From: Ruminococcus sp.
Lineage (GTDB): Bacteria; Bacillota; Clostridia; Oscillospirales; Ruminococcaceae
Assembly: GCF_024692365.1 (NCBI RefSeq)
Contig: NZ_JAILMR010000036.1
Coordinates: forward strand, 1 to 64,000
DNA: 64,000 nucleotides
Direction of reading: 5' to 3'
The notes under the pieces are model-generated. The model did no database searches. It saw only the letters and a list, made by a program, of their open reading frames with translations, and was not told where the DNA came from. Position numbers and translations under genes: made by a program. This document shows positions 1 through 64,000 of this stretch, one piece after another (position 1 is the stretch's first letter; every line of letters starts with the position of its first letter).

Positions 1-462
1 GTTAGCGGTTTTTTTTATAGCATTATCTTCGTTATGAACATAGTCTTTCGCATTTACGGGTATACTGACTGTCGACGGAATACTGCCGTTAAGTGCTCCT
101 CTGACTGCTTCAAGCAGATTTTGATGAAGATGAAATCTGTCGGCTATCTGCATTGCAGCCGAAAGAGTTTCCTCTATTGCGGCTGCATACGCGCTTGCTC
201 TGTCCCGTGTGACAGCTTTAATATGTTTGTTCTTTTCAAGCCATCTTTTCAGTGTATCCTTATCTCTGCCCTCAAGAACTGCGACTGGAGTAGATGCTGT
301 TGCAGTGATGAGCTTATGGTCTAATTCTTCGGAGTGAGCATATGTAAAACCTTCGGAATTGGCGTAGCAGTAAACCTTTAAGTATTCCTGTAAGCTTGCT
401 TCAATTTTAGCATCATCATACCAATAGCCGATCGCTTGCCATACTAAACGTGAGACATTTTA
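1..462 (-). pseudogene. ISL3-family transposase remnant
   Basis: The minus strand is open from the left edge to a TAA near 465 and has no start codon upstream of the conserved part. The downstream half reads like the DDE region of ISL3 transposases: PVAVLEGRD, then VTRDRASAYAAAI, then ADRFHLHQNLLEAV. The first fifty or so codons (about 300-462) do not match what I know of the family and may be a junction with other DNA. The rest lies outside the window. It is called a broken insertion-sequence gene, not a functional transposase. Confidence 0.7.
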
Positions 463-711
463 GGAATAGTAATTGATCTCATTTACGGACAGTTTGTGAA
501 TGAACTGTCTTCTATTGCGACCACACTGTCGGCAAAATACCTGTTCCGAAAGTTAATGTGACAGCAGCTGCTGCCGCACTCACAAAGCTATTGAAAATAT
601 ACTATTCGCATAAAATGAAATATGAAATTAATCAAATAAATATCCGAATCATGAACTATCGAATTATTTTAGATCACTCATGAAAAAATATTTAGTTTTT
701 ATGTTCCCCTC
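463..711. other. Gene-free stretch upstream of GGDEF gene
   Basis: No supported gene. A short plus-strand reading (about 500-680) and a Cys-rich minus-strand reading are both interrupted by stops. The DNA becomes AT-rich toward the promoter at 712, and may contain decayed material linked to the transposase remnant. Confidence 0.4.
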
Positions 712-740
712 TTGAATTACTTTATCTTTTGTGCTATAAT
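712..740 (+). promoter_or_regulatory. Promoter of the first GGDEF gene
   Basis: TTGAAT (712-717), 17-base spacer, TATAAT (735-740), about 30 bases before the start codon. Confidence 0.7.
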
Positions 741-769
741 AATACAAAAGTAATATAGGAGGTCACATC

Positions 770-2158
770 ATGGATTTTGATAGTATTCTTTCTGTATATA
801 AAAGTAAGACCTGTATTATTTCAGTTGAGAGATTTCCTGACGGGAAATATGGAAATATACGCATTGCGGCGGGAAATAAAGCCCATTGTGATGACATGAT
901 GAATGTTATGCACCGTCCCTTTATACCTGATTCTCCCTATGAGGAATATTTCCCTGAAAATAAAAATTTTGAGGATTTCTGCTGCCGATGTGCTTTTACA
1001 GGACAGCCTCTTCATTCCTATGTCAGTCTCCCGCAGATGGGGCTGTGGCTGAATATGTTCCTGCTTCCCCTTGAATCGGATAAGGAAAATATCGGATACT
1101 GTATTTATTCATATGATGTTACTCCTGAAGCTGATACCGAACAAAGGGCAGCGCTTTCTGCCGATACTTCTAACGCGGTTTTGCAGACTTGCATAAAACT
1201 CCACGGTGCCGGTAACACACGTCAGACATTTCGTGAAGTTATTGAGGATATCCGCAATATATGTGATTCAAATTATTGCTGTATTCTTCTTGTTGATGAA
1301 GAAGAACGCAGATGCACCACTTTGTGTGAAGCACTCAGGAACGGTGTGCCTGTTGATTCCATAGACAACTACAACAACGATGCTTTTTATGATATAGTAG
1401 AAACTTGGAAGGATACCATTGGCGACAGCACTTGTATCATAATAAAGGATGAAGCGGATATGGGATGGCTGAGGTCTATAAATCCTATGTGGCATAAGTC
1501 GCTGTGTGATTCGGGCGCAAAAAGTATAGTTATGTTCCCGCTGAAACATAACGGTAAACTGCTGGGATATATGTTTGCAAGCGATTTCAACGTGGATAAT
1601 ACCGTAAAGATAAAAGAGACACTCGAACTCAGCACATTTTTTATTGCTTCGGAAATAGACAATTGCCAGCTTCTGCAAAGGCTTGAGATACTTAGCTCGG
1701 TAGATATGTTGACGGGCGTAAAGAACCGCAATGCAATGAATAATGTTGTAGACGAAATAAAAGCAGGAAAGAAGTTGTTGAACGCTCCATATGCTGTCCT
1801 GTTCACTGATCTGAACGGTTTGAAAAAGGTGAACGACGTTGAGGGGCACAGCGCAGGCGATCAGCTGCTCAAAAAGGTAGCAGCCATGCTTCAGCGTGTA
1901 TTTTTCAACACTGAGATATACCGTGCAGGCGGAGATGAGTTCATGATATTGGTCGAGCAGGCTGATAAAGATGAAATAGATTCAAGGCTTGAAAGACTAA
2001 GGGAACAGTCGGAAAAAGAAGACGGTCACTTTGCCGTGGGTGTATGTTATGTTGATGGAGATATGGATATCCTTAACGCCATGCGCATCGCGGATGAGCG
2101 TATGTATGACGACAAGAAAGAGTACTATCGCCGATATCCCGAGCGGAAATACAGGTGA
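770..2158 (+). CDS. GAF-type sensor diguanylate cyclase
   Basis: A 462-residue soluble protein. Residues of about 150-300 resemble a GAF sensor domain, and the C-terminal third is a GGDEF domain with the GGDEF signature at 387-391 and the metal-binding D in FTDLNGL. The RxxD inhibitory site normally found just upstream of the signature is not evident. It should make cyclic di-GMP from two GTP in response to an unknown cytoplasmic signal; the first 140 residues are unrecognised. The start follows AGGAGG, and the gene has its own promoter and a terminator shared with the convergent neighbour. It is the first of five c-di-GMP-type proteins in the window. Confidence 0.85.
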   Translation: MDFDSILSVYKSKTCIISVERFPDGKYGNIRIAAGNKAHCDDMMNVMHRPFIPDSPYEEYFPENKNFEDFCCRCAFTGQPLHSYVSLPQMGLWLNMFLLPLESDKENIGYCIYSYDVTPEADTEQRAALSADTSNAVLQTCIKLHGAGNTRQTFREVIEDIRNICDSNYCCILLVDEEERRCTTLCEALRNGVPVDSIDNYNNDAFYDIVETWKDTIGDSTCIIIKDEADMGWLRSINPMWHKSLCDSGAKSIVMFPLKHNGKLLGYMFASDFNVDNTVKIKETLELSTFFIASEIDNCQLLQRLEILSSVDMLTGVKNRNAMNNVVDEIKAGKKLLNAPYAVLFTDLNGLKKVNDVEGHSAGDQLLKKVAAMLQRVFFNTEIYRAGGDEFMILVEQADKDEIDSRLERLREQSEKEDGHFAVGVCYVDGDMDILNAMRIADERMYDDKKEYYRRYPERKYR

Positions 2159-2186
2159 TGTCGAAAAGCTGAAACAGCACAAAATC

Positions 2187-2215
2187 AGGCGTATGCAGAA
2201 CTTATGCATACGCCT
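2187..2215. terminator. Bidirectional terminator
   Basis: Perfect 11-bp stem AGGCGTATGCA / TGCATACGCCT between two convergent genes, followed by an AT-rich tract on the plus side; it can serve both. Confidence 0.75.
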
Positions 2216-2221
2216 TAAATA

Positions 2222-4081
2222 TTATTTTTTGTTCTGTTTGCGGGCTTTCTTTATCTCATACATCTCCTCATCTGCCCGCTTGATGACTTTAGTGAGATCC
2301 ATGCCTTGTGTTATTGGCTGCGAGAATGCGCCGCAGCTTGCTTTTATCTCAAATTCCTCGTTTTTGCTGCACTCTTCCAGCAGGGAGTATATCTGTGATA
2401 TTATCTTGTCGCTGTTGTATTCGCCTATGATGAGGGCGAACATCTCATCTCCGCCGTAGCGCACACAGTATGCATCGGGCGGACAAGCTTCTTTCAAGGC
2501 AGAAGCGCCTTTTGCTATCGCCTTATCGCCTGCATCGTGACCGTGATTGTCATTTATAGCTTTAAGTCCGTCAATATCAAGCATGATGACTGTCAGCTGT
2601 TTGCCGAAGTTCACAGGTTTATCCAACTCGCCGTCGATAGCTGTCATGAAGCCCTGCCTGTTATAAAGACCTGTCAGATTGTCGTTGAGGTACATCTGTG
2701 CAATCTTGCTGGATAAAAACCGCTGATAACGCAGGGTCATAAGTCCGCCTAAGCCCAGATTCAGGGTGTTTGTAACACCTGCCGACTTGGAATATTCTGT
2801 TATATCGTACCGATGATATGAGAATACAGTGTAGCCGAAGGGCTTGTTCATATAGTCCAGAATATTGAATATCAGCGGAAAACCGCTGTTTATCAGGTTT
2901 TCTATGTCGGGTGCGATATCTTCGCCGTTAAAATCCATTATCTCGTTGGGATAGTTGTAGGAGTCATATATCACGCACATATCTTCCATATCCATATCAA
3001 TATCTTCAAGGAAGAAGTTGCGGTCTGTTAACAGGCATTGTTTGCTGATGACACAGCACATTTCTTCTGTCTTGTCATCACGAATACAGTGTATCGCGGA
3101 TTCTATCGAATCGGACATCTGCATCTTGACCGACATCTCATAAAGCACGCGCATATCGTCTTCATAGCGGTAGAAACCTATGTTGAAGCTATTGGTGGCA
3201 TTGTCGGCGGATAAGTGTCCGCTGCACCCGCAGGATTCTTTCGGCATAAATTCGGGAACAACAGCTACTGTCTCGCAGCCTTCACCGTTAAGCCTTGCGG
3301 TGATGGCTTTTGTTACAGCATTTGCAAGCTGTGTGCTGCTGCATGAAGCGGTAGTCAGGGTCGGTGAACAGATATCACCCTCCAGTATTCCATCAAATCC
3401 TGTGACTATCATATCCTCGGGAATACGGATGTTTGCTTCCGTCAGCACGTCCATGACATTTATTGCCATTATATCGTTAGCACATATAATAGCCTGCGGA
3501 AGTTCATCGCGTGCAAGCAGCTTTCGCGTTGCTTCTCTCGTAGGCACCGCCCAGAAATCGCCATAGCTTACCATGCTTTCATCAAAAGGCATACCTTTTT
3601 CTTTTAGCACCCGTTTGTAGCATTCAAGCCTTTCATCGGAGAAACGGTTGTTTTTTATGCCTGCCATGAAGTGGGTCTTGGTTATGCCATGGTCTTCTAT
3701 AATGTGGCGGACGACTTTTTCAAAACCCGCCGAATAATCGTAGTAGATATTGGTGGTGCCCTCATATTTAGCATCGACCACGATAACAGGAACAGAATTG
3801 AACCGTGCCTGTGCGATTATACTGCTGCTGACAGTCCTGCTTTTTATCTTCTCGTCCATGAGTACAACGGCATCAATGCGGTCGTAGGGGATAAGGTCAA
3901 AAACACCCGCCTCGGAATTGGTCGAATCCTCATTCCAATAAAGGTCCATATTAAGGGTGTATATGAACAGGCACATATCAAGTTCATTCAGGCGCTTGTT
4001 AAGTTTCTTTATAAAACTATGCTGCTGAGAATCATATATCCTCGATGTGCATAGGGCTATTATTTTTTTGCCGTTTATCAT
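2222..4081 (-). CDS. LacI-like ligand-binding domain fused to GGDEF
   Basis: 619 residues. The first ~270 resemble the periplasmic-binding-protein fold of LacI regulators (IICANDIMAINVMDVL, then DMIVTGFDG) but without a helix-turn-helix, so this is a cytoplasmic ligand sensor rather than a repressor. An SCGC cysteine cluster follows the sensor, then an undefined middle part, then a GGDEF domain with GGDEM at 543-547 and the metal site LDIDGLKAIND. Likely a diguanylate cyclase controlled by a small molecule, perhaps a sugar given the fold. A paralogue with the same architecture and the same SCGC feature lies at 24543-26492. No signal peptide or membrane segment is seen. Confidence 0.85.
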   Translation of the reverse strand: MINGKKIIALCTSRIYDSQQHSFIKKLNKRLNELDMCLFIYTLNMDLYWNEDSTNSEAGVFDLIPYDRIDAVVLMDEKIKSRTVSSSIIAQARFNSVPVIVVDAKYEGTTNIYYDYSAGFEKVVRHIIEDHGITKTHFMAGIKNNRFSDERLECYKRVLKEKGMPFDESMVSYGDFWAVPTREATRKLLARDELPQAIICANDIMAINVMDVLTEANIRIPEDMIVTGFDGILEGDICSPTLTTASCSSTQLANAVTKAITARLNGEGCETVAVVPEFMPKESCGCSGHLSADNATNSFNIGFYRYEDDMRVLYEMSVKMQMSDSIESAIHCIRDDKTEEMCCVISKQCLLTDRNFFLEDIDMDMEDMCVIYDSYNYPNEIMDFNGEDIAPDIENLINSGFPLIFNILDYMNKPFGYTVFSYHRYDITEYSKSAGVTNTLNLGLGGLMTLRYQRFLSSKIAQMYLNDNLTGLYNRQGFMTAIDGELDKPVNFGKQLTVIMLDIDGLKAINDNHGHDAGDKAIAKGASALKEACPPDAYCVRYGGDEMFALIIGEYNSDKIISQIYSLLEECSKNEEFEIKASCGAFSQPITQGMDLTKVIKRADEEMYEIKKARKQNKK

Positions 4082-4101
4082 GGTCTCACCACCTTTGAAT
4101 T

Positions 4102-4130
4102 ATTATACCATAAAATTACAAAAATTTCAA
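4102..4130 (-). promoter_or_regulatory. Promoter of LacI-like/GGDEF gene, with upstream inverted repeat
   Basis: On the minus strand TTGAAA, 17 bases, TATAAT. Upstream (plus 4158-4179) lies AAGTTA-N10-TAACTT. The whole block is repeated upstream of the next GGDEF gene (5451-5528). Confidence 0.7.
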
Positions 4131-4222
4131 TAGATTTTGAACATATTTTTTGGCGTGAAGTTATTCATTCTTTTAACTTATTCAATATCTTCCGTCCCTA
4201 TCTGCCCGATACATAAACAAAT

Positions 4223-4253
4223 ATCCCGCCGAATTTATTTACTGCGGCGGGAT
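4223..4253 (-). terminator. Terminator downstream of membrane GGDEF gene
   Basis: 9-bp stem ATCCCGCCG / CGGCGGGAT, read on the minus strand after the stop at 4291 and followed by a T-rich stretch. Confidence 0.65.
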
Positions 4254-4290
4254 AAAATATCATATTTTTGTACCATGCATCAGTGCATTT

Positions 4291-5400
4291 TTAATCAGCG
4301 CAGACCACACGGTTCTTGCCGCTTTGTTTGCCTATGTACAGCCTGCTGTCAGCCTGGCTTATCACTTTTTCGATGTTGTTGCCCGGGTGACCTTCGCAGA
4401 TGCCTATGGTCATCGTGACAGAAAATTCTGCATCATCTGTCTTGAATCGCTGTTTTCTGATATTGCTGACTATGTTGTTTGCACAGAATATACCTTCCTC
4501 CATTCCCGAACCCGGAAGCACAAACAGGAATTCCTCACCGCCCCATCTTGCGGCATATCCGTCAGCAGGTAAGCTGTCCTGAATAACTTTTGCTACATCT
4601 GAAAGTACATCATCGCCCATATCATGACCATAACTGTCATTGACCTTTTTGAAGTCATCAATATCGCATATACCGACTATATAATCGTTGCCATATACGC
4701 GACTAAGGTTTACGATATCATTCAGTATCCTGCCCATTTCACGGCGGTTGTTCAGCTTTGTCAGCGGGTCGGTGGAAGCCAGAGTCCTCAGCTGTTCGTT
4801 CTGAACTCTCGCCTTGCAGTCGTTATAATAGCGCATATAAGTAAATATTATAGCAACATAAATAAGTACAAAGGAACCAACCAGAATATTTATAACATAA
4901 AATACCGTTGTGTAAGATGAATCGTTCATGTTATAACGCTCGCGCCCGGGGATAAGGTAGATGTACCTGAGTATTCCATAAGACGGTACAGAAATGAACA
5001 TTATTACAAATGGAATATTCTTTTTTTTATTTGGCACCAGAAATGCCAGTGGTATTATCATAAGCAGGAACATACAAAAATCAGGTTTCAGTCCCACATA
5101 GATCGTCGCGGCTACCGCATGAAGTATTATCTCAGCCATTGAAGCATAGACAAAATTGAGCTTCTCTTTGAACTTGGGAGCAAAGATTATCAGCAACGCA
5201 TAAAAGCTCACGCTGCCGATGTTAAATATTACCATTGAATGTATTTCAGCCAAAGCGAATAGCGTAAGATAAAGAGCGTGTGCAGCCAGACAAGCGACGA
5301 GCGGGAAAAAGTACAGAAAAAACACGACCTGTGGAGAAACCTTTTTATCGATCTTTTCAATAAAAGCAAGATCACTTTTATATTGCTGGTCGGTATACAT
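4291..5400 (-). CDS. Membrane-bound diguanylate cyclase
   Basis: 369 residues. The N-terminal ~200 contain about six hydrophobic segments (for example VFFLYFFPLVACLAAHALYL and VFYVINILVGSFVLIYVAII) and look like an integral-membrane sensor. The C-terminal GGDEF domain carries GGEEF at 287-291, the metal site ICDIDDFKKVND, and no obvious RxxD inhibitory site. It should synthesise c-di-GMP at the membrane. The start ATG has only a weak ribosome site (AGTGATG). The promoter region is a near copy of that of the neighbouring LacI-like/GGDEF gene, suggesting shared control. Confidence 0.85.
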   Translation of the reverse strand: MYTDQQYKSDLAFIEKIDKKVSPQVVFFLYFFPLVACLAAHALYLTLFALAEIHSMVIFNIGSVSFYALLIIFAPKFKEKLNFVYASMAEIILHAVAATIYVGLKPDFCMFLLMIIPLAFLVPNKKKNIPFVIMFISVPSYGILRYIYLIPGRERYNMNDSSYTTVFYVINILVGSFVLIYVAIIFTYMRYYNDCKARVQNEQLRTLASTDPLTKLNNRREMGRILNDIVNLSRVYGNDYIVGICDIDDFKKVNDSYGHDMGDDVLSDVAKVIQDSLPADGYAARWGGEEFLFVLPGSGMEEGIFCANNIVSNIRKQRFKTDDAEFSVTMTIGICEGHPGNNIEKVISQADSRLYIGKQSGKNRVVCAD

Positions 5401-5450
5401 ATCATCACTTCGCTTTCTGTAAAAAAATGTATACAGTATGTTTATAAATT

Positions 5451-5528
5451 ATTATACCATAAAAATATATAAATTTCAATAGTTTTTGAACGGAAATTTT
5501 GTGGTGAAGTTATTCATTATTTTAACTT
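5451..5528 (-). promoter_or_regulatory. Promoter and inverted repeat duplicated from 4102-4179
   Basis: Minus-strand TTGAAA (5479-5474), 17 bases, TATAAT (5456-5451), with AAGTTA-N10-TAACTT at 5507-5528. Spacing and much of the flanking sequence match the block at 4102-4179. Confidence 0.7.
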
Positions 5529-5587
5529 ATTCAATTTCTGCAAGCCGAAACATAGATGTACTTAGGATAGAATGCCAAGGAAACAAA

Positions 5588-6136
5588 GCGCGCGGTTTAT
5601 GCGACTGCGTCGGCATATGCCTCGCGCTAGCAGGCTTGCGGGAGTTTGAGGGCAGAGCCCTCAATCACCAAGGAGCGATACCAAAATGTACAGCGAACCA
5701 TAAGAGCAAAACAATCTTCCAACCCAAAATGCGCGGGCAATATCAATAATCCGAGCGTGGACAATCAAACGTCTACGCTCTTTCTTTGTCCGTAAATATT
5801 GCCCGCGCCCGCCGTCAAACAGCGCAGCCACAGCCGACGCAGTCGCTGTTCTTTGACGGCTCGACCCGAACGAAGAGAGGGTCGACAAACCCGCAGTACG
5901 TTTATACAAAAACTACGGTCGTATATTTTCGTATACCAACCGATACCAAAATATACGACCGTATACTTTGGTAATAATGGAATACCTCTGGTACATATAA
6001 TAAACCCGTGTTTGCTTTTGTAAAGACGTACTGCGGTATCAGGTCGCCCCTCAGCTGCGACTGCGTCGGCAGCGCCCTCGGGTCGAGAAATCGGATAACA
6101 GCGACTGCGTCGGCTGTGGCTGCGCTGTCCGATTTC
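5588..6136. repeat. Hairpin family with conserved tip GCGACTGCGTCGGC
   Basis: The 14-mer (itself a CGAC-TGC-GTCG mini-hairpin) occurs at 5601-5614, 5833-5846 (inverted), 6057-6070 and 6101-6114. Three copies are embraced by long complementary arms, but the arms differ in sequence: GCCGTCAA/TTGACGGC at 5811/5853 and GAAATCGG/CCGATTTC at 6087/6129. Confidence 0.65.
5914..5963. repeat. GTATAC-type palindrome, copy 1
   Basis: 16-bp perfect arms TACGGTCGTATATTTT / AAAATATACGACCGTA, related to the palindromes at 6403-6442 and about 11592-11686. Confidence 0.7.
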
Positions 6137-6402
6137 GTGCGCGGGCAATATTTACGGACTTAGTTTGTGCGTGTGGAATGGTTTGGTTCACGCTCTATCA
6201 TTTGGTATTGCCCGCGCTTTTTAGATCGGAAGTCTGTCTGCTATTGATTTTATTGTGGTCACTTCGCTTTTGTACCTTGACCGAGAGGCTCTGCCTCTAA
6301 CCATCAGCTTTGCTGATGGTGTGCTCATCCGCAAGCTTTTCGTGAAAAGCTTGACCAAAAGCTTATCTCCTTGGCATTCTTACAACATTTCGCACATAAA
6401 AA

Positions 6403-6442
6403 TACCACCGCATACGATCGTATACGACCGTATGCAGTGGTA
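6403..6442 (-). terminator. 40-bp palindrome (GTATAC family, copy 2), probable terminator of the zinc operon
   Basis: Arms TACCAC.GCATACG / CGTATGC.GTGGTA form a near-perfect palindrome 45 bases after the stop at 6487. On the minus strand it is followed at once by TTTTTATG, so it can act as an intrinsic terminator. Confidence 0.55.
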
Positions 6443-6486
6443 TAATTTCGTATCGTTTCGTATCATGCCGAAACATTTGGTATACT

Positions 6487-8628
6487 TTATTTCATAACAC
6501 CTGCAAGTACATCATAGTTCTTCTGCATAAGCGAAAGATAGCTTGCTCCGTTCTCAATATCCTCATTTGATACTGACTGGAGTGAGTTCAGCTCGGCAAT
6601 AGCAACATCTTTGCCCGAGGTGCTTATGATGGTATTCGCAATATCCTTGTTTGAATTCTCAAGAGTGAATATTGTCTTGCAGTCAAGCTCCTTGACCTTG
6701 TCTGCAAGGAATACAATGGTGTCAAAACTTGCTTCTGTTTCAGCCGAGCAGCCGATGAAAGCGGCAAAATAATCAAGACCGTAATCATCAACAAAATAAC
6801 GGAAGGGGAATCTGTCACCGAATATCAGCGTTTTGAGCGATGAACCGTCAATAAGTGTCTGGAAATTATTGTCAAGTTCGGAAAGCTTTGTAACATAGCC
6901 GTTAAGGTTTGCCTTGTAATCCTCAGCATTTGCAGGGTCGATAGCTTCAAGATTCTGCTCTATCTCTGCACAGAGTACCTCTGCATTTTTTACAGAGAGC
7001 CATACGTGTTCATCGTATTCTTCTTCGCCCTCTTCATGTTCATGCTCGTGTTTTTCCTCATCCTTGTCATGACCTGCAAGATGATCGCAGATATCCTCTC
7101 CGCTCATTTCAGCAGGGAAGAATGTAGGCCAGTACTTTTCAGGATCGACGATAGCATCATAGCTTTCATTGCTCATTCTAAGGTGGAAATGTTCGGCTTT
7201 TGCAGGTTCGATCATATGGTCATTGAACTCGATATAAACAGGTGCGCCCGACTCCTTGTCCTCAGCTTCAAATCTGTACATTGCAGCTCTTGTTCCGCCT
7301 GACCAATCCTGAATAAAGTATCCTGTATACTTGTAATCCGAACTTACAGTCTTTCCGTTATCATAGGTATATGTGATATTATCACCGTCGATCTTCACAG
7401 ACTTGATATCTGTCTCATAGCCTGTCTTGTAGTATTCTTTATACTCCTCGGCAGTCATTTTACCTTTTGTTTCAGCCATGGCTTCCCATGCTTCATCGAG
7501 TGTTCCATCCAACACGAAAGGATATGGAGACTGCCATTCGCCTGCCCAGTCTGAAAGGCTCCTGTCCTGTACCTCATCGTCCTCAAAGGTGGAAACTTCC
7601 TTGCTGTGGTCATGCTCGTGACTGTGCTCGTGTCCGCCTGTCATTTCCTCAACGATATCCTCTGCGGTAAGTGAAGATGGATAGTAGGTAGGGAAGTGAT
7701 CGCCCTCTTCAACAAGGGTGTCAAAACCATCGTTTCCACTGTAAAGATGGAAATGCTCAGGCTCGGAGGGTTCGATGTTGTGGTCGCTGAATACGATGTA
7801 TTTTGCGGCATCGTCATCTCCCGACTTCTTTTCAAATTTATATCTAACCTGTTTTGTACCGTCGTCCTTTGTTCTTATATAGTATCCGCTGTAATCATAC
7901 TCAGCCATTATGGTCTTATCAGCAGTTACATACTCGACCTCGGGCGCGTTTATGTTTATAGTTGCAACATCTGTCTCGTAAGCTGTTGTGTATTTTTTCT
8001 TGTAATCCTCAGCTGTCATGGTGTCATCGTCCTCGGCTTTGTGTTCCCATACTTCGTCGAGTGAACCATCAAGCAGAAGAGGATAGGTTGACTGCCAGCT
8101 TCCGTTCCACTCATCGAGAGTACGGTCTTTTACTTCGCTGTCCTCAAAGTCGGTCTTATGCTCATGTTCGTGTTCATGCTCGTCCTCCTGCATACCTTCT
8201 TTGAGTTCCTCAACCTTTGCCGAATCGCCGAGAACTTCCATAAGGTTTATGACCTTCATATCCTTGTTGTTTGAAGTTTCAAGCACATCTTCCACCCATT
8301 CATCTGATTCACCGCCAACATATATGAACAGATCACAGGAAGATATCTTCAGGATATCATCAGCAGTAGGCTGATAGCTGTGAAGATCAACGCCGTTATC
8401 CAGAAGATATGTGAGCTCAACATTGTCAGCATGATCGCCAAGTATCTCTTTTACCCAGTCGTACTCGGGAAATATTGTGCAAACCACACTGAAAGACTCA
8501 GAACCGTCAGCTGACTTCTTTTTACCTTTACCGTCAGATTTGTTCGCAGAAGCCGATGAACAGCTTGTCATACCTACCGCCGCCATTACCAGTGTCAAAG
8601 CATAAATGCCGATTTTTTTCTTTAACAT
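6487..8628 (-). CDS. ZnuA zinc-binding lipoprotein with two ZinT domains inserted
   Basis: 713 residues from the ATG at 8628, chosen because CGGAGG precedes it and a lipoprotein signal follows at once (lipobox GMTSC, Cys23). Residues 45-145 are the N-lobe of a ZnuA-type zinc-binding protein with ligand H83 in DLHSYQPT. The loop that is normally a short His-rich stretch holds a His run (151-157), a ZinT domain (160-332, HFH at 292-294), a second His run, another ZinT domain (345-520, HFH at 480-482) and a third His run. The C-lobe resumes with H541 in DEHVWLS. It should capture periplasm-side zinc for an ABC importer; no znuB or znuC lies in the window. An upstream ATG at 8688 lacks a ribosome site. 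Confidence 0.88.
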   Translation of the reverse strand: MLKKKIGIYALTLVMAAVGMTSCSSASANKSDGKGKKKSADGSESFSVVCTIFPEYDWVKEILGDHADNVELTYLLDNGVDLHSYQPTADDILKISSCDLFIYVGGESDEWVEDVLETSNNKDMKVINLMEVLGDSAKVEELKEGMQEDEHEHEHEHKTDFEDSEVKDRTLDEWNGSWQSTYPLLLDGSLDEVWEHKAEDDDTMTAEDYKKKYTTAYETDVATININAPEVEYVTADKTIMAEYDYSGYYIRTKDDGTKQVRYKFEKKSGDDDAAKYIVFSDHNIEPSEPEHFHLYSGNDGFDTLVEEGDHFPTYYPSSLTAEDIVEEMTGGHEHSHEHDHSKEVSTFEDDEVQDRSLSDWAGEWQSPYPFVLDGTLDEAWEAMAETKGKMTAEEYKEYYKTGYETDIKSVKIDGDNITYTYDNGKTVSSDYKYTGYFIQDWSGGTRAAMYRFEAEDKESGAPVYIEFNDHMIEPAKAEHFHLRMSNESYDAIVDPEKYWPTFFPAEMSGEDICDHLAGHDKDEEKHEHEHEEGEEEYDEHVWLSVKNAEVLCAEIEQNLEAIDPANAEDYKANLNGYVTKLSELDNNFQTLIDGSSLKTLIFGDRFPFRYFVDDYGLDYFAAFIGCSAETEASFDTIVFLADKVKELDCKTIFTLENSNKDIANTIISTSGKDVAIAELNSLQSVSNEDIENGASYLSLMQKNYDVLAGVMK

Positions 8629-8719
8629 AATATAGAACCTCCGAATTGAATAACCCGATAGGGCGCAGAAAAATGCGCACCTATCCATGAATGATATTTA
8701 CCTATGGTGGTTTCATTAT

Positions 8720-9022
8720 TCAATCCAGAAGCTCCACTTTAAGCGAGATAAGTGTCGTGTGTGCTGAATGTGAACTCGCAGTCATCTTGCATGGGATGGC
8801 AATGATGCAGGTCATCAGAGTCAGTATGATCGCACCCGCAACGGCTGTGCCTAGTTCATGAAGTGTCTTGTGAAGCTTTGCAAGTTCCATACAGATAGAA
8901 CAATCCTCACCGTCGCAGTCATGTTCGGCGTGAGTGATTATAAATGCAGAGGAGCAGAATATGACAAGGCTGAATACTGCTATCATCAACCATGATACAG
9001 CTTTGTTTCTTCTCTTTGACAT
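8720..9022 (-). CDS. Small membrane protein with His/Cys metal-type motif
   Basis: 100 residues, two hydrophobic segments (about 10-30 and 60-80) with a short loop reading HAEHDCDGEDCSIC, whose two His and three Cys could bind a metal. It is the first gene of the zinc operon (start after GAGGTG, own promoter at 9079-9107), about 90 bases ahead of the ZnuA-ZinT gene. I recall similar small proteins beside zinc transporters in other Firmicutes, but no function is established to my knowledge. A role in zinc delivery or sensing is inference from position and motif. Confidence 0.7.
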   Translation of the reverse strand: MSKRRNKAVSWLMIAVFSLVIFCSSAFIITHAEHDCDGEDCSICMELAKLHKTLHELGTAVAGAIILTLMTCIIAIPCKMTASSHSAHTTLISLKVELLD

Positions 9023-9078
9023 ATCTGTTCACCTCGCGTTTTCTGCAAATATCTGTATGCAGTCATTTTCAGTTTTCT

Positions 9079-9107
9079 ATTATATCTGTTGGGAATCCTT
9101 TTGTCAA
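9079..9107 (-). promoter_or_regulatory. Promoter of the zinc operon
   Basis: Minus-strand TTGACA (9107-9102), 17 bases, TATAAT (9084-9079). No Zur- or AdcR-type palindrome was recognised around it. Confidence 0.75.
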
Positions 9108-9183
9108 TGATATACGGATATATTCTAATCATTTGCTAAAATGAAAGTTACTCTCAAATTAATTTTGTAAAAATAGACAAAGA

Positions 9184-9227
9184 AAATGTAAGCCGCCTGA
9201 AACTTTTTTGAGGGGCAGCTTACATTT
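9184..9227 (-). terminator. Terminator downstream of the YibE/F pair
   Basis: 10-bp stem AAATGTAAGC / GCTTACATTT, extended by partial pairing inward, located after the stop at 9271. Confidence 0.7.
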
Positions 9228-9270
9228 TTTAGCATATTGATATTACGTCAGAATCGTTCACTTGTGATGT

Positions 9271-10095
9271 TCAGCAAGCCGTATCATTCACGGTTGCTGT
9301 TTCGGTATTTTCCTGATCATCAGTTTCCTCTGATTCTTCATCTTTGGGTGGTTTTCTGTGGGTCAGGCTGTATGCCATGAACAGAGCGGCGATGGGAATT
9401 ATCGTCATGCACCCTGCACCGCTGGATACTATCTGGAGAAAATCCTGACAGAAAACTTTTGAATTGATTATCTCCGCAAGGGAATATTCGTACTCGCGGA
9501 ACCAGATAACAAGGGTCATGAATTCACCGATATAGGCGAACAAAAGGGTGTTGGTCGTAGTGCCGATTATGTCCCTGCCTATATTCATTCCCGAGATGAA
9601 AAGTTCACTCATGCTGAGTTCGGGATTGTTTTCATGAACTTCAAACAGCGCAGAAGTTATGGCGATAGCCGTGTCAGTTATGGCGCCGATAAGTCCCATC
9701 AGCATCATGGCGAGAGTGACCTGCCGCATATCAAGTCCGATATCAGGACTGTACCAGCATATCTCTTCGGTATTTTCATCAGCAAAGCCCTGTATGTGGG
9801 AACTTGAACCGATGTACAGCATCACCGCCGCGAAAAGTAACAGCACAGTCGCTATTGCCGCGAAGGCTGTAACGGTCTTGATGTTCACGCCGTTTATCCA
9901 GAAAAGTATCACTACGCCTATGACTGCACAGCCGATTATCGTCACGGCGACGGCGTTCACTCCGCAGGCTATCAGGAAAACGGTCACTATCAGTATGATG
10001 ATGTTTGCGTACATGGCGGCGAAGGTCTTTGCTCCTCTTATCCCGCCTACCGCTATCATCAGTATCAGAAGAATCGTTCCGAGTATGAATTCCAT
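9271..10095 (-). CDS. YibE/F-family membrane protein (second of pair)
   Basis: 274 residues with about seven or eight hydrophobic segments and the family-type core around GLIGAITDTAIAITSALFEV and GRDIIGTTTNTLLFAYIGE. The acidic C-terminal tail (DEESEETDDQENTE) is probably cytoplasmic. It abuts the longer YibE/F gene upstream and shares its core (compare GREIGKDIMGTMTNVLLF there), so the two probably form a heteromeric membrane complex. The molecular function of YibE/F proteins is not established; transport has been suggested. The operon faces the same way as the zinc genes but ends at its own terminator. Confidence 0.8.
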   Translation of the reverse strand: MEFILGTILLILMIAVGGIRGAKTFAAMYANIIILIVTVFLIACGVNAVAVTIIGCAVIGVVILFWINGVNIKTVTAFAAIATVLLLFAAVMLYIGSSSHIQGFADENTEEICWYSPDIGLDMRQVTLAMMLMGLIGAITDTAIAITSALFEVHENNPELSMSELFISGMNIGRDIIGTTTNTLLFAYIGEFMTLVIWFREYEYSLAEIINSKVFCQDFLQIVSSGAGCMTIIPIAALFMAYSLTHRKPPKDEESEETDDQENTETATVNDTAC

Positions 10096-11249
10096 TACGC
10101 ATCGCCTTCTTTCGGCTGAGGTGATACCTTTTTTGTGCCTTTCAGCATATGGGTCGAAATGAAAATCGCTATTGGTATGGTTACGACTATGCCTATTCCG
10201 CCAACGAATGCACGGACTATTTCAAGGTCGAGGTAATTGTTGAGAACGTCCGTAAGTGTGACATTGTTCCTGAGTGCCAGTATTATCAGCGGTATACAGC
10301 CGCATACATAGGTGAAAAGCAGAACGTTGGTCATGGTACCCATTATGTCCTTGCCTATCTCGCGTCCCGAATGTCTTAGTGCGGCAAAAGTGATACTGTT
10401 ATCTCGGTCGATAAGTTCAGACATTGAGGAGGACATGGTTATCGAGATATCCATTATCGCACCCAGACCGCCCACCAGAAGTTCGGATATAAATATTTCT
10501 TCGTAGGGTTTGATAAGGTACTGCATCTGGTCGAAACGAACACCTCTGCCGTTGGTGAGTTTAAGTACTGTGTAGGCAATGGCGATGGTGACAGCGGTAC
10601 CGCAAAGTGCAGAAATTACAGCTGCCGCAGTTTTTTTGTTTACACCGCTGACGATAGTAAGCGATGTCGCAGTGAACAGAAAAGCCGCTCCGAGACAAAG
10701 CACGAAAAGGTCAAGACCGCGGTGGTAGAATTCTATGGCGGCGATAAAGATCAGTGTGTTTAACGTAACAGAAAGGAGAGAAAGTGCGCCTTTTTTACCC
10801 CCGACGATAACTATGGTCAGTGCAAAAAGCATAGTAACACCGACGGCATAAACGTCACGTTTTACACCCGTACAGGTCGCTTTGAGTTTATCACCCGAAC
10901 CATTTACATCAACAAACAGCTTGTCGCCTTTTGAGTATTTTTCGTCAGTCACCAGTGATGAGGAATACTTATTTGTTACCGTGGCGAACTTGCCTTTGTG
11001 TACGCCGTTTTTTATCTCAACTGTCAGTCGTTGGGTGTATTGATACTCCTTTGAGTTTATCAGTGCGGGGGAAGTTGACGTAAGTTCTTCCGACACCGAT
11101 ACGACTTCCGCTATGGTTCTGTCATAAAGGAAATAGTCATTTTCGGTGAAGATCACCCCACCGATACATATCAAAAACAGTATAATCAGAGTTACCGCTT
11201 TTTTTCTGCCGACCTTTTTCAGCAGATCTTTCAGGTTCATATCTATCAT
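10095..11249 (-). CDS. YibE/F-family membrane protein (first of pair)
   Basis: 384 residues. One N-terminal hydrophobic segment (about 18-36) is followed by a ~100-residue extracytoplasmic beta-rich part (the YibE-type region) and then seven or so membrane segments with the family core LVGGLGAIMDISITMSSSMSE and GREIGKDIMGTMTNVLL. It overlaps the start of the downstream paralogue, so they are translationally coupled. The substrate is unknown. A TTGACT-17-TATAAT promoter lies 37 bases upstream. Confidence 0.82.
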   Translation of the reverse strand: MIDMNLKDLLKKVGRKKAVTLIILFLICIGGVIFTENDYFLYDRTIAEVVSVSEELTSTSPALINSKEYQYTQRLTVEIKNGVHKGKFATVTNKYSSSLVTDEKYSKGDKLFVDVNGSGDKLKATCTGVKRDVYAVGVTMLFALTIVIVGGKKGALSLLSVTLNTLIFIAAIEFYHRGLDLFVLCLGAAFLFTATSLTIVSGVNKKTAAAVISALCGTAVTIAIAYTVLKLTNGRGVRFDQMQYLIKPYEEIFISELLVGGLGAIMDISITMSSSMSELIDRDNSITFAALRHSGREIGKDIMGTMTNVLLFTYVCGCIPLIILALRNNVTLTDVLNNYLDLEIVRAFVGGIGIVVTIPIAIFISTHMLKGTKKVSPQPKEGDA

Positions 11250-11285
11250 CTTCCTTGTTGTTATTAAAATAGAATGTTCAATAAT

Positions 11286-11314
11286 ATTATATCCAATCAG
11301 CGCCGCTAAGTCAA
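11286..11314 (-). promoter_or_regulatory. Promoter of the YibE/F pair
   Basis: Minus-strand TTGACT (11314-11309), 17 bases, TATAAT (11291-11286). Confidence 0.65.
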
Positions 11315-11452
11315 CTATATATTATAATTGTAAATTCTTTTGTGGAGTCGTGAGGTCTTTATCAGCGCGTTGATTGGGTGAATACTAACAATTATTATTT
11401 GCTGATTTTTATATTTTGTAGAAGTTTAGACGATTTTTCTTGAAAGTTACTT

Positions 11453-11487
11453 TTCCTATTGACATGATAGGAATTGTAGTGTATAAT
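11453..11487 (+). promoter_or_regulatory. Promoter with palindromic operator of the ABC transporter
   Basis: TTGACA (11459-11464), 17 bases, TATAAT (11482-11487). The -35 box sits inside a perfect 7-7-7 palindrome TTCCTAT-N7-ATAGGAA (11453-11473), the position expected of a repressor site. The leader to the start codon is about 230 bases. Confidence 0.7.
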
Positions 11488-11591
11488 AAGTAAAGCCTAT
11501 TAAACTGATATGAAATATATGAGTGGTTGCATTTGTATGTTTAGTTATAAAAAATAGGTACGATATCGGAATAATGCGCGTGATACGGCGG

Positions 11592-11686
11592 CATACGAAA
11601 ATATACGATCGTATGATCTGGTACACGGTCGTATACGGTGGTATAAATTCGTATACGTTGGTATGATCTGGTATCGGAAAGTTTAC
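11592..11686. repeat. GTATAC-type palindromic repeat, copy 3, inside an mRNA leader
   Basis: Built of ATACGAAAATATAC, ATACGATCGTAT, ACGGTCGTATACGGTGGTA and TAAATTCGTATAC units. The string GTGGTATAA(a/t)TTCGTAT also occurs in copy 2 at about 6437. It lies between the promoter at 11459 and the start at 11725. Confidence 0.65.
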
Positions 11687-11724
11687 GACATGACATTTTT
11701 ATATTTGAAAGGAAGAATATCACT

Positions 11725-12657
11725 ATGAAAAAAAGATTACCTGCATTTATAATTTCTGCCGCACTGGCATTCTCTGCTGTTTCCTGCGGAAAATCCGACA
11801 GCAAGAATAAAGACGATGCAAACACTGTTAAGATAGCTTATCTGCCTATCACTCATTCTCTGGCTGTGTTAGAGGAAGCTGAGGAACTTGAAAAAGAATC
11901 GGGACTGAAAGTTGAACTTGTAAAGTACGGTTCATGGGCAGAATTGCTTGACGCACTGAATTCAAACAGAGTTGACGGTGCATCTGTGCTGATAGAACTT
12001 GCGATGAAATCAAAAGAGGAAGGCATCGGACTGAAAGCTGTTGCACTGGGACACCGTGACGGTAATGTTATCATCGTTTCAAATGATATAGATTCTGCCG
12101 CTGACCTTAAAGGCAAGACCTTTGCGATACCTCACAGACAGTCATCTCACAACATACTGCTGAATGATGCACTTGCAACAGCGGGTCTTACTACTGCCGA
12201 TGTAAATGTGACAGAACTTGCGCCTACCGAGATGCCTTCGGCACTTGCAAGCGGTCAGATAGACGGCTACTGTGTTGCTGAACCTTTTGGTGCAATGGGC
12301 GTTAACCTCGGGGTAGGAAAGGTGCTTTTCAGTTCCGAGGAACTTTGGGAAGAATCCCTCTGCTGCGGACTTGTGCTGACTGACAAGTTCATCGATGAAC
12401 GTCATGATGATGCTAAGTCATTCGTTGAAAGCTATAAGGCGGCAGGAAACGCCCTCGATAAGGAAAAGGCTAAAGAGGTAGCGAAAAAGTACCTGAATCA
12501 GACCGATGAAGTACTTGACACATCGCTGCAGTGGATATCCTACAACGATCTTGACATAACAGAGGAAGCTTACAATGCACTTGCCGAGAAGGTCAAGGCA
12601 TACGGGCTTTCCGAAAACCCTCCCGCATATGCGGACTTTGTAAAAAATGATTTTTGA
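11725..12657 (+). CDS. ABC transporter substrate-binding lipoprotein (NMT1/SsuA/NrtA type)
   Basis: 310 residues with a lipoprotein signal (lipobox AVSC, Cys21) after an AAGGAAG ribosome site. The rest has the two-lobe fold of the nitrate/sulfonate/thiamine-precursor binding proteins: KIAYLPITHSL at the start, then IPHRQSSHNILL and MPSALASGQIDGYCVAEPFG. The substrate cannot be read from sequence. It is the first gene of a binding protein-permease-ATPase set that sits just ahead of the CODH-like gene, so the ligand may be related to that enzyme (inference). An unusually long leader carries the GTATAC-type palindrome. Confidence 0.85.
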   Translation: MKKRLPAFIISAALAFSAVSCGKSDSKNKDDANTVKIAYLPITHSLAVLEEAEELEKESGLKVELVKYGSWAELLDALNSNRVDGASVLIELAMKSKEEGIGLKAVALGHRDGNVIIVSNDIDSAADLKGKTFAIPHRQSSHNILLNDALATAGLTTADVNVTELAPTEMPSALASGQIDGYCVAEPFGAMGVNLGVGKVLFSSEELWEESLCCGLVLTDKFIDERHDDAKSFVESYKAAGNALDKEKAKEVAKKYLNQTDEVLDTSLQWISYNDLDITEEAYNALAEKVKAYGLSENPPAYADFVKNDF

Positions 12658-12663
12658 TAAGGC

Positions 12664-13434
12664 GTGATAATAATGAAAAAACTGCTCTCACTGAAAAACG
12701 TTATCATATCGGTGGCGATACTGATATTGATATGGCAGCTGCTGTTCTCTGTCAGCAGTTATGATAAGGCTTTGTTCCCTTCACCTAAAATGGCATTTGA
12801 TGCCTTGGTAGAGTTGATAGAGAACGGAAAACTGTTTGAGAATATAAGAACGAGTATGTACCGCTTTGTTACAGGATATTTCAGCTCGGTGATCGTTGCT
12901 GTGGTACTGGGACTGATACTAGGAAGAGTACCGAAGTTATTTCAGTACATAAATCCTGCGGTACAGCTTTTAAGACCTATCTCACCTACAGCGTGGATGC
13001 CTTTTATCGTTCTGCTGTTCGGTATAGGTGATGTTCCTGCTATCGTTATAATTTTTATCGCCGCATTTTTCCCTGTGTTATTGTCAACGGTATCGGCGGT
13101 GGGAAATATCGACCCTGTTTACCTGAAAGTTTCAAAGAACTTTGGTATCAAACAGCCTGCGCTTACGTGGAAAGTTATTTTTCCTGCGGCGTTCCCGCAG
13201 ATAGCAAACGGTATTCACCTTGCGTTGGGTACTGCATGGATATTCCTTGTAGCAGGTGAAATGGTCGGTGCGCAGTCGGGACTCGGCTATCAGATAATCG
13301 ATGCGAGAAATAATATCCGTGCGGATATCCTGCTGGCGACGATACTCGTTATCGGTATAATCGGCATACTGCTGGACGGTCTGCTGAAACTGGTTGAAAA
13401 AGTTATACTTAAATCCTGGGGAGGTGCTGCGTAA
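12664..13434 (+). CDS. ABC transporter permease (SsuC/TauC type)
   Basis: 256 residues, about six membrane segments, and a typical binding-protein-dependent permease loop (SKNFGIKQPALTWKVIFPAAFPQI), which contacts the ATPase. The region LRPISPTAWMPFIVLLFGIG is typical of the SsuC/TauC/NrtB branch. The annotated start is TTG- or GTG-like at 12664 or the ATG at 12673 (MKKLLSLK), which fits the GGCGTGA upstream better. It begins just after the binding-protein gene and overlaps the ATPase start by one base, so the three form one operon. Confidence 0.88.
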   Translation: MIIMKKLLSLKNVIISVAILILIWQLLFSVSSYDKALFPSPKMAFDALVELIENGKLFENIRTSMYRFVTGYFSSVIVAVVLGLILGRVPKLFQYINPAVQLLRPISPTAWMPFIVLLFGIGDVPAIVIIFIAAFFPVLLSTVSAVGNIDPVYLKVSKNFGIKQPALTWKVIFPAAFPQIANGIHLALGTAWIFLVAGEMVGAQSGLGYQIIDARNNIRADILLATILVIGIIGILLDGLLKLVEKVILKSWGGAA

Positions 13435-14204
13435 TGTATATCGAGGTAAAAGATGCCAGCAAAAATTATGTTCAAGACGGCAAAGAGTTTGTTGCCCTTG
13501 ATAACGTTTCTCTCAGCATTGACAAGGGAGAATTTATATGCCTTCTGGGACCTTCCGGCTGTGGAAAAAGTACACTTCTGAACGCACTGGCAGGGTTTGA
13601 AAAGGTCAACAGCGGTACCGTCAAGATAGACGGAAAGGAAGTAACTTCACCCTCGATCAACAACATAACCATCTTCCAGAACTACGGACTTCTTCCCTGG
13701 AGAAATGTTCAGAAAAATGTGGAACTGGGACTTGAATCAAAAAAAGTTCCCAAGTCTGAGCGTGCAGCTATTGCACAGAAATACCTTGAACTTGTGGGAC
13801 TCAGCGGGTACGAAAAGCGTTATCCCAAGCAGCTTTCGGGTGGACAGCAGCAGCGAGTTGCTATCGCAAGAGGTCTCGCGGTTGACCCCGATATCATATT
13901 CATGGACGAACCATTCGGTGCCCTTGATGCTATCACAAGAATGAAGCTTCAGGAGGATATCCTCAGAATTTCCCGCGAGGAGAAAAAGACCATAATTTTT
14001 GTCACCCATGATATTGAAGAAGCGGTATTTCTTGCTGACAGGATAGTTGTGATGATGGCAGACCCGGGCAGGATAAAGAGTATCGTCAAGGTACCGTTAG
14101 GTTCAAACCGCAACAGGACAGGGGAGAACTTTTTGTATGTCCGTGACCGTATATTTGAACTGTTCAATATGAAAGCGGACGAATATATAGAGTATTATAT
14201 CTGA
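13434..14204 (+). CDS. ABC transporter ATPase (SsuB/TauB type)
   Basis: 256 residues with a complete nucleotide-binding domain: Walker A GPSGCGKST (about 39-47), Q-loop FQNYGLLPW, signature LSGGQQQR, Walker B IIFMDEPFGALD and the switch VTHDIEEA. It powers import by the permease encoded directly upstream, at whose stop codon it starts. No C-terminal regulatory domain is present. Ninety bases later begins the CODH-like gene, which has its own promoter. Confidence 0.9.
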   Translation: MYIEVKDASKNYVQDGKEFVALDNVSLSIDKGEFICLLGPSGCGKSTLLNALAGFEKVNSGTVKIDGKEVTSPSINNITIFQNYGLLPWRNVQKNVELGLESKKVPKSERAAIAQKYLELVGLSGYEKRYPKQLSGGQQQRVAIARGLAVDPDIIFMDEPFGALDAITRMKLQEDILRISREEKKTIIFVTHDIEEAVFLADRIVVMMADPGRIKSIVKVPLGSNRNRTGENFLYVRDRIFELFNMKADEYIEYYI

Positions 14205-14233
14205 TTTATCAGGTGATTTTTTCAGACAGGGTA

Positions 14234-14271
14234 TTGAACAATTCATAGTGTTGTGGTATAATATGAATTGT
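14234..14271 (+). promoter_or_regulatory. Promoter and 10-bp inverted-repeat operator of the CODH-like gene
   Basis: TTGAAC (14234-14239), 17 bases, TATAAT (14257-14262). Perfect arms ACAATTCATA (14238-14247) and TATGAATTGT (14262-14271) bracket the spacer and the -10 box. The start codon is 23 bases beyond the right arm. Confidence 0.75.
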
Positions 14272-14293
14272 ATTTTTAAGAGAGGCTGGTATT

Positions 14294-16420
14294 ATGAGCG
14301 AGAATAAACATAAACACTGTCACGAGCATGAGCATCATCACGAGCATCATCACGATCATGACCATCATCATTCGCCTGCACATATCCATTCACACAGAAA
14401 CATCATCGGCTTTGATGAACACGGTATCCCTACTGTGATACTAAAGGCAAGTCACGGTGAGGGTGAGGCTGATGATCCGCAGGCATTCATCAGGGATTAT
14501 ATGAACGCTGTTACCGAGTATAAAAAGACTTTTCCCAGCAAGCAGGACGTTATCGATCAGACCCCCGACCCTGCTGTAAGGGAAATGCTGCTGCGTATGG
14601 AACAGCTTGGTATAGATACTGCATTCGACCGTTTTGATAAGCAGAAACCCCAGTGTAATTTCGGTCTGGCGGGAATATGCTGTAAGATATGCAACATGGG
14701 ACCATGTCGTATCACCGCAAAATCCCCTAAGGGAATCTGCGGTGCTGATGCTGATCTTATCGTTGCAAGGAATCTGCTTCGTTCCGCTGCGGCAGGTGCT
14801 GCACAGCACGGTATGCACGCAAGAGAAGTTATGCTGGCGTTGAAATGGGCGGCAGAGGGCAAACTTGATGTTCCCATAATGGGCGAACAGAAGATACGTT
14901 CAACTGCGGAAGCTTTCGGCATAAAGCAGAAGAACCGTCAACTGAAAAATGTTGCTAAAGATCTTGCGGACGCACTGCTGGAAGATATGTCGAGATCGGT
15001 GCCCGGTGAGTACAAGACCATATCAGCCTGTGCTGTTCCCGAAAGACAGAAGGTATGGAAAGATCTGGATATCCTGCCTATAAGTGCATATCACGAAGTA
15101 TTTGAAGCTTATCACAAATCGGGCTGTGCGACCGACGGCGACTGGAAGTCGGTAATGCAGCAGTTTTTAAGATGTGGTCTGGCTTTCACTTTCTCGGGAG
15201 TTGTAGGTGCATCTATCGCAACGGACAGCTTGTTCGGCGTTGGCGACAGAGTTACTTCAAAGGTCAATATCGGTGCGCTCGAAAAGGGTTATGTAAATAT
15301 AGCGGTACACGGACATCTGCCGCTGCTTGTAAGCCAGATAGTTGAAGCAGGAAAGCGTGAAGACCTGATAGAACTCGCCAAAAAAGCAGGTGCAAAGGGC
15401 ATACGCTTTTACGGCATCTGCTGTTCGGGACTTTCGGCTATGTACAGATATGCGGGAGTTATCCCCCTTTCAAATGCTGTATCAGCTGAACTGGTACTGG
15501 GAACAGGCGCACTTGATCTCTGGGTGGCTGATGTTCAGGACGTATTTCCGTCAATCATGGAAGTTGCACACTGCTTTAAGACCACTGTTGTTACTACAAG
15601 TGAGTCCGCAAGACTTCCCGGTGCTGAACGATATGAATACGATCATCATCATTCCAATATCGGTGAAACTAAGGCACTTGCCGAGAAGATAGTTCGCCGT
15701 GCTATCGAAAGCTTTGAAGCGAGAAAGGGAATTCCCGTTTACATACCGCCTTACGAGGTCGAAGCAGAAGTCGGTTTCTCCGTTGAGTATATCCACAAGC
15801 GTTTTGGCAGCATGAAACCCCTTGCGGAAGCTATAAAGGACGGCAGGATACTGGGTATCGTCAACATGGTCGGCTGTAACAATCCGAAGGTGCTGTACGA
15901 AAAGTGCATAGTTGATGTGGCTGATGTTCTGCTGAAAAACAATGTTCTGATAATCTCCAACGGCTGTGCTTCTTTCCCGCTGATGAAGCTGGGATACTGT
16001 GCTGTATCTGGCAAGGAAAAAGCAGGGGAGAGCCTGAGAGAATTTCTTGAACCCGATCTGCCCCCTGTATGGCACGTGGGAGAATGTATCGATAATACAC
16101 GTTCATCGGGAATATTTGCAGGTGTTGCAGGTGCGCTGGACCATAAGATGTATGAGATGCCTTTTGCATTTTCATCGCCCGAATGGGGCAACGAAAAGGG
16201 CATAGATGCGGCACTCGGATTCAGGCTGAACGGTATAAGTTCGTACCACTGTGTTGAAGCGCAGATTTACGGTTCAAAGAACGTTATCGAGTTCCTGAAA
16301 TACGGTACGCTTGAAACTCTGGGTTCGTCCATGAACGTTGATACAGACCCTGTTAAGCTGGGCGAGAAGATAGTTGCTGATATGAAAGCCAAGAGAAAAG
16401 CACTTGGCTGGTATAAATAA
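14294..16420 (+). CDS. cooS: Carbon-monoxide-dehydrogenase-like (CooS family) with His-rich head and altered C-cluster ligand
   Basis: 708 residues, longer than the usual ~630 because of a head with 17 His in residues 6-34. The D/B-cluster cysteines of Ni-CODH are present (C121, C129, C130, C133, C138, C149), as are the histidines QHGMHA (172, 175), VHGH (339, 341), GICC (376, 377), GCNN (C528), NGC (C558), GEC (C597) and the active-site lysine in SPEWGNEKG (K635). The motif usually written DxQC, whose Cys binds the Ni-Fe C-cluster (C333 in C. hydrogenoformans CODH-II), here reads DVQD with D416. No acetyl-CoA synthase, CooF or CooC gene is in the window. It is a CooS-family metalloprotein; CO oxidation is uncertain. 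Confidence 0.85.
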   Translation: MSENKHKHCHEHEHHHEHHHDHDHHHSPAHIHSHRNIIGFDEHGIPTVILKASHGEGEADDPQAFIRDYMNAVTEYKKTFPSKQDVIDQTPDPAVREMLLRMEQLGIDTAFDRFDKQKPQCNFGLAGICCKICNMGPCRITAKSPKGICGADADLIVARNLLRSAAAGAAQHGMHAREVMLALKWAAEGKLDVPIMGEQKIRSTAEAFGIKQKNRQLKNVAKDLADALLEDMSRSVPGEYKTISACAVPERQKVWKDLDILPISAYHEVFEAYHKSGCATDGDWKSVMQQFLRCGLAFTFSGVVGASIATDSLFGVGDRVTSKVNIGALEKGYVNIAVHGHLPLLVSQIVEAGKREDLIELAKKAGAKGIRFYGICCSGLSAMYRYAGVIPLSNAVSAELVLGTGALDLWVADVQDVFPSIMEVAHCFKTTVVTTSESARLPGAERYEYDHHHSNIGETKALAEKIVRRAIESFEARKGIPVYIPPYEVEAEVGFSVEYIHKRFGSMKPLAEAIKDGRILGIVNMVGCNNPKVLYEKCIVDVADVLLKNNVLIISNGCASFPLMKLGYCAVSGKEKAGESLREFLEPDLPPVWHVGECIDNTRSSGIFAGVAGALDHKMYEMPFAFSSPEWGNEKGIDAALGFRLNGISSYHCVEAQIYGSKNVIEFLKYGTLETLGSSMNVDTDPVKLGEKIVADMKAKRKALGWYK

Positions 16421-16435
16421 TTTGGAGGAATAAAA

Positions 16436-16828
16436 ATGGCTTGTTTTGTAGTGCCTGCAACAGAGGCGATAGTTACGACTGTTATACAGAAGGTAGTCGC
16501 AAAAAAGGAGAAAAATGAAAACAAGGACGGCAGCCAGATGAAGATCGGTTTTGCTGATAAGCTGAAATGGCTCAACGGTATGCTTTGGGGCGGTTCTGGA
16601 CTGCTGGCTTTTGAACACGTATGGCATGGTGAGGTAACACCTTTCTTCCCATTCCTGACAGCGGCAAATGATCCTGCTGATACTGCTGAAATGCTGCATG
16701 AGATGGCAACATCGGGCAGCGCTATGGCGGTACTTGTTACGGTGGTCTGGGCAGGATTGGTCATCGTTTCAAATAAGATAACGGCTTCTGACAATAAGTC
16801 TGATAAGAAAGCAGGTGCGACGGCATGA
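16436..16828 (+). CDS. Small membrane protein of the CODH-like locus (A)
   Basis: 130 residues; I do not recognise a named family. It starts 16 bases after the CODH-like stop, with a GGAGG site. An N-terminal hydrophobic stretch (MACFVVPATEAIVTTVIQ) leads into a charged KKEKNENKD patch, then WLNGMLWGGSGLLAFEHVWHGE, which includes two His near a membrane segment, and a last segment (AMAVLVTVVWAGLVIVS). Its stop overlaps the start of the next small membrane gene. Tight packing suggests that both act with the CODH-like protein at the membrane, which is inference. Confidence 0.75.
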   Translation: MACFVVPATEAIVTTVIQKVVAKKEKNENKDGSQMKIGFADKLKWLNGMLWGGSGLLAFEHVWHGEVTPFFPFLTAANDPADTAEMLHEMATSGSAMAVLVTVVWAGLVIVSNKITASDNKSDKKAGATA

Positions 16829-17145
16829 CACTTCTTATAACTGTAATTGCAGCTGTGATCTCCACAGTGGTCTGGTATTCAAGCGAGAAAGCCAGAGAGC
16901 TGAAAACAGGCGTTCTGCTGTATATGTTCTGGGGCGCTTCGCTGATGTGGCTGGTTGATGCGGTAGTTGAGTATCTCGAAAGCGGCGCTGAATATTTCCA
17001 GCCCGCAGGTGCAGATATGCTGAATGATGCCTTCCTTGGTTTGTCAGTAATTGCACTGGCTCTGGTAATATGGGTCATCGTTTTACTGGTGAAAGACCCC
17101 ACAGGCGCACTTAAAAGAACTATCCTCAGCAGAAAAAGCAGGTAG
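16825..17145 (+). CDS. Small membrane protein of the CODH-like locus (B)
   Basis: 106 residues with three hydrophobic segments (about 2-17, 28-46 and 66-90) and a basic C-terminus (KRTILSRKSR). No family is recognised. Its ATG overlaps the end of gene A by four bases (ATGA), a sign of translational coupling. Together with gene A it adds about five or six membrane segments to the locus and could form a membrane anchor or channel partner; no catalytic motif is visible. Confidence 0.75.
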   Translation: MTLLITVIAAVISTVVWYSSEKARELKTGVLLYMFWGASLMWLVDAVVEYLESGAEYFQPAGADMLNDAFLGLSVIALALVIWVIVLLVKDPTGALKRTILSRKSR

Positions 17146-17179
17146 TAAAATATCGTCGGATCTTCCGATACAATAAGAT

Positions 17180-17211
17180 CACCGTCCGTACTTTTTATGG
17201 TATGGGCGGTG
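17180..17211 (+). terminator. Terminator of the CODH-like operon
   Basis: Imperfect 12-bp stem CACCGTCCGTAC / GTATGGGCGGTG followed by GTTTTT. Confidence 0.75.
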
Positions 17212-17231
17212 TTTTTATATATACAAAAGCA

Positions 17232-17259
17232 AACGGCAGTTCCCGAAGAAACAGCCGTT
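17232..17259 (-). terminator. Terminator of the GH5 gene
   Basis: Stem AACGGCAGTT / AACAGCCGTT (one mismatch), read on the minus strand 20 bases after the stop, then TGCTTTTG. Confidence 0.65.
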
Positions 17260-17281
17260 ATAGGTTCTGTGAAATTATCTG

Positions 17282-19051
17282 TTACTTAATAGTGATAGTG
17301 ACAGCGTTCTTGATAGGATCGGTCGTGTTCCACTTACCGTTGACTCTAGCAGCAATAGCAACCTTGTAGGTCATGCCGGGAGTCAGGTTCTTGGGAGTTA
17401 TATAGTTGTTGGTTGTGATGTCAGACTTCTGAACTCTCCACTTACCAGCCAGCTTAACAGCGATACCGTACTTATCAGCACCCTGTACCTTATCCCAGAT
17501 AAACTGTACCTGGTGATACTGAGTGTTGTAATTTACCTTAATGTTCTTAGGATAATCATTATTCTGAGGCTGAGGATCGGGATCAGGAGTTGTATGTGAA
17601 GTTGAATAATAATCACTGAGCGAGATACCGTTTCCGGACTTGCCAAGCTTTATCTTATGGTCAAGGCTGATGAATTTACCTTTTTCGTCCTGCCACAGTG
17701 AGGGCTTAACGAATTCATACTTCTCTTCGTCCCAGTGATCCCAGTTGCAGTCGCTTGCGATAAGTCCGCCTGTATCGGAGGAGTTTTCGTTGAAGCACCA
17801 GAATGTGTGGTGGATACGCTTATCGATCATGTAGTCACGGAGAACTTCCATCCAATGTTTGTTAGCACCAGAGGGGTCGTTGACTGAGTCGATACGTCCG
17901 CCCCATTCGCCCATCAGCAGGGGAGAGATCTTCTCTTCAACAAGGAAAGCCCATGAATCATACCAGTACTCTTTAAGCAGAGATTTTCTGTCGAATTCAT
18001 AACTTGTATAGTTGGGACCCTTACCCTGCAGGTGGAACCATGACTGCTCGTAAACCAGAGGACCGTAGTCATGGGGTGAGTATACCAGCTGGCTCTGATA
18101 CTTGCCGAGATTTACGGGATAATCCCTTGCACCGCGGAAGTTTCCGCCCCACCATGCGCCGTGATATGGCTGATAATCGGGGTCGCCGTAGTGAGCGTAA
18201 TCGGTTGAATTTGAATTCCAGTCGAAGCCCTTTTCAAACTTAGGATAAACCTCTATGCCCTCAACCATTATAAGGAGGTTAGGGTTCTTATCGAGGCAGG
18301 CTTTAGCGCCCTTTTCAGCGGCATAACGCCAGTTGTTGGCGTCGCTGGAGCCGTCCCATTTAGCAAAGATACCATCATCTTTTTTGCCATGGGGCTCATT
18401 CTTGAGGTCGATGGCGATGATCGTATCATCGTCCTTGTAGTAGTCAGCGAACCATGCCAGTGCATCGAGCCAGTCCTTCTCGCTGTAGTTGCTGTCGTAC
18501 CACAGTGCGTAGTTATGACCTGCGGCATTGGTAGTAGCGCAGTGAACGTCCATCATTATCTTGATACCGTTCTCTCTGCACCATTCAACAGCCTTGTTCC
18601 AGATATCAAAGCTGTACATGGGAGTTCCGCCTACTACACCTTCAAGGGTGAGCTCGGGATTCTTCCATTCGTTAAGCTTGATGATGGGGTCGGGATCGCC
18701 GTTTTTCCACTGGAGAAGTATCTCAGTGGACATGGGTACACGGAGCAGATTGAAGCCGTGATCGGCTATCTCGTTGAGCGCCTGGTGCATATTTATGCTC
18801 CATACGCCGTCAAAAACCTGACTTCCTACGTTATATCCGAACCAGTTGCAGCCTGTCATCCATACAGGATTACCGTTCATATCAACTACTTCGGCGTTTT
18901 CGTTTACGTGGAGCCAGTCATCGTGGTAAGAATCATGAGCTGCTGCGGATGCAACAACTGCATTCTTTCCGTTCAGAAACGGAGCTGCTGCAAGTACGAG
19001 TGTGCAGGCAGTAGCTGCTGCGGTCATACCTGAGATCAGTTTTTTCAACAT
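17282..19051 (-). CDS. Secreted GH5 endoglucanase with C-terminal FN3-like module
   Basis: 589 residues from the ATG at 19051, chosen over 19060 because GAGGGG is nine bases ahead. An N-terminal signal peptide (MLKKLISGMTAAATACTLVL, ending near SAAA) marks secretion. The (beta/alpha)8 catalytic domain has the acid/base E219 in DLKNEPHG and the nucleophile E382 in LMGEWGG, as in family 5 cellulases. A PDPDPQPQ linker joins a ~95-residue C-terminal module that is nearly the same as the one ending the LRR protein at 32914-34182. It should cleave internal beta-1,4-glucan bonds. No dockerin is present. Confidence 0.88.
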   Translation of the reverse strand: MLKKLISGMTAAATACTLVLAAAPFLNGKNAVVASAAAHDSYHDDWLHVNENAEVVDMNGNPVWMTGCNWFGYNVGSQVFDGVWSINMHQALNEIADHGFNLLRVPMSTEILLQWKNGDPDPIIKLNEWKNPELTLEGVVGGTPMYSFDIWNKAVEWCRENGIKIMMDVHCATTNAAGHNYALWYDSNYSEKDWLDALAWFADYYKDDDTIIAIDLKNEPHGKKDDGIFAKWDGSSDANNWRYAAEKGAKACLDKNPNLLIMVEGIEVYPKFEKGFDWNSNSTDYAHYGDPDYQPYHGAWWGGNFRGARDYPVNLGKYQSQLVYSPHDYGPLVYEQSWFHLQGKGPNYTSYEFDRKSLLKEYWYDSWAFLVEEKISPLLMGEWGGRIDSVNDPSGANKHWMEVLRDYMIDKRIHHTFWCFNENSSDTGGLIASDCNWDHWDEEKYEFVKPSLWQDEKGKFISLDHKIKLGKSGNGISLSDYYSTSHTTPDPDPQPQNNDYPKNIKVNYNTQYHQVQFIWDKVQGADKYGIAVKLAGKWRVQKSDITTNNYITPKNLTPGMTYKVAIAARVNGKWNTTDPIKNAVTITIK

Positions 19052-19072
19052 AAAATACATTCCCCTCTTCGG

Positions 19073-19100
19073 CTGCCTGTCAGAAAATATTTGCAGGCAG
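19073..19100 (-). other. 5'-UTR hairpin of GH5 mRNA
   Basis: CTGCCTG / CAGGCAG with a 14-base loop, at the expected 5' end of the transcript and just ahead of the ribosome site. Confidence 0.5.
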
Positions 19101-19114
19101 TTTAATATGGTGAT

Positions 19115-19143
19115 ATTATACAATATTATAAGGAGATTGTCAA
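19115..19143 (-). promoter_or_regulatory. Promoter of the GH5 gene
   Basis: Minus-strand TTGACA (19143-19138), 17 bases, TATAAT (19120-19115). Confidence 0.75.
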
Positions 19144-19538
19144 TAAGTAAAAACATTTTTCCGCGAATTGAACGATATCTGCTTTATGTTTTCGTGACAT
19201 TCATGAAATAGATTTTGAAAATGGAGTGGATCGATGCTGTGAAAGGTTAAGTTGATAAGAAAGTCAAGGTGAAGATCCGACGATATTTGTACGCCGCTAT
19301 GTGCAAAAATATTATTCTTTTGAGATAATATTATTTTATGAAAACGTTTGAGGCGATGTTGGAATATTAACATTTATAGAAATTCTCATCAAGAAAGCTC
19401 TTTTATGCCCAAAAGCTTCGCTGATACGCCGTTTTGTTGATGTGTAGCGTATGATTGTTATGTTGTATTTTTGATAAAAATAATAAATATTTGAACAAAA
19501 TAATATCCACTTTTTACGCCAAATATCCACGATGTGAG
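19144..19538. other. Divergent intergenic region
   Basis: No gene is seen. It holds an inverted repeat AATATTAT / ATAATATT near 19307-19335 and, close by, AAACGTTT (about 19340) inside TGAAAACGTTTGAG, which resembles but does not fully match a LacI/CcpA-type operator. The two flanking glycosidase genes diverge from here. Confidence 0.4.
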
Positions 19539-19567
19539 TTGACCGATTTGAATAAATTTAGTATAAT
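19539..19567 (+). promoter_or_regulatory. Promoter of the GH43 gene
   Basis: TTGACC, 17 bases, TATAAT. A leader hairpin TGATTGT / ACAATCA (19612-19633) follows, immediately before AAGGAGG. Confidence 0.75.
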
Positions 19568-19648
19568 AAAATAACAAAATAGGATATGTGCCAATATAAT
19601 GGCGCAGTTCTTGATTGTTTTTATACACAATCAGAAGGAGGAATAGAC

Positions 19649-21928
19649 ATGAAAATCAGCTCGAATGTTAAAAAGCTTAGTTCCACGGCTTTAGCGGGCG
19701 CTATGCTTTTTACACAATCAGCACTCCCGGCAGACGTTGCACTCAAGGCAAATGCCGAGGACAATTATTACTACCATGATACGTTTGAAGACGGCAACGA
19801 CGGTTGGGAAGCACGTGGAGCCGGCGAGACCACTCTCAGCGGCAGACATCCTTTCGCAGGAACTAATGCACTTCTCATAAAGGATCGTACAAGTGCATGG
19901 CAGGGTCTTCAGAAGACACTTGATACTTCGTATTTCTTCCCGGGTGAGTGCTACAGCTTCAGCGTAAACGTTGATTATGAGGATGGCGACAGCCAGCAGA
20001 CTTTCCTGCTCTCACTGCAGTACACTGATTCGACAGGTACCGTGAAGTATGATCACATTGCTCAGGGCACTGCTTCTATCGGAAAGTGGCTGGAACTTTC
20101 TAACCCCAGTTACACACTGCCAAGTGACGCAAGCGACATGATACTCTATGTTGAAACTCTTGATGTTACAGGCAACTTCTACATTGATGAAGCAAAGGTC
20201 GTAAGCGCAGGCGGTTCTGCAGGTAGCGGAAAGAAGCTTAAAGCTTTAGGCGATATCAATTTCGACGGTGATATCGATATTCTCGACCTTATCGAGGCTA
20301 AGCGCGGTCTGCTGAAGGGATTCAGCGATAAGAATGCTGAAAAGGCTGCCGATGTTGATCAGAGCGGCGTTTTTGACAACGACGATGTTAACTATCTGGC
20401 ACAGTTCATCTCTAAGCGTATAACCGAATTCCCTGTTGCAGCAAAGGCAGTTGATGTATCAGCTATGGAAGCTAAATTCAATAATGTAAGAATAGGCAAG
20501 AGCTATAAGTATGACGGCGAGAACAATCCTCTCACAACAACACGTTTCGGTGCTGACCCGGGCTGGATGGTTTACGACGGCAGACTTTATATCTACACCA
20601 CTAACGACGCTTTTGAGACCAGAAGCGACGGACAGTATCAGGAAAACACCTACAACTCCGGTACTATCAACTGCGTATCTTCCGCAGATATGGTCAACTG
20701 GACAGACCACGGTGCTATCCCGATAGCTGCAAGAAACGGCAGAACTCAGAACGGCTGCTGCTCATGGGCAAGTGCAGCATGGGCTCCCGATGCTTGCTGG
20801 AAGATGATCAACGGTAAGCCTAAATTCTTCCTGTACTTTGCAAACAGCGGCGGCGGTATCGGCGTTGTAACTGCTGACAGCCCCACAGGTCCCTGGAGCG
20901 ATCCTCTCGGTCATGCACTGCTTTCGCACAACTCACCCAACTGCTCAAACGTTGAGTGGATGTTCGACCCCGGTGTATACTACGATGAGAATACAAATGA
21001 AGCTTATCTCTTCTTCGGCGGCGGACGCAAGAACGGTGTTCCTGCAGCTACTCCCGGCACAGGCCGTGTTGTTAAGCTCGGAAATGATATGATCTCTCTT
21101 GCAGGCACCCCCGTTTCCATGAATATCCCTTACCTCTTTGAAGATTCAAGCGTTATCAAGATCGGTGATACATGGTATTATTCTTACTGCTCTAACTGGG
21201 ACGTAGGAAACCAGACAGTCAACGGCGTAAACTTCGGAAACGCTGATATTCTTTACATGACTTCAAAGACACCTCTGGATGCAAATTCCTGGAAGCTTGC
21301 AGGTAATGTATTCAAGAACACAGCTTCACAGCATATAGACAACGGCGGTAACAACCACCACTCTATCGTCTACTTCAAGGGCAAGTACTATGTTGTTTAC
21401 CACAGCCGTCAGTATGCTATCCGCAAGATCAAGGCTGAAAACATCAAGGTCTACACTAACCAGGGTAAACTGAGTGCAGACGGTAACTATCGTTCTACTC
21501 AGATCAATGAAGCTACCTTCAGCAATGGCAAGTTGTCTTGCAACGGCAATATGAAGGGCGTTTCTCAGATCGAATGGCTCGATCCTTACACAACCGTTCA
21601 GGCTGAAACAATGTCCAACCAGTCCGATGACGTTCAGGTAAACGGTCTCAGAAATACTACTGTATCCATGAAGTCCGGCAGCTGGATCAAGGTTAGCGGC
21701 GTTAACTTCAGCAAGGGTGTTGACACCATCACCATCAAGGGTTCCGGTAACGGCACTGTTATCAAGGTTTGCACAGGCAGCCCCACAGGCAATGTTATAG
21801 GCTATGTTGAGCTCAACGGCTCTATGAGCGAACAAACTGTTGCAGCTATTGATTCCGTAAGCGGTACAAAGGATCTGTATTTCGTAGCAAGCGGCAATGC
21901 AACTCTCGACAGTTGGAGCATGGGTTAA
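19649..21928 (+). CDS. Secreted GH43 enzyme with CBM, internal dockerin and CBM6-like tail
   Basis: 759 residues from the ATG at 19649 (AGGAGG ahead, signal peptide after; the longer frame from 19586 lacks both). Order: signal peptide, a jelly-roll carbohydrate-binding module (about 35-185), a dockerin in the middle (about 200-265, with DINFDGDIDILDLIEAKRG and DVDQSGVFDNDDV), the five-bladed GH43 domain, and a CBM6-like module (about 645-759). Likely catalytic residues are D303 (ADPGW), D440 (MFDPGV) and E498 (FEDSS). Probably an arabinofuranosidase or xylosidase acting on arabinoxylan; subfamily is uncertain. A decayed second copy of the tail follows the stop. Confidence 0.85.
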   Translation: MKISSNVKKLSSTALAGAMLFTQSALPADVALKANAEDNYYYHDTFEDGNDGWEARGAGETTLSGRHPFAGTNALLIKDRTSAWQGLQKTLDTSYFFPGECYSFSVNVDYEDGDSQQTFLLSLQYTDSTGTVKYDHIAQGTASIGKWLELSNPSYTLPSDASDMILYVETLDVTGNFYIDEAKVVSAGGSAGSGKKLKALGDINFDGDIDILDLIEAKRGLLKGFSDKNAEKAADVDQSGVFDNDDVNYLAQFISKRITEFPVAAKAVDVSAMEAKFNNVRIGKSYKYDGENNPLTTTRFGADPGWMVYDGRLYIYTTNDAFETRSDGQYQENTYNSGTINCVSSADMVNWTDHGAIPIAARNGRTQNGCCSWASAAWAPDACWKMINGKPKFFLYFANSGGGIGVVTADSPTGPWSDPLGHALLSHNSPNCSNVEWMFDPGVYYDENTNEAYLFFGGGRKNGVPAATPGTGRVVKLGNDMISLAGTPVSMNIPYLFEDSSVIKIGDTWYYSYCSNWDVGNQTVNGVNFGNADILYMTSKTPLDANSWKLAGNVFKNTASQHIDNGGNNHHSIVYFKGKYYVVYHSRQYAIRKIKAENIKVYTNQGKLSADGNYRSTQINEATFSNGKLSCNGNMKGVSQIEWLDPYTTVQAETMSNQSDDVQVNGLRNTTVSMKSGSWIKVSGVNFSKGVDTITIKGSGNGTVIKVCTGSPTGNVIGYVELNGSMSEQTVAAIDSVSGTKDLYFVASGNATLDSWSMG

Positions 21929-21943
21929 TTTCCAATAAAGTTC

Positions 21944-22038
21944 AAAGCTAAGGTATGCACCTGCAGCGCAGGCGGCAAAGACGATTTTACTTCGTATTCA
22001 ACGATTTGGCTTCTGTAGATAGTTGGAGCCTTAGCTAA
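21944..22038 (+). pseudogene. Decayed duplicate of the CBM6-like C-terminus
   Basis: Two stretches after the stop resemble the end of the GH43 protein: AKVCTCSAGGKDD (compare IKVCTGSPTG) and, in another frame, FYFVFNDLASVDSWSLS-stop (compare LYFVASGNATLDSWSMG-stop). A frame change and an internal deletion separate them. Confidence 0.55.
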
Positions 22039-22058
22039 CATATAACATTTCCCCGAGG

Positions 22059-22094
22059 AAGGATCCTCTGTTCGTAAGGACAGGGGATCCTTTT
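22059..22094 (+). terminator. Terminator of the GH43 gene
   Basis: Stem AAGGATCC / GGATCCTT with further inner pairing CTGT/ACAG, then TTTT. Confidence 0.75.
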
Positions 22095-22110
22095 CTGTCA
22101 TAATGAAAAA

Positions 22111-22140
22111 AGATCATCGGAATATCAACTCCGATGATCT
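22111..22140 (-). terminator. Terminator of folT-folC
   Basis: Perfect 10-bp stem AGATCATCGG / CCGATGATCT with a T-run on the minus strand, 19 bases after the folC stop. Confidence 0.8.
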
Positions 22141-22158
22141 TTGCTTTTTTGATATTAT

Positions 22159-23427
22159 TTAAGGTATAAGTGCCATAGCTTCCTTGAATTCGCGGTACAT
22201 ATAAAGTGAGCCAAGTGCCATCATTGGCAAGCCGTTTTCTTTGGCGTAAGTATACGCCGCTGATACTCCGTCGGGAAGTTTTTCAAAGCTTTCGGCGGGA
22301 ATGCCCTTGTCGGTAAATACTTTGGCAAGTGCGGCACTATTCAGTGCTCTGGGATTGTCGGGAGTAACGGTGAACACCTTTTCGATGAACCTCCCCAGCA
22401 TATCCGTGTACAGCTTATAGTCCTTATCTGCCATCACGCCGATAAGCAGAACGACCTTTTCAGTGAAGTACATCTCGATACTTTCTGCTGCACGGGCGAT
22501 ACCATCGGGATTATGGGCACCATCAAATATAACATAAGGGTCACGGCGCATAACCTCAAATCTGCCCTGCCATACGGTTTCGGCAAGACCTTTGCGGAGA
22601 TTTTCGGTACCGATAGTTAAACCATTTTTTCTCAGTATCTCCACACAGCACATAAGGTTTACGATGTTATCGCGCTGATATGTGCCGCAAAGAGGAACTG
22701 TGAAATTCTCTCCGTTCCAGCAGAAGGATATCCCGTCAAGGCTGTATGAGATATCGGTAAGCAGACTGTCGTCAAACAGAGTGAGAGGTGCGTCAAGCTG
22801 TTCGGCACGTTTTGAGATAACTGCGAGGGCATCGCTATCTCTGCCGCCGAAATAAACGGGACAGCTTTGCTTGATTATGCCCGCCTTATGACCTGCGATC
22901 TCGGCTATGGTGCTGCCAAGAAATCCGCAGTGGTCAAGTGCCACATTGGTTATGACCGACAACAGGGGAGCGCTCATAAGGTTGGTGGCGTCGCCGTCGC
23001 CGCCCATGCCGCATTCCACAACAGCGATATCGCAGTCCTCCTGTGCAAACAGCAGATAAGCCGCTGCTGCTATGACTTCAAACTCGGTGGGCTTTTCTGC
23101 CATGGATTCTATATATGGCTCGATAGTGCTGATAAGCTGGGCAAAACGTTCTTTGGTGATCTCACGACCGTTTATGCGGTAGCTGTCGGTCACGCCTGTC
23201 ATTGCAGGTGAGCAGAAACTGCCGATTTTGTAACCCGAGCAATGCAGTACTGATGATAGCATAGCCGTGAATGAGCCCTTGCCGTTAGTGCCCGAAATGT
23301 GGACTATCTTGATTTTTTCCTGCGGGTCGCCCAGCAGTCGGAGAAGTTCTTTTACTCGGTCAAGACCAAGTACGCTGCCTCGTGCGGCGGCTGTCTTCAA
23401 ATAGTCAAGTGCTTGTTCGTATGTCAT
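22159..23427 (-). CDS. folC: Folylpolyglutamate synthase / dihydrofolate synthase
   Basis: 422 residues, the normal FolC length. The ATP-binding loop GTNGKGSF lies at about 46-53, followed by the Mur-ligase-type centre (VECGMGGDGDATN) and C-terminal domain (IFDGAHNPDG). It adds glutamate to folates, which traps them in the cell, and may also make dihydrofolate from dihydropteroate. It overlaps the folT stop by four bases, so uptake and retention of folate are coupled in one THF-riboswitch-controlled operon. Confidence 0.93.
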   Translation of the reverse strand: MTYEQALDYLKTAAARGSVLGLDRVKELLRLLGDPQEKIKIVHISGTNGKGSFTAMLSSVLHCSGYKIGSFCSPAMTGVTDSYRINGREITKERFAQLISTIEPYIESMAEKPTEFEVIAAAAYLLFAQEDCDIAVVECGMGGDGDATNLMSAPLLSVITNVALDHCGFLGSTIAEIAGHKAGIIKQSCPVYFGGRDSDALAVISKRAEQLDAPLTLFDDSLLTDISYSLDGISFCWNGENFTVPLCGTYQRDNIVNLMCCVEILRKNGLTIGTENLRKGLAETVWQGRFEVMRRDPYVIFDGAHNPDGIARAAESIEMYFTEKVVLLIGVMADKDYKLYTDMLGRFIEKVFTVTPDNPRALNSAALAKVFTDKGIPAESFEKLPDGVSAAYTYAKENGLPMMALGSLYMYREFKEAMALIP

Positions 23428-24011
23428 CTCTTTATTATCCTTCTAAGTTCTCTCATAAGACCCTTATGCTGCATTATCCCCCAGATTATAGTTGTGTCGA
23501 TAACCGCGCTGATAGATGCGGTGATAACACGGAAAATGATGGTCTGGAGAGGTGTTCCGTATGCGATATACAGTCCCAGTGATTTAATAACCATTGAACC
23601 GACAGCATAAGCTGCAATAACGCTAAAAAATATTTTTACCCAATGCATAGCGTTGTCGGTAGATATGAACTCTTTGTCTTTTTTAGTTGCCTCTCTGTAA
23701 ACAAAACCGGAAATAAGACCGATGCAAAGTGCGCCCACAGTTATTATGGGATTGATGGTGTATCCGTGAAGAATACAGCCCACGATATCCGCAACTACGG
23801 CGGTGGCTCCTCCTACTACAGGTCCGAAGAAGATGGACGCAATGACTATCGGCAGGTTCTCAAAACCTATACGGATACTGTTGCCGATAGGTATGGAGAG
23901 GAACTTGCCCAGAATGATACTGAGGGCTGCGAGTATCGCTGAAGCCGTCAGTACAGCCAATGTTCCGAATACTCTGATGTTGTTTCTTGCTGTTGTGTTG
24001 TTTGTCTGCAT
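23424..24011 (-). CDS. folT: Folate ECF transporter S component
   Basis: 195 residues from the ATG at 24011, which follows AAAGGAGG; the longer frame to 24128 runs into the riboswitch. About six membrane segments with the FolT-type motif GFENLPIVIASIFFGPVVGG and HGYTINPIITVGALCIGLI. It binds folate and works with the shared ECF energising module, whose genes are not in the window. The THF riboswitch directly upstream and folC directly downstream support the folate assignment over other ECF substrates. Confidence 0.9.
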   Translation of the reverse strand: MQTNNTTARNNIRVFGTLAVLTASAILAALSIILGKFLSIPIGNSIRIGFENLPIVIASIFFGPVVGGATAVVADIVGCILHGYTINPIITVGALCIGLISGFVYREATKKDKEFISTDNAMHWVKIFFSVIAAYAVGSMVIKSLGLYIAYGTPLQTIIFRVITASISAVIDTTIIWGIMQHKGLMRELRRIIKR

Positions 24012-24100
24012 AAAAATAACCTCCTTTTCCACATCATACGACAGAAAAGAAGGCATATAGGCAGATATACCTGCCAAGGGTCTTTTATCTATTGTCCTAT

Positions 24101-24212
24101 GAAGCGGGATGCAAAATACGAACCGCAAGCCTGAAGCTTTTATGCTAGGCTTTTCGTTTGACTGACAACTCCCCGTTCAGTCAACACTTAACGAACGTAA
24201 TTTTACTCTTCA
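24101..24212 (-). promoter_or_regulatory. Tetrahydrofolate (THF) riboswitch
   Basis: Read on the minus strand: GAAGAGTA, then CGTTAAGTG, a hairpin with GGGGAGTTGTC, CAAACGAA, and at the end TTGCATCCCGCTTC pairing with the 5' strand. These match the conserved blocks of the THF-I riboswitch as I know it. It lies between the promoter (24242-24270) and folT and should lower expression when tetrahydrofolate is plentiful. Confidence 0.88.
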
Positions 24213-24241
24213 AAACTAATTACAGTTAAAACTGCGTGTTT

Positions 24242-24270
24242 ATTATACCGAAATTTTACGACTTTGTCAA
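24242..24270 (-). promoter_or_regulatory. Promoter of folT-folC
   Basis: Minus-strand TTGACA (24270-24265), 17 bases, TATAAT (24247-24242). Confidence 0.75.
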
Positions 24271-24428
24271 TAGATTATACAAGCAGTAAAGTTTTATATA
24301 TGTAAACAATAATCGGATAACTTGAATATCCTTTATTAATGTAAAAAAATGCCGTAAGATTTTGTGCATCATTGCTGTATGCGTAAAATAATATTTTATG
24401 TTAATGTAAGTTTTTCACAATTTTTGTA

Positions 24429-24457
24429 TTGACATTAATTGTTTTATGTTGTATAAT
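24429..24457 (+). promoter_or_regulatory. Promoter of LacI-like/GGDEF gene
   Basis: TTGACA, 17 bases, TATAAT. The ~80-base leader holds a CGGGT-CAT-ACCCG hairpin; it does not match a c-di-GMP riboswitch that I can recognise. Confidence 0.75.
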
Positions 24458-24542
24458 TATTTCATAGAAACAGCTGTGATAAATAGTTCTGAAAGCATCG
24501 GGTCATACCCGCGGCTGACAGGATAGGAAAAGGGGTGATGAT

Positions 24543-26492
24543 ATGTCCGACCGTAAAACCATATGTTTTTTGACTGCGGTTCCCGAATCGGTTCATGCCA
24601 ATAGGCTGGCGTCAGGAATATTTGAGCAGTGCGAAAAATACGGTTACAATGTGGCAGTGTTTTCTTCGATGATAACCCCTGATTTCTTTTTTAAAGAGTA
24701 TGCCGAGGGCGAGTTGACGATATACGAACTTCCCGATTTCACAAAGTTTGACGGTATAGTGATAGATGTCATCAGCCTTGTGCTTCAGAACAAGACAGAG
24801 CGTGCGGAAAGGATATGCCACAGGATAAGGGAACAGACAGATGCCCCTTTGGTGGGAATAGGTATCCCCATAAGCGATGTTACAATGGTCAGGAGCGATA
24901 ATGACCTGATGTTCCGTGAACTCTGCCGTCATGCCGTAAATGTACACGGTTGTAAGGAGATATGTCTGCTTACAGGATTTAAGGGAAATCCCGAAGCTGA
25001 ATCACGTCTTGCGGTCATGCTGGACGAGCTTTCAAACTTAGGGTTACAGGTGAAGGACGAACATATCGTCTACGGCGATTTCTGGTATTTCAGCGGTAAA
25101 AAACTGGCAGATGATATGCTTTCGGGAAAGATCTCCATGCCCGATGCTGTCATAGCAGCAAGCGATCATATGGCACTGGGTTTTATGGAAGAAATGCGCG
25201 CCAACGATGTGAGAGTTCCCGAGGATATCCGCGTGCTTGGATTTGAAGCTACACAGGAAGCTATCCTTAACAATATATCCCTTACCACCATAGAATCAAA
25301 CTTTGCAAAATGTGCTGCCGATGCAGTTGACCTTATCAGGGCTGAGATCGATCCCGATAAGGAGATAGTTCCTTTCGAGCCTGATGTTGCACATATGCTT
25401 CATCTGGGTAAAAGTTGTGGGTGCAAGCCTGACGTTGAGAGAACACTGGATATGGTAAAAGCTTCCATTTACTTTATCTCAAAAAATTATTACTCGGATA
25501 TGTTCCAGGATAATATCGATATAGGAACTCTGATGGAAAGTTATATCCCCGAAAAACTGACAGCATCGCAGACTCCTGATGAATGTATAAGCAATCTTTA
25601 TGATGCGGCTTTCATTCTTTCACCTTATGAGAATGTTTATCTGTGTCTTCGTGAAGACTGGCTGGATATGGACATAAAAAACGGCAAGGGTTATACTGAC
25701 AGAATGAAGCTGGTTATGCGAAGATCAAGAGAATGCCGCGACGATTACTACTCGGATACTGATGCAAAGGTATTCAGCACGAAAGAAATGCTGCCGGGAA
25801 TGTTTGATGATAATGATGTTCCCTATGTGTATTACTTTTCGCCCATGCACTTTGGTGATAATACACTTGGATATTCTGTGATGCAAAGAAAGCTTTCGGA
25901 AAAGGATAAGATAAATCTTGTTTACCGCAACTGGCTGAGATTTGCAAACAATGCCCTTGAAATGGTGCGCTCAAAACATCAATTTATGGATATGTCATTC
26001 CATGATAAGATGACGGGACTTTTCAACCGCAGGGGAATGTACAGTGAATACGAAAAAATGCGCAGGAAAGCGGCGCCCGAGGATAAACTGTTTGTCTGCG
26101 TTATTGATATGGATAGGCTGAAATATATAAATGACACTTTCGGACATCAGGAGGGCGACATTGCCATCAGACTTATCGGCGATTCAGTAGCTTCAGTAAC
26201 GGGCGAACACGAAATCAGTGTGCGTGCGGGCGGAGATGAGTTCTATATTATCGGCATTGGAGAGTATGATGATGCTGCACTTGTCCAGAAAAAAGAACAG
26301 TTTTATCAGGCGCTGAAAAAGAATACGGAACATTTGGACAAGCCCTATAATGTAACAGCAAGTATCGGTGCGGCACTGGGCAACATGAAGGACGATATAC
26401 GTCTTGACAGCCTGATACTTGAAGCTGACGAAGCTATGTACTACCACAAGATACTCAGAAAGATGAATGGTCACAAGGTCGATATCAAGTGA
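24543..26492 (+). CDS. LacI-like ligand-binding domain fused to GGDEF (paralogue)
   Basis: 649 residues, same plan as the gene at 2222-4081. The N-terminal LacI-type binding fold has no DNA-binding head (AVIAASDHMALGFMEEMRAN, then RVLGFEATQEA); an SCGC cysteine cluster and an undefined middle region follow. The GGDEF domain has GGDEF at 563-567 and the metal site VIDMDRLKYIND. Likely a cytoplasmic diguanylate cyclase responding to a small ligand. It has its own promoter and terminator between two polysaccharide-degradation genes, so the ligand may be a plant-derived sugar (inference). Confidence 0.85.
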   Translation: MSDRKTICFLTAVPESVHANRLASGIFEQCEKYGYNVAVFSSMITPDFFFKEYAEGELTIYELPDFTKFDGIVIDVISLVLQNKTERAERICHRIREQTDAPLVGIGIPISDVTMVRSDNDLMFRELCRHAVNVHGCKEICLLTGFKGNPEAESRLAVMLDELSNLGLQVKDEHIVYGDFWYFSGKKLADDMLSGKISMPDAVIAASDHMALGFMEEMRANDVRVPEDIRVLGFEATQEAILNNISLTTIESNFAKCAADAVDLIRAEIDPDKEIVPFEPDVAHMLHLGKSCGCKPDVERTLDMVKASIYFISKNYYSDMFQDNIDIGTLMESYIPEKLTASQTPDECISNLYDAAFILSPYENVYLCLREDWLDMDIKNGKGYTDRMKLVMRRSRECRDDYYSDTDAKVFSTKEMLPGMFDDNDVPYVYYFSPMHFGDNTLGYSVMQRKLSEKDKINLVYRNWLRFANNALEMVRSKHQFMDMSFHDKMTGLFNRRGMYSEYEKMRRKAAPEDKLFVCVIDMDRLKYINDTFGHQEGDIAIRLIGDSVASVTGEHEISVRAGGDEFYIIGIGEYDDAALVQKKEQFYQALKKNTEHLDKPYNVTASIGAALGNMKDDIRLDSLILEADEAMYYHKILRKMNGHKVDIK

Positions 26493-26520
26493 GTGAAAAA
26501 TGATAATATATAAATATATT

Positions 26521-26550
26521 AGTGCAGCAGAACCATCTGCTGCACTTTTT
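26521..26550 (+). terminator. Terminator of LacI-like/GGDEF gene
   Basis: Perfect 10-bp stem AGTGCAGCAG / CTGCTGCACT followed by TTTT. Confidence 0.85.
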
Positions 26551-26586
26551 GCATTAGTAAAGATTTTTACCGAAAATGTTAGCAAA

Positions 26587-26631
26587 ATGACCGTATAGGT
26601 CATTGCCAGATTCGGATTTTTATGTTATAAT
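26587..26631 (+). promoter_or_regulatory. Promoter and palindromic operator of the arabinanase gene
   Basis: TTGCCA (26603-26608), 17 bases, TATAAT (26626-26631). A perfect palindrome ATGACC-GTATA-GGTCAT (26587-26603) abuts the -35 box. A small leader hairpin ATGTC/GACAT follows at 26645-26661. Confidence 0.65.
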
Positions 26632-26684
26632 ATTTAAAAATACCATGTCGCTATCTGACATTTTTATCCTAAGGGGGAATTATA

Positions 26685-29228
26685 ATGAAAAAACGCAGGA
26701 TTAGCGCCGTTATGCTGGCACTTAGTCTGGGAATCTCGGGCATGAGCAGCATCGGTGCAAATGCAGCAGGACGAAGAGTTTCCGTGCATGATCCGTCTAT
26801 AATCAAGGCTAACGGTACTTACTATGTTTTCGGTTCGCATATTGATGCGGCACAGTCGGGAGATCTCATGAACTGGGATACATTTTCCAACGGCTATGCA
26901 CGCACCAACAATGTGGAGTTCGGAAATCTTTCCGAAAACCTGAAAAAAGCCTTTGCATGGGCGGGTGAAGACCTTGAGGACTGCAAGGGCGGATTTGCTG
27001 TATGGGCTCCGGATGTGATATGGAATCCCGGTTTTAAATGTCCCGACGGAAGCCGCGGCGCTTATGTTATGTATTTCTGCACCAGCTCCACCTACAAGCG
27101 CTCGGTAATTTGCTATGCATGGTCGAAGAATATCAAGGGCACTTATACCTTTGGTGATACTCTGATATATTCGGGATTTTACGACACTGACAGCTATGTT
27201 TACAGTTCCAGCAAGAGCGTGAACCGCAAATATACCTCAACCAATATTGATGAACTTATGGCGAGCGGCAAGGTCACTTACAATAACAGCTGGTTCAACA
27301 ATCATGATTTCAATAATCAGCTGTTCCCGAATGCCATCGACCCGACTATATATTACGGCACAGACGGCAAAATGTACATGACCTATGGTTCATGGTCGGG
27401 CGGTATCTTCACACTGGAGATTGACCCCGAAACAGGAAAGTGTATTCACCCTAAGACAGGTAAGACCTCTGACGGCAGAATGGTGGACAGCTATTTCGGT
27501 ACGAAGATAGCAGGCGGTTACGGCAAATCGGGTGAGGGTCCGTTTATTGAATACAATGCGGATACGGGGTACTACTATCTCTGGACGACCTACGGCGGAC
27601 TGACTTCTACGGGCGGATACAATATGCGTGTTTCACGTTCAAGATCTCCGCTTGGACCTTTTGTTGATGCGGCAGGAAATCCCGCAGTGCTGAACTCGAA
27701 CACCAATCTCGATTCAGTTGGGCTGAAAGTTATGGGCAACTACAAGTTCTCCAGCCTTGATACGGCGTACATGGCTTGCGGTCACAATTCCGTTCTGCGC
27801 GATGATGACGGTCAGTGGTATTTGTTCTATCATGCAAGATTTGATGACGGCTATGAGATACATCAGGTGCGCGTTCATCAGATGTATTTCAATGCTGACG
27901 GTTGGCCTGTTGTGACTCCTTTTGAGTATGCAGGCGATAAGCTTTCAAAGGGCGGATACAATGAGAGCGATATTGTTGGCAAATATGAATACATCAACCA
28001 CGGCAATTCCACCGATGGAAAGATCATAAACTACAAGACCATCAATCTGAATTCAAACGGAACTATCTCAGGTGATGCAAGCGGTACCTGGAAACAGAGC
28101 GGTACTACTGCAGATGCAACTCTGGTCATTGACGGCAAGACCTACAAGGGTTATTTCTATGCGGGCAAGAATGAGAAGGGTAAAAAGGTCATGAGTTTTA
28201 CTGCGGTCGGAAGCAATAACCAGACTGTCTGGGGTGCTAAGAACGATCAGTTTTATGGCACTGAACGCGAGTGGACAGGTGATTTCACCAATGCAGGATA
28301 TGATCTTGTTTATGCCCCTGATTCTGTAACCAATGAAAAGCCCGGTGCATCTCTGAAAATCAGCGGTACTGATCTACTTTCGGGTGTCAGCTATTATATC
28401 GTCAACAAGAACAGCAACCTCTCACTTGATCTGCCAAACGGAAGCACTGCAAACGGCACAAATATCCAGCAGTGGGATCAGAATGGTTGTTTTGCACAGC
28501 AATTCCGTATCATTGCTGAGAAAGATGGTTGGTGCAGGATCGCATCTGTCGGTGATGAATCAAAGGTAATTTCTGTTGCATATAATACCGCTGCTGACGG
28601 AACAAATGTTGAACTTGCGACCTACACGGGTGCTGATAATCAGCTGTTCAAGGTTGTTGAAAGCAACGGATATTATGCATTTCTGACCAAGTGTTCGGGT
28701 GCAAAAAGCTCACTTGATGTATTTGAGTGGTCGAAGGAAAACGGCGGAAATATCGCACAGTATCCCTACAATACTTTCGATTGTCAGCTGTTCTCCGTAA
28801 CGCCAGTGTGCCCTGCTGTGAATGATGGCGTGTACAGTTTCCGCAGATTATCAGACGGCAAGGTGACAGGAAACCGCACTGTAAAACGCCTGAATGACGG
28901 CAGATATACCCTCGCCGAAGAAAACGGCAAGAGCGGAACTTACACAATTAAGTGCAACGCAGACGGTAGCTACAAGCTGGTTTCTTCCGATGGTCAGGAA
29001 TCAAGTTACGTATTTGAGCCTGTTTCAAAGAACGCCTTTGTTGTAAAAACTCTCAGCGGTGATGTTGACGGAAACGGCGTTTTTGACGAAAATGATGTGG
29101 ATATGATGCACAGATATCTTGCAAAACTCGGCGGACTGAACGATGCTTCGCAGGGCGATATCAACAAGGACGGCGAGATCGATATTCTTGATCTTGTTGA
29201 AATGAAGCGTAAACTTCTTGGTTGCTGA
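26685..29228 (+). CDS. Secreted GH43 endo-arabinanase with ricin-type CBM and dockerin
   Basis: 847 residues, signal peptide at 1-28. GH43 domain with base D36 (HDPSI), D219 (AIDPTIYYG) and acid E284 (GEGPF). The insertion-rich arrangement and the small beta-barrel domain after it (about 430-545, IVGKYEYINHG onward) are as in Bacillus endo-1,5-alpha-L-arabinanase Abn2. Then a ricin-B-type lectin (about 560-705, QXW-like repeats IQQWDQ and CQLFSV), a short beta region, and a C-terminal dockerin (about 790-847, DVDGNGVFDENDV and DINKDGEIDILDLVEMKRK). It should cut arabinan, attached through the dockerin. Start follows AGGGGGAA. Confidence 0.87.
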   Translation: MKKRRISAVMLALSLGISGMSSIGANAAGRRVSVHDPSIIKANGTYYVFGSHIDAAQSGDLMNWDTFSNGYARTNNVEFGNLSENLKKAFAWAGEDLEDCKGGFAVWAPDVIWNPGFKCPDGSRGAYVMYFCTSSTYKRSVICYAWSKNIKGTYTFGDTLIYSGFYDTDSYVYSSSKSVNRKYTSTNIDELMASGKVTYNNSWFNNHDFNNQLFPNAIDPTIYYGTDGKMYMTYGSWSGGIFTLEIDPETGKCIHPKTGKTSDGRMVDSYFGTKIAGGYGKSGEGPFIEYNADTGYYYLWTTYGGLTSTGGYNMRVSRSRSPLGPFVDAAGNPAVLNSNTNLDSVGLKVMGNYKFSSLDTAYMACGHNSVLRDDDGQWYLFYHARFDDGYEIHQVRVHQMYFNADGWPVVTPFEYAGDKLSKGGYNESDIVGKYEYINHGNSTDGKIINYKTINLNSNGTISGDASGTWKQSGTTADATLVIDGKTYKGYFYAGKNEKGKKVMSFTAVGSNNQTVWGAKNDQFYGTEREWTGDFTNAGYDLVYAPDSVTNEKPGASLKISGTDLLSGVSYYIVNKNSNLSLDLPNGSTANGTNIQQWDQNGCFAQQFRIIAEKDGWCRIASVGDESKVISVAYNTAADGTNVELATYTGADNQLFKVVESNGYYAFLTKCSGAKSSLDVFEWSKENGGNIAQYPYNTFDCQLFSVTPVCPAVNDGVYSFRRLSDGKVTGNRTVKRLNDGRYTLAEENGKSGTYTIKCNADGSYKLVSSDGQESSYVFEPVSKNAFVVKTLSGDVDGNGVFDENDVDMMHRYLAKLGGLNDASQGDINKDGEIDILDLVEMKRKLLGC

Positions 29229-29252
29229 TCGTTAACTAAAAAAATCTGACAT

Positions 29253-29292
29253 AAAAAAACTCTCTGCCGATCACTCGGACAGAGAGTTTTTT
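29253..29292. terminator. Bidirectional terminator between convergent glycosidase genes
   Basis: Stem ACTCTCTG / CAGAGAGT flanked by A-run and T-run, so it works in both directions. Confidence 0.85.
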
Positions 29293-29323
29293 ATGAGATG
29301 ATCCTTAACCTATGAGGTAATTA

Positions 29324-31582
29324 TCAGGAGATCTTTTTAATAACGAGATCTGTGATAGTAACTGTTACGGGAGCGTTCACGCCGCCGCAGGTGAATACGC
29401 AGGCAACATTATCATCAGTAGGTTCGGTCATAGCGAACGTCTTGGAATAATGCTGTTTCTGAGTTGTGAAGCTCAGAGGTGCGTAGAAGTACTGATCATA
29501 TGGGTCATAATTCTGCTGGAATTTATAGCCCATTTCTACAGACTTGTCAGCCTGATAGTCGAATGAGATCTCGTATGTTGCGCCTCTTTCAAGTGTGAGG
29601 TCGGGGTACATACCCTGAACGTGCCATACATCTGTACCTGCATTTTTAACAGCGATCTGAAGACCGTTGCTCAGATTCTTGAATGAAGCAGAAGCGCCGC
29701 CTTCGGTGTTTGCCCAGCCTGAGAACTTGGAAGCATCAGCAGTCATGTTTGTGCCTGTTGTAACAGAAGGTTCCTGTGTAGAAGGCTGTGTTGTTGTGGA
29801 AGAAGAACCGCCGCTGACCTTTACGAGTGAAAGGTTGGTAACAGTTACCTTGTAAGGAACGTTCACACTCTTGCCGCCAAGATTGAATGTTACTCGGCAG
29901 GCATTGTCGGTCTTTGAAGTATAGTCAAAAGTAGCAGTATAGTGCTGAGCGCTTGTTGTCCAGTTCAGTGTATCGCTGTAATATGATAAGTAATCACCGT
30001 GACCTTGGTTTACGATAACAGTTGTGGACTGAGGCTTATCGCTGATATAATCGAATGAGAGCTTGTAAGTTGCGCCCTGTTCAAGGGTGATCGCATCATA
30101 GAAGAACTGTGCGTTCCATTCGTAGTTGCCGCCCTTTTCGACCTGCATTGCTACACCGTTGTCAACATAGAACAGCTCGCCCTTGCCGCCTTCGGAGGTA
30201 TCTGTCCAGCTTGCCCAGTTATCTTCGTTAGCACAAAGATTGTTCTCATCGGGAACGGTCTCGGGGTTCTTGAGAGCTCTTTCCATCTCAACGAGGTCGA
30301 GGATATCTATCTCGCCGTCCATGTTGATGTCGGCTTTTCTGCTGATGTTATCGGAAAGTCTTACCAGATAATTCTGGAGCAGTTCCTTGTCGGTAGAATT
30401 GAGTTTGCCGTCACCGTTGATATCGCCCTTTACCTCTTTAGCGGGATCAACGTTTACCTGTGAACCTGCTGCTACAAGCATAGTGTTCAGCAGTTCGGGC
30501 TGAGTAACTTTCAGTGTACGGCGGTTGTAGATCTTATACTGTGAACCGTTATCCCACCATATGCAGCACATACCGTAGTTAGTGCACTTTTCAACAAGAT
30601 ATTTTGCCCATGAAGTGATCTCATCCATGTTATTCTTGTTTGCACAGCCGAATTCGCCTATGATAACAGGGATACCCTTCTGGGAGAATGTTCTGTTGAG
30701 GTTGTCAAGTACATTATCCAGCGGAGACTTTGTCCATGTGGTTATCTCGGGATAACTTTCATGGGTGAACTCAAAAGGCTGATAAACGTGTGCCTCAACG
30801 ATAAGTCTGTCGCTTATGGTATCCTTTGGCAGAACGTACTGACTTGTGATCTCGTTGTTTGCACCACCGCAGTAGGTGTTGCAGATAAGATTTCTCTTGG
30901 AATTGTTTCCACCTGATTTTCTGACAGTATCAACAAAGATCTGGTTGAGATCGTTGGCGATGGGACAAGCTTCCGAACTTGGTATCCACCACTGATTTGC
31001 ACTGTCATCAAGTATTTCGTTGAAGCCTTCAAACAGAAGCTTGTCGCCGTAATCTGCAAAGTTATCGCTCACCTGTTCCCAGATAGATGTGAACATAGCT
31101 TTCTTTGTCTGAAGGTTCGTGCTGTTGGCTTTCAGCCAGCCCTTTTCACCTGTATCATGGTGAACATTGATGATACAGTACATATCATCTTCAAGAACGT
31201 AATCTACGATCTCTTCAACTCTGTTCATCCATGTTTCGTCGATCTTGTAAGTTACAGGATCCATGTGTTCGTACCAGGTAACAGGTACACGAACGGTTTT
31301 TACACCCGATTTCTTTACCATGTCGATCATGGCTTTTGTTGTAGCAGGATTACCCCATGCTGTTTCGGAAGATGTACTTCCTCTGTTAGACCCTACCGTT
31401 GTGCCCGAATAGCTGTCAAGCGAGTTGCCGAGGTTCCACCCCAGACCCATATCGGCAACTGTCTGCTTGGCATTTTTCTCGAAAGCGGCTTCTGCACGGA
31501 CAGGCTTAATGACTGACAGGCATGAAACTGCCATAGCGCAGACCATTGAAAGCGCAAGAGTCTTTTTGCTTTTTGTCTTCAT
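29324..31582 (-). CDS. Secreted GH5 endoglucanase with internal dockerin and two binding modules
   Basis: 752 residues, signal peptide at 1-32. GH5 domain opens with GLGWNLGNSLD; acid/base E189 (FEGFNEI) and nucleophile E310 (IIGEFGC). A dockerin follows in the middle (about 370-435, DINGDGKLNSTDKELL and DINMDGEIDILDLVEMERA), then two related jelly-roll modules of ~140 residues (TYKLSFDYISDK and TYEISFDYQADK mark the same place in each) separated by a Ser/Thr-rich linker. They may be CBM4/CBM37-like. The enzyme should hydrolyse cellulose or mixed-linkage glucan. Start follows AGAAGGGG; the leader is ~250 bases. Confidence 0.88.
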   Translation of the reverse strand: MKTKSKKTLALSMVCAMAVSCLSVIKPVRAEAAFEKNAKQTVADMGLGWNLGNSLDSYSGTTVGSNRGSTSSETAWGNPATTKAMIDMVKKSGVKTVRVPVTWYEHMDPVTYKIDETWMNRVEEIVDYVLEDDMYCIINVHHDTGEKGWLKANSTNLQTKKAMFTSIWEQVSDNFADYGDKLLFEGFNEILDDSANQWWIPSSEACPIANDLNQIFVDTVRKSGGNNSKRNLICNTYCGGANNEITSQYVLPKDTISDRLIVEAHVYQPFEFTHESYPEITTWTKSPLDNVLDNLNRTFSQKGIPVIIGEFGCANKNNMDEITSWAKYLVEKCTNYGMCCIWWDNGSQYKIYNRRTLKVTQPELLNTMLVAAGSQVNVDPAKEVKGDINGDGKLNSTDKELLQNYLVRLSDNISRKADINMDGEIDILDLVEMERALKNPETVPDENNLCANEDNWASWTDTSEGGKGELFYVDNGVAMQVEKGGNYEWNAQFFYDAITLEQGATYKLSFDYISDKPQSTTVIVNQGHGDYLSYYSDTLNWTTSAQHYTATFDYTSKTDNACRVTFNLGGKSVNVPYKVTVTNLSLVKVSGGSSSTTTQPSTQEPSVTTGTNMTADASKFSGWANTEGGASASFKNLSNGLQIAVKNAGTDVWHVQGMYPDLTLERGATYEISFDYQADKSVEMGYKFQQNYDPYDQYFYAPLSFTTQKQHYSKTFAMTEPTDDNVACVFTCGGVNAPVTVTITDLVIKKIS

Positions 31583-31622
31583 AACAAACTACCCCTTCTG
31601 ATCAAAAGTTTTAACTTGTTCG

Positions 31623-31659
31623 GGTCTGCCGGTCACTCCTCACATTTAGTCGGCAGACC
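31623..31659 (-). other. 5'-UTR hairpin of the GH5 (dockerin) mRNA
   Basis: Perfect 9-bp stem GGTCTGCCG / CGGCAGACC about 40 bases before the start codon; no T-run, so not a terminator. Confidence 0.5.
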
Positions 31660-31676
31660 TGTTTCTTAGTTAGCTT

Positions 31677-31817
31677 TCACAGCCTTATCTGACCATTGAC
31701 TGTGGGGGAAAACGGGAATATCCGGACTTGTATTAACCGCTTGTTCAGTGTGTACTGAATATTCTCCTTGTAGGTAATGTACATTAAACAACATACCCAT
31801 TTGTGAAAAATGCGCAT
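31677..31817 (-). CDS. Possible 46-residue leader peptide
   Basis: An open frame within the long GH5 leader with AGGGG nine bases before its ATG. It is basic and contains two adjacent Cys (WVCCLMYITY). No homologue is recognised, and it may be chance; it is listed because it lies wholly between promoter and enzyme gene and has a plausible ribosome site. Confidence 0.25.
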   Translation of the reverse strand: MRIFHKWVCCLMYITYKENIQYTLNKRLIQVRIFPFSPTVNGQIRL

Positions 31818-31841
31818 GATCCTATCCCCTGAACTAAATTT

Positions 31842-31881
31842 ATTATACACTGTTGACAATGAGAATTCAATGATATATAAT
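31842..31881. promoter_or_regulatory. Overlapping divergent promoters of GH5 and AraC genes
   Basis: Minus: TTGAAT (31870-31865), 17 bases, TATAAT (31847-31842). Plus: TTGACA (31853-31858), 17 bases, TATAAT (31876-31881). The -35 regions interlock, so the two polymerases should exclude one another. Confidence 0.7.
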
Positions 31882-31920
31882 ATAACTTGAATGATGTTTT
31901 TTGAAAAAATCGGGTGATAT

Positions 31921-32706
31921 ATGATGATAATCAATAATGTTGGCTATAATCACAGGCACGATACGGACTTTTTTATCGAACGTCCCAACGGCAGCGGAGA
32001 CTGTCTGCTGCTGATACTCAAAACCGATACCATCTTCACGATAGACGGTAAAGATATCTTTGTCCCGAAGAATTCCTTCTTCATCTATCCTCAGGGAATG
32101 GCGCAGTATTACAGGTGTGTTCCCAAGCATGAATTTGCAAATGACTGGATACATTTTCGGTTTGATGAGGGCGAAGAAGAGGAATTTCTGAAAAGAAAGA
32201 TACCCTATGCACAGGGGATACCGACGGATTCTGTTGAGTTTTTAAGCTGGTGCATCAAGGCTATCGCCGATGAATACACCTCGGAATCGCCTTATGCGCA
32301 GGAGAATATGCAGCATTATATGTGGCTGATATTCAACCGCGTCAGTGACACGCTTCATCTGCCCGATAAGCAGATAAACGATGCCGAGCATGAGATGCTT
32401 CTTACTATCCGCCACAAGATATATGCCGAACCTTACATACCTCGCTCGATAATGTGGGCGGCTCACGAAGTCAGAATGAGCCCTGCTTCATTTCAGTATT
32501 ATTATAAAAAGAACTTCGGTGTGACATTCGTTCAGGATTTCATCAATGCCAAAACGGAGTATGCGAAAATGCTGTTGACTTCCACAAATCTTACAGCACA
32601 TGATATTGCAGGAAAATGCGGCTATCGGAATTACGAACATTTCACGCGGCAGTTCAAAGAACGCTGCGGTATCACTCCGCTTGAATACCGTAAGAAGAAG
32701 GATTGA
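31921..32706 (+). CDS. AraC-family regulator
   Basis: 261 residues: an N-terminal cupin-type sensor (about 10-110, GDCLLLILKTDTIFTIDGKD) and a C-terminal pair of helix-turn-helix motifs (about 165-261, PASFQYYYKKNFGVTFVQDF and DIAGKCGYRNYEHFTRQFKE). It probably senses a sugar or oligosaccharide. Divergent orientation and interlocked promoters make the GH5 gene next door its most likely target, along with itself. Confidence 0.88.
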   Translation: MMIINNVGYNHRHDTDFFIERPNGSGDCLLLILKTDTIFTIDGKDIFVPKNSFFIYPQGMAQYYRCVPKHEFANDWIHFRFDEGEEEEFLKRKIPYAQGIPTDSVEFLSWCIKAIADEYTSESPYAQENMQHYMWLIFNRVSDTLHLPDKQINDAEHEMLLTIRHKIYAEPYIPRSIMWAAHEVRMSPASFQYYYKKNFGVTFVQDFINAKTEYAKMLLTSTNLTAHDIAGKCGYRNYEHFTRQFKERCGITPLEYRKKKD

Positions 32707-32781
32707 AACTTCGCTTGAAAGAAAACAAAATTGGCTTTGACAAAAGCGTAAAAAGTTTACATTCAAATTTGAAAGTTTTTG

Positions 32782-32810
32782 TAGACAAGAACTTTGTTAT
32801 ATGATATAAT
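32782..32810 (+). promoter_or_regulatory. Promoter of the LRR protein gene
   Basis: TAGACA, 17 bases, TATAAT. Confidence 0.6.
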
Positions 32811-32913
32811 AAAATCGTTATATTGGTTAAAACATTTATATCGTTGGTTGGGCGATGGAGTTTTCCGATATACGGTAATTATAAAACTATTTATTAAGAT
32901 GGAGTGTGTGTAT

Positions 32914-34182
32914 ATGAAAAAATCAGGAAGAAAAACAATAAGAACTGCTGCGCTGGCATTTGCAGTTATGGCGGCAAGCGTATCTTCTATGGCGGCACAG
33001 AGCGGCGTATTCCCAGCAGCACAGATAACTGCTAACGCTTTATATGATCTTAACGATGATGATTACACTCAGGGCGTTTCGGGAAATCTCAAGTATAAAA
33101 AGTTTTCCGATCATATAGAGATATATGACTGCAACGATGGTACAACTACTTTAAATATCCCATCGACTATTGATGGTCTGCCTGTTACAGGTATCTCGAG
33201 ATATGCTTTCCAGTGCAGCTCCATCACAAGCATCACTTTGCCTGAAAGTATAAAGACTATTGGCTATTATGCATTCTCGATGTCCAATAACCTGACATCG
33301 CTGACTCTGCCTTCAAGCATTGAAGTTGTTGAGATGCACGCTTTCGAGAACTGCAATAATCTTGAAACTATAAAATTCCCGAACAAGCTGGTCAAGATAC
33401 ACGACCACTGCTTTGATTCAACTCCCTGGATGACAGCACAGCGTCAGCAGGGTTCGCTCGTTATTGTAAACGGAGCTCTTATCGATGCTTCTACCGCAAA
33501 GGGTGATGTTACTATACCTTCAAGTGTAAAGTATGTATCGCCCAGCGCATTTGCAAGAAACAACGATGTTACTTCCGTTGTATTCCCTACAGGTGTCAAG
33601 GAAGTATGCGACAACACATTCTTCTATTGCGAAAACCTGACTTCTGTTGATATCAAGGGTGCAACTTACGTTGGTTCGATGGCATTTTCATACTGCAACA
33701 GACTCAGCGAACTGAAGCTTTCAGGTGATCTTACAAAGATCGAGGACTATGCTTTCAGTGATATCAACGGCAGTGCTAATATAACATTCTACGGCAGCAG
33801 AGAAAAGTGGGAAAATGTTATAAAGCCCTCTGATATGAAATTCCTGAACAATTCTAATTTCACGTTTGATACCTCTTACATTCCTGATCCCGAGCCTCAG
33901 GGTGATGATTATCCTAAGAATGTCAGGGCTATAACAAATTCACAGTATCACCAGGTACAGTTCGTATGGGATAAGGTACAGGGCGCTGATAAATACGGTA
34001 TCGCAGTATATCTTGCAGGCAAGTGGAGAATACAGAAGTCCAACATCACAACTAACAGCTATGTAACTCCCAAGAATCTGACTCCCGGCATGACCTACAA
34101 GGTTGCAGTTGCCGCAAGAGTTAACGGCAAGTGGAATACGACCGATCCTATCAAGAATGCTATAACTGTTACTATAAAGTAA
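32914..34182 (+). CDS. Secreted BspA-like leucine-rich-repeat protein with FN3-like module
   Basis: 422 residues from the ATG at 32914, which follows GGAG and opens a signal peptide (cleavage near 35); the longer frame from 32794 lacks both. Residues of about 60-310 carry five or six ~23-residue repeats of the BspA/LRR_5 type (SITLPESIKTIGYYAF, SLTLPSSIEVVEMHAF). A PDPEPQ linker leads to a ~95-residue C-terminal module nearly the same as in the GH5 at 17282-19051. It probably acts at the cell surface in binding rather than catalysis. Confidence 0.85.
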   Translation: MKKSGRKTIRTAALAFAVMAASVSSMAAQSGVFPAAQITANALYDLNDDDYTQGVSGNLKYKKFSDHIEIYDCNDGTTTLNIPSTIDGLPVTGISRYAFQCSSITSITLPESIKTIGYYAFSMSNNLTSLTLPSSIEVVEMHAFENCNNLETIKFPNKLVKIHDHCFDSTPWMTAQRQQGSLVIVNGALIDASTAKGDVTIPSSVKYVSPSAFARNNDVTSVVFPTGVKEVCDNTFFYCENLTSVDIKGATYVGSMAFSYCNRLSELKLSGDLTKIEDYAFSDINGSANITFYGSREKWENVIKPSDMKFLNNSNFTFDTSYIPDPEPQGDDYPKNVRAITNSQYHQVQFVWDKVQGADKYGIAVYLAGKWRIQKSNITTNSYVTPKNLTPGMTYKVAVAARVNGKWNTTDPIKNAITVTIK

Positions 34183-34204
34183 TTATCGGTTTTGGAGAAT
34201 ATTT

Positions 34205-34232
34205 AACGGCAGTTTCTTTTGAAACTGCCGTT
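34205..34232 (+). terminator. Terminator of the LRR protein gene
   Basis: Perfect stem AACGGCAGTTTC / GAAACTGCCGTT with a TTTT loop, then a T-run. Confidence 0.88.
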
Positions 34233-34274
34233 TTTTTGTGTATAAAGATGTTGAGCTGAAACGGATAATCCGAT

Positions 34275-34718
34275 TCAGTAACTCGTTTTGTTCTCAATGT
34301 CACGATATTCGCAGAAAACTTCAAGGCATTCCTTGCGGTCGAGTTCTTCGAGGATATCTGCGGGTTCGTTGTAAAACTGCTGATCCCTGAAACCGATCTT
34401 ATCCGTATCGGAAATATTGCAGCCGTAATACACTTTACGGATATTCGACCATTGGATAGCACCCAGACACATAGGACAAGGTTCTGCTGTGGTGTAGAGT
34501 TCACAGCCTGACAGATCGAATGTATCAAGCACCTTACAGGCGTTGCGTATCGCCATTATCTCTCCGTGACAGGTGGGGTCTTTTTGCAGAATGACTTCAT
34601 TATGTCCTCTGCCGATGATATCGCCATCTTTTACGATAACACACCCGAAGGGACCTCCGTGTCCTGCGTGGATACCGTTTCTTGCTTCTTCAACAGCCAA
34701 TGCCATAAATCTATCCAT
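34275..34718 (-). CDS. Guanine/nucleoside deaminase (GuaD-like)
   Basis: 147 residues from the ATG at 34718, preferred because AAGGTGG precedes it; a GTG at 34733 overlaps that site. Zinc deaminase motifs are intact: CHGEI (His ligand and catalytic Glu) and EPCPMC (two Cys ligands). GGPFGCVIVKDG and the C-terminal SDTDKIGFRDQQFYNE part resemble Bacillus GuaD more than tRNA adenosine deaminase TadA. It likely deaminates guanine to xanthine. It stands alone and ends near the LRR terminator. Confidence 0.8.
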   Translation of the reverse strand: MDRFMALAVEEARNGIHAGHGGPFGCVIVKDGDIIGRGHNEVILQKDPTCHGEIMAIRNACKVLDTFDLSGCELYTTAEPCPMCLGAIQWSNIRKVYYGCNISDTDKIGFRDQQFYNEPADILEELDRKECLEVFCEYRDIENKTSY

Positions 34719-34779
34719 ATCTGCATATCCCACCTTTTTAATATATTCCTCTGAAAGACATTAAATACTATATCTGATA

Positions 34780-35961
34780 TTATTCAAGTGAAGCCTTTGC
34801 AGCGATCTTGTAGATCTGTGTTACATCTTCCGATGACAGGTGAACAAAACCGCCTGTTCTGCCGTCACCGAGACCGAATTTTTCGGTGAGGGCTGGGATA
34901 TCTTCTTCCTTAGCACCAAGTTCTGCAAAGTTTATCGGCATACCGATGTCATGCAGGAATCTGCGGAAAGCTTTTATGCCTGAGATCGCTGTGTTCTCGG
35001 GATTTTCAAAATCCATATTGCAGCCGAAAACTCTAACAGCCATCTGGCAGAAACGCATGATATTATGCTTATAAACAAACTCCATCCATGCGGGCATGAT
35101 AACGGCAAGTCCCGCACCGTGAGCGCAATCATACAAAGCGGAAAGTTCATGCTCGATGCCGTGGCTGTTCCAGTCCTGCTCTCTGCCAACGCCTACGATA
35201 TTGTTGTGTGCGACCATTCCTGCCCACATGATATTCGCTCTTGCTTCATAATTATTGGGGTCTGCTATAACTCTGGGGGTTTCTTTTACCATAGTCATGA
35301 GCACAGCCTCACAAAGACGGTCAGTTATCTCGACATCGGTGGTGTTGGTGAAATATCTTTCAAAAACGTGCGCCATGATATCGGTAGCACCGCAGGCTGT
35401 CTGATAAGCGGGAAGTGTCTGGGTCAGCTCGGGATTCATTACCGAGAACTTAGGACGCAGTGCGTCAGAACCTGCACCTCTTTTGAGCATACCGTCCTCT
35501 TTGGTGATAACTGAATCTCCCGAACCCTCGCTGCCTGCCGCAGCTATGGTCAGAACAGTGCCGACAGGGAGAGCTTTCTCGATGCGATTTCCGCTGTAAA
35601 AATCCCAGAAATCGCCGTCATAGGGAACGCCTGCAGCTATCGCTTTGGAAGAATCTATAACAGAACCGCCGCCTACTGCAAGTATAAAGTCGATATTTTC
35701 CTTGCGGCAAAGCTCGATGCCCTTGTATACAAGACCGTCACGAGGATTGGGCTGAACTCCGCCGAGTTCGCAGTAAGCGATACCGCTGTTTTCGAGGGAC
35801 TTCTTGACTCTGTCAAGCAAACCCGATTTTATTGCCGAACTTCCGCCGTAGTGGATAAGAACCTTGCTTCCGCCAAACTTTTTTACATAAGTTCCGCACT
35901 CATTTTCTCTGTCTTTTCCGAATACAAATTCTGTGGGGCTGTAAAAATTGAAGTTATTCAT
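34780..35961 (-). CDS. Iron-containing alcohol dehydrogenase (butanol dehydrogenase type)
   Basis: 393 residues. The NAD(P) part has GGGSVIDSSKAIAAG (about 98-112), and the metal site shows HGIEHELSALYDCAHGAG, whose histidines bind iron in class III alcohol dehydrogenases. Closest in feel to YqhD/BdhA-type, NADPH-linked aldehyde reductases. Last gene of an epimerase-SDR-alcohol dehydrogenase run, 23 bases after the SDR; start follows GGAGG. May remove sugar-derived aldehydes or form ethanol; the specific substrate is not readable. Confidence 0.88.
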   Translation of the reverse strand: MNNFNFYSPTEFVFGKDRENECGTYVKKFGGSKVLIHYGGSSAIKSGLLDRVKKSLENSGIAYCELGGVQPNPRDGLVYKGIELCRKENIDFILAVGGGSVIDSSKAIAAGVPYDGDFWDFYSGNRIEKALPVGTVLTIAAAGSEGSGDSVITKEDGMLKRGAGSDALRPKFSVMNPELTQTLPAYQTACGATDIMAHVFERYFTNTTDVEITDRLCEAVLMTMVKETPRVIADPNNYEARANIMWAGMVAHNNIVGVGREQDWNSHGIEHELSALYDCAHGAGLAVIMPAWMEFVYKHNIMRFCQMAVRVFGCNMDFENPENTAISGIKAFRRFLHDIGMPINFAELGAKEEDIPALTEKFGLGDGRTGGFVHLSSEDVTQIYKIAAKASLE

Positions 35962-35984
35962 AGATATCCTCCTTTATATAGGTC

Positions 35985-36746
35985 TTAAAGTCCGATTGAA
36001 CCTGTGTATACGGGAATCTCGCTTTCAGCTTTCTTGACTGCTTCTTCAAGTGTCATGCCATGGAAATTGCCTGCTGCAAAGTCTCTTCCCGACTTTTTGT
36101 CATCGATGAATGCACCGACCACAACTCCGGGCAAAGCGCTGTCAGGGTCATTTGGTGCATGGGGACCGCCGAGATCTGTTCTGCACCAGCCCGGATCGGT
36201 AATGTTTATGCAGATGTCAGTGCCGTTATATTTAGATGCCAGATCCATAGTCACCTTGTCGAGTGCAGCCTTGCTGGCGCTGTATCCTGCCTGCTCGGGT
36301 TCAAGACGGATGCCGCTGGTGGTGTTGACAATGCGTCCGAAACCTGTTTTGCCCATTTTTGAAAGGAAATGATAGGTTATCATCATGGGTGCTATGGTGT
36401 TTATTTTGAAGCTTGCTTCATAATCCGAAGCGGGAGTATCAAGATATTCTGTTCTGTAAGCCACCTGAATGCCTGCATTGTTCAGGACGATATCAACTGT
36501 CACGCCAAGAGCATCGATATCGGCAAGCATTTTTTCGACCTGTGCTATGTCGGAAAATTCAGCACCGACAGCATAAGCCTGTACGCCCAGCGCTTTTGCT
36601 TCTGCGACTATCTTTTCACAGTGTTCGGGAGTTCTGCCGTGAACTATAAGATTGCAGCCGCGTTCAGCCATAAACAGAGCCGCTCTGTATCCGATACCTC
36701 TTGCCGCGCCTGTGATAAACGCCCAGCGTCCTTTTACATCAACCAT
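35985..36746 (-). CDS. Short-chain dehydrogenase/reductase
   Basis: 253 residues. Classical SDR: cofactor loop TGAARGIG (about 12-19), NNAG motif, catalytic Ser in NTTSG and the YSASK active site. Its ATG lies inside the end of the upstream epimerase gene (ATGGTTGA), so the two are coupled. The substrate is unknown. Confidence 0.9.
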   Translation of the reverse strand: MVDVKGRWAFITGAARGIGYRAALFMAERGCNLIVHGRTPEHCEKIVAEAKALGVQAYAVGAEFSDIAQVEKMLADIDALGVTVDIVLNNAGIQVAYRTEYLDTPASDYEASFKINTIAPMMITYHFLSKMGKTGFGRIVNTTSGIRLEPEQAGYSASKAALDKVTMDLASKYNGTDICINITDPGWCRTDLGGPHAPNDPDSALPGVVVGAFIDDKKSGRDFAAGNFHGMTLEEAVKKAESEIPVYTGSIGL

Positions 36747-37758
36747 TCATATTCTCCTTTGCTTTTTCGATTGTATCTATTACCTTGTTGCACCAAAGGT
36801 CAAATTCCTTGTCCTCATGCTGATATTCGGGGTGTGCAAGGATATTTTTAACTGTCATTTCGATACCCTTGGCTGCGCTTATTTCCGCCTTGAAATCGGG
36901 AACGACCGATTTCAGCTTTGAATTATCAAAGATCACCGAGTTAGCTTTATCGCCGATAAGACTGCCTGTAAAATCGTAATCTTTGCCCATGTCAGCAAGC
37001 ATCTGCGAGGATACATAGTAGGGTTTCAGTTCAACACCCAGCGCATCAGCGATAGCCTTGTATATTGTGTTCCAGCTGACGCTTTCATCAGAGGTGATAT
37101 GATAAGCCTGTCCGATAGCTTCCTTTTTGCCGATAAGTCCCACAAAGCCTTTTGCGAAATCGCTGTTGTGGGTTATCGTCCAGAGTGATGAACCGTCGCC
37201 GTGTATTATTACGGGCTTTCCGTCTATGATACGTCTGATGACCTGCCAGCTTCCGCCATTGCCGTGTACGCCGAGAGGTACGCTGCGTTCGTCATAGGTG
37301 TGGCTGGGTCGGACGATAGTAACAGGAAAACCGTCTTTGCAGTATCTTTCAAAAAGATACTCCTCGCTGGCTTTTTTGTTTCTTGAATATTCCCAGTAAG
37401 GATTTTCAAGAGGAGTTTCCTCGGTTATGAGATAGCTCTGAGGCGGTTTCTGATAAGCAGAAGCCGAGCTTATATAAATATACTGTTTAGTCTTTCCGTT
37501 GAAAAGCCTGAAATCTCTTTCGACCTGTGAGGGAACGAATCCGATAAATTCCGCCACGCAGTCGAATTCCATATCTTTTATCTTTTCAGCAGTTTCTTCC
37601 TCGTTGTTGATATCAGCCGTTATGAACCTGATATTTCCTTCAAGTCCGCTGTTTCTGCTTCCTCTGTTCAGCAGATATACTTCATTATCACCTGACAAAA
37701 GCAATTTCGTTATTGCCATGCTGATAGTTCCCGTGCCGCCGATAAGCAATACTCTCAT
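36739..37758 (-). CDS. NAD-dependent epimerase/dehydratase-like protein
   Basis: 339 residues from the ATG at 37758 after AAGGAGG; the frame to 37809 has no ribosome site. An extended-SDR Rossmann fold opens with RVLLIGGTGTISM, and a YSRNK pair fits the SDR catalytic Tyr/Lys. The C-terminal half with YYVSSQMLADMG and GDKANSVIFDNSKLK resembles nucleotide-sugar-type epimerases. First of three oxidoreductase genes in one run; an AraC gene upstream faces the same direction. Confidence 0.82.
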   Translation of the reverse strand: MRVLLIGGTGTISMAITKLLLSGDNEVYLLNRGSRNSGLEGNIRFITADINNEEETAEKIKDMEFDCVAEFIGFVPSQVERDFRLFNGKTKQYIYISSASAYQKPPQSYLITEETPLENPYWEYSRNKKASEEYLFERYCKDGFPVTIVRPSHTYDERSVPLGVHGNGGSWQVIRRIIDGKPVIIHGDGSSLWTITHNSDFAKGFVGLIGKKEAIGQAYHITSDESVSWNTIYKAIADALGVELKPYYVSSQMLADMGKDYDFTGSLIGDKANSVIFDNSKLKSVVPDFKAEISAAKGIEMTVKNILAHPEYQHEDKEFDLWCNKVIDTIEKAKENMNG

Positions 37759-37916
37759 GGTCAACCTCCTTGGTGGGTCTGTTGTTTTTCCGTGTCCATA
37801 TAATAACAAATCTTCTGGTGCTTTTCAACGGTCTGAGGAAACATTTATAGATTTATACAATTTTTGAGTCTAATAATGATATTTTTATCCGCCAAGTGGT
37901 GTTATAATGTAATACG

Positions 37917-38795
37917 TTATCCACCCGATCTCTTTTTGGATAGACGGAACTGTTTAGGCGTGAGTCCACGCTGACGTTTGAAGCTGCGGATAAAGTGGCT
38001 GCAATCGGAAAAGCCTGTCTGCTGGCTGATGAAAGTCAGGTCGTGATCTGTGAACAGAAGATATTCTTCGGCTTTGAATATACGCATACGCTCGATGTAT
38101 TCCTTGCAGCTCATGCCGTATTGTTCGCGGAACTTCACCGCAAAGCCAGAATAGCTCATGTGGCATTTGTCGGCAATATCAGTGACGCGGATATTTTCAT
38201 CAAGGCAGCTGTCTATATATTCTGCGATATTCTCGATGCCGAAAACATCTGCTGAATTTGCGGGGCAGCCGTTGATGTCAAGTCCCGAAGCTATCCATTT
38301 TCTGACTATCCCGAAAATGAGACGATATATCTGGGCACGCAGGATAATATCTCTGCCGTAAAGATAATGCTCGGTCTCGCGTACACAGTCATCAAAGATC
38401 TCGCGGCAATTGAGTTCTTCCGATTCGGGAGTATTGAAATGTATCTGCATATCATTCGACCTTGCGTACTTGAAAATAGCCGTAACGGAGGGTGCATATG
38501 ACGAAGAATTCTGAAATTTGGCGGGGTCGAATTTCAGTCCCGCGAAAAGGATAGGTTTTCCGTCAGTAGACATTATGGAGTGTACAGCAGAGGGGTACAG
38601 AATTATCAGTTCTCCCTCGGCTACATCATACTGAACACCATCACAGGTAACAGCGGCGTTGCCGTTGAGGATGTACAGGAATTCAGCAAAATAATGCCAG
38701 TGGGGTTTTACGGGAAAGCTCATTTTTTCGGTATCAAAAACGAAAGTTTCAATAGGCGAATTAAGGCTGTCCTGCTTTTCAAAAAGGGAACTCAT
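37917..38795 (-). CDS. AraC-family regulator
   Basis: 292 residues: N-terminal cupin sensor (HWHYFAEFLYILNGNAAVTC, about 32-52) and C-terminal double helix-turn-helix (DIADKCHMSYSGFAVKFREQ; FISQQTGFSDCSHFIRSFKR). It lies upstream of the epimerase/SDR/alcohol dehydrogenase run on the same strand and may control it. Start after AAAGGAA. Confidence 0.88.
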   Translation of the reverse strand: MSSLFEKQDSLNSPIETFVFDTEKMSFPVKPHWHYFAEFLYILNGNAAVTCDGVQYDVAEGELIILYPSAVHSIMSTDGKPILFAGLKFDPAKFQNSSSYAPSVTAIFKYARSNDMQIHFNTPESEELNCREIFDDCVRETEHYLYGRDIILRAQIYRLIFGIVRKWIASGLDINGCPANSADVFGIENIAEYIDSCLDENIRVTDIADKCHMSYSGFAVKFREQYGMSCKEYIERMRIFKAEEYLLFTDHDLTFISQQTGFSDCSHFIRSFKRQRGLTPKQFRLSKKRSGG

Positions 38796-38842
38796 AGGCA
38801 GATTCCTTTCAATATTGCAGTTTTTTCCATTTATATATAATT

Positions 38843-38871
38843 ATTGTAACACAAATATTAAGAAAAATCAA
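38843..38871 (-). promoter_or_regulatory. Promoter of AraC gene
   Basis: Minus-strand TTGATT (38871-38866), 17 bases, TACAAT (38848-38843). Confidence 0.55.
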
Positions 38872-38903
38872 TACTGTAATCAAAAAAGGGGAGGATCTTT
38901 TTA

Positions 38904-40280
38904 ATGAACAGTACTTCCGATCTTACGCAAGGCAGACCGTTCAAGCTTATTATGCGCTTTTTCTTTCCGTTGTTGCTGACGAATTCTTTACAGCAGCTGT
39001 ATTCATTCGCTGATACAGCGATAGTCGGAAAAGGTCTGGGTGACGATTCCCTTGCGGCAGTAGGAAATATGTCATCGCTGTGCTTTTTGATAATAGGTTT
39101 TTCGATGGGGCTTTCAAACGGCTTTTCGATTCTGATCGCGCAGAGCTTCGGCGAAAAGAACATGGATAAGCTTCGCAGAACGCTTGCACATTCTATTGAA
39201 CTTGCTGTTATTATAACAGTACTGCTGACACTTTTCAGTGCTGTGTTCCTCAGACCGATACTCGGACTGCTTAGAACAGATCCTTCGATAATCGAGGAAA
39301 GCCTACAATACGGCTATATACTTTTCGGCGGACTGGCTGCTACCATAATGTACAATATGTGCGCGGGTATCCTGCGTGCTTTGGGTGACAGCAAAACACC
39401 GCTGAAAGCTATAATAGTATCATCGGTCATGAATATCACCCTAAACTCGGTATTCATTTTCGTTTTCCACTGGGGAGTAAGAGGTGCAGCAATAGCAACG
39501 ATACTTTCTCAGGTATTCTCGGGTGCGGTATGTTTTGATAAACTGCACAAAACCGATTTCCTTGCGCTTTCAAAGTCTGATTTTTCACATGACGCAAAAA
39601 TGTATTCCGTTCTTCTCGGAAACGGCATACCTATGGCACTTATGAATTCCATAACTGCTGTCGGCTGTATGGCAGTGCAGTATTTTGTAAACGGTCTGGG
39701 AGTTGCGTTCACTTCGGCATATTCTGCTTGCAGCAGGTATCTGAATATGTTCATGCAGCCTGCCGCAACCGCGGGTGCTGCAATGTCTTCCTACACAAGC
39801 CAGAATTACGGCGCAAAGCGTTTCGACAGGATATGGGACGGCTTGAAGGTCTGTCTTGGTATAGCAGGTGCGGCATATCTTGTGTTCGGTTCGGTAATGG
39901 TTTTCTTCCCGAAATGGCTTGCTTCACTGATACTTTCAGGCGAAAAGCAGATAAGCTACGCGGCTGAATTCCTGCCTGTATGCGGAGTTATGATACTTGC
40001 CGTTGATATGCTTTTCGTTATCAGGAACGGCGTGCAGGGAATGGGATTCCCCTTTGTGCCTATGCTTTCGGGCATAGCTGAAATGGTGCTTCGTATCGGT
40101 GCGATAGTTCTGCTTATTGAAGGTTTGGGCTTCAAAGCCACAGCATTCGCTGAGATATTCGCGTGGGTAGGCGCACTGCTGATAAATACAGCTGCGTTCA
40201 TCGTGATATTTGCCCGTGAAAAGGCTAAATATTCCGATAAGCAGAAATGCATTGCAAACTTCGCGCATTCCGCAAGATAA
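38904..40280 (+). CDS. MATE-family efflux transporter
   Basis: 458 residues and about twelve membrane segments. Early TDLTQGRPFKLIMRFFFPLL and DTAIVGKGLGDDSLAAVG are typical of the DinF/NorM-like MATE branch in Firmicutes. It should export drugs or organic cations using a sodium or proton gradient. It starts after GGGGAGG, diverges from the AraC gene, and ends at a clear terminator. Confidence 0.9.
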   Translation: MNSTSDLTQGRPFKLIMRFFFPLLLTNSLQQLYSFADTAIVGKGLGDDSLAAVGNMSSLCFLIIGFSMGLSNGFSILIAQSFGEKNMDKLRRTLAHSIELAVIITVLLTLFSAVFLRPILGLLRTDPSIIEESLQYGYILFGGLAATIMYNMCAGILRALGDSKTPLKAIIVSSVMNITLNSVFIFVFHWGVRGAAIATILSQVFSGAVCFDKLHKTDFLALSKSDFSHDAKMYSVLLGNGIPMALMNSITAVGCMAVQYFVNGLGVAFTSAYSACSRYLNMFMQPAATAGAAMSSYTSQNYGAKRFDRIWDGLKVCLGIAGAAYLVFGSVMVFFPKWLASLILSGEKQISYAAEFLPVCGVMILAVDMLFVIRNGVQGMGFPFVPMLSGIAEMVLRIGAIVLLIEGLGFKATAFAEIFAWVGALLINTAAFIVIFAREKAKYSDKQKCIANFAHSAR

Positions 40281-40330
40281 CTTCAAAAGCTGATATAACT
40301 TAGCATTCCAGAACTTTGTTCTTCCATATT

Positions 40331-40365
40331 AACGTCCCTCAATCGGTCACTCCTTGAGGGGCGTT
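40331..40365 (+). terminator. Terminator of the MATE gene
   Basis: Stem AACGTCCCTCAA / TTGAGGGGCGTT (one G-T or mismatch), then TTAATTAT. Confidence 0.75.
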
Positions 40366-40503
40366 TAATTATGCTGTAAATACGTGTGCAGCCGAATGAT
40401 GATCTGTTTTGCTTAAAATTTTTAATATCTTGTGATTTCGCCCAATATCGCTAATGAATATTTGTTTAGTTATTTGAAATTTCATATAATATTAATTGTT
40501 GTA

Positions 40504-40532
40504 TTGATTTCCTTGACAAAATAGTGTATACT
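40504..40532 (+). promoter_or_regulatory. Promoter of the PAS/GGDEF/EAL gene
   Basis: TTGATT, 17 bases, TATACT. A nearby TTGACA (40513) has a poor spacing to TATAAT. Confidence 0.5.
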
Positions 40533-40573
40533 ATAATAAATACACTTTGCCTTGAGTGCAGGAGGTATTATTT

Positions 40574-43500
40574 ATGATATACAATGATCCCGTTTTCTTA
40601 AAGATCGCAGAAGCACTGCTGGTCGAATTTACAGGTATATATTACATCAATGCGGCAACAAGCGAGTATTGGTGGTATTCCACTGATGCCTCATCACGGT
40701 CGCTTAAAGCTGAACAGGGCGGCAAGGACTTTTTTGCTGATCTGGAAAAAGATGTTGAACGTGTTATATATGAAGAGGACAGACATATTTTCCTGCAGGA
40801 CATCAGGAGAGAGAAGCTTCTCTCGTTTCTGGAGAAAGGTGACGAGTACAGGATAGAGTATCGCGTGATACTCAGCGGAGAGCCTGTTTATCATGCCCTG
40901 AGTCTTATAAGGGGTGTGGGTGAAGATGCTGATCATTTTGTTCTCGGCATAAAGAATGTTGATAAGGAAGTAAGAGAACGTCAGAAGGCTGAAAAGAACG
41001 AGCATGAGCTTGAGGTCTATTATCAGATCGCGGGCAGCCTTGCTGCGCATTATGATACACTTTACTATGTTGATATTGAAACTAACGGTTACTTTGAGTA
41101 TTCCTCAACCGATGCATTCAAGAGCCTTAATGTTCCTGCAACAGGTGATGATTTTTTCAGCGAGAGCAATAAGAATCTGAAGAAATATGTTCACCCTGAA
41201 GATCAGGAGAAAGTTATCACGCAGTTTGAAAAGCAGAGGATACTTGAAAATCTGCAAAAAGTAAAGTCGTTCAGCCTGACGTACAGGCTCATGGTGGGCG
41301 GTTCTGTGATGCACTGCCGCTGCTTACAGATATGGGCAAGCGATAAAAAGCATATCCTCGTGGGCATTGAGAACATCAATGATGAAGTAAAGGCGCAGAA
41401 GCTGCTCGAAGAGACTATGAAAGAGAAAACAGCTTACGGTCGTATTGTGGACTCCCTTGCTTTGCGCTATGATGTTATCTACTATATCGATTGCAGTACA
41501 GGTGAGTATTCAAGATATTCCTCATATCAATCGGCAATCGATAAGTCACTGAGCTTGGACGGCAAGGACTTTTTTGCCGCTGCGGCAATCGTTATAAATA
41601 AACAGGTTCACCCGAAAGACAGGGACAGGATCCTTACGCTCTGCAACAAGGATTATGTCATAACTGCTCTCGACAACAACAGGCAATACATTGCTGATTT
41701 CAGGTTCAGGACACATGGCAGGACTGAGTACACAAGGCTGACTATAATGCGCTCGGACGACAAGACCCATTTTATTGTCGGCTTTGAGAATATAGATGAA
41801 GAGGTCAAGAAAGAACAGGAGCAGATAGAAGCACTCAACAGAGCAAATGATCTTGCAAGGCGCGATGGTCTGACAGAAACCAGAAATATGATCGCTTTCC
41901 GTGAATTCGAGGCTTCAATACAGGAAAGCATAGACAGCGGCGCGGGACATTCTCCCTTTGCTGTTGTTATCTTTGATATCAACGATCTTAAAACGATAAA
42001 TGACCATGACGGTCACAAAGCGGGCGATGAATATATCAAGTCTGCGTGCAGGATAATATGCGGACTTTTTGCCCACAGCCCCGTGTTCAGGATAGGCGGC
42101 GATGAATTTGCAGCGGTGCTTGCGGGTTCTGATTATGAAAAGCGTGTATCTCTTGTTGAAACACTGCGCAAATTATCGATGGAAAACTATATTAAGAATG
42201 ACGGTCCTGTTCTGGCTGTCGGCATAGGTGTTTACGATAAGCTGAATGATAAGAAGTTCGCTGATGTTTTCAAGCGTGCTGACGAGAATATGTATCAGGA
42301 CAAACTCAGGCTGAAAGAGGGCAGACCTGTCGTTGAAAGCAAGAAGCCTGAGGAAACTAAAAAGCGCATACCAGCGGAACGCAAACGACTTCTGGACAGT
42401 ATGTTTGAGATGAACTGCATTTCTGCGGACGGTATGTATATCTACATATGTGATATGAGGTATGATTATTCCAGGTGGTCAAAAGCCGCAGTGGATTCCT
42501 ATGGTTTGCCGTCGGAGTATATGTACGGCGCGGGCGATATCTGGGAGGAACATATCCACGAAGAAGATAAGGAAGCGTATCACCGTGGAATGGCTGATAT
42601 TTTTTCTGGCGTAAGCAAAGGTCATGATATGCAGTACAGGGCTAGAAGGATAAACGGCGAGTACAATGTATGCACCTGCCGCGGCATCGTATTGAAAGAT
42701 GAGAACGGTGAACCCGAATATTTTGCAGGCGCGATTAGAGATCACGGTGTGTACAGCAATATTGACAGCCTTACAGGACTCAGCAATCAATATGGCTTCT
42801 TCGATGAGATACAGTCGAACATTGTCAAAAACAATAAGATGCGTATTGCACTTCTGGGCATAGCGAAGTTTTCGGAGATAAACGAGATCTACGGATATCA
42901 TTTCGGTAATCTTGTGTTGCAGAAGGTTGGACGTTTTCTCTTCGATCACATCGGGAACAACGGATGTGTATACAGGCTGGACGGCACTAAGTTTGCAATA
43001 CTCAGCACGGATATCGATTCTGCCGAAAGATTTAAAAATAAATACAATGAACTGCGTTCACGTTTCAGGGAAGGCATTGTCATCGATGATAAGAAGATAA
43101 TGCTTGAACTCAATGTGGGTCTTATCGATATAGATAATTTCAATATCGACTCGCAGACGGTAATGACTTGTCTGTCCTTTGCGTACAATGAGTCTAAGTT
43201 TAAAAGGCATGGAGATGCAGTTGTATTCAATAACGATCTGGGCAGCGGCAATAAGCAGAGAATAGAGAAATTCCATGCGATCAGAGCCTCGATAGCACAG
43301 GGGTTTGCAGGATTCTACCTGATGTATCAGCCTGTTGTGGACGCAAAGACAGAGAGACTCAAAGGTGCAGAAGCACTTCTCAGGTGGAAAAGTGACGAAT
43401 ATGGCATGGTGCCCCCAGACCATTTTATACCTCTGCTGGAACAGGATCCTATCTTCCCGTCATTGGGTGAATGGATACTCACAACAGCGGTAAAAGATGC

Positions 43501-44023
43501 AAAGAAGATGCTTGAAAGCTATCCAGAGTTCGTTGTAAATGTAAATCTGTCCTATTCGCAGATTGAAAAGGCAGATTTTGTGGATATGGTAATGGATATA
43601 CTTGATAAGACAGGTTATCCCCCCGAGCACCTTTGTCTTGAAATAACAGAAAGATGCAGATTGCTTGATATCGATATGCTCAGTAATATCGTGTGCAGTC
43701 TGCGAAGCAGGGGAGTAAAGGTGGCACTTGATGATTTCGGAACAGGCTTTTCATCTGTCGGCATAGTCAAGGATCTTACCTTTGACACGATAAAGATAGA
43801 CAGGAGCCTTGTCAGCAAGATAGAAGAGGACAGCAAGGAACGTGATCTGATAAAGACTTTCGTGATGATGGCGAACACCTGCGGAGCAAAAGTCTGTGTT
43901 GAGGGCATAGAAACATCTGGCATGAGCGAGATACTCAGGCAGTATGATGTTCACAGTTTTCAGGGATATTATTATTCAAGACCTCTGGTATACGATGATT
44001 TTATGAACTGGAGGAAAAACTGA
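40574..44023 (+). CDS. Multidomain c-di-GMP protein: three PAS-like repeats, GGDEF, PAS, degenerate GGDEF, EAL
   Basis: 1149 residues from the ATG at 40574 (AGGAGG ahead; a GTG at 40556 lies inside that site). Three PAS-like repeats of about 130-140 residues open the protein: compare GIYYINAATSEYWWYS, TLYYVDIETNGYFEYS and VIYYIDCSTGEYSRYS, each followed by a (K/D)DFF element and a closing VGxxNxxxEV. Then an intact GGDEF domain (508-512), another PAS domain, a degenerate GGDEF (DGTKF, 803-807) and an EAL domain with EALLRW (933-938), EITER, DDFGTGFSS, KIDRSLV and EGIET. Both making and breaking of c-di-GMP look possible. No membrane segment. Confidence 0.88.
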   Translation: MIYNDPVFLKIAEALLVEFTGIYYINAATSEYWWYSTDASSRSLKAEQGGKDFFADLEKDVERVIYEEDRHIFLQDIRREKLLSFLEKGDEYRIEYRVILSGEPVYHALSLIRGVGEDADHFVLGIKNVDKEVRERQKAEKNEHELEVYYQIAGSLAAHYDTLYYVDIETNGYFEYSSTDAFKSLNVPATGDDFFSESNKNLKKYVHPEDQEKVITQFEKQRILENLQKVKSFSLTYRLMVGGSVMHCRCLQIWASDKKHILVGIENINDEVKAQKLLEETMKEKTAYGRIVDSLALRYDVIYYIDCSTGEYSRYSSYQSAIDKSLSLDGKDFFAAAAIVINKQVHPKDRDRILTLCNKDYVITALDNNRQYIADFRFRTHGRTEYTRLTIMRSDDKTHFIVGFENIDEEVKKEQEQIEALNRANDLARRDGLTETRNMIAFREFEASIQESIDSGAGHSPFAVVIFDINDLKTINDHDGHKAGDEYIKSACRIICGLFAHSPVFRIGGDEFAAVLAGSDYEKRVSLVETLRKLSMENYIKNDGPVLAVGIGVYDKLNDKKFADVFKRADENMYQDKLRLKEGRPVVESKKPEETKKRIPAERKRLLDSMFEMNCISADGMYIYICDMRYDYSRWSKAAVDSYGLPSEYMYGAGDIWEEHIHEEDKEAYHRGMADIFSGVSKGHDMQYRARRINGEYNVCTCRGIVLKDENGEPEYFAGAIRDHGVYSNIDSLTGLSNQYGFFDEIQSNIVKNNKMRIALLGIAKFSEINEIYGYHFGNLVLQKVGRFLFDHIGNNGCVYRLDGTKFAILSTDIDSAERFKNKYNELRSRFREGIVIDDKKIMLELNVGLIDIDNFNIDSQTVMTCLSFAYNESKFKRHGDAVVFNNDLGSGNKQRIEKFHAIRASIAQGFAGFYLMYQPVVDAKTERLKGAEALLRWKSDEYGMVPPDHFIPLLEQDPIFPSLGEWILTTAVKDAKKMLESYPEFVVNVNLSYSQIEKADFVDMVMDILDKTGYPPEHLCLEITERCRLLDIDMLSNIVCSLRSRGVKVALDDFGTGFSSVGIVKDLTFDTIKIDRSLVSKIEEDSKERDLIKTFVMMANTCGAKVCVEGIETSGMSEILRQYDVHSFQGYYYSRPLVYDDFMNWRKN

Positions 44024-44071
44024 GGTCTGAAAAACACGGATGTATTTATGGCAGAAATATCATTCTGCCTA

Positions 44072-44100
44072 TTGACAACAGCGTTATGCTGTGATATAAT
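44072..44100 (+). promoter_or_regulatory. Promoter of the riboflavin operon
   Basis: TTGACA, 17 bases, TATAAT, just before the FMN riboswitch. Confidence 0.8.
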
Positions 44101-44106
44101 GGAGTT

Positions 44107-44217
44107 GTCTTCGGGGCAGGGTGTGATTCCTGACCGGCAGTTATAGCCTGCGAGCCGCAATGCGGCTGATCCGGTGTGATCCCGGAGCCGACGGTATAGT
44201 CCGGATGAAAGAAGATG
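44107..44217 (+). promoter_or_regulatory. FMN riboswitch (RFN element)
   Basis: The conserved RFN blocks are all present: TCTTCGGGGCAGGGTG, GATTCCTGACCGGC, GCGAGCCGC, GATCCGGTG, CCGGAGCCGACGGT, TAGTCCGGATGAAAGAAGA, with first and last segments pairing. FMN binding should stop expression of the rib genes through the terminator at 44251. Confidence 0.95.
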
Positions 44218-44250
44218 ACTGCGCCATTTTTACGGTAAATCGGATTTTCT

Positions 44251-44275
44251 GCCCCCGTATGTACGGGGGCTTTTT
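44251..44275 (+). terminator. Riboswitch-controlled terminator
   Basis: Stem GCCCCCGTA / TACGGGGGC followed by TTTTT between the FMN riboswitch and ribD. Confidence 0.88.
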
Positions 44276-44301
44276 GTGTTTTTACAGGAGGGAGTGTAAT
44301 C

Positions 44302-45411
44302 ATGGGACATGAAGACTATATGCGAAAGGCGCTGGCGCTGGCGGTAAAGGGTATGGGTCATGTTTCACCGAATCCTATGGTCGGTGCTGTCATAGTTCGT
44401 GACGGTGAGATCATTGCTTCAGGCTATCATAAAAAGTACGGCGACCTCCATGCCGAACGCAGTGCTTTTGCTGAATGTGATGCAAATGGGATAGACTGTA
44501 CAGGGGCGGATATGTATGTCACCCTTGAACCCTGTTGCCATCACGGAAAACAGCCGCCCTGCACCGATGCGGTGATCGAACACGGCATCAGGCGAGTGTT
44601 TGTAGGTTCCAGTGACCCTAATCCGTTGGTAGCTGGCAAGGGCACAGCTATACTGCGGGATCACGGGATAGAAGTCACCGAGGGCGTGCTGAAAGATGAA
44701 TGCGACCGCCTGAATGAGATATTCTTCAAGTTTATCACGACAGGTCTTCCATTTGTTACCCTGAAATATGCCATGACCCTTGACGGAAAGATCGCCTGCT
44801 ATACAGGAAAATCTCAGTGGATAACAGGTGAGACGGCACGAAATCACGTACACCGTGAAAGACTTCATCATGCGGCGATAATGGTGGGGGTGGGTACTGT
44901 ACTGGCTGATGATCCAATGCTGACCTGCCGCATCGAGAACGGCAGAGATCCTTTGAGGATAGTGTGTGATACCCATCTGCGGACACCTCTTGACAGCAAC
45001 ATCGTGCGTACTGCAGACAAAGTTCCCACGATGATAGTCTGCGGTGATGCTGACAGCGGGCGTATCGGTGAGTATGAGAAATGCGGCTGTAAAGTGCTGA
45101 GTATGCCTGATAAAAATGGAAGTACCGATCTTGCGGCACTTATGGCATATCTCGGAAAAGAAAAGATTGACAGTGTGCTTATCGAAGGCGGTGGAACCTT
45201 GGGATGGTCTGCGCTTGAAAGCGGCATAGTTGATAAGGTCATGGCTTATGTTGCACCTAAGCTGTTCGGCGGAAGTACCGCGAAAACTCCTGTCGGCGGA
45301 CAGGGCGTGGCTATGCCCGATGAAGCTTTAATGATGGAAGACCGCAGGATAACCGAACTTGACGGCGATATACTTATAGAAGGACGGGTGAAGAAATGTT
45401 CACGGGACTGA
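44302..45411 (+). CDS. ribD: Riboflavin-specific deaminase/reductase
   Basis: 369 residues, the usual bifunctional length. The N-terminal deaminase domain has the zinc site HAERSAF and PCCHHGKQPPC; the C-terminal reductase begins near FVTLKYAMTLDGKIA and contains VLIEGGGTLGW. It carries out the second and third steps of riboflavin synthesis. First gene of the FMN-riboswitch operon; its end overlaps the ribE start by 16 bases. Confidence 0.95.
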   Translation: MGHEDYMRKALALAVKGMGHVSPNPMVGAVIVRDGEIIASGYHKKYGDLHAERSAFAECDANGIDCTGADMYVTLEPCCHHGKQPPCTDAVIEHGIRRVFVGSSDPNPLVAGKGTAILRDHGIEVTEGVLKDECDRLNEIFFKFITTGLPFVTLKYAMTLDGKIACYTGKSQWITGETARNHVHRERLHHAAIMVGVGTVLADDPMLTCRIENGRDPLRIVCDTHLRTPLDSNIVRTADKVPTMIVCGDADSGRIGEYEKCGCKVLSMPDKNGSTDLAALMAYLGKEKIDSVLIEGGGTLGWSALESGIVDKVMAYVAPKLFGGSTAKTPVGGQGVAMPDEALMMEDRRITELDGDILIEGRVKKCSRD

Positions 45412-46040
45412 TAGAGGAAACAGGCACTGTATGCGAGGTCTGCCGAAACGGAAATGCATCTTTTATACGCATAGCCGCTGAGAAAGTCCTTGAGGGGACT
45501 AAAGTCGGTGACAGTATCGCAGTAAACGGTGTGTGCCTTACTGTTACCGATCACGACGGCAAGATTTTCAGGGCTGATGTGATGAACGAGACCCTTAGCC
45601 GATCTTCTCTGGGAACTCTTAAACAGGGAAGCAAGGTTGATCTTGAAAGGGCGATGTCGGCGGAAGGAAGATTCGGCGGACATATAGTATCGGGTCATAT
45701 CGACGGCACGGGTACTGTCAGCAGTATAAAGCAGGACGGTATCGCTGTGAGGTACACCATTTCGGCAGATGATAAGCTGCTTAGGTATATAGTCGAGAAA
45801 GGTTCGGTTACGCTTGACGGTATAAGTCTTACCGTGGCAGCGGTGACGGATTCGGACTTTACTGTATCCGTGATACCACACACTGCCGAGCAGACCATAC
45901 TGCCGTATAAAAAAGTAGGGGATATAATAAATATCGAAACGGATATCATAGGAAAATACGTGGAAAAGCTGCTGCGTCCTGCCGAGCCGAAAAAAAGCGG
46001 CGTTACCATGGAGCAGCTTATGAAGAACGGATTTATCTGA
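45396..46040 (+). CDS. ribE: Riboflavin synthase alpha subunit
   Basis: 214 residues with the tandem lumazine-binding halves: [12 protein letters not shown] opens the first and [13 protein letters not shown] the second; [15 protein letters not shown] and [12 protein letters not shown] are the matching motifs. It converts two dimethyl-ribityllumazine molecules to riboflavin. It overlaps ribD and precedes ribBA. Confidence 0.95.
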
Positions 46041-46051
46041 GGAGTGGGTAT

Positions 46052-47251
46052 ATGTTTGAATATAATACTATTGAAGAAGCACTGGAAGCTCTGCGAAACG
46101 GAGAGGTCATACTTGTGACCGATGATGAGGACAGAGAGAACGAGGGCGATATGATATGCGCGGCACAGTTCGCCACAACCGAAAATGTGAATTTCATGGC
46201 TGCGCACGCTAAGGGTTTGATATGTATGCCTGTCAGCGAGGCTATCTGTCACAGACTGCATCTGCCGCAGATGGTGGATTACAATACCGATAATCATTCG
46301 ACGGCATTTACTGTGTCGATAGACCATGTGGATACTACAACAGGCATATCAGCCAAGGAGAGGGGATATACCGCGAGAGCCCTCGCTGACCCGAACTCCA
46401 AGCCAGAAGATTTCCGTCGTCCCGGTCATATGTTCCCGCTGACAGCCAAGAAAAACGGCGTTCTTGAACGTGAGGGACATACCGAGGCTACCGTTGATCT
46501 GATGAGACTTGCAGGACTGGAAGAATGCGGTCTCTGCTGTGAGATAATGCGCGATGACGGCACCATGATGCGTACAGAGGAACTACAGGAAAAAGCTAAG
46601 GAATGGGGCATGAAGTTCATAACGATCGCACAGCTGAAAGAGTACCGCAAGGTACACGATAAGCTTGTGGAACGTGTGGCTGATACAAAGCTGCCCACCA
46701 AGTACGGCAATTTCCGTGCAATAGGCTTTATCAACAAGCTGAATGGCGAGCATCATGTGGCACTTGTTAAGGGCGATATCGGAAATGGCGAGGATATACT
46801 CTGTCGTGTACATTCCGAGTGCCTGACAGGTGATGCTTTCGGTTCGCTGAAATGCGACTGCGGACAGCAGTTTGCGGCGGCTATGACCGAGATAGAGAAT
46901 GAGGGCAGGGGTATACTGCTTTATATGCGTCAGGAGGGCAGAGGTATAGGACTTATAAACAAACTGCGTGCTTATGAACTTCAGGACAAAGGTATGGATA
47001 CCCTTGAAGCTAACTTAGCACTTGGCTTCCCCGGAGATATGAGAGAGTACTACATAGGCGCACAGATACTCCGTGATCTGGGCTGTAAGACTCTCAGACT
47101 TCTCACCAATAACCCCGATAAGATATACGGTCTGAGCGGTTTCGGCATTGAGATAAAGGAACGTGTGCCGATCCAGATGTCTGCCACCGCATATGATCTG
47201 TTCTACTTAAAGACAAAACGTGATAAAATGGGTCATATTCTTGACTACTGA
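46052..47251 (+). CDS. ribBA: 3,4-dihydroxy-2-butanone-4-phosphate synthase / GTP cyclohydrolase II
   Basis: 399 residues, a RibBA fusion. The first half has [15 protein letters not shown] and [14 protein letters not shown] of the butanone-phosphate synthase; the second has [18 protein letters not shown] and [20 protein letters not shown] with the zinc cysteines of GTP cyclohydrolase II. It supplies both precursors of riboflavin. Confidence 0.95.
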
Positions 47252-47274
47252 TAAATTTATAAGGAGCTGTTATT

Positions 47275-47742
47275 ATGAACACTTTTGAAGGAAAACTTAT
47301 CCCCGAGAACGTGCGAGTTGGTATCGTAGTTGCACGTTTCAATGAATTCATCACATCGAAACTGCTGGGCGGCGCTGTTGATACTCTTGTACGTCACGGC
47401 ATATCCGAGGACGCTATCGACACTGCATGGGTACCCGGTGCTTTCGAGATACCGCTTATCGCAAAGAAGATGGCAAAGTCAGGCAAGTATGACGCAGTAA
47501 TCTGCCTTGGCGCGATAATCAGGGGCAGCACTTCTCACTATGATCTGGTTTGCAACGAAGCTGCAAAGGGCATCGCACAGACTTCACTTGAAAGCGGAAT
47601 ACCCGTTATGTTCGGCGTTATCACCACCGAGAATATCGAGCAGGCTATCGAGCGTGCAGGCTCAAAGGCAGGCAACAAGGGCAGCGAGTGTGCTGAGGGT
47701 GCTATCGAGATGATAAACCTTATCAAGGCTATCGAAGGCTGA
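47275..47742 (+). CDS. ribH: 6,7-dimethyl-8-ribityllumazine synthase
   Basis: 155 residues, normal length. Typical motifs [30 protein letters not shown] and [14 protein letters not shown]. It condenses the two RibBA/RibD products. Last gene of the operon, followed by a terminator. Confidence 0.96.
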
Positions 47743-47759
47743 TAAACTATAACATGAAG

Positions 47760-47794
47760 AACGGATAGACCGTCAATATCGGTGGCTATCCGTT
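47760..47794 (+). terminator. Terminator of the riboflavin operon
   Basis: Stem AACGGATAG / CTATCCGTT followed by a T-run. Confidence 0.85.
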
Positions 47795-47805
47795 TTTTTG
47801 TACAT

Positions 47806-48612
47806 TTATATTATCCTGAACTGTGTGGGTGTCATGCCCTCGTAGCGGCTGAACAGTTTTGTGAAGTAGCTTCCGCTGCAAAATCCTACTTTTTCGGATA
47901 TAGCTTCAACGGACATATCCGTTGTTGAAAGCAGTTCCTTGGCGGTCTGAATACGCCGCTTGGCGATATATTCCATTGGGCGGCATCCGAGGTATCGCTT
48001 GAAAAGCCGACAAAGCTGCTGTTTTGAAAGATCTGTCACATCGCATAATTCTTCCATTGTGATCTTGTTCATATAGCAGTTGTTTATGTGGTCGATAGCC
48101 GTGACGATAGCTCGGTTGGAGGTCTTGACAACTCTTGCCGAGTTTTTCTGACGGTATAGCTCGATGAGAAAATTATACAAATATCCGGAGGCTCTGAGAT
48201 TGCCGTTGATGCTGTCACCGAGTATTGATTCATGCATACGTGAAAAGAAATGCTCCAGCAAAGCCAGATCTTTTATCTCAAAGACTGTTGGTTTTTCCAT
48301 TCCGATGTACTTCAGCAGATCATCACAGGCATATCCGTCGGGCACGACCCAGTGAATGTCCCAGTCATCGGAAGTCGGATAGTATTCGTGAGGGTATCCC
48401 GCAGGCAGGAATATCGCGGTATGCGGGGGTATTTCAGAGATGTTTCCGTCAATGCTGAGAATTCCGCTCCCCTTGGTGCAGTAGAGTATCTGCGGGTGTG
48501 GGAAACCACCGCTTCTGGCAGTGTGCGGCTGACAGGTGTGCTTGCCGATATTGTCAATGAATATAGGCAGACCAAGCTCCTTGTTTTTTATGGGATAATC
48601 ATTGAAATACAT
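47806..48612 (-). CDS. AraC-family regulator next to lacZ
   Basis: 268 residues: N-terminal cupin sensor (CTKGSGILSIDGNISEIPPH, about 46-66) and C-terminal double helix-turn-helix (LCDVTDLSKQQLCRLFKRYL; ISEKVGFCSGSYFTKLFSRY). Divergent from the beta-galactosidase gene with overlapping promoters, so it probably controls lacZ in response to a galactoside. Start after GAGGAGG. Confidence 0.9.
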   Translation of the reverse strand: MYFNDYPIKNKELGLPIFIDNIGKHTCQPHTARSGGFPHPQILYCTKGSGILSIDGNISEIPPHTAIFLPAGYPHEYYPTSDDWDIHWVVPDGYACDDLLKYIGMEKPTVFEIKDLALLEHFFSRMHESILGDSINGNLRASGYLYNFLIELYRQKNSARVVKTSNRAIVTAIDHINNCYMNKITMEELCDVTDLSKQQLCRLFKRYLGCRPMEYIAKRRIQTAKELLSTTDMSVEAISEKVGFCSGSYFTKLFSRYEGMTPTQFRII

Positions 48613-48655
48613 TTTCGATCCTCCTCAAAAAAGATGGTACTATTGTTATGATAAT

Positions 48656-48696
48656 ATACTATCATTTATTGACAGTTTTGTCAATATGGGTATAAT
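48656..48696. promoter_or_regulatory. Divergent araC-lacZ promoters sharing a palindrome
   Basis: A perfect palindrome TTGACA-GTTT-TGTCAA (48669-48684) supplies both -35 boxes. Plus: 16 bases to TATAAT (48691-48696). Minus: 17 bases to TAGTAT (48661-48656). Confidence 0.65.
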
Positions 48697-48783
48697 ATAT
48701 AGTAACAGATTTATTTCCGACTATATCACAATATTAGTTATAGTGGTTGGCTTATGAGAAAATCGTTATATAATTTACCATAA

Positions 48784-51801
<3,018 letters not shown>

Positions 51802-51812
51802 TATATAACATT

Positions 51813-51846
51813 AACGTCCGTATCACACAAAAGTGGTACGGACGTT
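51813..51846 (+). terminator. Terminator of lacZ
   Basis: Perfect 10-bp stem AACGTCCGTA / TACGGACGTT, then TTTC. Confidence 0.85.
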
Positions 51847-51887
51847 TTTCGGCTTATATGCAGCAGAATGGAATATCGAAATGAGTG

Positions 51888-51916
51888 TTGAACTATCTCT
51901 CCTAATGTGGTATAAT
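51888..51916 (+). promoter_or_regulatory. Promoter of the sigma factor gene
   Basis: TTGAAC, 17 bases, TATAAT. Confidence 0.65.
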
Positions 51917-52001
51917 TTATTTCTGAAAAAATGCAACCGATTCATATTGTTTGGTTAGTAGTAAAGTGGAAGCTTCTATATCAAAGGAAAGGAGGAACAA
52001 C

Positions 52002-52559
52002 ATGGATGATGATAAAATAATAGAAATGTTCTTCAAACGGGACGAAAAGGCTTTGGCTCATACAGAAGATAAATATTCGCTTTACTGCCGAAGTGTCGCG
52101 GCACGTATACTTAACAGCAAAGAAGACACAGACGAAGCACTTAACGATACATGGCTCGCTGCCTGGAATGCGATACCGCCTCATAAGCCTGAACATCTGA
52201 AGACATTTCTTGCAAAACTGACCAGAAATATCAGCCTGAACAAAGTTCGTTCCGATAAGGCGCTAAAGCGCGGTTCAGCGGAAGTACGTGTGGTTTTTGA
52301 AGAGATAGAAGAATGGCTCACGGCGGAAGATGATACAGAATGCAAAATATCGGAACAAGTGACAGCAGATTCTATAAATGATTTTTTGGCAGGGATATCG
52401 GAAACAGAAAGAAACGTGTTCGTTCGGCGTTACTGGTATATGCAGTCAATATCCGAGATAGCTGAATATCACGGATTTTCAGAGAGTAAAGTGAAATCCA
52501 TGCTGTTTCGTCTGCGTAAAAAATTGTACGCAAAAATGAAAAAGGAGGGTCTGATATGA
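52002..52559 (+). CDS. ECF-type sigma factor
   Basis: 185 residues from the ATG at 52002 after AAAGGAGG; the frame from 51951 has no site. Region 2 reads AARILNSKEDTDEALNDTWL, region 4 SISEIAEYHGFSESKVKSML. It should direct RNA polymerase to a small set of promoters. It overlaps the next gene by four bases (ATGA), typical of a sigma/anti-sigma pair. Confidence 0.9.
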   Translation: MDDDKIIEMFFKRDEKALAHTEDKYSLYCRSVAARILNSKEDTDEALNDTWLAAWNAIPPHKPEHLKTFLAKLTRNISLNKVRSDKALKRGSAEVRVVFEEIEEWLTAEDDTECKISEQVTADSINDFLAGISETERNVFVRRYWYMQSISEIAEYHGFSESKVKSMLFRLRKKLYAKMKKEGLI

Positions 52560-53560
52560 ATGCTGATACTTTTATCAATGCTATGGGCATGATAGATGAT
52601 AAATATCTTAAAACAGATATTCCGAAGAAAACAAAGATAAAATGGAAACGTAGGATAATCTCCGTGGCGGCAGCTGCTGCGTTGATACTATGTCCGCTGC
52701 CCGCGTTGACTGCTTTCGGAGTTGCGCCTGCATATTATTTGCTTTATCAATTTGCACCTGCTGTTGCGCAGACGTTCAAGCCTGTTGAAAAGTCCTGCGA
52801 AGATAAGGGGATAGAAATGACGGTTATATCAGCAGAACGTAAAGGCAGCAAGGCGAGTGTTTATCTTGCTATGCATGATGTAGATGGTAAATATCCCGAG
52901 GGGGAGTGGGATCTATTTGACAGCTATTATATAAATGTCCCGACTGATATGTCAGGAACCTGCAGTTTCGCAGAATACGACAGTGATACAAGAACAGCAT
53001 ATTTTCTGGTTGAACTTGAAACTATGGACGGCAGAGATATGCCGAAAGGAAAGATAACTTTTTCGGTAAGAGAAATGCTTCTGGGCAAAGAAAAAACAGA
53101 TGGCATTATCGATGGTGTAGATATGGAAAATATCCCATATGAACCGCAGACACGTACCCTTGATAATGTTGAAATGCGCGGACAAAGTCTTGATGAACTC
53201 GGTGCTGAGCGTTTTCTGACTATCCCCGAAAAACCTATATGCATCCCTGCAAATGGTGTATCGATAATGAATGTGGGTTATATCGACGGAGCACTTCATA
53301 TCCTTGAAAAATATGATGATATACACCATACAGATAACCATGGATTTTTAAGCATCATAGATAATGACGGAATAAAAATCACTGACGGTTGTTTATGGGA
53401 ATCTGCTGACTATTGGGATGAACGGCATATCGATACCTATAGTGAAAGTATTATTGAGATCCCATATGAAAAACTCAGTGGTTCTTATCTGTACGGAGAA
53501 TTTGTGACCTCGGATGATTATATTTCAGGGGATTGGGAGATAACTTTCCCGCTTGAATAA
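52556..53560 (+). CDS. Membrane protein, probable anti-sigma partner (DUF4179-like)
   Basis: 334 residues. A short cytoplasmic head (about 1-35), one membrane segment (RIISVAAAAALILCPLPALT) and a ~270-residue outside part that resembles DUF4179-type domains paired with ECF sigma factors in Firmicutes. The overlap with the sigma gene supports a role as its anti-sigma factor. The signal sensed is unknown. Confidence 0.75.
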   Translation: MNADTFINAMGMIDDKYLKTDIPKKTKIKWKRRIISVAAAAALILCPLPALTAFGVAPAYYLLYQFAPAVAQTFKPVEKSCEDKGIEMTVISAERKGSKASVYLAMHDVDGKYPEGEWDLFDSYYINVPTDMSGTCSFAEYDSDTRTAYFLVELETMDGRDMPKGKITFSVREMLLGKEKTDGIIDGVDMENIPYEPQTRTLDNVEMRGQSLDELGAERFLTIPEKPICIPANGVSIMNVGYIDGALHILEKYDDIHHTDNHGFLSIIDNDGIKITDGCLWESADYWDERHIDTYSESIIEIPYEKLSGSYLYGEFVTSDDYISGDWEITFPLE

Positions 53561-53570
53561 TTGAAAACTG

Positions 53571-53604
53571 ATAACAGCTTCCGCAAGTCGGGGGCTGTTA
53601 TTTT
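53571..53604 (+). terminator. Terminator of the sigma/anti-sigma pair
   Basis: Stem ATAACAGC / GCTGTTAT followed by TTTAT. Confidence 0.8.
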
Positions 53605-53691
53605 ATATGCAAATGTCTGGTAATAATGCACAACAATTTCCGACTAACTATATATGAAAAGTAAACTTTAGATGAAAATATATAATTCCTA

Positions 53692-53720
53692 TTGACAAAC
53701 TAGAGTTTACCTTGTATAAT
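53692..53720 (+). promoter_or_regulatory. suf promoter with Rrf2-type operator candidate
   Basis: TTGACA, 17 bases, TATAAT. An inverted repeat AAACT-AG-AGTTT (53697-53708) fills the spacer, and a further GTAAACTTTAG half-like site lies at 53661. This fits control by the Rrf2 protein encoded at the end of the operon. Confidence 0.65.
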
Positions 53721-53779
53721 AAATCATAGCAAATTCATAGGAATAAATTATTTCCTCAGATAAGAAAGGAAAGATAAGT

Positions 53780-54526
53780 ATGTCAGAATTACTTAGGATA
53801 GAAAACCTCTCGGCTGCGGCTGAGGATAAGGAACTGCTTCACGGTGTATCGCTTGAAGTGTCGGAGGGTGAAACTCACGTTGTAATGGGTCATAACGGTG
53901 CAGGTAAATCAACTCTCGGCTCGGTGATAATGGGCAGTCCCGAATATAAAGTTACAGGCGGAAAGCTGATATTTAACGGCGAGGATATTACAGCTCTGGG
54001 CGCGGACAAGCGTGCAAGGCTCGGTATATTCCTCTCATTCCAGAACCCGATAGAGATACCGGGTATCACACTTTCGGATTTTCTGAGAAATGCTCTGGAA
54101 CAGGTAACAGGGAAGCATCTGAAGCTTTGGGATTTCAAGAAAAAGCTGGCTGCGGCAATGGAACTTCTTGATATGGACAGTTCATATGCCGACCGTGACC
54201 TGAATGTTGGATTTTCAGGCGGTGAAAAGAAAAAGGCTGAGATTCTTCAGCTGCTGATACTGGAGCCTAAGCTTGCGATACTCGATGAAACGGATTCGGG
54301 TCTTGATGTTGACGCAGTTAAGACAGTATCCAAGGGTATAGAAGAATATAAAAAGAGAACCAACGGTGCGCTTATCGTTATAACACATAATACCAAGATT
54401 CTCGAGGCGCTGACTGTTGATAAGACACATATCCTTTCAGCAGGAAGTATAGTATCTGAAGGCGGCGCTGAGCTGGTAGATGAGGTCATCGAAAACGGCT
54501 TTGAACAGTTCGCGGGCAGGGAGTGA
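53780..54526 (+). CDS. sufC: Fe-S assembly ATPase SufC
   Basis: 248 residues. ABC-type ATPase: Walker A GHNGAGKST, signature FSGGEKKKAE, Walker B LAILDETDSGLD, switch VITHN. Works with SufB and SufD as the scaffold that builds iron-sulfur clusters. First gene of sufCBDSU-rrf2. Confidence 0.95.
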   Translation: MSELLRIENLSAAAEDKELLHGVSLEVSEGETHVVMGHNGAGKSTLGSVIMGSPEYKVTGGKLIFNGEDITALGADKRARLGIFLSFQNPIEIPGITLSDFLRNALEQVTGKHLKLWDFKKKLAAAMELLDMDSSYADRDLNVGFSGGEKKKAEILQLLILEPKLAILDETDSGLDVDAVKTVSKGIEEYKKRTNGALIVITHNTKILEALTVDKTHILSAGSIVSEGGAELVDEVIENGFEQFAGRE

Positions 54527-54530
54527 TATC

Positions 54531-55940
54531 ATGAAGGAAAAAACACAGGTGGTCGATATCGACCGTTCGCGATATGATTTCCGATATGAGGAAGATGAGA
54601 GCGAATATCTTGAAAGCGGCATAGCGCCGGAAATAATCAAAGCGATATCCGATGAAAAGAACGATCCCGAATGGATGCGTGAGTTTCGTCTTAAATCTCT
54701 TGAAATATACGATCATACACCTATGGTGGACTGGGGTCCCGATATATCAGGGCTGAATGTTGACAGTATCGTTGCATATATCCGTCAGAAAAATCGTATG
54801 AAGACTGACTGGGAAGATGTTCCCGAGGATATCAAGGAAACATTTGAAAAACTGGGTATTCCACAGGCAGAACGTGAATCACTGGCGGGCGTAGGTGCGC
54901 AGTATGACAGCGAACTTGTATATCACAACGTTCGTCAGGAGGTCGCACAGTCAGGTGTTGTATATACTGACCTTGAAAGTGCAATGCACGATCCTAAGTA
55001 TGCTGATATCATAAAGTCCCACTTTATGAAGCTTGTGCCCCCTACGGATCATAAATTTGCAGCACTGCATGGTGCAGTATGGTCAGGCGGATCATTTGTA
55101 TATGTACCAAAAAACGTACATCTTGATATACCTCTGCAAAGCTATTTCAGACTTAACGCAAAGGGCGCAGGACAGTTCGAGCATACGCTGATAATACTTG
55201 AAGAAAACAGTTATCTGCACTTCATCGAAGGATGTTCAGCACCTAAATATTATGAAGCATCACTTCATGCAGGCTGTGTTGAACTCTATGTCGGCAAAGG
55301 TGCAAAGCTGAGATATTCGACGATTGAGAACTGGTCGAAGAATATGTACAATCTCAACACCAAGAGAGCTCTGGTTGAAGAAAATGGAACCATAGAGTGG
55401 GTATCGGGAAGCTTCGGTTCACACGTTTCATATCTCTATCCTATGAGTATATTAAACGGCAGAGGAGCAAGCGCTGAGTTCACAGGCATAACCTTTGCAG
55501 GTGAAGGTCAGAACCTTGATACAGGTGCAAAAATGGTTCATAATGCTCCCGAGACTTCTTCGTATATGAACACAAAATCCATCTCGAAGAGTGGCGGCGT
55601 AAGCACTTTCAGGAGTGCGGTTGTCGTTAAGGAGAACGCTAAGGGCAGCAAGAGTTCCGTCAACTGTGAATCGCTCATGCTGGATAGCATATCAAGATCT
55701 GATACTGTTCCAGTTATGGATATTCGCACAAAACAGTGTGATGTGGGACATGAAGCTAAGATCGGACGCATCAGTGATGAAACTGTTTTCTATCTGATGT
55801 CACGAGGACTGAGTGAAGAACAGGCGAGAGCGATGATCGTCCGCGGATTTGCAGATAACGTTTCAAAGGAGCTTCCTCTGGAATACGCAGTTGAGATGAA
55901 CAACCTCATCGGTCTTGAAATGCAAGGAGGCATAGGGTGA
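54531..55940 (+). CDS. sufB: Fe-S scaffold protein SufB
   Basis: 469 residues from the ATG at 54531 (GGGAG ahead; five bases after sufC). The C-terminal part has the family signature RSDTVPVMDIRTKQCDVGHEAKIGRISDETVFYL-type region (split here: DVGHEAKIG, FYLMSRGLSEEQA). It carries the growing cluster with SufC and SufD. Confidence 0.95.
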   Translation: MKEKTQVVDIDRSRYDFRYEEDESEYLESGIAPEIIKAISDEKNDPEWMREFRLKSLEIYDHTPMVDWGPDISGLNVDSIVAYIRQKNRMKTDWEDVPEDIKETFEKLGIPQAERESLAGVGAQYDSELVYHNVRQEVAQSGVVYTDLESAMHDPKYADIIKSHFMKLVPPTDHKFAALHGAVWSGGSFVYVPKNVHLDIPLQSYFRLNAKGAGQFEHTLIILEENSYLHFIEGCSAPKYYEASLHAGCVELYVGKGAKLRYSTIENWSKNMYNLNTKRALVEENGTIEWVSGSFGSHVSYLYPMSILNGRGASAEFTGITFAGEGQNLDTGAKMVHNAPETSSYMNTKSISKSGGVSTFRSAVVVKENAKGSKSSVNCESLMLDSISRSDTVPVMDIRTKQCDVGHEAKIGRISDETVFYLMSRGLSEEQARAMIVRGFADNVSKELPLEYAVEMNNLIGLEMQGGIG

Positions 55941-56767
55941 TTAATATGAGCGAAAAAAGAATAAATACTCTGCCCGTGCCCACATTCAGATGGCTCGGGG
56001 TGAATGACTACAAATATGATATAAAAGAATTTGATACAGATATCAAAGAGATCTCCGTTCCCGAAAACGAGAGCAAATCGGAAGTCGTATATATCGACAG
56101 TGAATCTGCAACTGATATCCGTATCAGTGCAGAAAATGGTTCAAAGATTAAACTTGTCTGTGTGTTCGATGTACAGGGTCAGGCACGCTCAAAAGTTACA
56201 GCTGAACTTGACGAAAACGCTTCTCTTGAACTTGTTGAGCTGTACCTCGGCGGTGATGTTGTGAGTGAAATAGTTACCGAACTGAAAGGAAGAAAAGCAA
56301 CTTTTGAAGCTGATATCGGATTCAAACTTGAAAGCGGTGATAAGCTTGATATCAATCTTATAGCTGACCATTTCGGCAGAAAAACTGTATCAAGCATAAA
56401 CGCAGGCGGTGTGCTTGGCGGCAGTGCAGAAAAGATTTTCAAGGGCACTATCGATTTCAAAAACGGCTCAGACGGTGCCAAGGGTGCTGAAAAAGAAGAG
56501 GTACTTCTGCTCAGTGATGAAGCAGTCAACAAGACAGTTCCTCTGATACTGTGTGCCGAAGAAAATGTTGAGGGAAATCACGGTGCATCTGTTGGACGTA
56601 TCGATGAAAAACAATTCTTCTATATGCAGTCGAGAGGTATCGACGAAGATAAGATATATGACCTTGCGGCACAGGCTAAACTTGCCAGGGTCATCAGCAG
56701 GATAGATGACAAAGAGACACTCGAAAGAATTAATGAGAGTCTCGGAAGAGGTGAAGACAGTGAGTAA
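55937..56767 (+). CDS. sufD: Fe-S assembly protein SufD
   Basis: 276 residues if it starts at GTG 55937, six bases after AAGGAGG, or 273 from ATG 55946. Short for SufD, but the C-terminal block GNHGASVGRIDEKQFFYMQS is diagnostic. It overlaps sufB at one end and sufS at the other. Confidence 0.9.
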   Translation: MINMSEKRINTLPVPTFRWLGVNDYKYDIKEFDTDIKEISVPENESKSEVVYIDSESATDIRISAENGSKIKLVCVFDVQGQARSKVTAELDENASLELVELYLGGDVVSEIVTELKGRKATFEADIGFKLESGDKLDINLIADHFGRKTVSSINAGGVLGGSAEKIFKGTIDFKNGSDGAKGAEKEEVLLLSDEAVNKTVPLILCAEENVEGNHGASVGRIDEKQFFYMQSRGIDEDKIYDLAAQAKLARVISRIDDKETLERINESLGRGEDSE

Positions 56768-57983
56768 AAAAAATATTTCAAAGGCAGATTTTCCTGTCTT
56801 TGAAAAGTATAAAGATCTGGTCTATCTCGATAATTCCGCAACGCAGCAAAAGCCCCGTCAGGTGCTTGAACGTGTGGAGAAATACTATCGGGAAGAAAAC
56901 GCCAATCCGCTGAGAGGACTTTATGATCTCAGCGTAAAGGCGACAGATGCATATGAAAATTCCCGCGAAAAGGTGCGTGAATTTATCGGTGCAAACACCA
57001 CCAAGGAGATCATATTTACCAGAAATGCAAGCGAGAGCCTGAACCTTATCGCATACAGCTGGGGCAGGGCGAATATCGAAAGCGGTGACGAGATACTTGT
57101 TGCAATATCCGAGCATCATTCCGATCTTCTGCCGTGGCAGCTGCTGGCGAAAGAAAAAGGTGCAGAAATCAAATATCTTGATTGTGATAAATATGGTGAA
57201 TATACAGCAGATGATCTGAAAAAAGCCCTGACACCCAAGACAAAGATTTTTGCGATTGCGCAGATTTCCAATGTGTTCGGCAGGGTAAATCCGATAAAAG
57301 AATTTGCAAAGATCTGTCACGATAACGGTACACTTATCGTATGTGACGGTGCACAGAGCGTGCCCCATATACCAGTTGATGTCAATGATCTGGACGTTGA
57401 TTTCCTTGCATTTTCGGGACACAAAATGCTGGCACCAATGGGTATCGGTGTACTTTACGGAAGGGAAGAACTTCTTGAAAAAATGCCTCCATTCCTGTCG
57501 GGCGGTGAGATGATAGAGTATGTTACCCGCGAGGGTGCAACTTATGCCGAACTTCCACATAAGTTCGAGGCAGGTACAGTAAATGTCGGCGGTGCAGTTG
57601 GTCTTGCGGCGGCTATCGATTATATCAATGATCTCGGTTTTGAAGCTATCGAGAAACGCGAGAATGAACTCACAGAGCTTGCTTTCAACGAGATGAAAAA
57701 GATACCTTACGTGAATATCATTGGTTCAGAAAAAGCAGAAGATCACCACGGTATACTGACATTTACTATCGAGGGTGTACACCCACATGATGTCGCAGCG
57801 ATATTCGATGCAGACAATATTGCGATACGTGCAGGACATCACTGCGCACAGCCCTTACATCAGCATCTGGGCGTTCAGTCAACAACAAGAATGAGCCTTG
57901 CATTTTATAATGACGAGCAGGATATAAAGCGTTTTATCGAAACGCTGAAAACAATAAGAAGGAGAATGGGATATGACAGATAA
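56760..57983 (+). CDS. sufS: Cysteine desulfurase SufS
   Basis: 407 residues if started at GTG 56760, which lies eight bases after GAGG and begins SKKNISKADFPVF; ATGs at 56706 and 56733 lie deeper in sufD and lack a site. PLP lysine in FSGHKMLAPMG, catalytic Cys in RAGHHCAQPLHQ. It frees sulfur from cysteine for SufU. Confidence 0.93.
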   Translation: MSKKNISKADFPVFEKYKDLVYLDNSATQQKPRQVLERVEKYYREENANPLRGLYDLSVKATDAYENSREKVREFIGANTTKEIIFTRNASESLNLIAYSWGRANIESGDEILVAISEHHSDLLPWQLLAKEKGAEIKYLDCDKYGEYTADDLKKALTPKTKIFAIAQISNVFGRVNPIKEFAKICHDNGTLIVCDGAQSVPHIPVDVNDLDVDFLAFSGHKMLAPMGIGVLYGREELLEKMPPFLSGGEMIEYVTREGATYAELPHKFEAGTVNVGGAVGLAAAIDYINDLGFEAIEKRENELTELAFNEMKKIPYVNIIGSEKAEDHHGILTFTIEGVHPHDVAAIFDADNIAIRAGHHCAQPLHQHLGVQSTTRMSLAFYNDEQDIKRFIETLKTIRRRMGYDR

Positions 57984-58401
57984 TTTTTACGGCGAGGTGC
58001 TTGCCGACCACAATCTGCACCCGCTCCACAGGCATGAACTGCCATGCGCGACCCATGTGTGTAAGGGCTTGAATCCTACTTGCGGTGATGATATCGAGCT
58101 TCATCTCGATATACATGACGGTGTTATCACTGACGGTTCCTTTACAGGTCTGGGCTGCGCGATATCTCAGGCATCGGCAGACATAATGCTGGAGCTGATA
58201 ATCGGAAAAACTCCCGACGAAGCAAGGTACTATGCTTCACTTTTCCATAAGATGATCGAGGGAAAAATAACCGACGAAGAACTTGAAGAACTTGAAGAAG
58301 CAGGAGCATTGCAGAACGTTTTAAAAATGCCCGCAAGGGTGAAATGTGCAATGCTTAGCTGGAACACAATGGAGAAGCTGCTGAATGGAGGTGACAGCTG
58401 A
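57973..58401 (+). CDS. sufU: Sulfur carrier SufU
   Basis: 142 residues. Three zinc/sulfur cysteines as expected: NPTCGDD, GLGCAISQASADIM and RVKCAMLSW. It accepts sulfur from SufS. Overlaps sufS by 11 bases. Confidence 0.94.
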   Translation: MTDNFYGEVLADHNLHPLHRHELPCATHVCKGLNPTCGDDIELHLDIHDGVITDGSFTGLGCAISQASADIMLELIIGKTPDEARYYASLFHKMIEGKITDEELEELEEAGALQNVLKMPARVKCAMLSWNTMEKLLNGGDS

Positions 58402-58402
58402 T

Positions 58403-58855
58403 ATGAAGATATCAACAAGAGTTGAGCTTGGTATCGTAGCACTTGCAGATATTGCCGTGAATTCGGAGAAAGGCAATACTGTATCGTCCGCGGAGATAGC
58501 GGAAAGACAAAACATATCCCAGAAGTATCTTGAACAGATCGTTCTCGGACTTCGTCAGGGCGGATTTGTCAAGGGTCAGAAAGGTTCCCACGGCGGATAT
58601 GTCCTCACACGTCCTGCGGAGAAAATATTCCTTTCTGAGATACTCAACGCCCTCGATAACAATATCCTTGCCGATACTTACGAGGCGGATGATGATCAGG
58701 AAAACAACAATATCAGGGCTTCTGTAAACAGCTGTCTTTGGGGAAATATCAACAACTATATGCGGCGTTTTACCGAGCAGATGTCTCTTGCAGATCTCAT
58801 AAAAGAGTGTCAGAATGAAACCACCGAAAAGAAAAATTATATGTATTATATCTGA
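58403..58855 (+). CDS. Rrf2-family regulator of suf
   Basis: 150 residues from the ATG at 58403 after GGAGGTGA. Winged-helix of the Rrf2 family (MKISTRVELGIVALADIA; AERQNISQKYLEQIVLGLRQ; GSHGGYVLTRP). IscR-type members carry three Cys for a [2Fe-2S] cluster; here only one Cys is near that place (VNSCLWG). It may therefore sense by another ligand set. It probably represses or tunes the suf operon. Confidence 0.88.
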   Translation: MKISTRVELGIVALADIAVNSEKGNTVSSAEIAERQNISQKYLEQIVLGLRQGGFVKGQKGSHGGYVLTRPAEKIFLSEILNALDNNILADTYEADDDQENNNIRASVNSCLWGNINNYMRRFTEQMSLADLIKECQNETTEKKNYMYYI

Positions 58856-58873
58856 TAATACTTATAAATGAAT

Positions 58874-58907
58874 ACCCCCGAAGCGGACAGATCTGCACTT
58901 CGGGGGT
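58874..58907. terminator. Bidirectional terminator after suf operon
   Basis: Perfect 10-bp stem ACCCCCGAAG / CTTCGGGGGT, T-run on the plus side. Confidence 0.88.
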
Positions 58908-58929
58908 CATATTTTTTGTCATGAAAATA

Positions 58930-59676
58930 TCAGGGCTGGCTATATAAAACATAGAAATCTTCGCCATCATTAACAGCCTTAACAAGGTCTATCAATTCCT
59001 GTACGGAATGTTTGTCAAGCCATTCTTTGATCTCATGCTTCGCACATAAATAGTGGAATTGACGCTCGTCTTCATCTTTTGATTGAAACTCGGAGAATGA
59101 ATCCATATCCTTCAAAGGAGTAGCTTTTTTACCGTTGTCGGTCCTTTTGACCCAGTTCTCATAGCTGTATTTTTCGCGGTAATCATTCTGTGTTGCAAGC
59201 CCTTCATCGAACCATACGGGCAGATTTCGCTGAGTATCGGATGAAATATATGAATGCAGTTCAGCGTGAGTAAATTCATGTGCGACAACATCAACATTGA
59301 AATAATCATTCGATAAACAGATATAATCTTTCTTGGTAGGGAATGGAAACGTTGTTGTGTCTTTTTCACCTATCTTATCAGATATCTTCTTGTCATCGCA
59401 GATGACGACCATGGTGTTATCAAGACATTGCATATCCCCGTAAAAGTTTTTTACACGTGCTTTTGCTTCTGCGGTCACTTCAAGGATCTCGTCGGAGGTC
59501 AGTGAATTATCCTTGTTGAGATATACATTATTCTCTATTTCCTGAAATTCCGGTCTGAATGGGATACTTTGGATATAGCCGATCTTTGTGAACTGAAAAT
59601 ACCAGACTGCTGCAATTATAAGCAGCATCAGTACAGTGAAACTGATGAAAAATTTTTTCTTTGCTCTTGCTTTCAT
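58930..59676 (-). CDS. Membrane-anchored zinc metalloprotease (gluzincin type)
   Basis: 248 residues: basic head, one membrane anchor (about 9-28), and an outside domain with HEFTH (133-137) and, 20 residues later, WFDEGLA with E158. HExxH plus a downstream Glu in that setting is the peptidase-MA-like zinc site. Family members are aminopeptidase-like or of unknown substrate. It lies alone between suf and the nitrogenase-like operon with its own promoter. Confidence 0.82.
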   Translation of the reverse strand: MKARAKKKFFISFTVLMLLIIAAVWYFQFTKIGYIQSIPFRPEFQEIENNVYLNKDNSLTSDEILEVTAEAKARVKNFYGDMQCLDNTMVVICDDKKISDKIGEKDTTTFPFPTKKDYICLSNDYFNVDVVAHEFTHAELHSYISSDTQRNLPVWFDEGLATQNDYREKYSYENWVKRTDNGKKATPLKDMDSFSEFQSKDEDERQFHYLCAKHEIKEWLDKHSVQELIDLVKAVNDGEDFYVLYSQP

Positions 59677-59718
59677 GGTGTCGTCTCCTTTATGTTTTTT
59701 GATCTGTCTGTGATTAAT

Positions 59719-59747
59719 ATTATACTGCTAAATATTGATAATGTCAA
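59719..59747 (-). promoter_or_regulatory. Promoter of the metalloprotease gene
   Basis: Minus-strand TTGACA (59747-59742), 17 bases, TATAAT (59724-59719). Confidence 0.75.
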
Positions 59748-59781
59748 CAGTTAACTTTATAATCTATCTGCTGTAAAAAAA

Positions 59782-59805
59782 ATCCCCCGTCATCTGACAG
59801 GGGAT
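59782..59805 (-). terminator. Terminator of the nitrogenase-like operon
   Basis: Stem ATCCCCCGTC / GACAGGGGAT (one mismatch), T-run on the minus strand, five bases after the stop at 59810. Confidence 0.85.
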
Positions 59806-59809
59806 ATAT

Positions 59810-60142
59810 CTATATAATTTTATCTGCAATAAACTTATCAAGCACAGCGTCTATTTGTCCGCTTACTTCAAACACGCGTACGTTCCTGGATATCAGATAT
59901 GCTGCTGCGCCCTCGCCGATCTTTTGTACCAGCAAAGCATCGCAGTCCGAAAGCAGTTCGATTATTTTATCGAAACGTGTAGTATCATGACCGAGTGAAT
60001 GCTGACAGGCAGCTACTGCATCGCGTACATCAAGGAATTTATGACCTGTTTCATTCAGCTCATATACTCTAAAGAAATTTGCATGACCGAAGTGTTCGTT
60101 TACTGTAAAACCATCGGATGTTGCTACTGCTATTTTTGACAT
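59810..60142 (-). CDS. NifX/NafY-type FeMo-cofactor-binding-domain protein
   Basis: 110 residues, a single dinitrogenase iron-molybdenum cofactor domain: KIAVATSDGFTVNEHFGHANFF at the start (NEHFGHA is the usual cofactor-binding motif) and DALLVQKIGEGAAAYL in the middle. It may carry or protect the metal cofactor of the HDK enzyme. Separated from the NifK-like gene by a hairpin with a short T-run. Confidence 0.85.
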   Translation of the reverse strand: MSKIAVATSDGFTVNEHFGHANFFRVYELNETGHKFLDVRDAVAACQHSLGHDTTRFDKIIELLSDCDALLVQKIGEGAAAYLISRNVRVFEVSGQIDAVLDKFIADKII

Positions 60143-60164
60143 TTTATGTACCTCACTTTTAAAA

Positions 60165-60192
60165 ATATCTCCTGCCGTCTGACAGGAGATAT
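60165..60192 (-). terminator. Intra-operon hairpin (attenuator-like)
   Basis: Perfect 10-bp stem ATATCTCCTG / CAGGAGATAT, then TTTTTAA on the minus strand, between the NifK-like and NifX-like genes. It may reduce or stabilise expression. Confidence 0.65.
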
Positions 60193-60198
60193 CTGTTA

Positions 60199-61539
60199 TT
60201 ATTTATATGTTGCCAACGCAGTGTTGTAGATATCCTCTATAACTCTGAGTCCGCCTGTATAACCAACATAATTCGTTGTCATAACTATGCGGTAAGGTGT
60301 AGGACAAGCGATGGAGAGGAAGTCTGCATTGATCTCGGCTGCAAGTTCCTTATCCCAGCCGCTGCCGAGGATAAGTCCTCTGCCCTTGTGTTCAAGACCT
60401 CTGATAACGTCCTGCATAGCACCTGCATCGGGGTCAAAATATACAGGGATCTCACGCTTGTCAGATGTAGCCTTGATGTCTGCTTCGATCTGTTCCTGAT
60501 ATTTTTTCGGAACATTATCAACGATGAACTGCTCCTTTGGAACAAGTCCTGTTTCGTGAAGCAGGAACTTTGTCAGACCAACAACATATCCGGCATCGTG
60601 GAGGATATGTACATAGCTGGGAAGACCGTAACGGAATTCCAGCAGGAAAGTTGCAAGGTTGTCAAGCTCCTCATAGTAAGCTTTTTCCTCTTCTTCGATG
60701 AACTTTCTTGCCTTCTTTTCATCGATCTCTGCACCCTGTTCAAGTGCAAAATCTACTACGCCGTTCAGGAACTTTGTAGTCTCATTTGCACCTATGGGCA
60801 GGTACCCAAACTTGAAATAAGGCTGACCGTATCTGCGCTTGAGATTTTTTACGATGGGCTCACCGTACCAGGGAGATACGAACACATTGAAGTTCGCCTT
60901 GGGTATGGTCTGCCATTCCTTTACGCCGTCCGAATGAGGTCCGAAAAGGATATTTACTTTCAGACCGAGACCTTCCAGAAGCCTCTTATACTCTTTCAGG
61001 TTGCCCTTCCAGAACTGATCCTGATAGGGTATGGAAGCTATAACGTTCACCAGATTCTTCTCCGAACGGGATGGATTTTCTTCCTCAAAACGGCTTACAT
61101 ACTGGTCGATTATAGCATTCACAACTGCCGAATGTGATACATAGTTGTTCGACTTAAAGCCCGAAGTTTCAACGTGAACGATGGGTCTGTCCTCTTCATA
61201 AAGGAACTCGTCTGTGACGCTTGCAACGTCATCACCAACGATACCTGCGGTACATCCTGTAACGACAACCTGCAGATCTGTATCCAGAACCTTGTAGGTG
61301 TTCTTTATAATATTGCGGAGTCTGTCGGTTCCGCCGAATACAACTTCTTTCTCGCTGAAATTCGTGCAGGGTGCAGTTTCACCGCCTGCGTAACCTGACG
61401 AACGTTCAAAAAAGCCCTTTATCATAACTCCGCAGCCGGGACCCGAGTGAAGTATCGGTACAGCGCGGGGGATAGCTACTACAGTCTGCAATGCGCCGAT
61501 GGCACAGGTGTAGCGCTCCTGTTCAATAAGTCCTGCCAT
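60199..61539 (-). CDS. nifK: NifK-like nitrogenase beta subunit homologue
   Basis: 446 residues, shorter than typical NifK because the N-terminal extension is missing. The three P-cluster-type cysteines are present at 12 (YTCAIGA), 36 (GPGC) and 96 (TGCTAGIVGDD). It pairs with the NifD-like protein encoded directly upstream. Given the differences in its partner, it may belong to a nitrogenase-like branch rather than to classical nitrogenase. Start after AGGAG. Confidence 0.85.
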   Translation of the reverse strand: MAGLIEQERYTCAIGALQTVVAIPRAVPILHSGPGCGVMIKGFFERSSGYAGGETAPCTNFSEKEVVFGGTDRLRNIIKNTYKVLDTDLQVVVTGCTAGIVGDDVASVTDEFLYEEDRPIVHVETSGFKSNNYVSHSAVVNAIIDQYVSRFEEENPSRSEKNLVNVIASIPYQDQFWKGNLKEYKRLLEGLGLKVNILFGPHSDGVKEWQTIPKANFNVFVSPWYGEPIVKNLKRRYGQPYFKFGYLPIGANETTKFLNGVVDFALEQGAEIDEKKARKFIEEEEKAYYEELDNLATFLLEFRYGLPSYVHILHDAGYVVGLTKFLLHETGLVPKEQFIVDNVPKKYQEQIEADIKATSDKREIPVYFDPDAGAMQDVIRGLEHKGRGLILGSGWDKELAAEINADFLSIACPTPYRIVMTTNYVGYTGGLRVIEDIYNTALATYK

Positions 61540-61552
61540 ATTTATTTCTCCT

Positions 61553-63022
61553 TTACTTTCCCAAGAATGTGTAGGGCTCCTGATCCAGCCACCACTTTGT
61601 ATAAGGGTTAGCTGAGTGCTTAGCCAGATTCTTTACGAACTCATCGTTCTCGATAGTTTCGAGTATACGCTCGCCGTAGTTTACCAGACCTTCGTAGCCC
61701 ATGCCGAAATGTTCGTCACCGACCAGAAGCGAGGGTATACCAAGCTTTGCACCCCATAGTGTCATGCCGCCATGACGTGCAAGAAGTATGTCGGGCTTGA
61801 TACGGTTGAGTACGTTAACAAGTTCAAACTCCTGCTTGTTGCAGACGTTGTAGTTGGGAACATCGCCGTAATCCGATACGGTATGTCTTAGGGTATCAGC
61901 ACGCTCGTCCTCGTTATCATACTGAGGATCGTGGTGGAATATCGCAGCGCCCTGAGGCTCCATGCCCAGTTCTTTCAGCAGAGCCAGCAGAGAATGTCCG
62001 TGGGAAGCACCTGCCGTAACGTAAGCGGTCTTGCCCTTTAGCTTCTCGCGGAGAGCTTCGATCTTGGGCATATATTCCTTTTTCTTGCGTGCGAGGAATT
62101 CTTCAACTTCCTTTTCCTTGCCGATTATCTGACCCAGTTCTCTGAACCAGCGATCTGTCTGTGCAATGCCGTAAGGTGGCGAATTGCGTATCTCGGGAAC
62201 GCCGAACTGCTGTTCCAGAGCTGCACCGAGATATGAACCAAGTGTGGAACAAGCCTGTATAGTCAGTGCAGCTTCACTTGAATAGCTCAGGCTGTCAACA
62301 GTTGCAAAGGGAGTGATATAGTTGGGTTCGTAACCGAACTCTGCGAACCACTCACGGAAAATATCACTGCCCCAGAAGTTGATAACATTGATGATGTTTC
62401 TCTTCTGTCTTGCAGGCTTGATTATCTTTCTTGCGATACCGTGGTATCCCGCATCGAAGCCCGATGTCCACATCTTTGAACGGAAGCCTTCGCAGAATAC
62501 TGCAACTACGGGTATACCAAGTTCTTTCTGAGCAGCATTGGTAACGCTCTCAACATCATCACCGATGATACCTGCCGCACAGGTGGTTATAACGAATATT
62601 GCACTGGGCTTAGCTCGCTTGTGTACCTCACGTATAGCAGCTTCTAGCTTCTTGCTGCCGCCGTAGATTGTATCTTTTTCCTCCAAGTTGGTGGAGTATA
62701 TCTTTCTCTGTGTAGGATGGTCAAGCTGTCTGAGATATGCATTTACGCGGTAGGTGAAAGCAAATTCATGCAGGCAGGTGGAACATCCTACAGGACCGTG
62801 AGAGATTATCGCAGCGTCCTGTATAAGTGTCAGCGTACAGGCAGCGTTGGAAGTTCCGCAGCCGAGGCACTGGCTGAAAGAACGGTTCTTGTCTTTCATT
62901 TTTCCGCCGCAGGCAGAGCAAGCATCTACAAGCTCCTTAGCTGTTCCCTGAAATCCCGTGATCGAGTTCAGACGTATCTCACGTATCTCGACCTCAGGTA
63001 TATTCAAATTAACTTTACTCAT
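61553..63022 (-). CDS. nifD: NifD-like nitrogenase alpha subunit homologue
   Basis: 489 residues from the ATG at 63022 after AGGAG (a TTG six bases earlier is not needed). P-cluster-type Cys at 55, 80 (HGPVGC) and 148 (TTCAAGIIGDD). CEGFR and the following His (194) are as in NifD. The cofactor Cys (275 in Azotobacter) matches C258 in QACSTLG, but the cofactor His (442, in YHGFDGF) aligns with Met441 in GMGYEGL; H438 is nearby. An extra CSAC...CLGC set lies at 35-55. No nifE, N or B in the window. Nitrogen fixation cannot be assumed. Confidence 0.85.
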   Translation of the reverse strand: MSKVNLNIPEVEIREIRLNSITGFQGTAKELVDACSACGGKMKDKNRSFSQCLGCGTSNAACTLTLIQDAAIISHGPVGCSTCLHEFAFTYRVNAYLRQLDHPTQRKIYSTNLEEKDTIYGGSKKLEAAIREVHKRAKPSAIFVITTCAAGIIGDDVESVTNAAQKELGIPVVAVFCEGFRSKMWTSGFDAGYHGIARKIIKPARQKRNIINVINFWGSDIFREWFAEFGYEPNYITPFATVDSLSYSSEAALTIQACSTLGSYLGAALEQQFGVPEIRNSPPYGIAQTDRWFRELGQIIGKEKEVEEFLARKKKEYMPKIEALREKLKGKTAYVTAGASHGHSLLALLKELGMEPQGAAIFHHDPQYDNEDERADTLRHTVSDYGDVPNYNVCNKQEFELVNVLNRIKPDILLARHGGMTLWGAKLGIPSLLVGDEHFGMGYEGLVNYGERILETIENDEFVKNLAKHSANPYTKWWLDQEPYTFLGK

Positions 63023-63108
63023 TATCAAAACTCCTATTCCGAATGGGTATCCCCGATTCTGTATATGACTGTGTTTCAGATAAAGTATGTCAATAATTTC
63101 AGATCATA

Positions 63109-63972
<864 letters not shown>

Positions 63973-64000
63973 TTACCTCATTTCAAATTTATATTGATTT

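Follow-up and report, generated by a model that had tools for sequence, protein, structure and literature searches.

The six-gene locus described here probably forms a sulfur-scavenging operon built on a nickel enzyme, a reading to which we give a rough probability of 60%. It lies within a window of 64,000 nucleotides (the whole stretch of Ruminococcus sp. DNA that was analysed), and it combines a three-gene ABC importer with a CooS homologue and two small membrane proteins, TM1 and TM2. The reading draws on an operator-like box that the operon shares with cysteine and methionine genes, on the modified active site of the CooS homologue, and on the company that the importer and the small membrane proteins keep in other genomes.

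Organization of the locus

The open reading frames follow one another 5' to 3' as SBP, permease, ATPase, CooS, TM1 and TM2 (Table 1), and the ORF, profile and terminator data bear out the six genes, their order and the closing terminator that had been described in a sequence-only reading of this DNA. Family scores were 133.7 bits for NMT1_2, 80.8 for BPD_transp_1, 114.9 for ABC_tran and 451 for Prismane. The CooS homologue is the single Prismane gene found in the genome, which is 94% complete, and no CooF, CooC or ACS gene was found by eye among the ORFs at positions 9500-20000. The promoter and terminator scan returned 19 promoter-like and 5 terminator-like sites, compared with 11.4 and 4.5 in shuffled sequences, so the calls depend on how good each individual site is. 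The sequence-only reading had also assigned CooS a promoter and operator of its own; a promoter-like site is present there as a consensus match, but the sulfur box ahead of the SBP gene had been missed.

Table 1. Features of the six-gene locus and its flanks (positions in the window).
Feature	Position	Strand	Basis
Operator TTCCTAT-TGACATG-ATAGGAA, perfect 7-7-7 inverted repeat overlapping the -35	11453..11473	.	pattern search
Importer operon promoter TTGACA-17-TATAAT, 12/12 consensus bases	11459..11487	+	promoter scan
Second, degenerate box AGCCTAT-TAAACTG-ATATGAA, just downstream of the -10	11494..11514	.	by eye
SBP, substrate-binding lipoprotein of the NMT1_2 / NitT-TauT type; nearest PDB entry 3un6	11725..12657	+	profile, structure search
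ABC permease, GTG start	12664..13434	+	ORF list, profiles
ABC ATPase	13434..14204	+	ORF list, profiles
Promoter-like site ahead of cooS, TTGAAC-17-TATAAT, TG before the -10, 10/12	14234..14262	+	consensus match only
CooS homologue, fits Ni-CODH clade B group B-1	14294..16420	+	profiles, alignment
CooS His-rich head, 19 His ahead of the CODH core	14294..14407	+	ORF translation, alignment
CooS Asp416 codon, replaces the second C-cluster Cys (Cys333 of CODH-II)	15539..15541	+	alignment
TM1, small membrane protein 1, invariant MAC... and EHxWHGE	16436..16828	+	ORF list, homologue comparison
TM2, small membrane protein 2, 4-bp overlap (ATGA) with TM1	16825..17145	+	ORF list
Intrinsic terminator, 13 pairs	17180..17211	+	terminator scan

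CooS homologue and clade B of the Ni-CODHs

By its sequence, the CooS homologue fits group B-1 of Ni-CODH clade B. This placement follows from the naming of R. flavefaciens as clade B in the available part of PMC13056359, together with the 91-97% identity of CooS orthologues in records named R. flavefaciens among the best 80 of 209 matches. The likeness to group B-1 extends to an Asp or Glu at the second C-cluster Cys, a His-rich head, a type II D-cluster and a NitT/TauT importer. In an alignment whose 119 clade B rows represent 97 distinct genes, the second C-cluster Cys position holds D in 115 and E in 4, compared with C in 20 of 20 other CODHs; the histidines ahead of the core number 19 in the window CooS, with a median of 11 in the clade B rows and 0 in the 20 others. 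Five of the six C-cluster ligands are kept in the window enzyme and the sixth is Asp416, so the full ligand set of a functional CODH is not present. The type II D-cluster and the complete acid-base residues are in place (C121, C129, H172, K635), and the protein scores 493.9 bits against the anaerobic CODH catalytic model TIGR01702, above the cut-off of 478. The enzyme probably catalyses a reaction different from CO oxidation, and on this point the earlier suggestion of a CooS-like enzyme with a reaction other than, or besides, CO oxidation appears to be right.

An altered C-cluster could also point to a hybrid-cluster-like enzyme, expressed under thiol stress, for the detoxification of hydroxylamine, NO or peroxide. 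According to excerpts of PMC9311411 and PMC6344411, CODH variants lacking a C-cluster ligand have higher hydroxylamine reductase activity, and CooS-V contains an Fe/S/O cluster. CooS-V of Carboxydothermus hydrogenoformans (clade D) shares with the window protein the CODH scaffold and the change of one C-cluster Cys to an acidic residue (PMC9311411, in part), but the change is Cys295 to Glu in CooS-V and Cys333 to Asp in the window CooS. Membership of the HCP/CooS-V type was therefore rejected, the window protein keeping Cys at the Cys295 position (C377), as do 119 of 119 clade B rows in the alignment. To our knowledge, CooS-V has no importer association; the clade B gene has an importer beside it wherever the contig permits, which a diffusible gas would not need, and the neighbouring sulfur genes are those of biosynthesis or uptake. 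A detoxifying role is thus very unlikely.

The importer and its link with CooS

Of 96 clade B loci, 88 have the whole importer trio and the other 8 are cut by a contig end; the sample includes 80 loci that were the best of 209 matches, and close relatives are over-represented in it as a result. Two importers were scored complete despite an apparent break (one permease stop in L199, the SBP in two pieces in L203). Within the genus, an SBP orthologue (at least 77%) occurs in exactly the 8 of 29 genomes that carry CooS, and elsewhere among the 29 only as one 62-residue piece at a contig end. The importer and CooS therefore belong together, as had been proposed. The combination of a clade B CODH with a NitT/TauT importer and a His-rich extension is, however, already published without an assigned function (PMC6344411, Inoue 2019; PMC13056359, eLife 2026; both in part), so the earlier suggestion of an undescribed system was half right, the apparently new points being the sulfur control and the small proteins that are linked to nickel and not specific to CooS. 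According to the available text of the 2026 survey, no function could be deduced for the clade B CODHs, 24% of them have no associated neighbour, and biochemistry of a clade B enzyme is awaited (PMC13056359). A sulfur operator, metY neighbours and TM1-TM2 go unmentioned in the available portions of the published accounts of group B-1.

The predicted SBP structure is confident (pLDDT 87) and, as a model, confirms the SsuA/TauA/NrtA/CmpA clan only. The closest solved structure is 3un6 (41% identity), and the neighbours that follow it in a structure search of the model bind sulfonates, taurine, nitrate and bicarbonate. The importer lies in the same transporter clan as SsuABC and TauABC, but it falls below their NCBIfam equivalog cut-offs (129.7 vs 163.5 for TIGR01728; 51.5 vs 304 for TIGR01729). 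Both of those systems are under sulfur-starvation control, and the aerobic ones free sulfite via oxygenases. We take 3un6 to be the SBP of the Staphylococcus aureus TauABC operon (SAOUHSC_00137/SA0167). That operon (SA0165-SA0169) thus offers a related importer that is co-regulated with cysteine genes; SA0166-0168 is CymR-regulated and the available text names no CODH gene in the operon, SA0169 being annotated as a putative CiaA / NAD-dependent formate dehydrogenase and not as a CODH (PMC5480029).

Sulfur box and regulation

The box at the operon promoter presumably resembles published CymR sites. In its -35-bearing form it occurs at 3 sites when the genome (3.68 Mb) is searched with as many as 3 mismatches allowed, versus 0 for a reversed-pattern control, and these precede the importer-CooS operon, a glutamate-cysteine ligase-domain gene (L249) and an O-acetylhomoserine sulfhydrylase gene (L252). 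An operator common to cysteine and methionine genes, as a CymR regulon calls for, is therefore found. A genome-wide search for the box without the -35 shows no enrichment: at 2 mismatches it has 34 sites and the reversed pattern 130. Of the four sites that it has when at most 1 mismatch is allowed, two are within genes (L250, L251). Across the 96 loci (1.53 Mb), the box with a spacer of 7 gave 13 matches at up to 1 mismatch, 10 of which directly precede SBP/TM1/CooS operons, metY or cysK; control patterns (spacers of 5, 6, 8 and 9, and four permuted arm pairs) gave 0-3 matches, none at those positions. Because the box was first spotted in Ruminococcus SBP promoters, the matches in L003, L005 and the window cannot count as independent, and those in L074/L078 and L199/L202 are pairs from close relatives. 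An element resembling the degenerate box after the -10 was seen by eye in many of 17 relatives.

The gene neighbourhood points in the same direction. Genes for metY, cysK or a cystine SBP lie within 6 kb in 22 of the 73 clade B loci with enough flank, compared with 0 of 58 control loci, which at a mean of 9.8 kb span less sequence than was searched around the operons; no such gene lies within 6 kb in the other 51 of the 73 or beside the window operon. A point against the reading is sulfite reductase, which occurs in 0 of the 8 CooS genomes and in 5 of the 21 others in the genus (p 0.28). Overall, sulfur control of the CooS operon is well supported, and a repressor of the Rrf2/CymR type may act on the boxes.

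Sulfur may not be the only signal compatible with such a box. IscR-type and CymR boxes are alike (PMC3828012, in part), and two Rrf2 proteins near such loci score about equally with the IscR and CymR models, below both cut-offs. Since IscR-type regulators have similar boxes, Fe-S demand could be the signal: an IscR-like Fe-S sensor would control the operon, CooS being an iron-sulfur enzyme, and the import, of a nitrate- or bicarbonate-like anion, would be unrelated to sulfur. We consider this quite improbable, given that the box of this genome also precedes metY and the glutamate-cysteine ligase gene, that a Fe-S assembly gene is found at 0 of the 3 box sites, and that some of the relatives have metY or cysK next to the operon.

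Leader regions were also surveyed. The SBP-gene leader contains a leader peptide with a Met/Cys-rich run, and a terminator, in 5 of the 17 Ruminococcus-type loci examined, and by eye a candidate leader peptide lies upstream of the metY of L252. No SAM or T-box riboswitch was found in the window or six relatives; an Rfam riboswitch as the sulfur sensor was rejected, none being present at these operons, and one R. flavefaciens leader gave a chance match only, at a lax Rfam threshold.

Small membrane proteins and nickel

For TM1 and TM2, no family in Pfam or NCBIfam, those of known nickel transporters included, scores above cut-off, and a low-confidence model of TM1 (pTM 0.47) has no PDB fold match at E 0.001. 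The pair is complete in 32 of the 96 clade B loci and incomplete or absent in 64, a few of which are cut by contig ends. In the class sample, 42 of 391 genomes carry TM1, and only two of these (G000, G595) hold a whole clade B CooS, pieces of 44-148 residues with 55-70% identity in G439, G482 and G621 not being counted. The small proteins therefore occur mostly without CooS, an outcome that the sequence-only reading had named as refuting it, and they are not the dedicated CooS partner that it had proposed. An integrated six-gene system, with both small proteins anchoring or partnering CooS, would account for TM1-TM2 remaining with CooS in two orders (after CooS, or as TM1-TM2-CooS-SBP-permease-ATPase) and for the sulfur box preceding TM1 in the second order; the loci lacking a complete pair, and the predominance of the pair with larB/C/E, with urease or elsewhere, make it highly improbable.

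The association of TM1-TM2 with nickel genes is well supported, larB/C/E and urease lying beside many TM1 sites. In the genus, a nickel gene or a gene of the LarE family lies near 19 of 19 TM1 sites; of the six CooS-linked ones, five were judged by coordinates. In the class, 21 of 50 are close to nickel genes and 29 have none within 5 kb in the stretch seen. The 50 class sites exclude TM1 fragments (two in G539, one in G304); 44 were read with flank, G000 was taken from the window, and G378, G488, G576, G621 and G654 were judged by coordinates. The repeated loci L207, L218 and L246 are excluded from counts, and the 60-row table of TM1 nickel contexts represents 57 distinct sites. larB, larC or ureC was found in 23 of 58 TM1 loci compared with 3 of 79 clade B loci, and larC in 37 of 42 TM1 genomes compared with 138 of 349 others (Fisher 1e-9, a statistic that ignores kinship). 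PF00449 matches occur in 56 of the 391 class genomes, of which 8 with more than 150 bits look like urease; none of these 8 is a TM1 genome, so the urease link consists of four Ruminococcus loci. In the poorly resolved TM1 tree (80 rows, 130 columns), the context switches 6 times between CooS, Lar and urease rows. Known nickel importers include NikMNQO, NiCoT, NikABCDE and HupE/UreJ; TM1-TM2 are like these in their urease/Lar gene neighbourhood but differ in their lack of a family match and, for the TM1 model, of a fold match. TM1-TM2 may be a nickel transporter.

Nickel could instead be the cargo of the ABC importer, as in the hypothesis of nickel import by NitT/TauT importers of Inoue et al. 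2019 (PMC6344411, in part): nickel, free or as a chelate, would enter through the importer and be loaded by the His-rich head, and the enzyme would be an ordinary though slow CO dehydrogenase. The zinc with which 3un6 was solved (entry title), the head itself, and the retained acid-base residues and C-cluster ligands fit this account. The operator is nevertheless common to Cys/Met-related genes, with no other nickel gene among the three box sites; the related S. aureus importer is CymR-regulated (PMC5480029, in part); the SBP neighbours after 3un6 bind anions such as those listed above; and TM1-TM2 fit nickel supply better. Nickel import by the ABC importer is therefore unlikely.

Proposed function

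For the preferred sulfur-scavenging operon, a shortage of cysteine or sulfur would release the putative Rrf2/CymR-type repressor from the boxes at 11453-11514, and the operon would be expressed. The lipoprotein would bind a small sulfur-containing anion, which the permease and ATPase would carry in, and the His-rich head, with TM1-TM2 where present, would aid nickel supply. Electrons would enter the CooS-like homodimer via the D and B clusters, and the modified C-cluster, with Asp for one Cys, would reduce the imported compound to sulfide, to be taken up by O-acetylhomoserine sulfhydrylase and cysteine synthase. We infer both the sulfide release and the nature of the substrate; our guess is a CO2-like sulfur anion, e.g., thiocyanate or thiocarbonate (hydrated COS), first and a sulfonate second.

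A bolder proposal, which we regard as tentative and rather doubtful, is that clade B CODHs are nickel reductive desulfurases of a CO2-like sulfur anion and that TM1-TM2 are an unnamed two-part nickel uptake protein. The CODH scaffold would then have shifted from CO2/CO to thiocyanate or thiocarbonate/COS, fibre-degrading bacteria of the gut would use the sulfide to make cysteine and methionine, and TM1-TM2 would be common to urease, lactate-racemase-cofactor and clade B CODH loci.

Placement in a sulfur regulon would give the clade B CODHs of rumen cellulose degraders a concrete, testable role beyond carbon metabolism. If sulfide is freed, the CODH/HCP family would gain a new chemistry, and there would be a new anaerobic source of sulfur. 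Additionally, the TM1-TM2 family would close a gap in the nickel handling of gut Clostridia.

The CooS operon and its enzyme

The window is a stretch of contig C46 in a Ruminococcus-type draft genome of 3.68 Mb. ORF calling and family profile searches bore out the sequence-only reading of six genes, encoding a substrate-binding protein (SBP), permease, ATPase, CooS homologue and small membrane proteins TM1 and TM2. The CooS exceeds the CODH profile cut-off, is the one Prismane-family gene found in the host genome, and is 98% identical to the CooS of R. albus KH2T6. It retains the D-cluster and B-cluster cysteines together with His341, Cys377, Cys528, Cys558, Cys598, His172 and Lys635, CODH-II numbering having been related to these residues by motif matching in alignments. 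Asp416 aligns with the second C-cluster cysteine of other CODHs; all 119 clade B rows, which stand for 97 distinct genes once 22 repeats are removed, have D or E there, and all 20 CODHs from other clades have C. As aligned, this ligand swap and the His-rich head fit group B-1 of Ni-CODH clade B, as defined in an excerpt of PMC6344411.

Four clade B CooS genes (L028, L031, L042, L047) come from records assigned to Spirochaetales, Thermoguttaceae or planctomycete MAGs; because they are 87-89% like the Ruminococcus gene, their contigs are possibly mis-binned.

The importer as part of the system

The 96 distinct clade B loci compared (80 taken as the best of 209 matches, and 16 added from a class sample) carry all three importer genes complete in 88 cases, and the remaining eight meet a contig end on the importer side. 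The permease of L199 is interrupted by a stop and the SBP gene of L203 is split. Gene order varies among importer-CooS-TM1-TM2, TM1-TM2-CooS-importer and CooS-importer. In the genus sample, CooS occurs in 8 of 29 genomes and a close SBP (at least 77%) in exactly those eight; one extra SBP piece (62 residues, 76%) lies at a contig end of a genome 76% complete. The importer belongs to the clade B CooS system. The confidently predicted SBP structure is nearest to S. aureus 3un6 (41% identity), followed by SsuA, TauA and NrtA, with CmpA lower.

According to PMC13056359, 64% of clade B operons have ABC transporters and 24% of clade B lack any associated neighbour, R. flavefaciens is cited as an example, and the function could not be deduced. 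The accessible part of PMC11338639 gives ABC-type and cysteine-synthase-type cooS contexts as separate categories, the latter mainly in Megasphaera, and offers no sulfur interpretation there. Within excerpts of PMC13056359 and PMC6344411, "sulfur" occurs in iron-sulfur or cluster mentions and in a species or reference title; titles and abstract openings of the open-licence literature searched held no CODH-sulfur link.

An operator shared with sulfur-metabolism genes

The inverted repeat at the importer promoter (sulfur box, TTCCTAT-N7-ATAGGAA) recurs among relatives. With spacer 7 and at most one mismatch, 13 matches were found in the 96 loci (1.53 Mb), ten of them immediately 5' of SBP, TM1-TM2-CooS, CooS, metY (O-acetylhomoserine sulfhydrylase) or cysK (cysteine synthase). 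The window, L003 and L005 are not independent, since the box was first spotted in Ruminococcus promoters; the other eight are, with L074/L078 and L199/L202 being close-relative pairs. Control spacers of 5, 6, 8 and 9 gave 0, 2, 1 and 0 matches and four permuted arm pairs 2-3 each, none 5' of these genes.

Features of the window, host genome and clade B loci
Feature	Position or loci	Setting	Basis
Promoter, perfect	11459-11487	in front of six ORFs	consensus scan
Inverted repeat TTCCTAT-TGACATG-ATAGGAA		surrounds -35 of importer operon promoter	
Weaker inverted repeat		3' of -10, same promoter	
GTATAC-like repeats, ~21 bp apart	11598-11680	promoter to SBP gene; not evident in relatives compared	by eye
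Terminator, 13 pairs	17180-17211	behind six ORFs	scan
Secreted glycoside-hydrolase-like genes	17282-21928	immediately 3' of operon; one with a dockerin-like repeat	repeat by eye
THF riboswitch	24100-24212 (-)	window	
FMN riboswitch	44103-44220 (+)	window	
Box 5' of SBP	L003, L005, L049		
Box 5' of TM1-TM2-CooS	L074, L078, L081		
Box 5' of CooS	L199, L202	65%-identical branch	
Box 5' of metY	L031		
Box 5' of cysK	L037		
Leader-peptide loci	L004, L006, L007, L029, L030	window not among them	
Apparent leader peptide MKHIRRSVKVSSHLRMCCT..., tandem Cys codons	L252, ~1300-1500 (-)	between sulfur operator and metY	by eye
Nitrogenase-like component 1 protein	L250, host contig C112, ~20200-23200	adjoins NMT1-type binding protein	

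In the host genome, the tight form with its embedded -35, TTCCTATTGACATNATAGGAA, has three sites at up to three mismatches, the first at the window operon, and the reversed pattern none. The second precedes a gene with a Glu_cys_ligase domain (PF04262, 200 bits; under the NCBIfam equivalog cut-offs) and the third an O-acetylhomoserine sulfhydrylase gene (TIGR01326, 613.5 bits against a cut-off of 495). Next to the former is a metA-type homoserine acyltransferase gene; as it sits upstream of the box, the site does not imply regulation of this gene. Without the -35, the looser box at two mismatches gave 34 sites versus 130 for the reversed control, showing no enrichment, and the genome-wide claim therefore rests on the tight form. 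The L250 nitrogenase-like protein falls under every nitrogenase cut-off shown and is possibly another sulfur-salvage reductase.

In 5 of 17 Ruminococcus-type loci, the SBP gene is preceded by a small reading frame followed by a terminator; the reading frame has a ribosome site and a stretch rich in Met and Cys (for instance NMMCMMQC in L030, less marked in L007). A conserved CUCCGA could pair alternatively with the leader GGAGG or the terminator CGGAG, and the arrangement looks like a candidate attenuation system.

Genes for MetY, CysK or a cystine-uptake SBP lie within 6 kb at 25 of 96 clade B loci, or 22 of the 73 with at least 6 kb total flank, and at none of 58 control loci, which surround TM1 genes elsewhere in Clostridia and average 9.8 kb; the other 51 of the 73, and the window operon, have none within 6 kb. 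Remoter relatives of these enzymes flank several divergent loci (L195, L196, L199, L202, L203 and L206). In Butyrivibrio (L189, L190), the operon of the clade B CooS has a nitrogenase-like pair on one side, joined in L189 by a cysteine-synthase-type PLP enzyme, and ABC genes of cystine-like and MetNIQ-like type, assigned by eye, on the other; these surroundings are a sulfur island.

TM1, TM2 and nickel

TM1 and TM2 match no Pfam or NCBIfam family over cut-off. Across the class sample of 391 genomes, TM1 occurs in 42, larC in 175 and both in 37 (Fisher 1e-9, kinship ignored), and 21 of 50 full-length TM1 sites, some with short flanks, have cooS or a lar gene no more than 5 kb away; for two of the 21 it is a LarE-family gene alone. 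All 19 genus sites are near a nickel or LarE-family gene (six cooS, six lar, four urease, three LarE-family only); TM1 is present in all eight CooS genomes of the genus, adjoining cooS in six. The larB, larC or ureC genes occur at 23 of 58 TM1 loci versus 3 of the 79 clade B loci that span at least 8 kb. Profile search of the host genome found neither larC nor a full urease match, so CooS is the sole one of the three nickel enzymes found there. At L059 and L060, larE lies 5' of the clade B CooS operon (L059 also has larC, by eye), and TM1-TM2 were not found in those operons.

Invariant residues in the alignments include A2, C3, E60, H61, W63, H64, G65 and E66 of TM1 and W36, G37, A38, D45, E49 and D68 of TM2. 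Met1 is usually removed before Ala, and the TM1 N-terminus would then be Ala-Cys. The N-terminus of Ni superoxide dismutase binds nickel; speculatively, that of TM1 could do so in a somewhat similar way.

Proposed role

Siroheme sulfite reductase was found in 0 of 8 CooS genomes versus 5 of 21 others of the genus (p 0.28), which is weak sulfur evidence; if it is missing, the host could not use it to finish processing imported sulfonate or sulfite. Together, the sulfur regulon and the nickel link point to a role for the CooS-like protein as a nickel enzyme supplying usable sulfur. Importers of this clan handle small anions and sulfonates, and a sulfonate is a possible substrate. Because CODH chemistry works on linear, CO2-like molecules, thiocyanate or COS/thiocarbonate would be the most natural candidate for the sulfur substrate of this enzyme.
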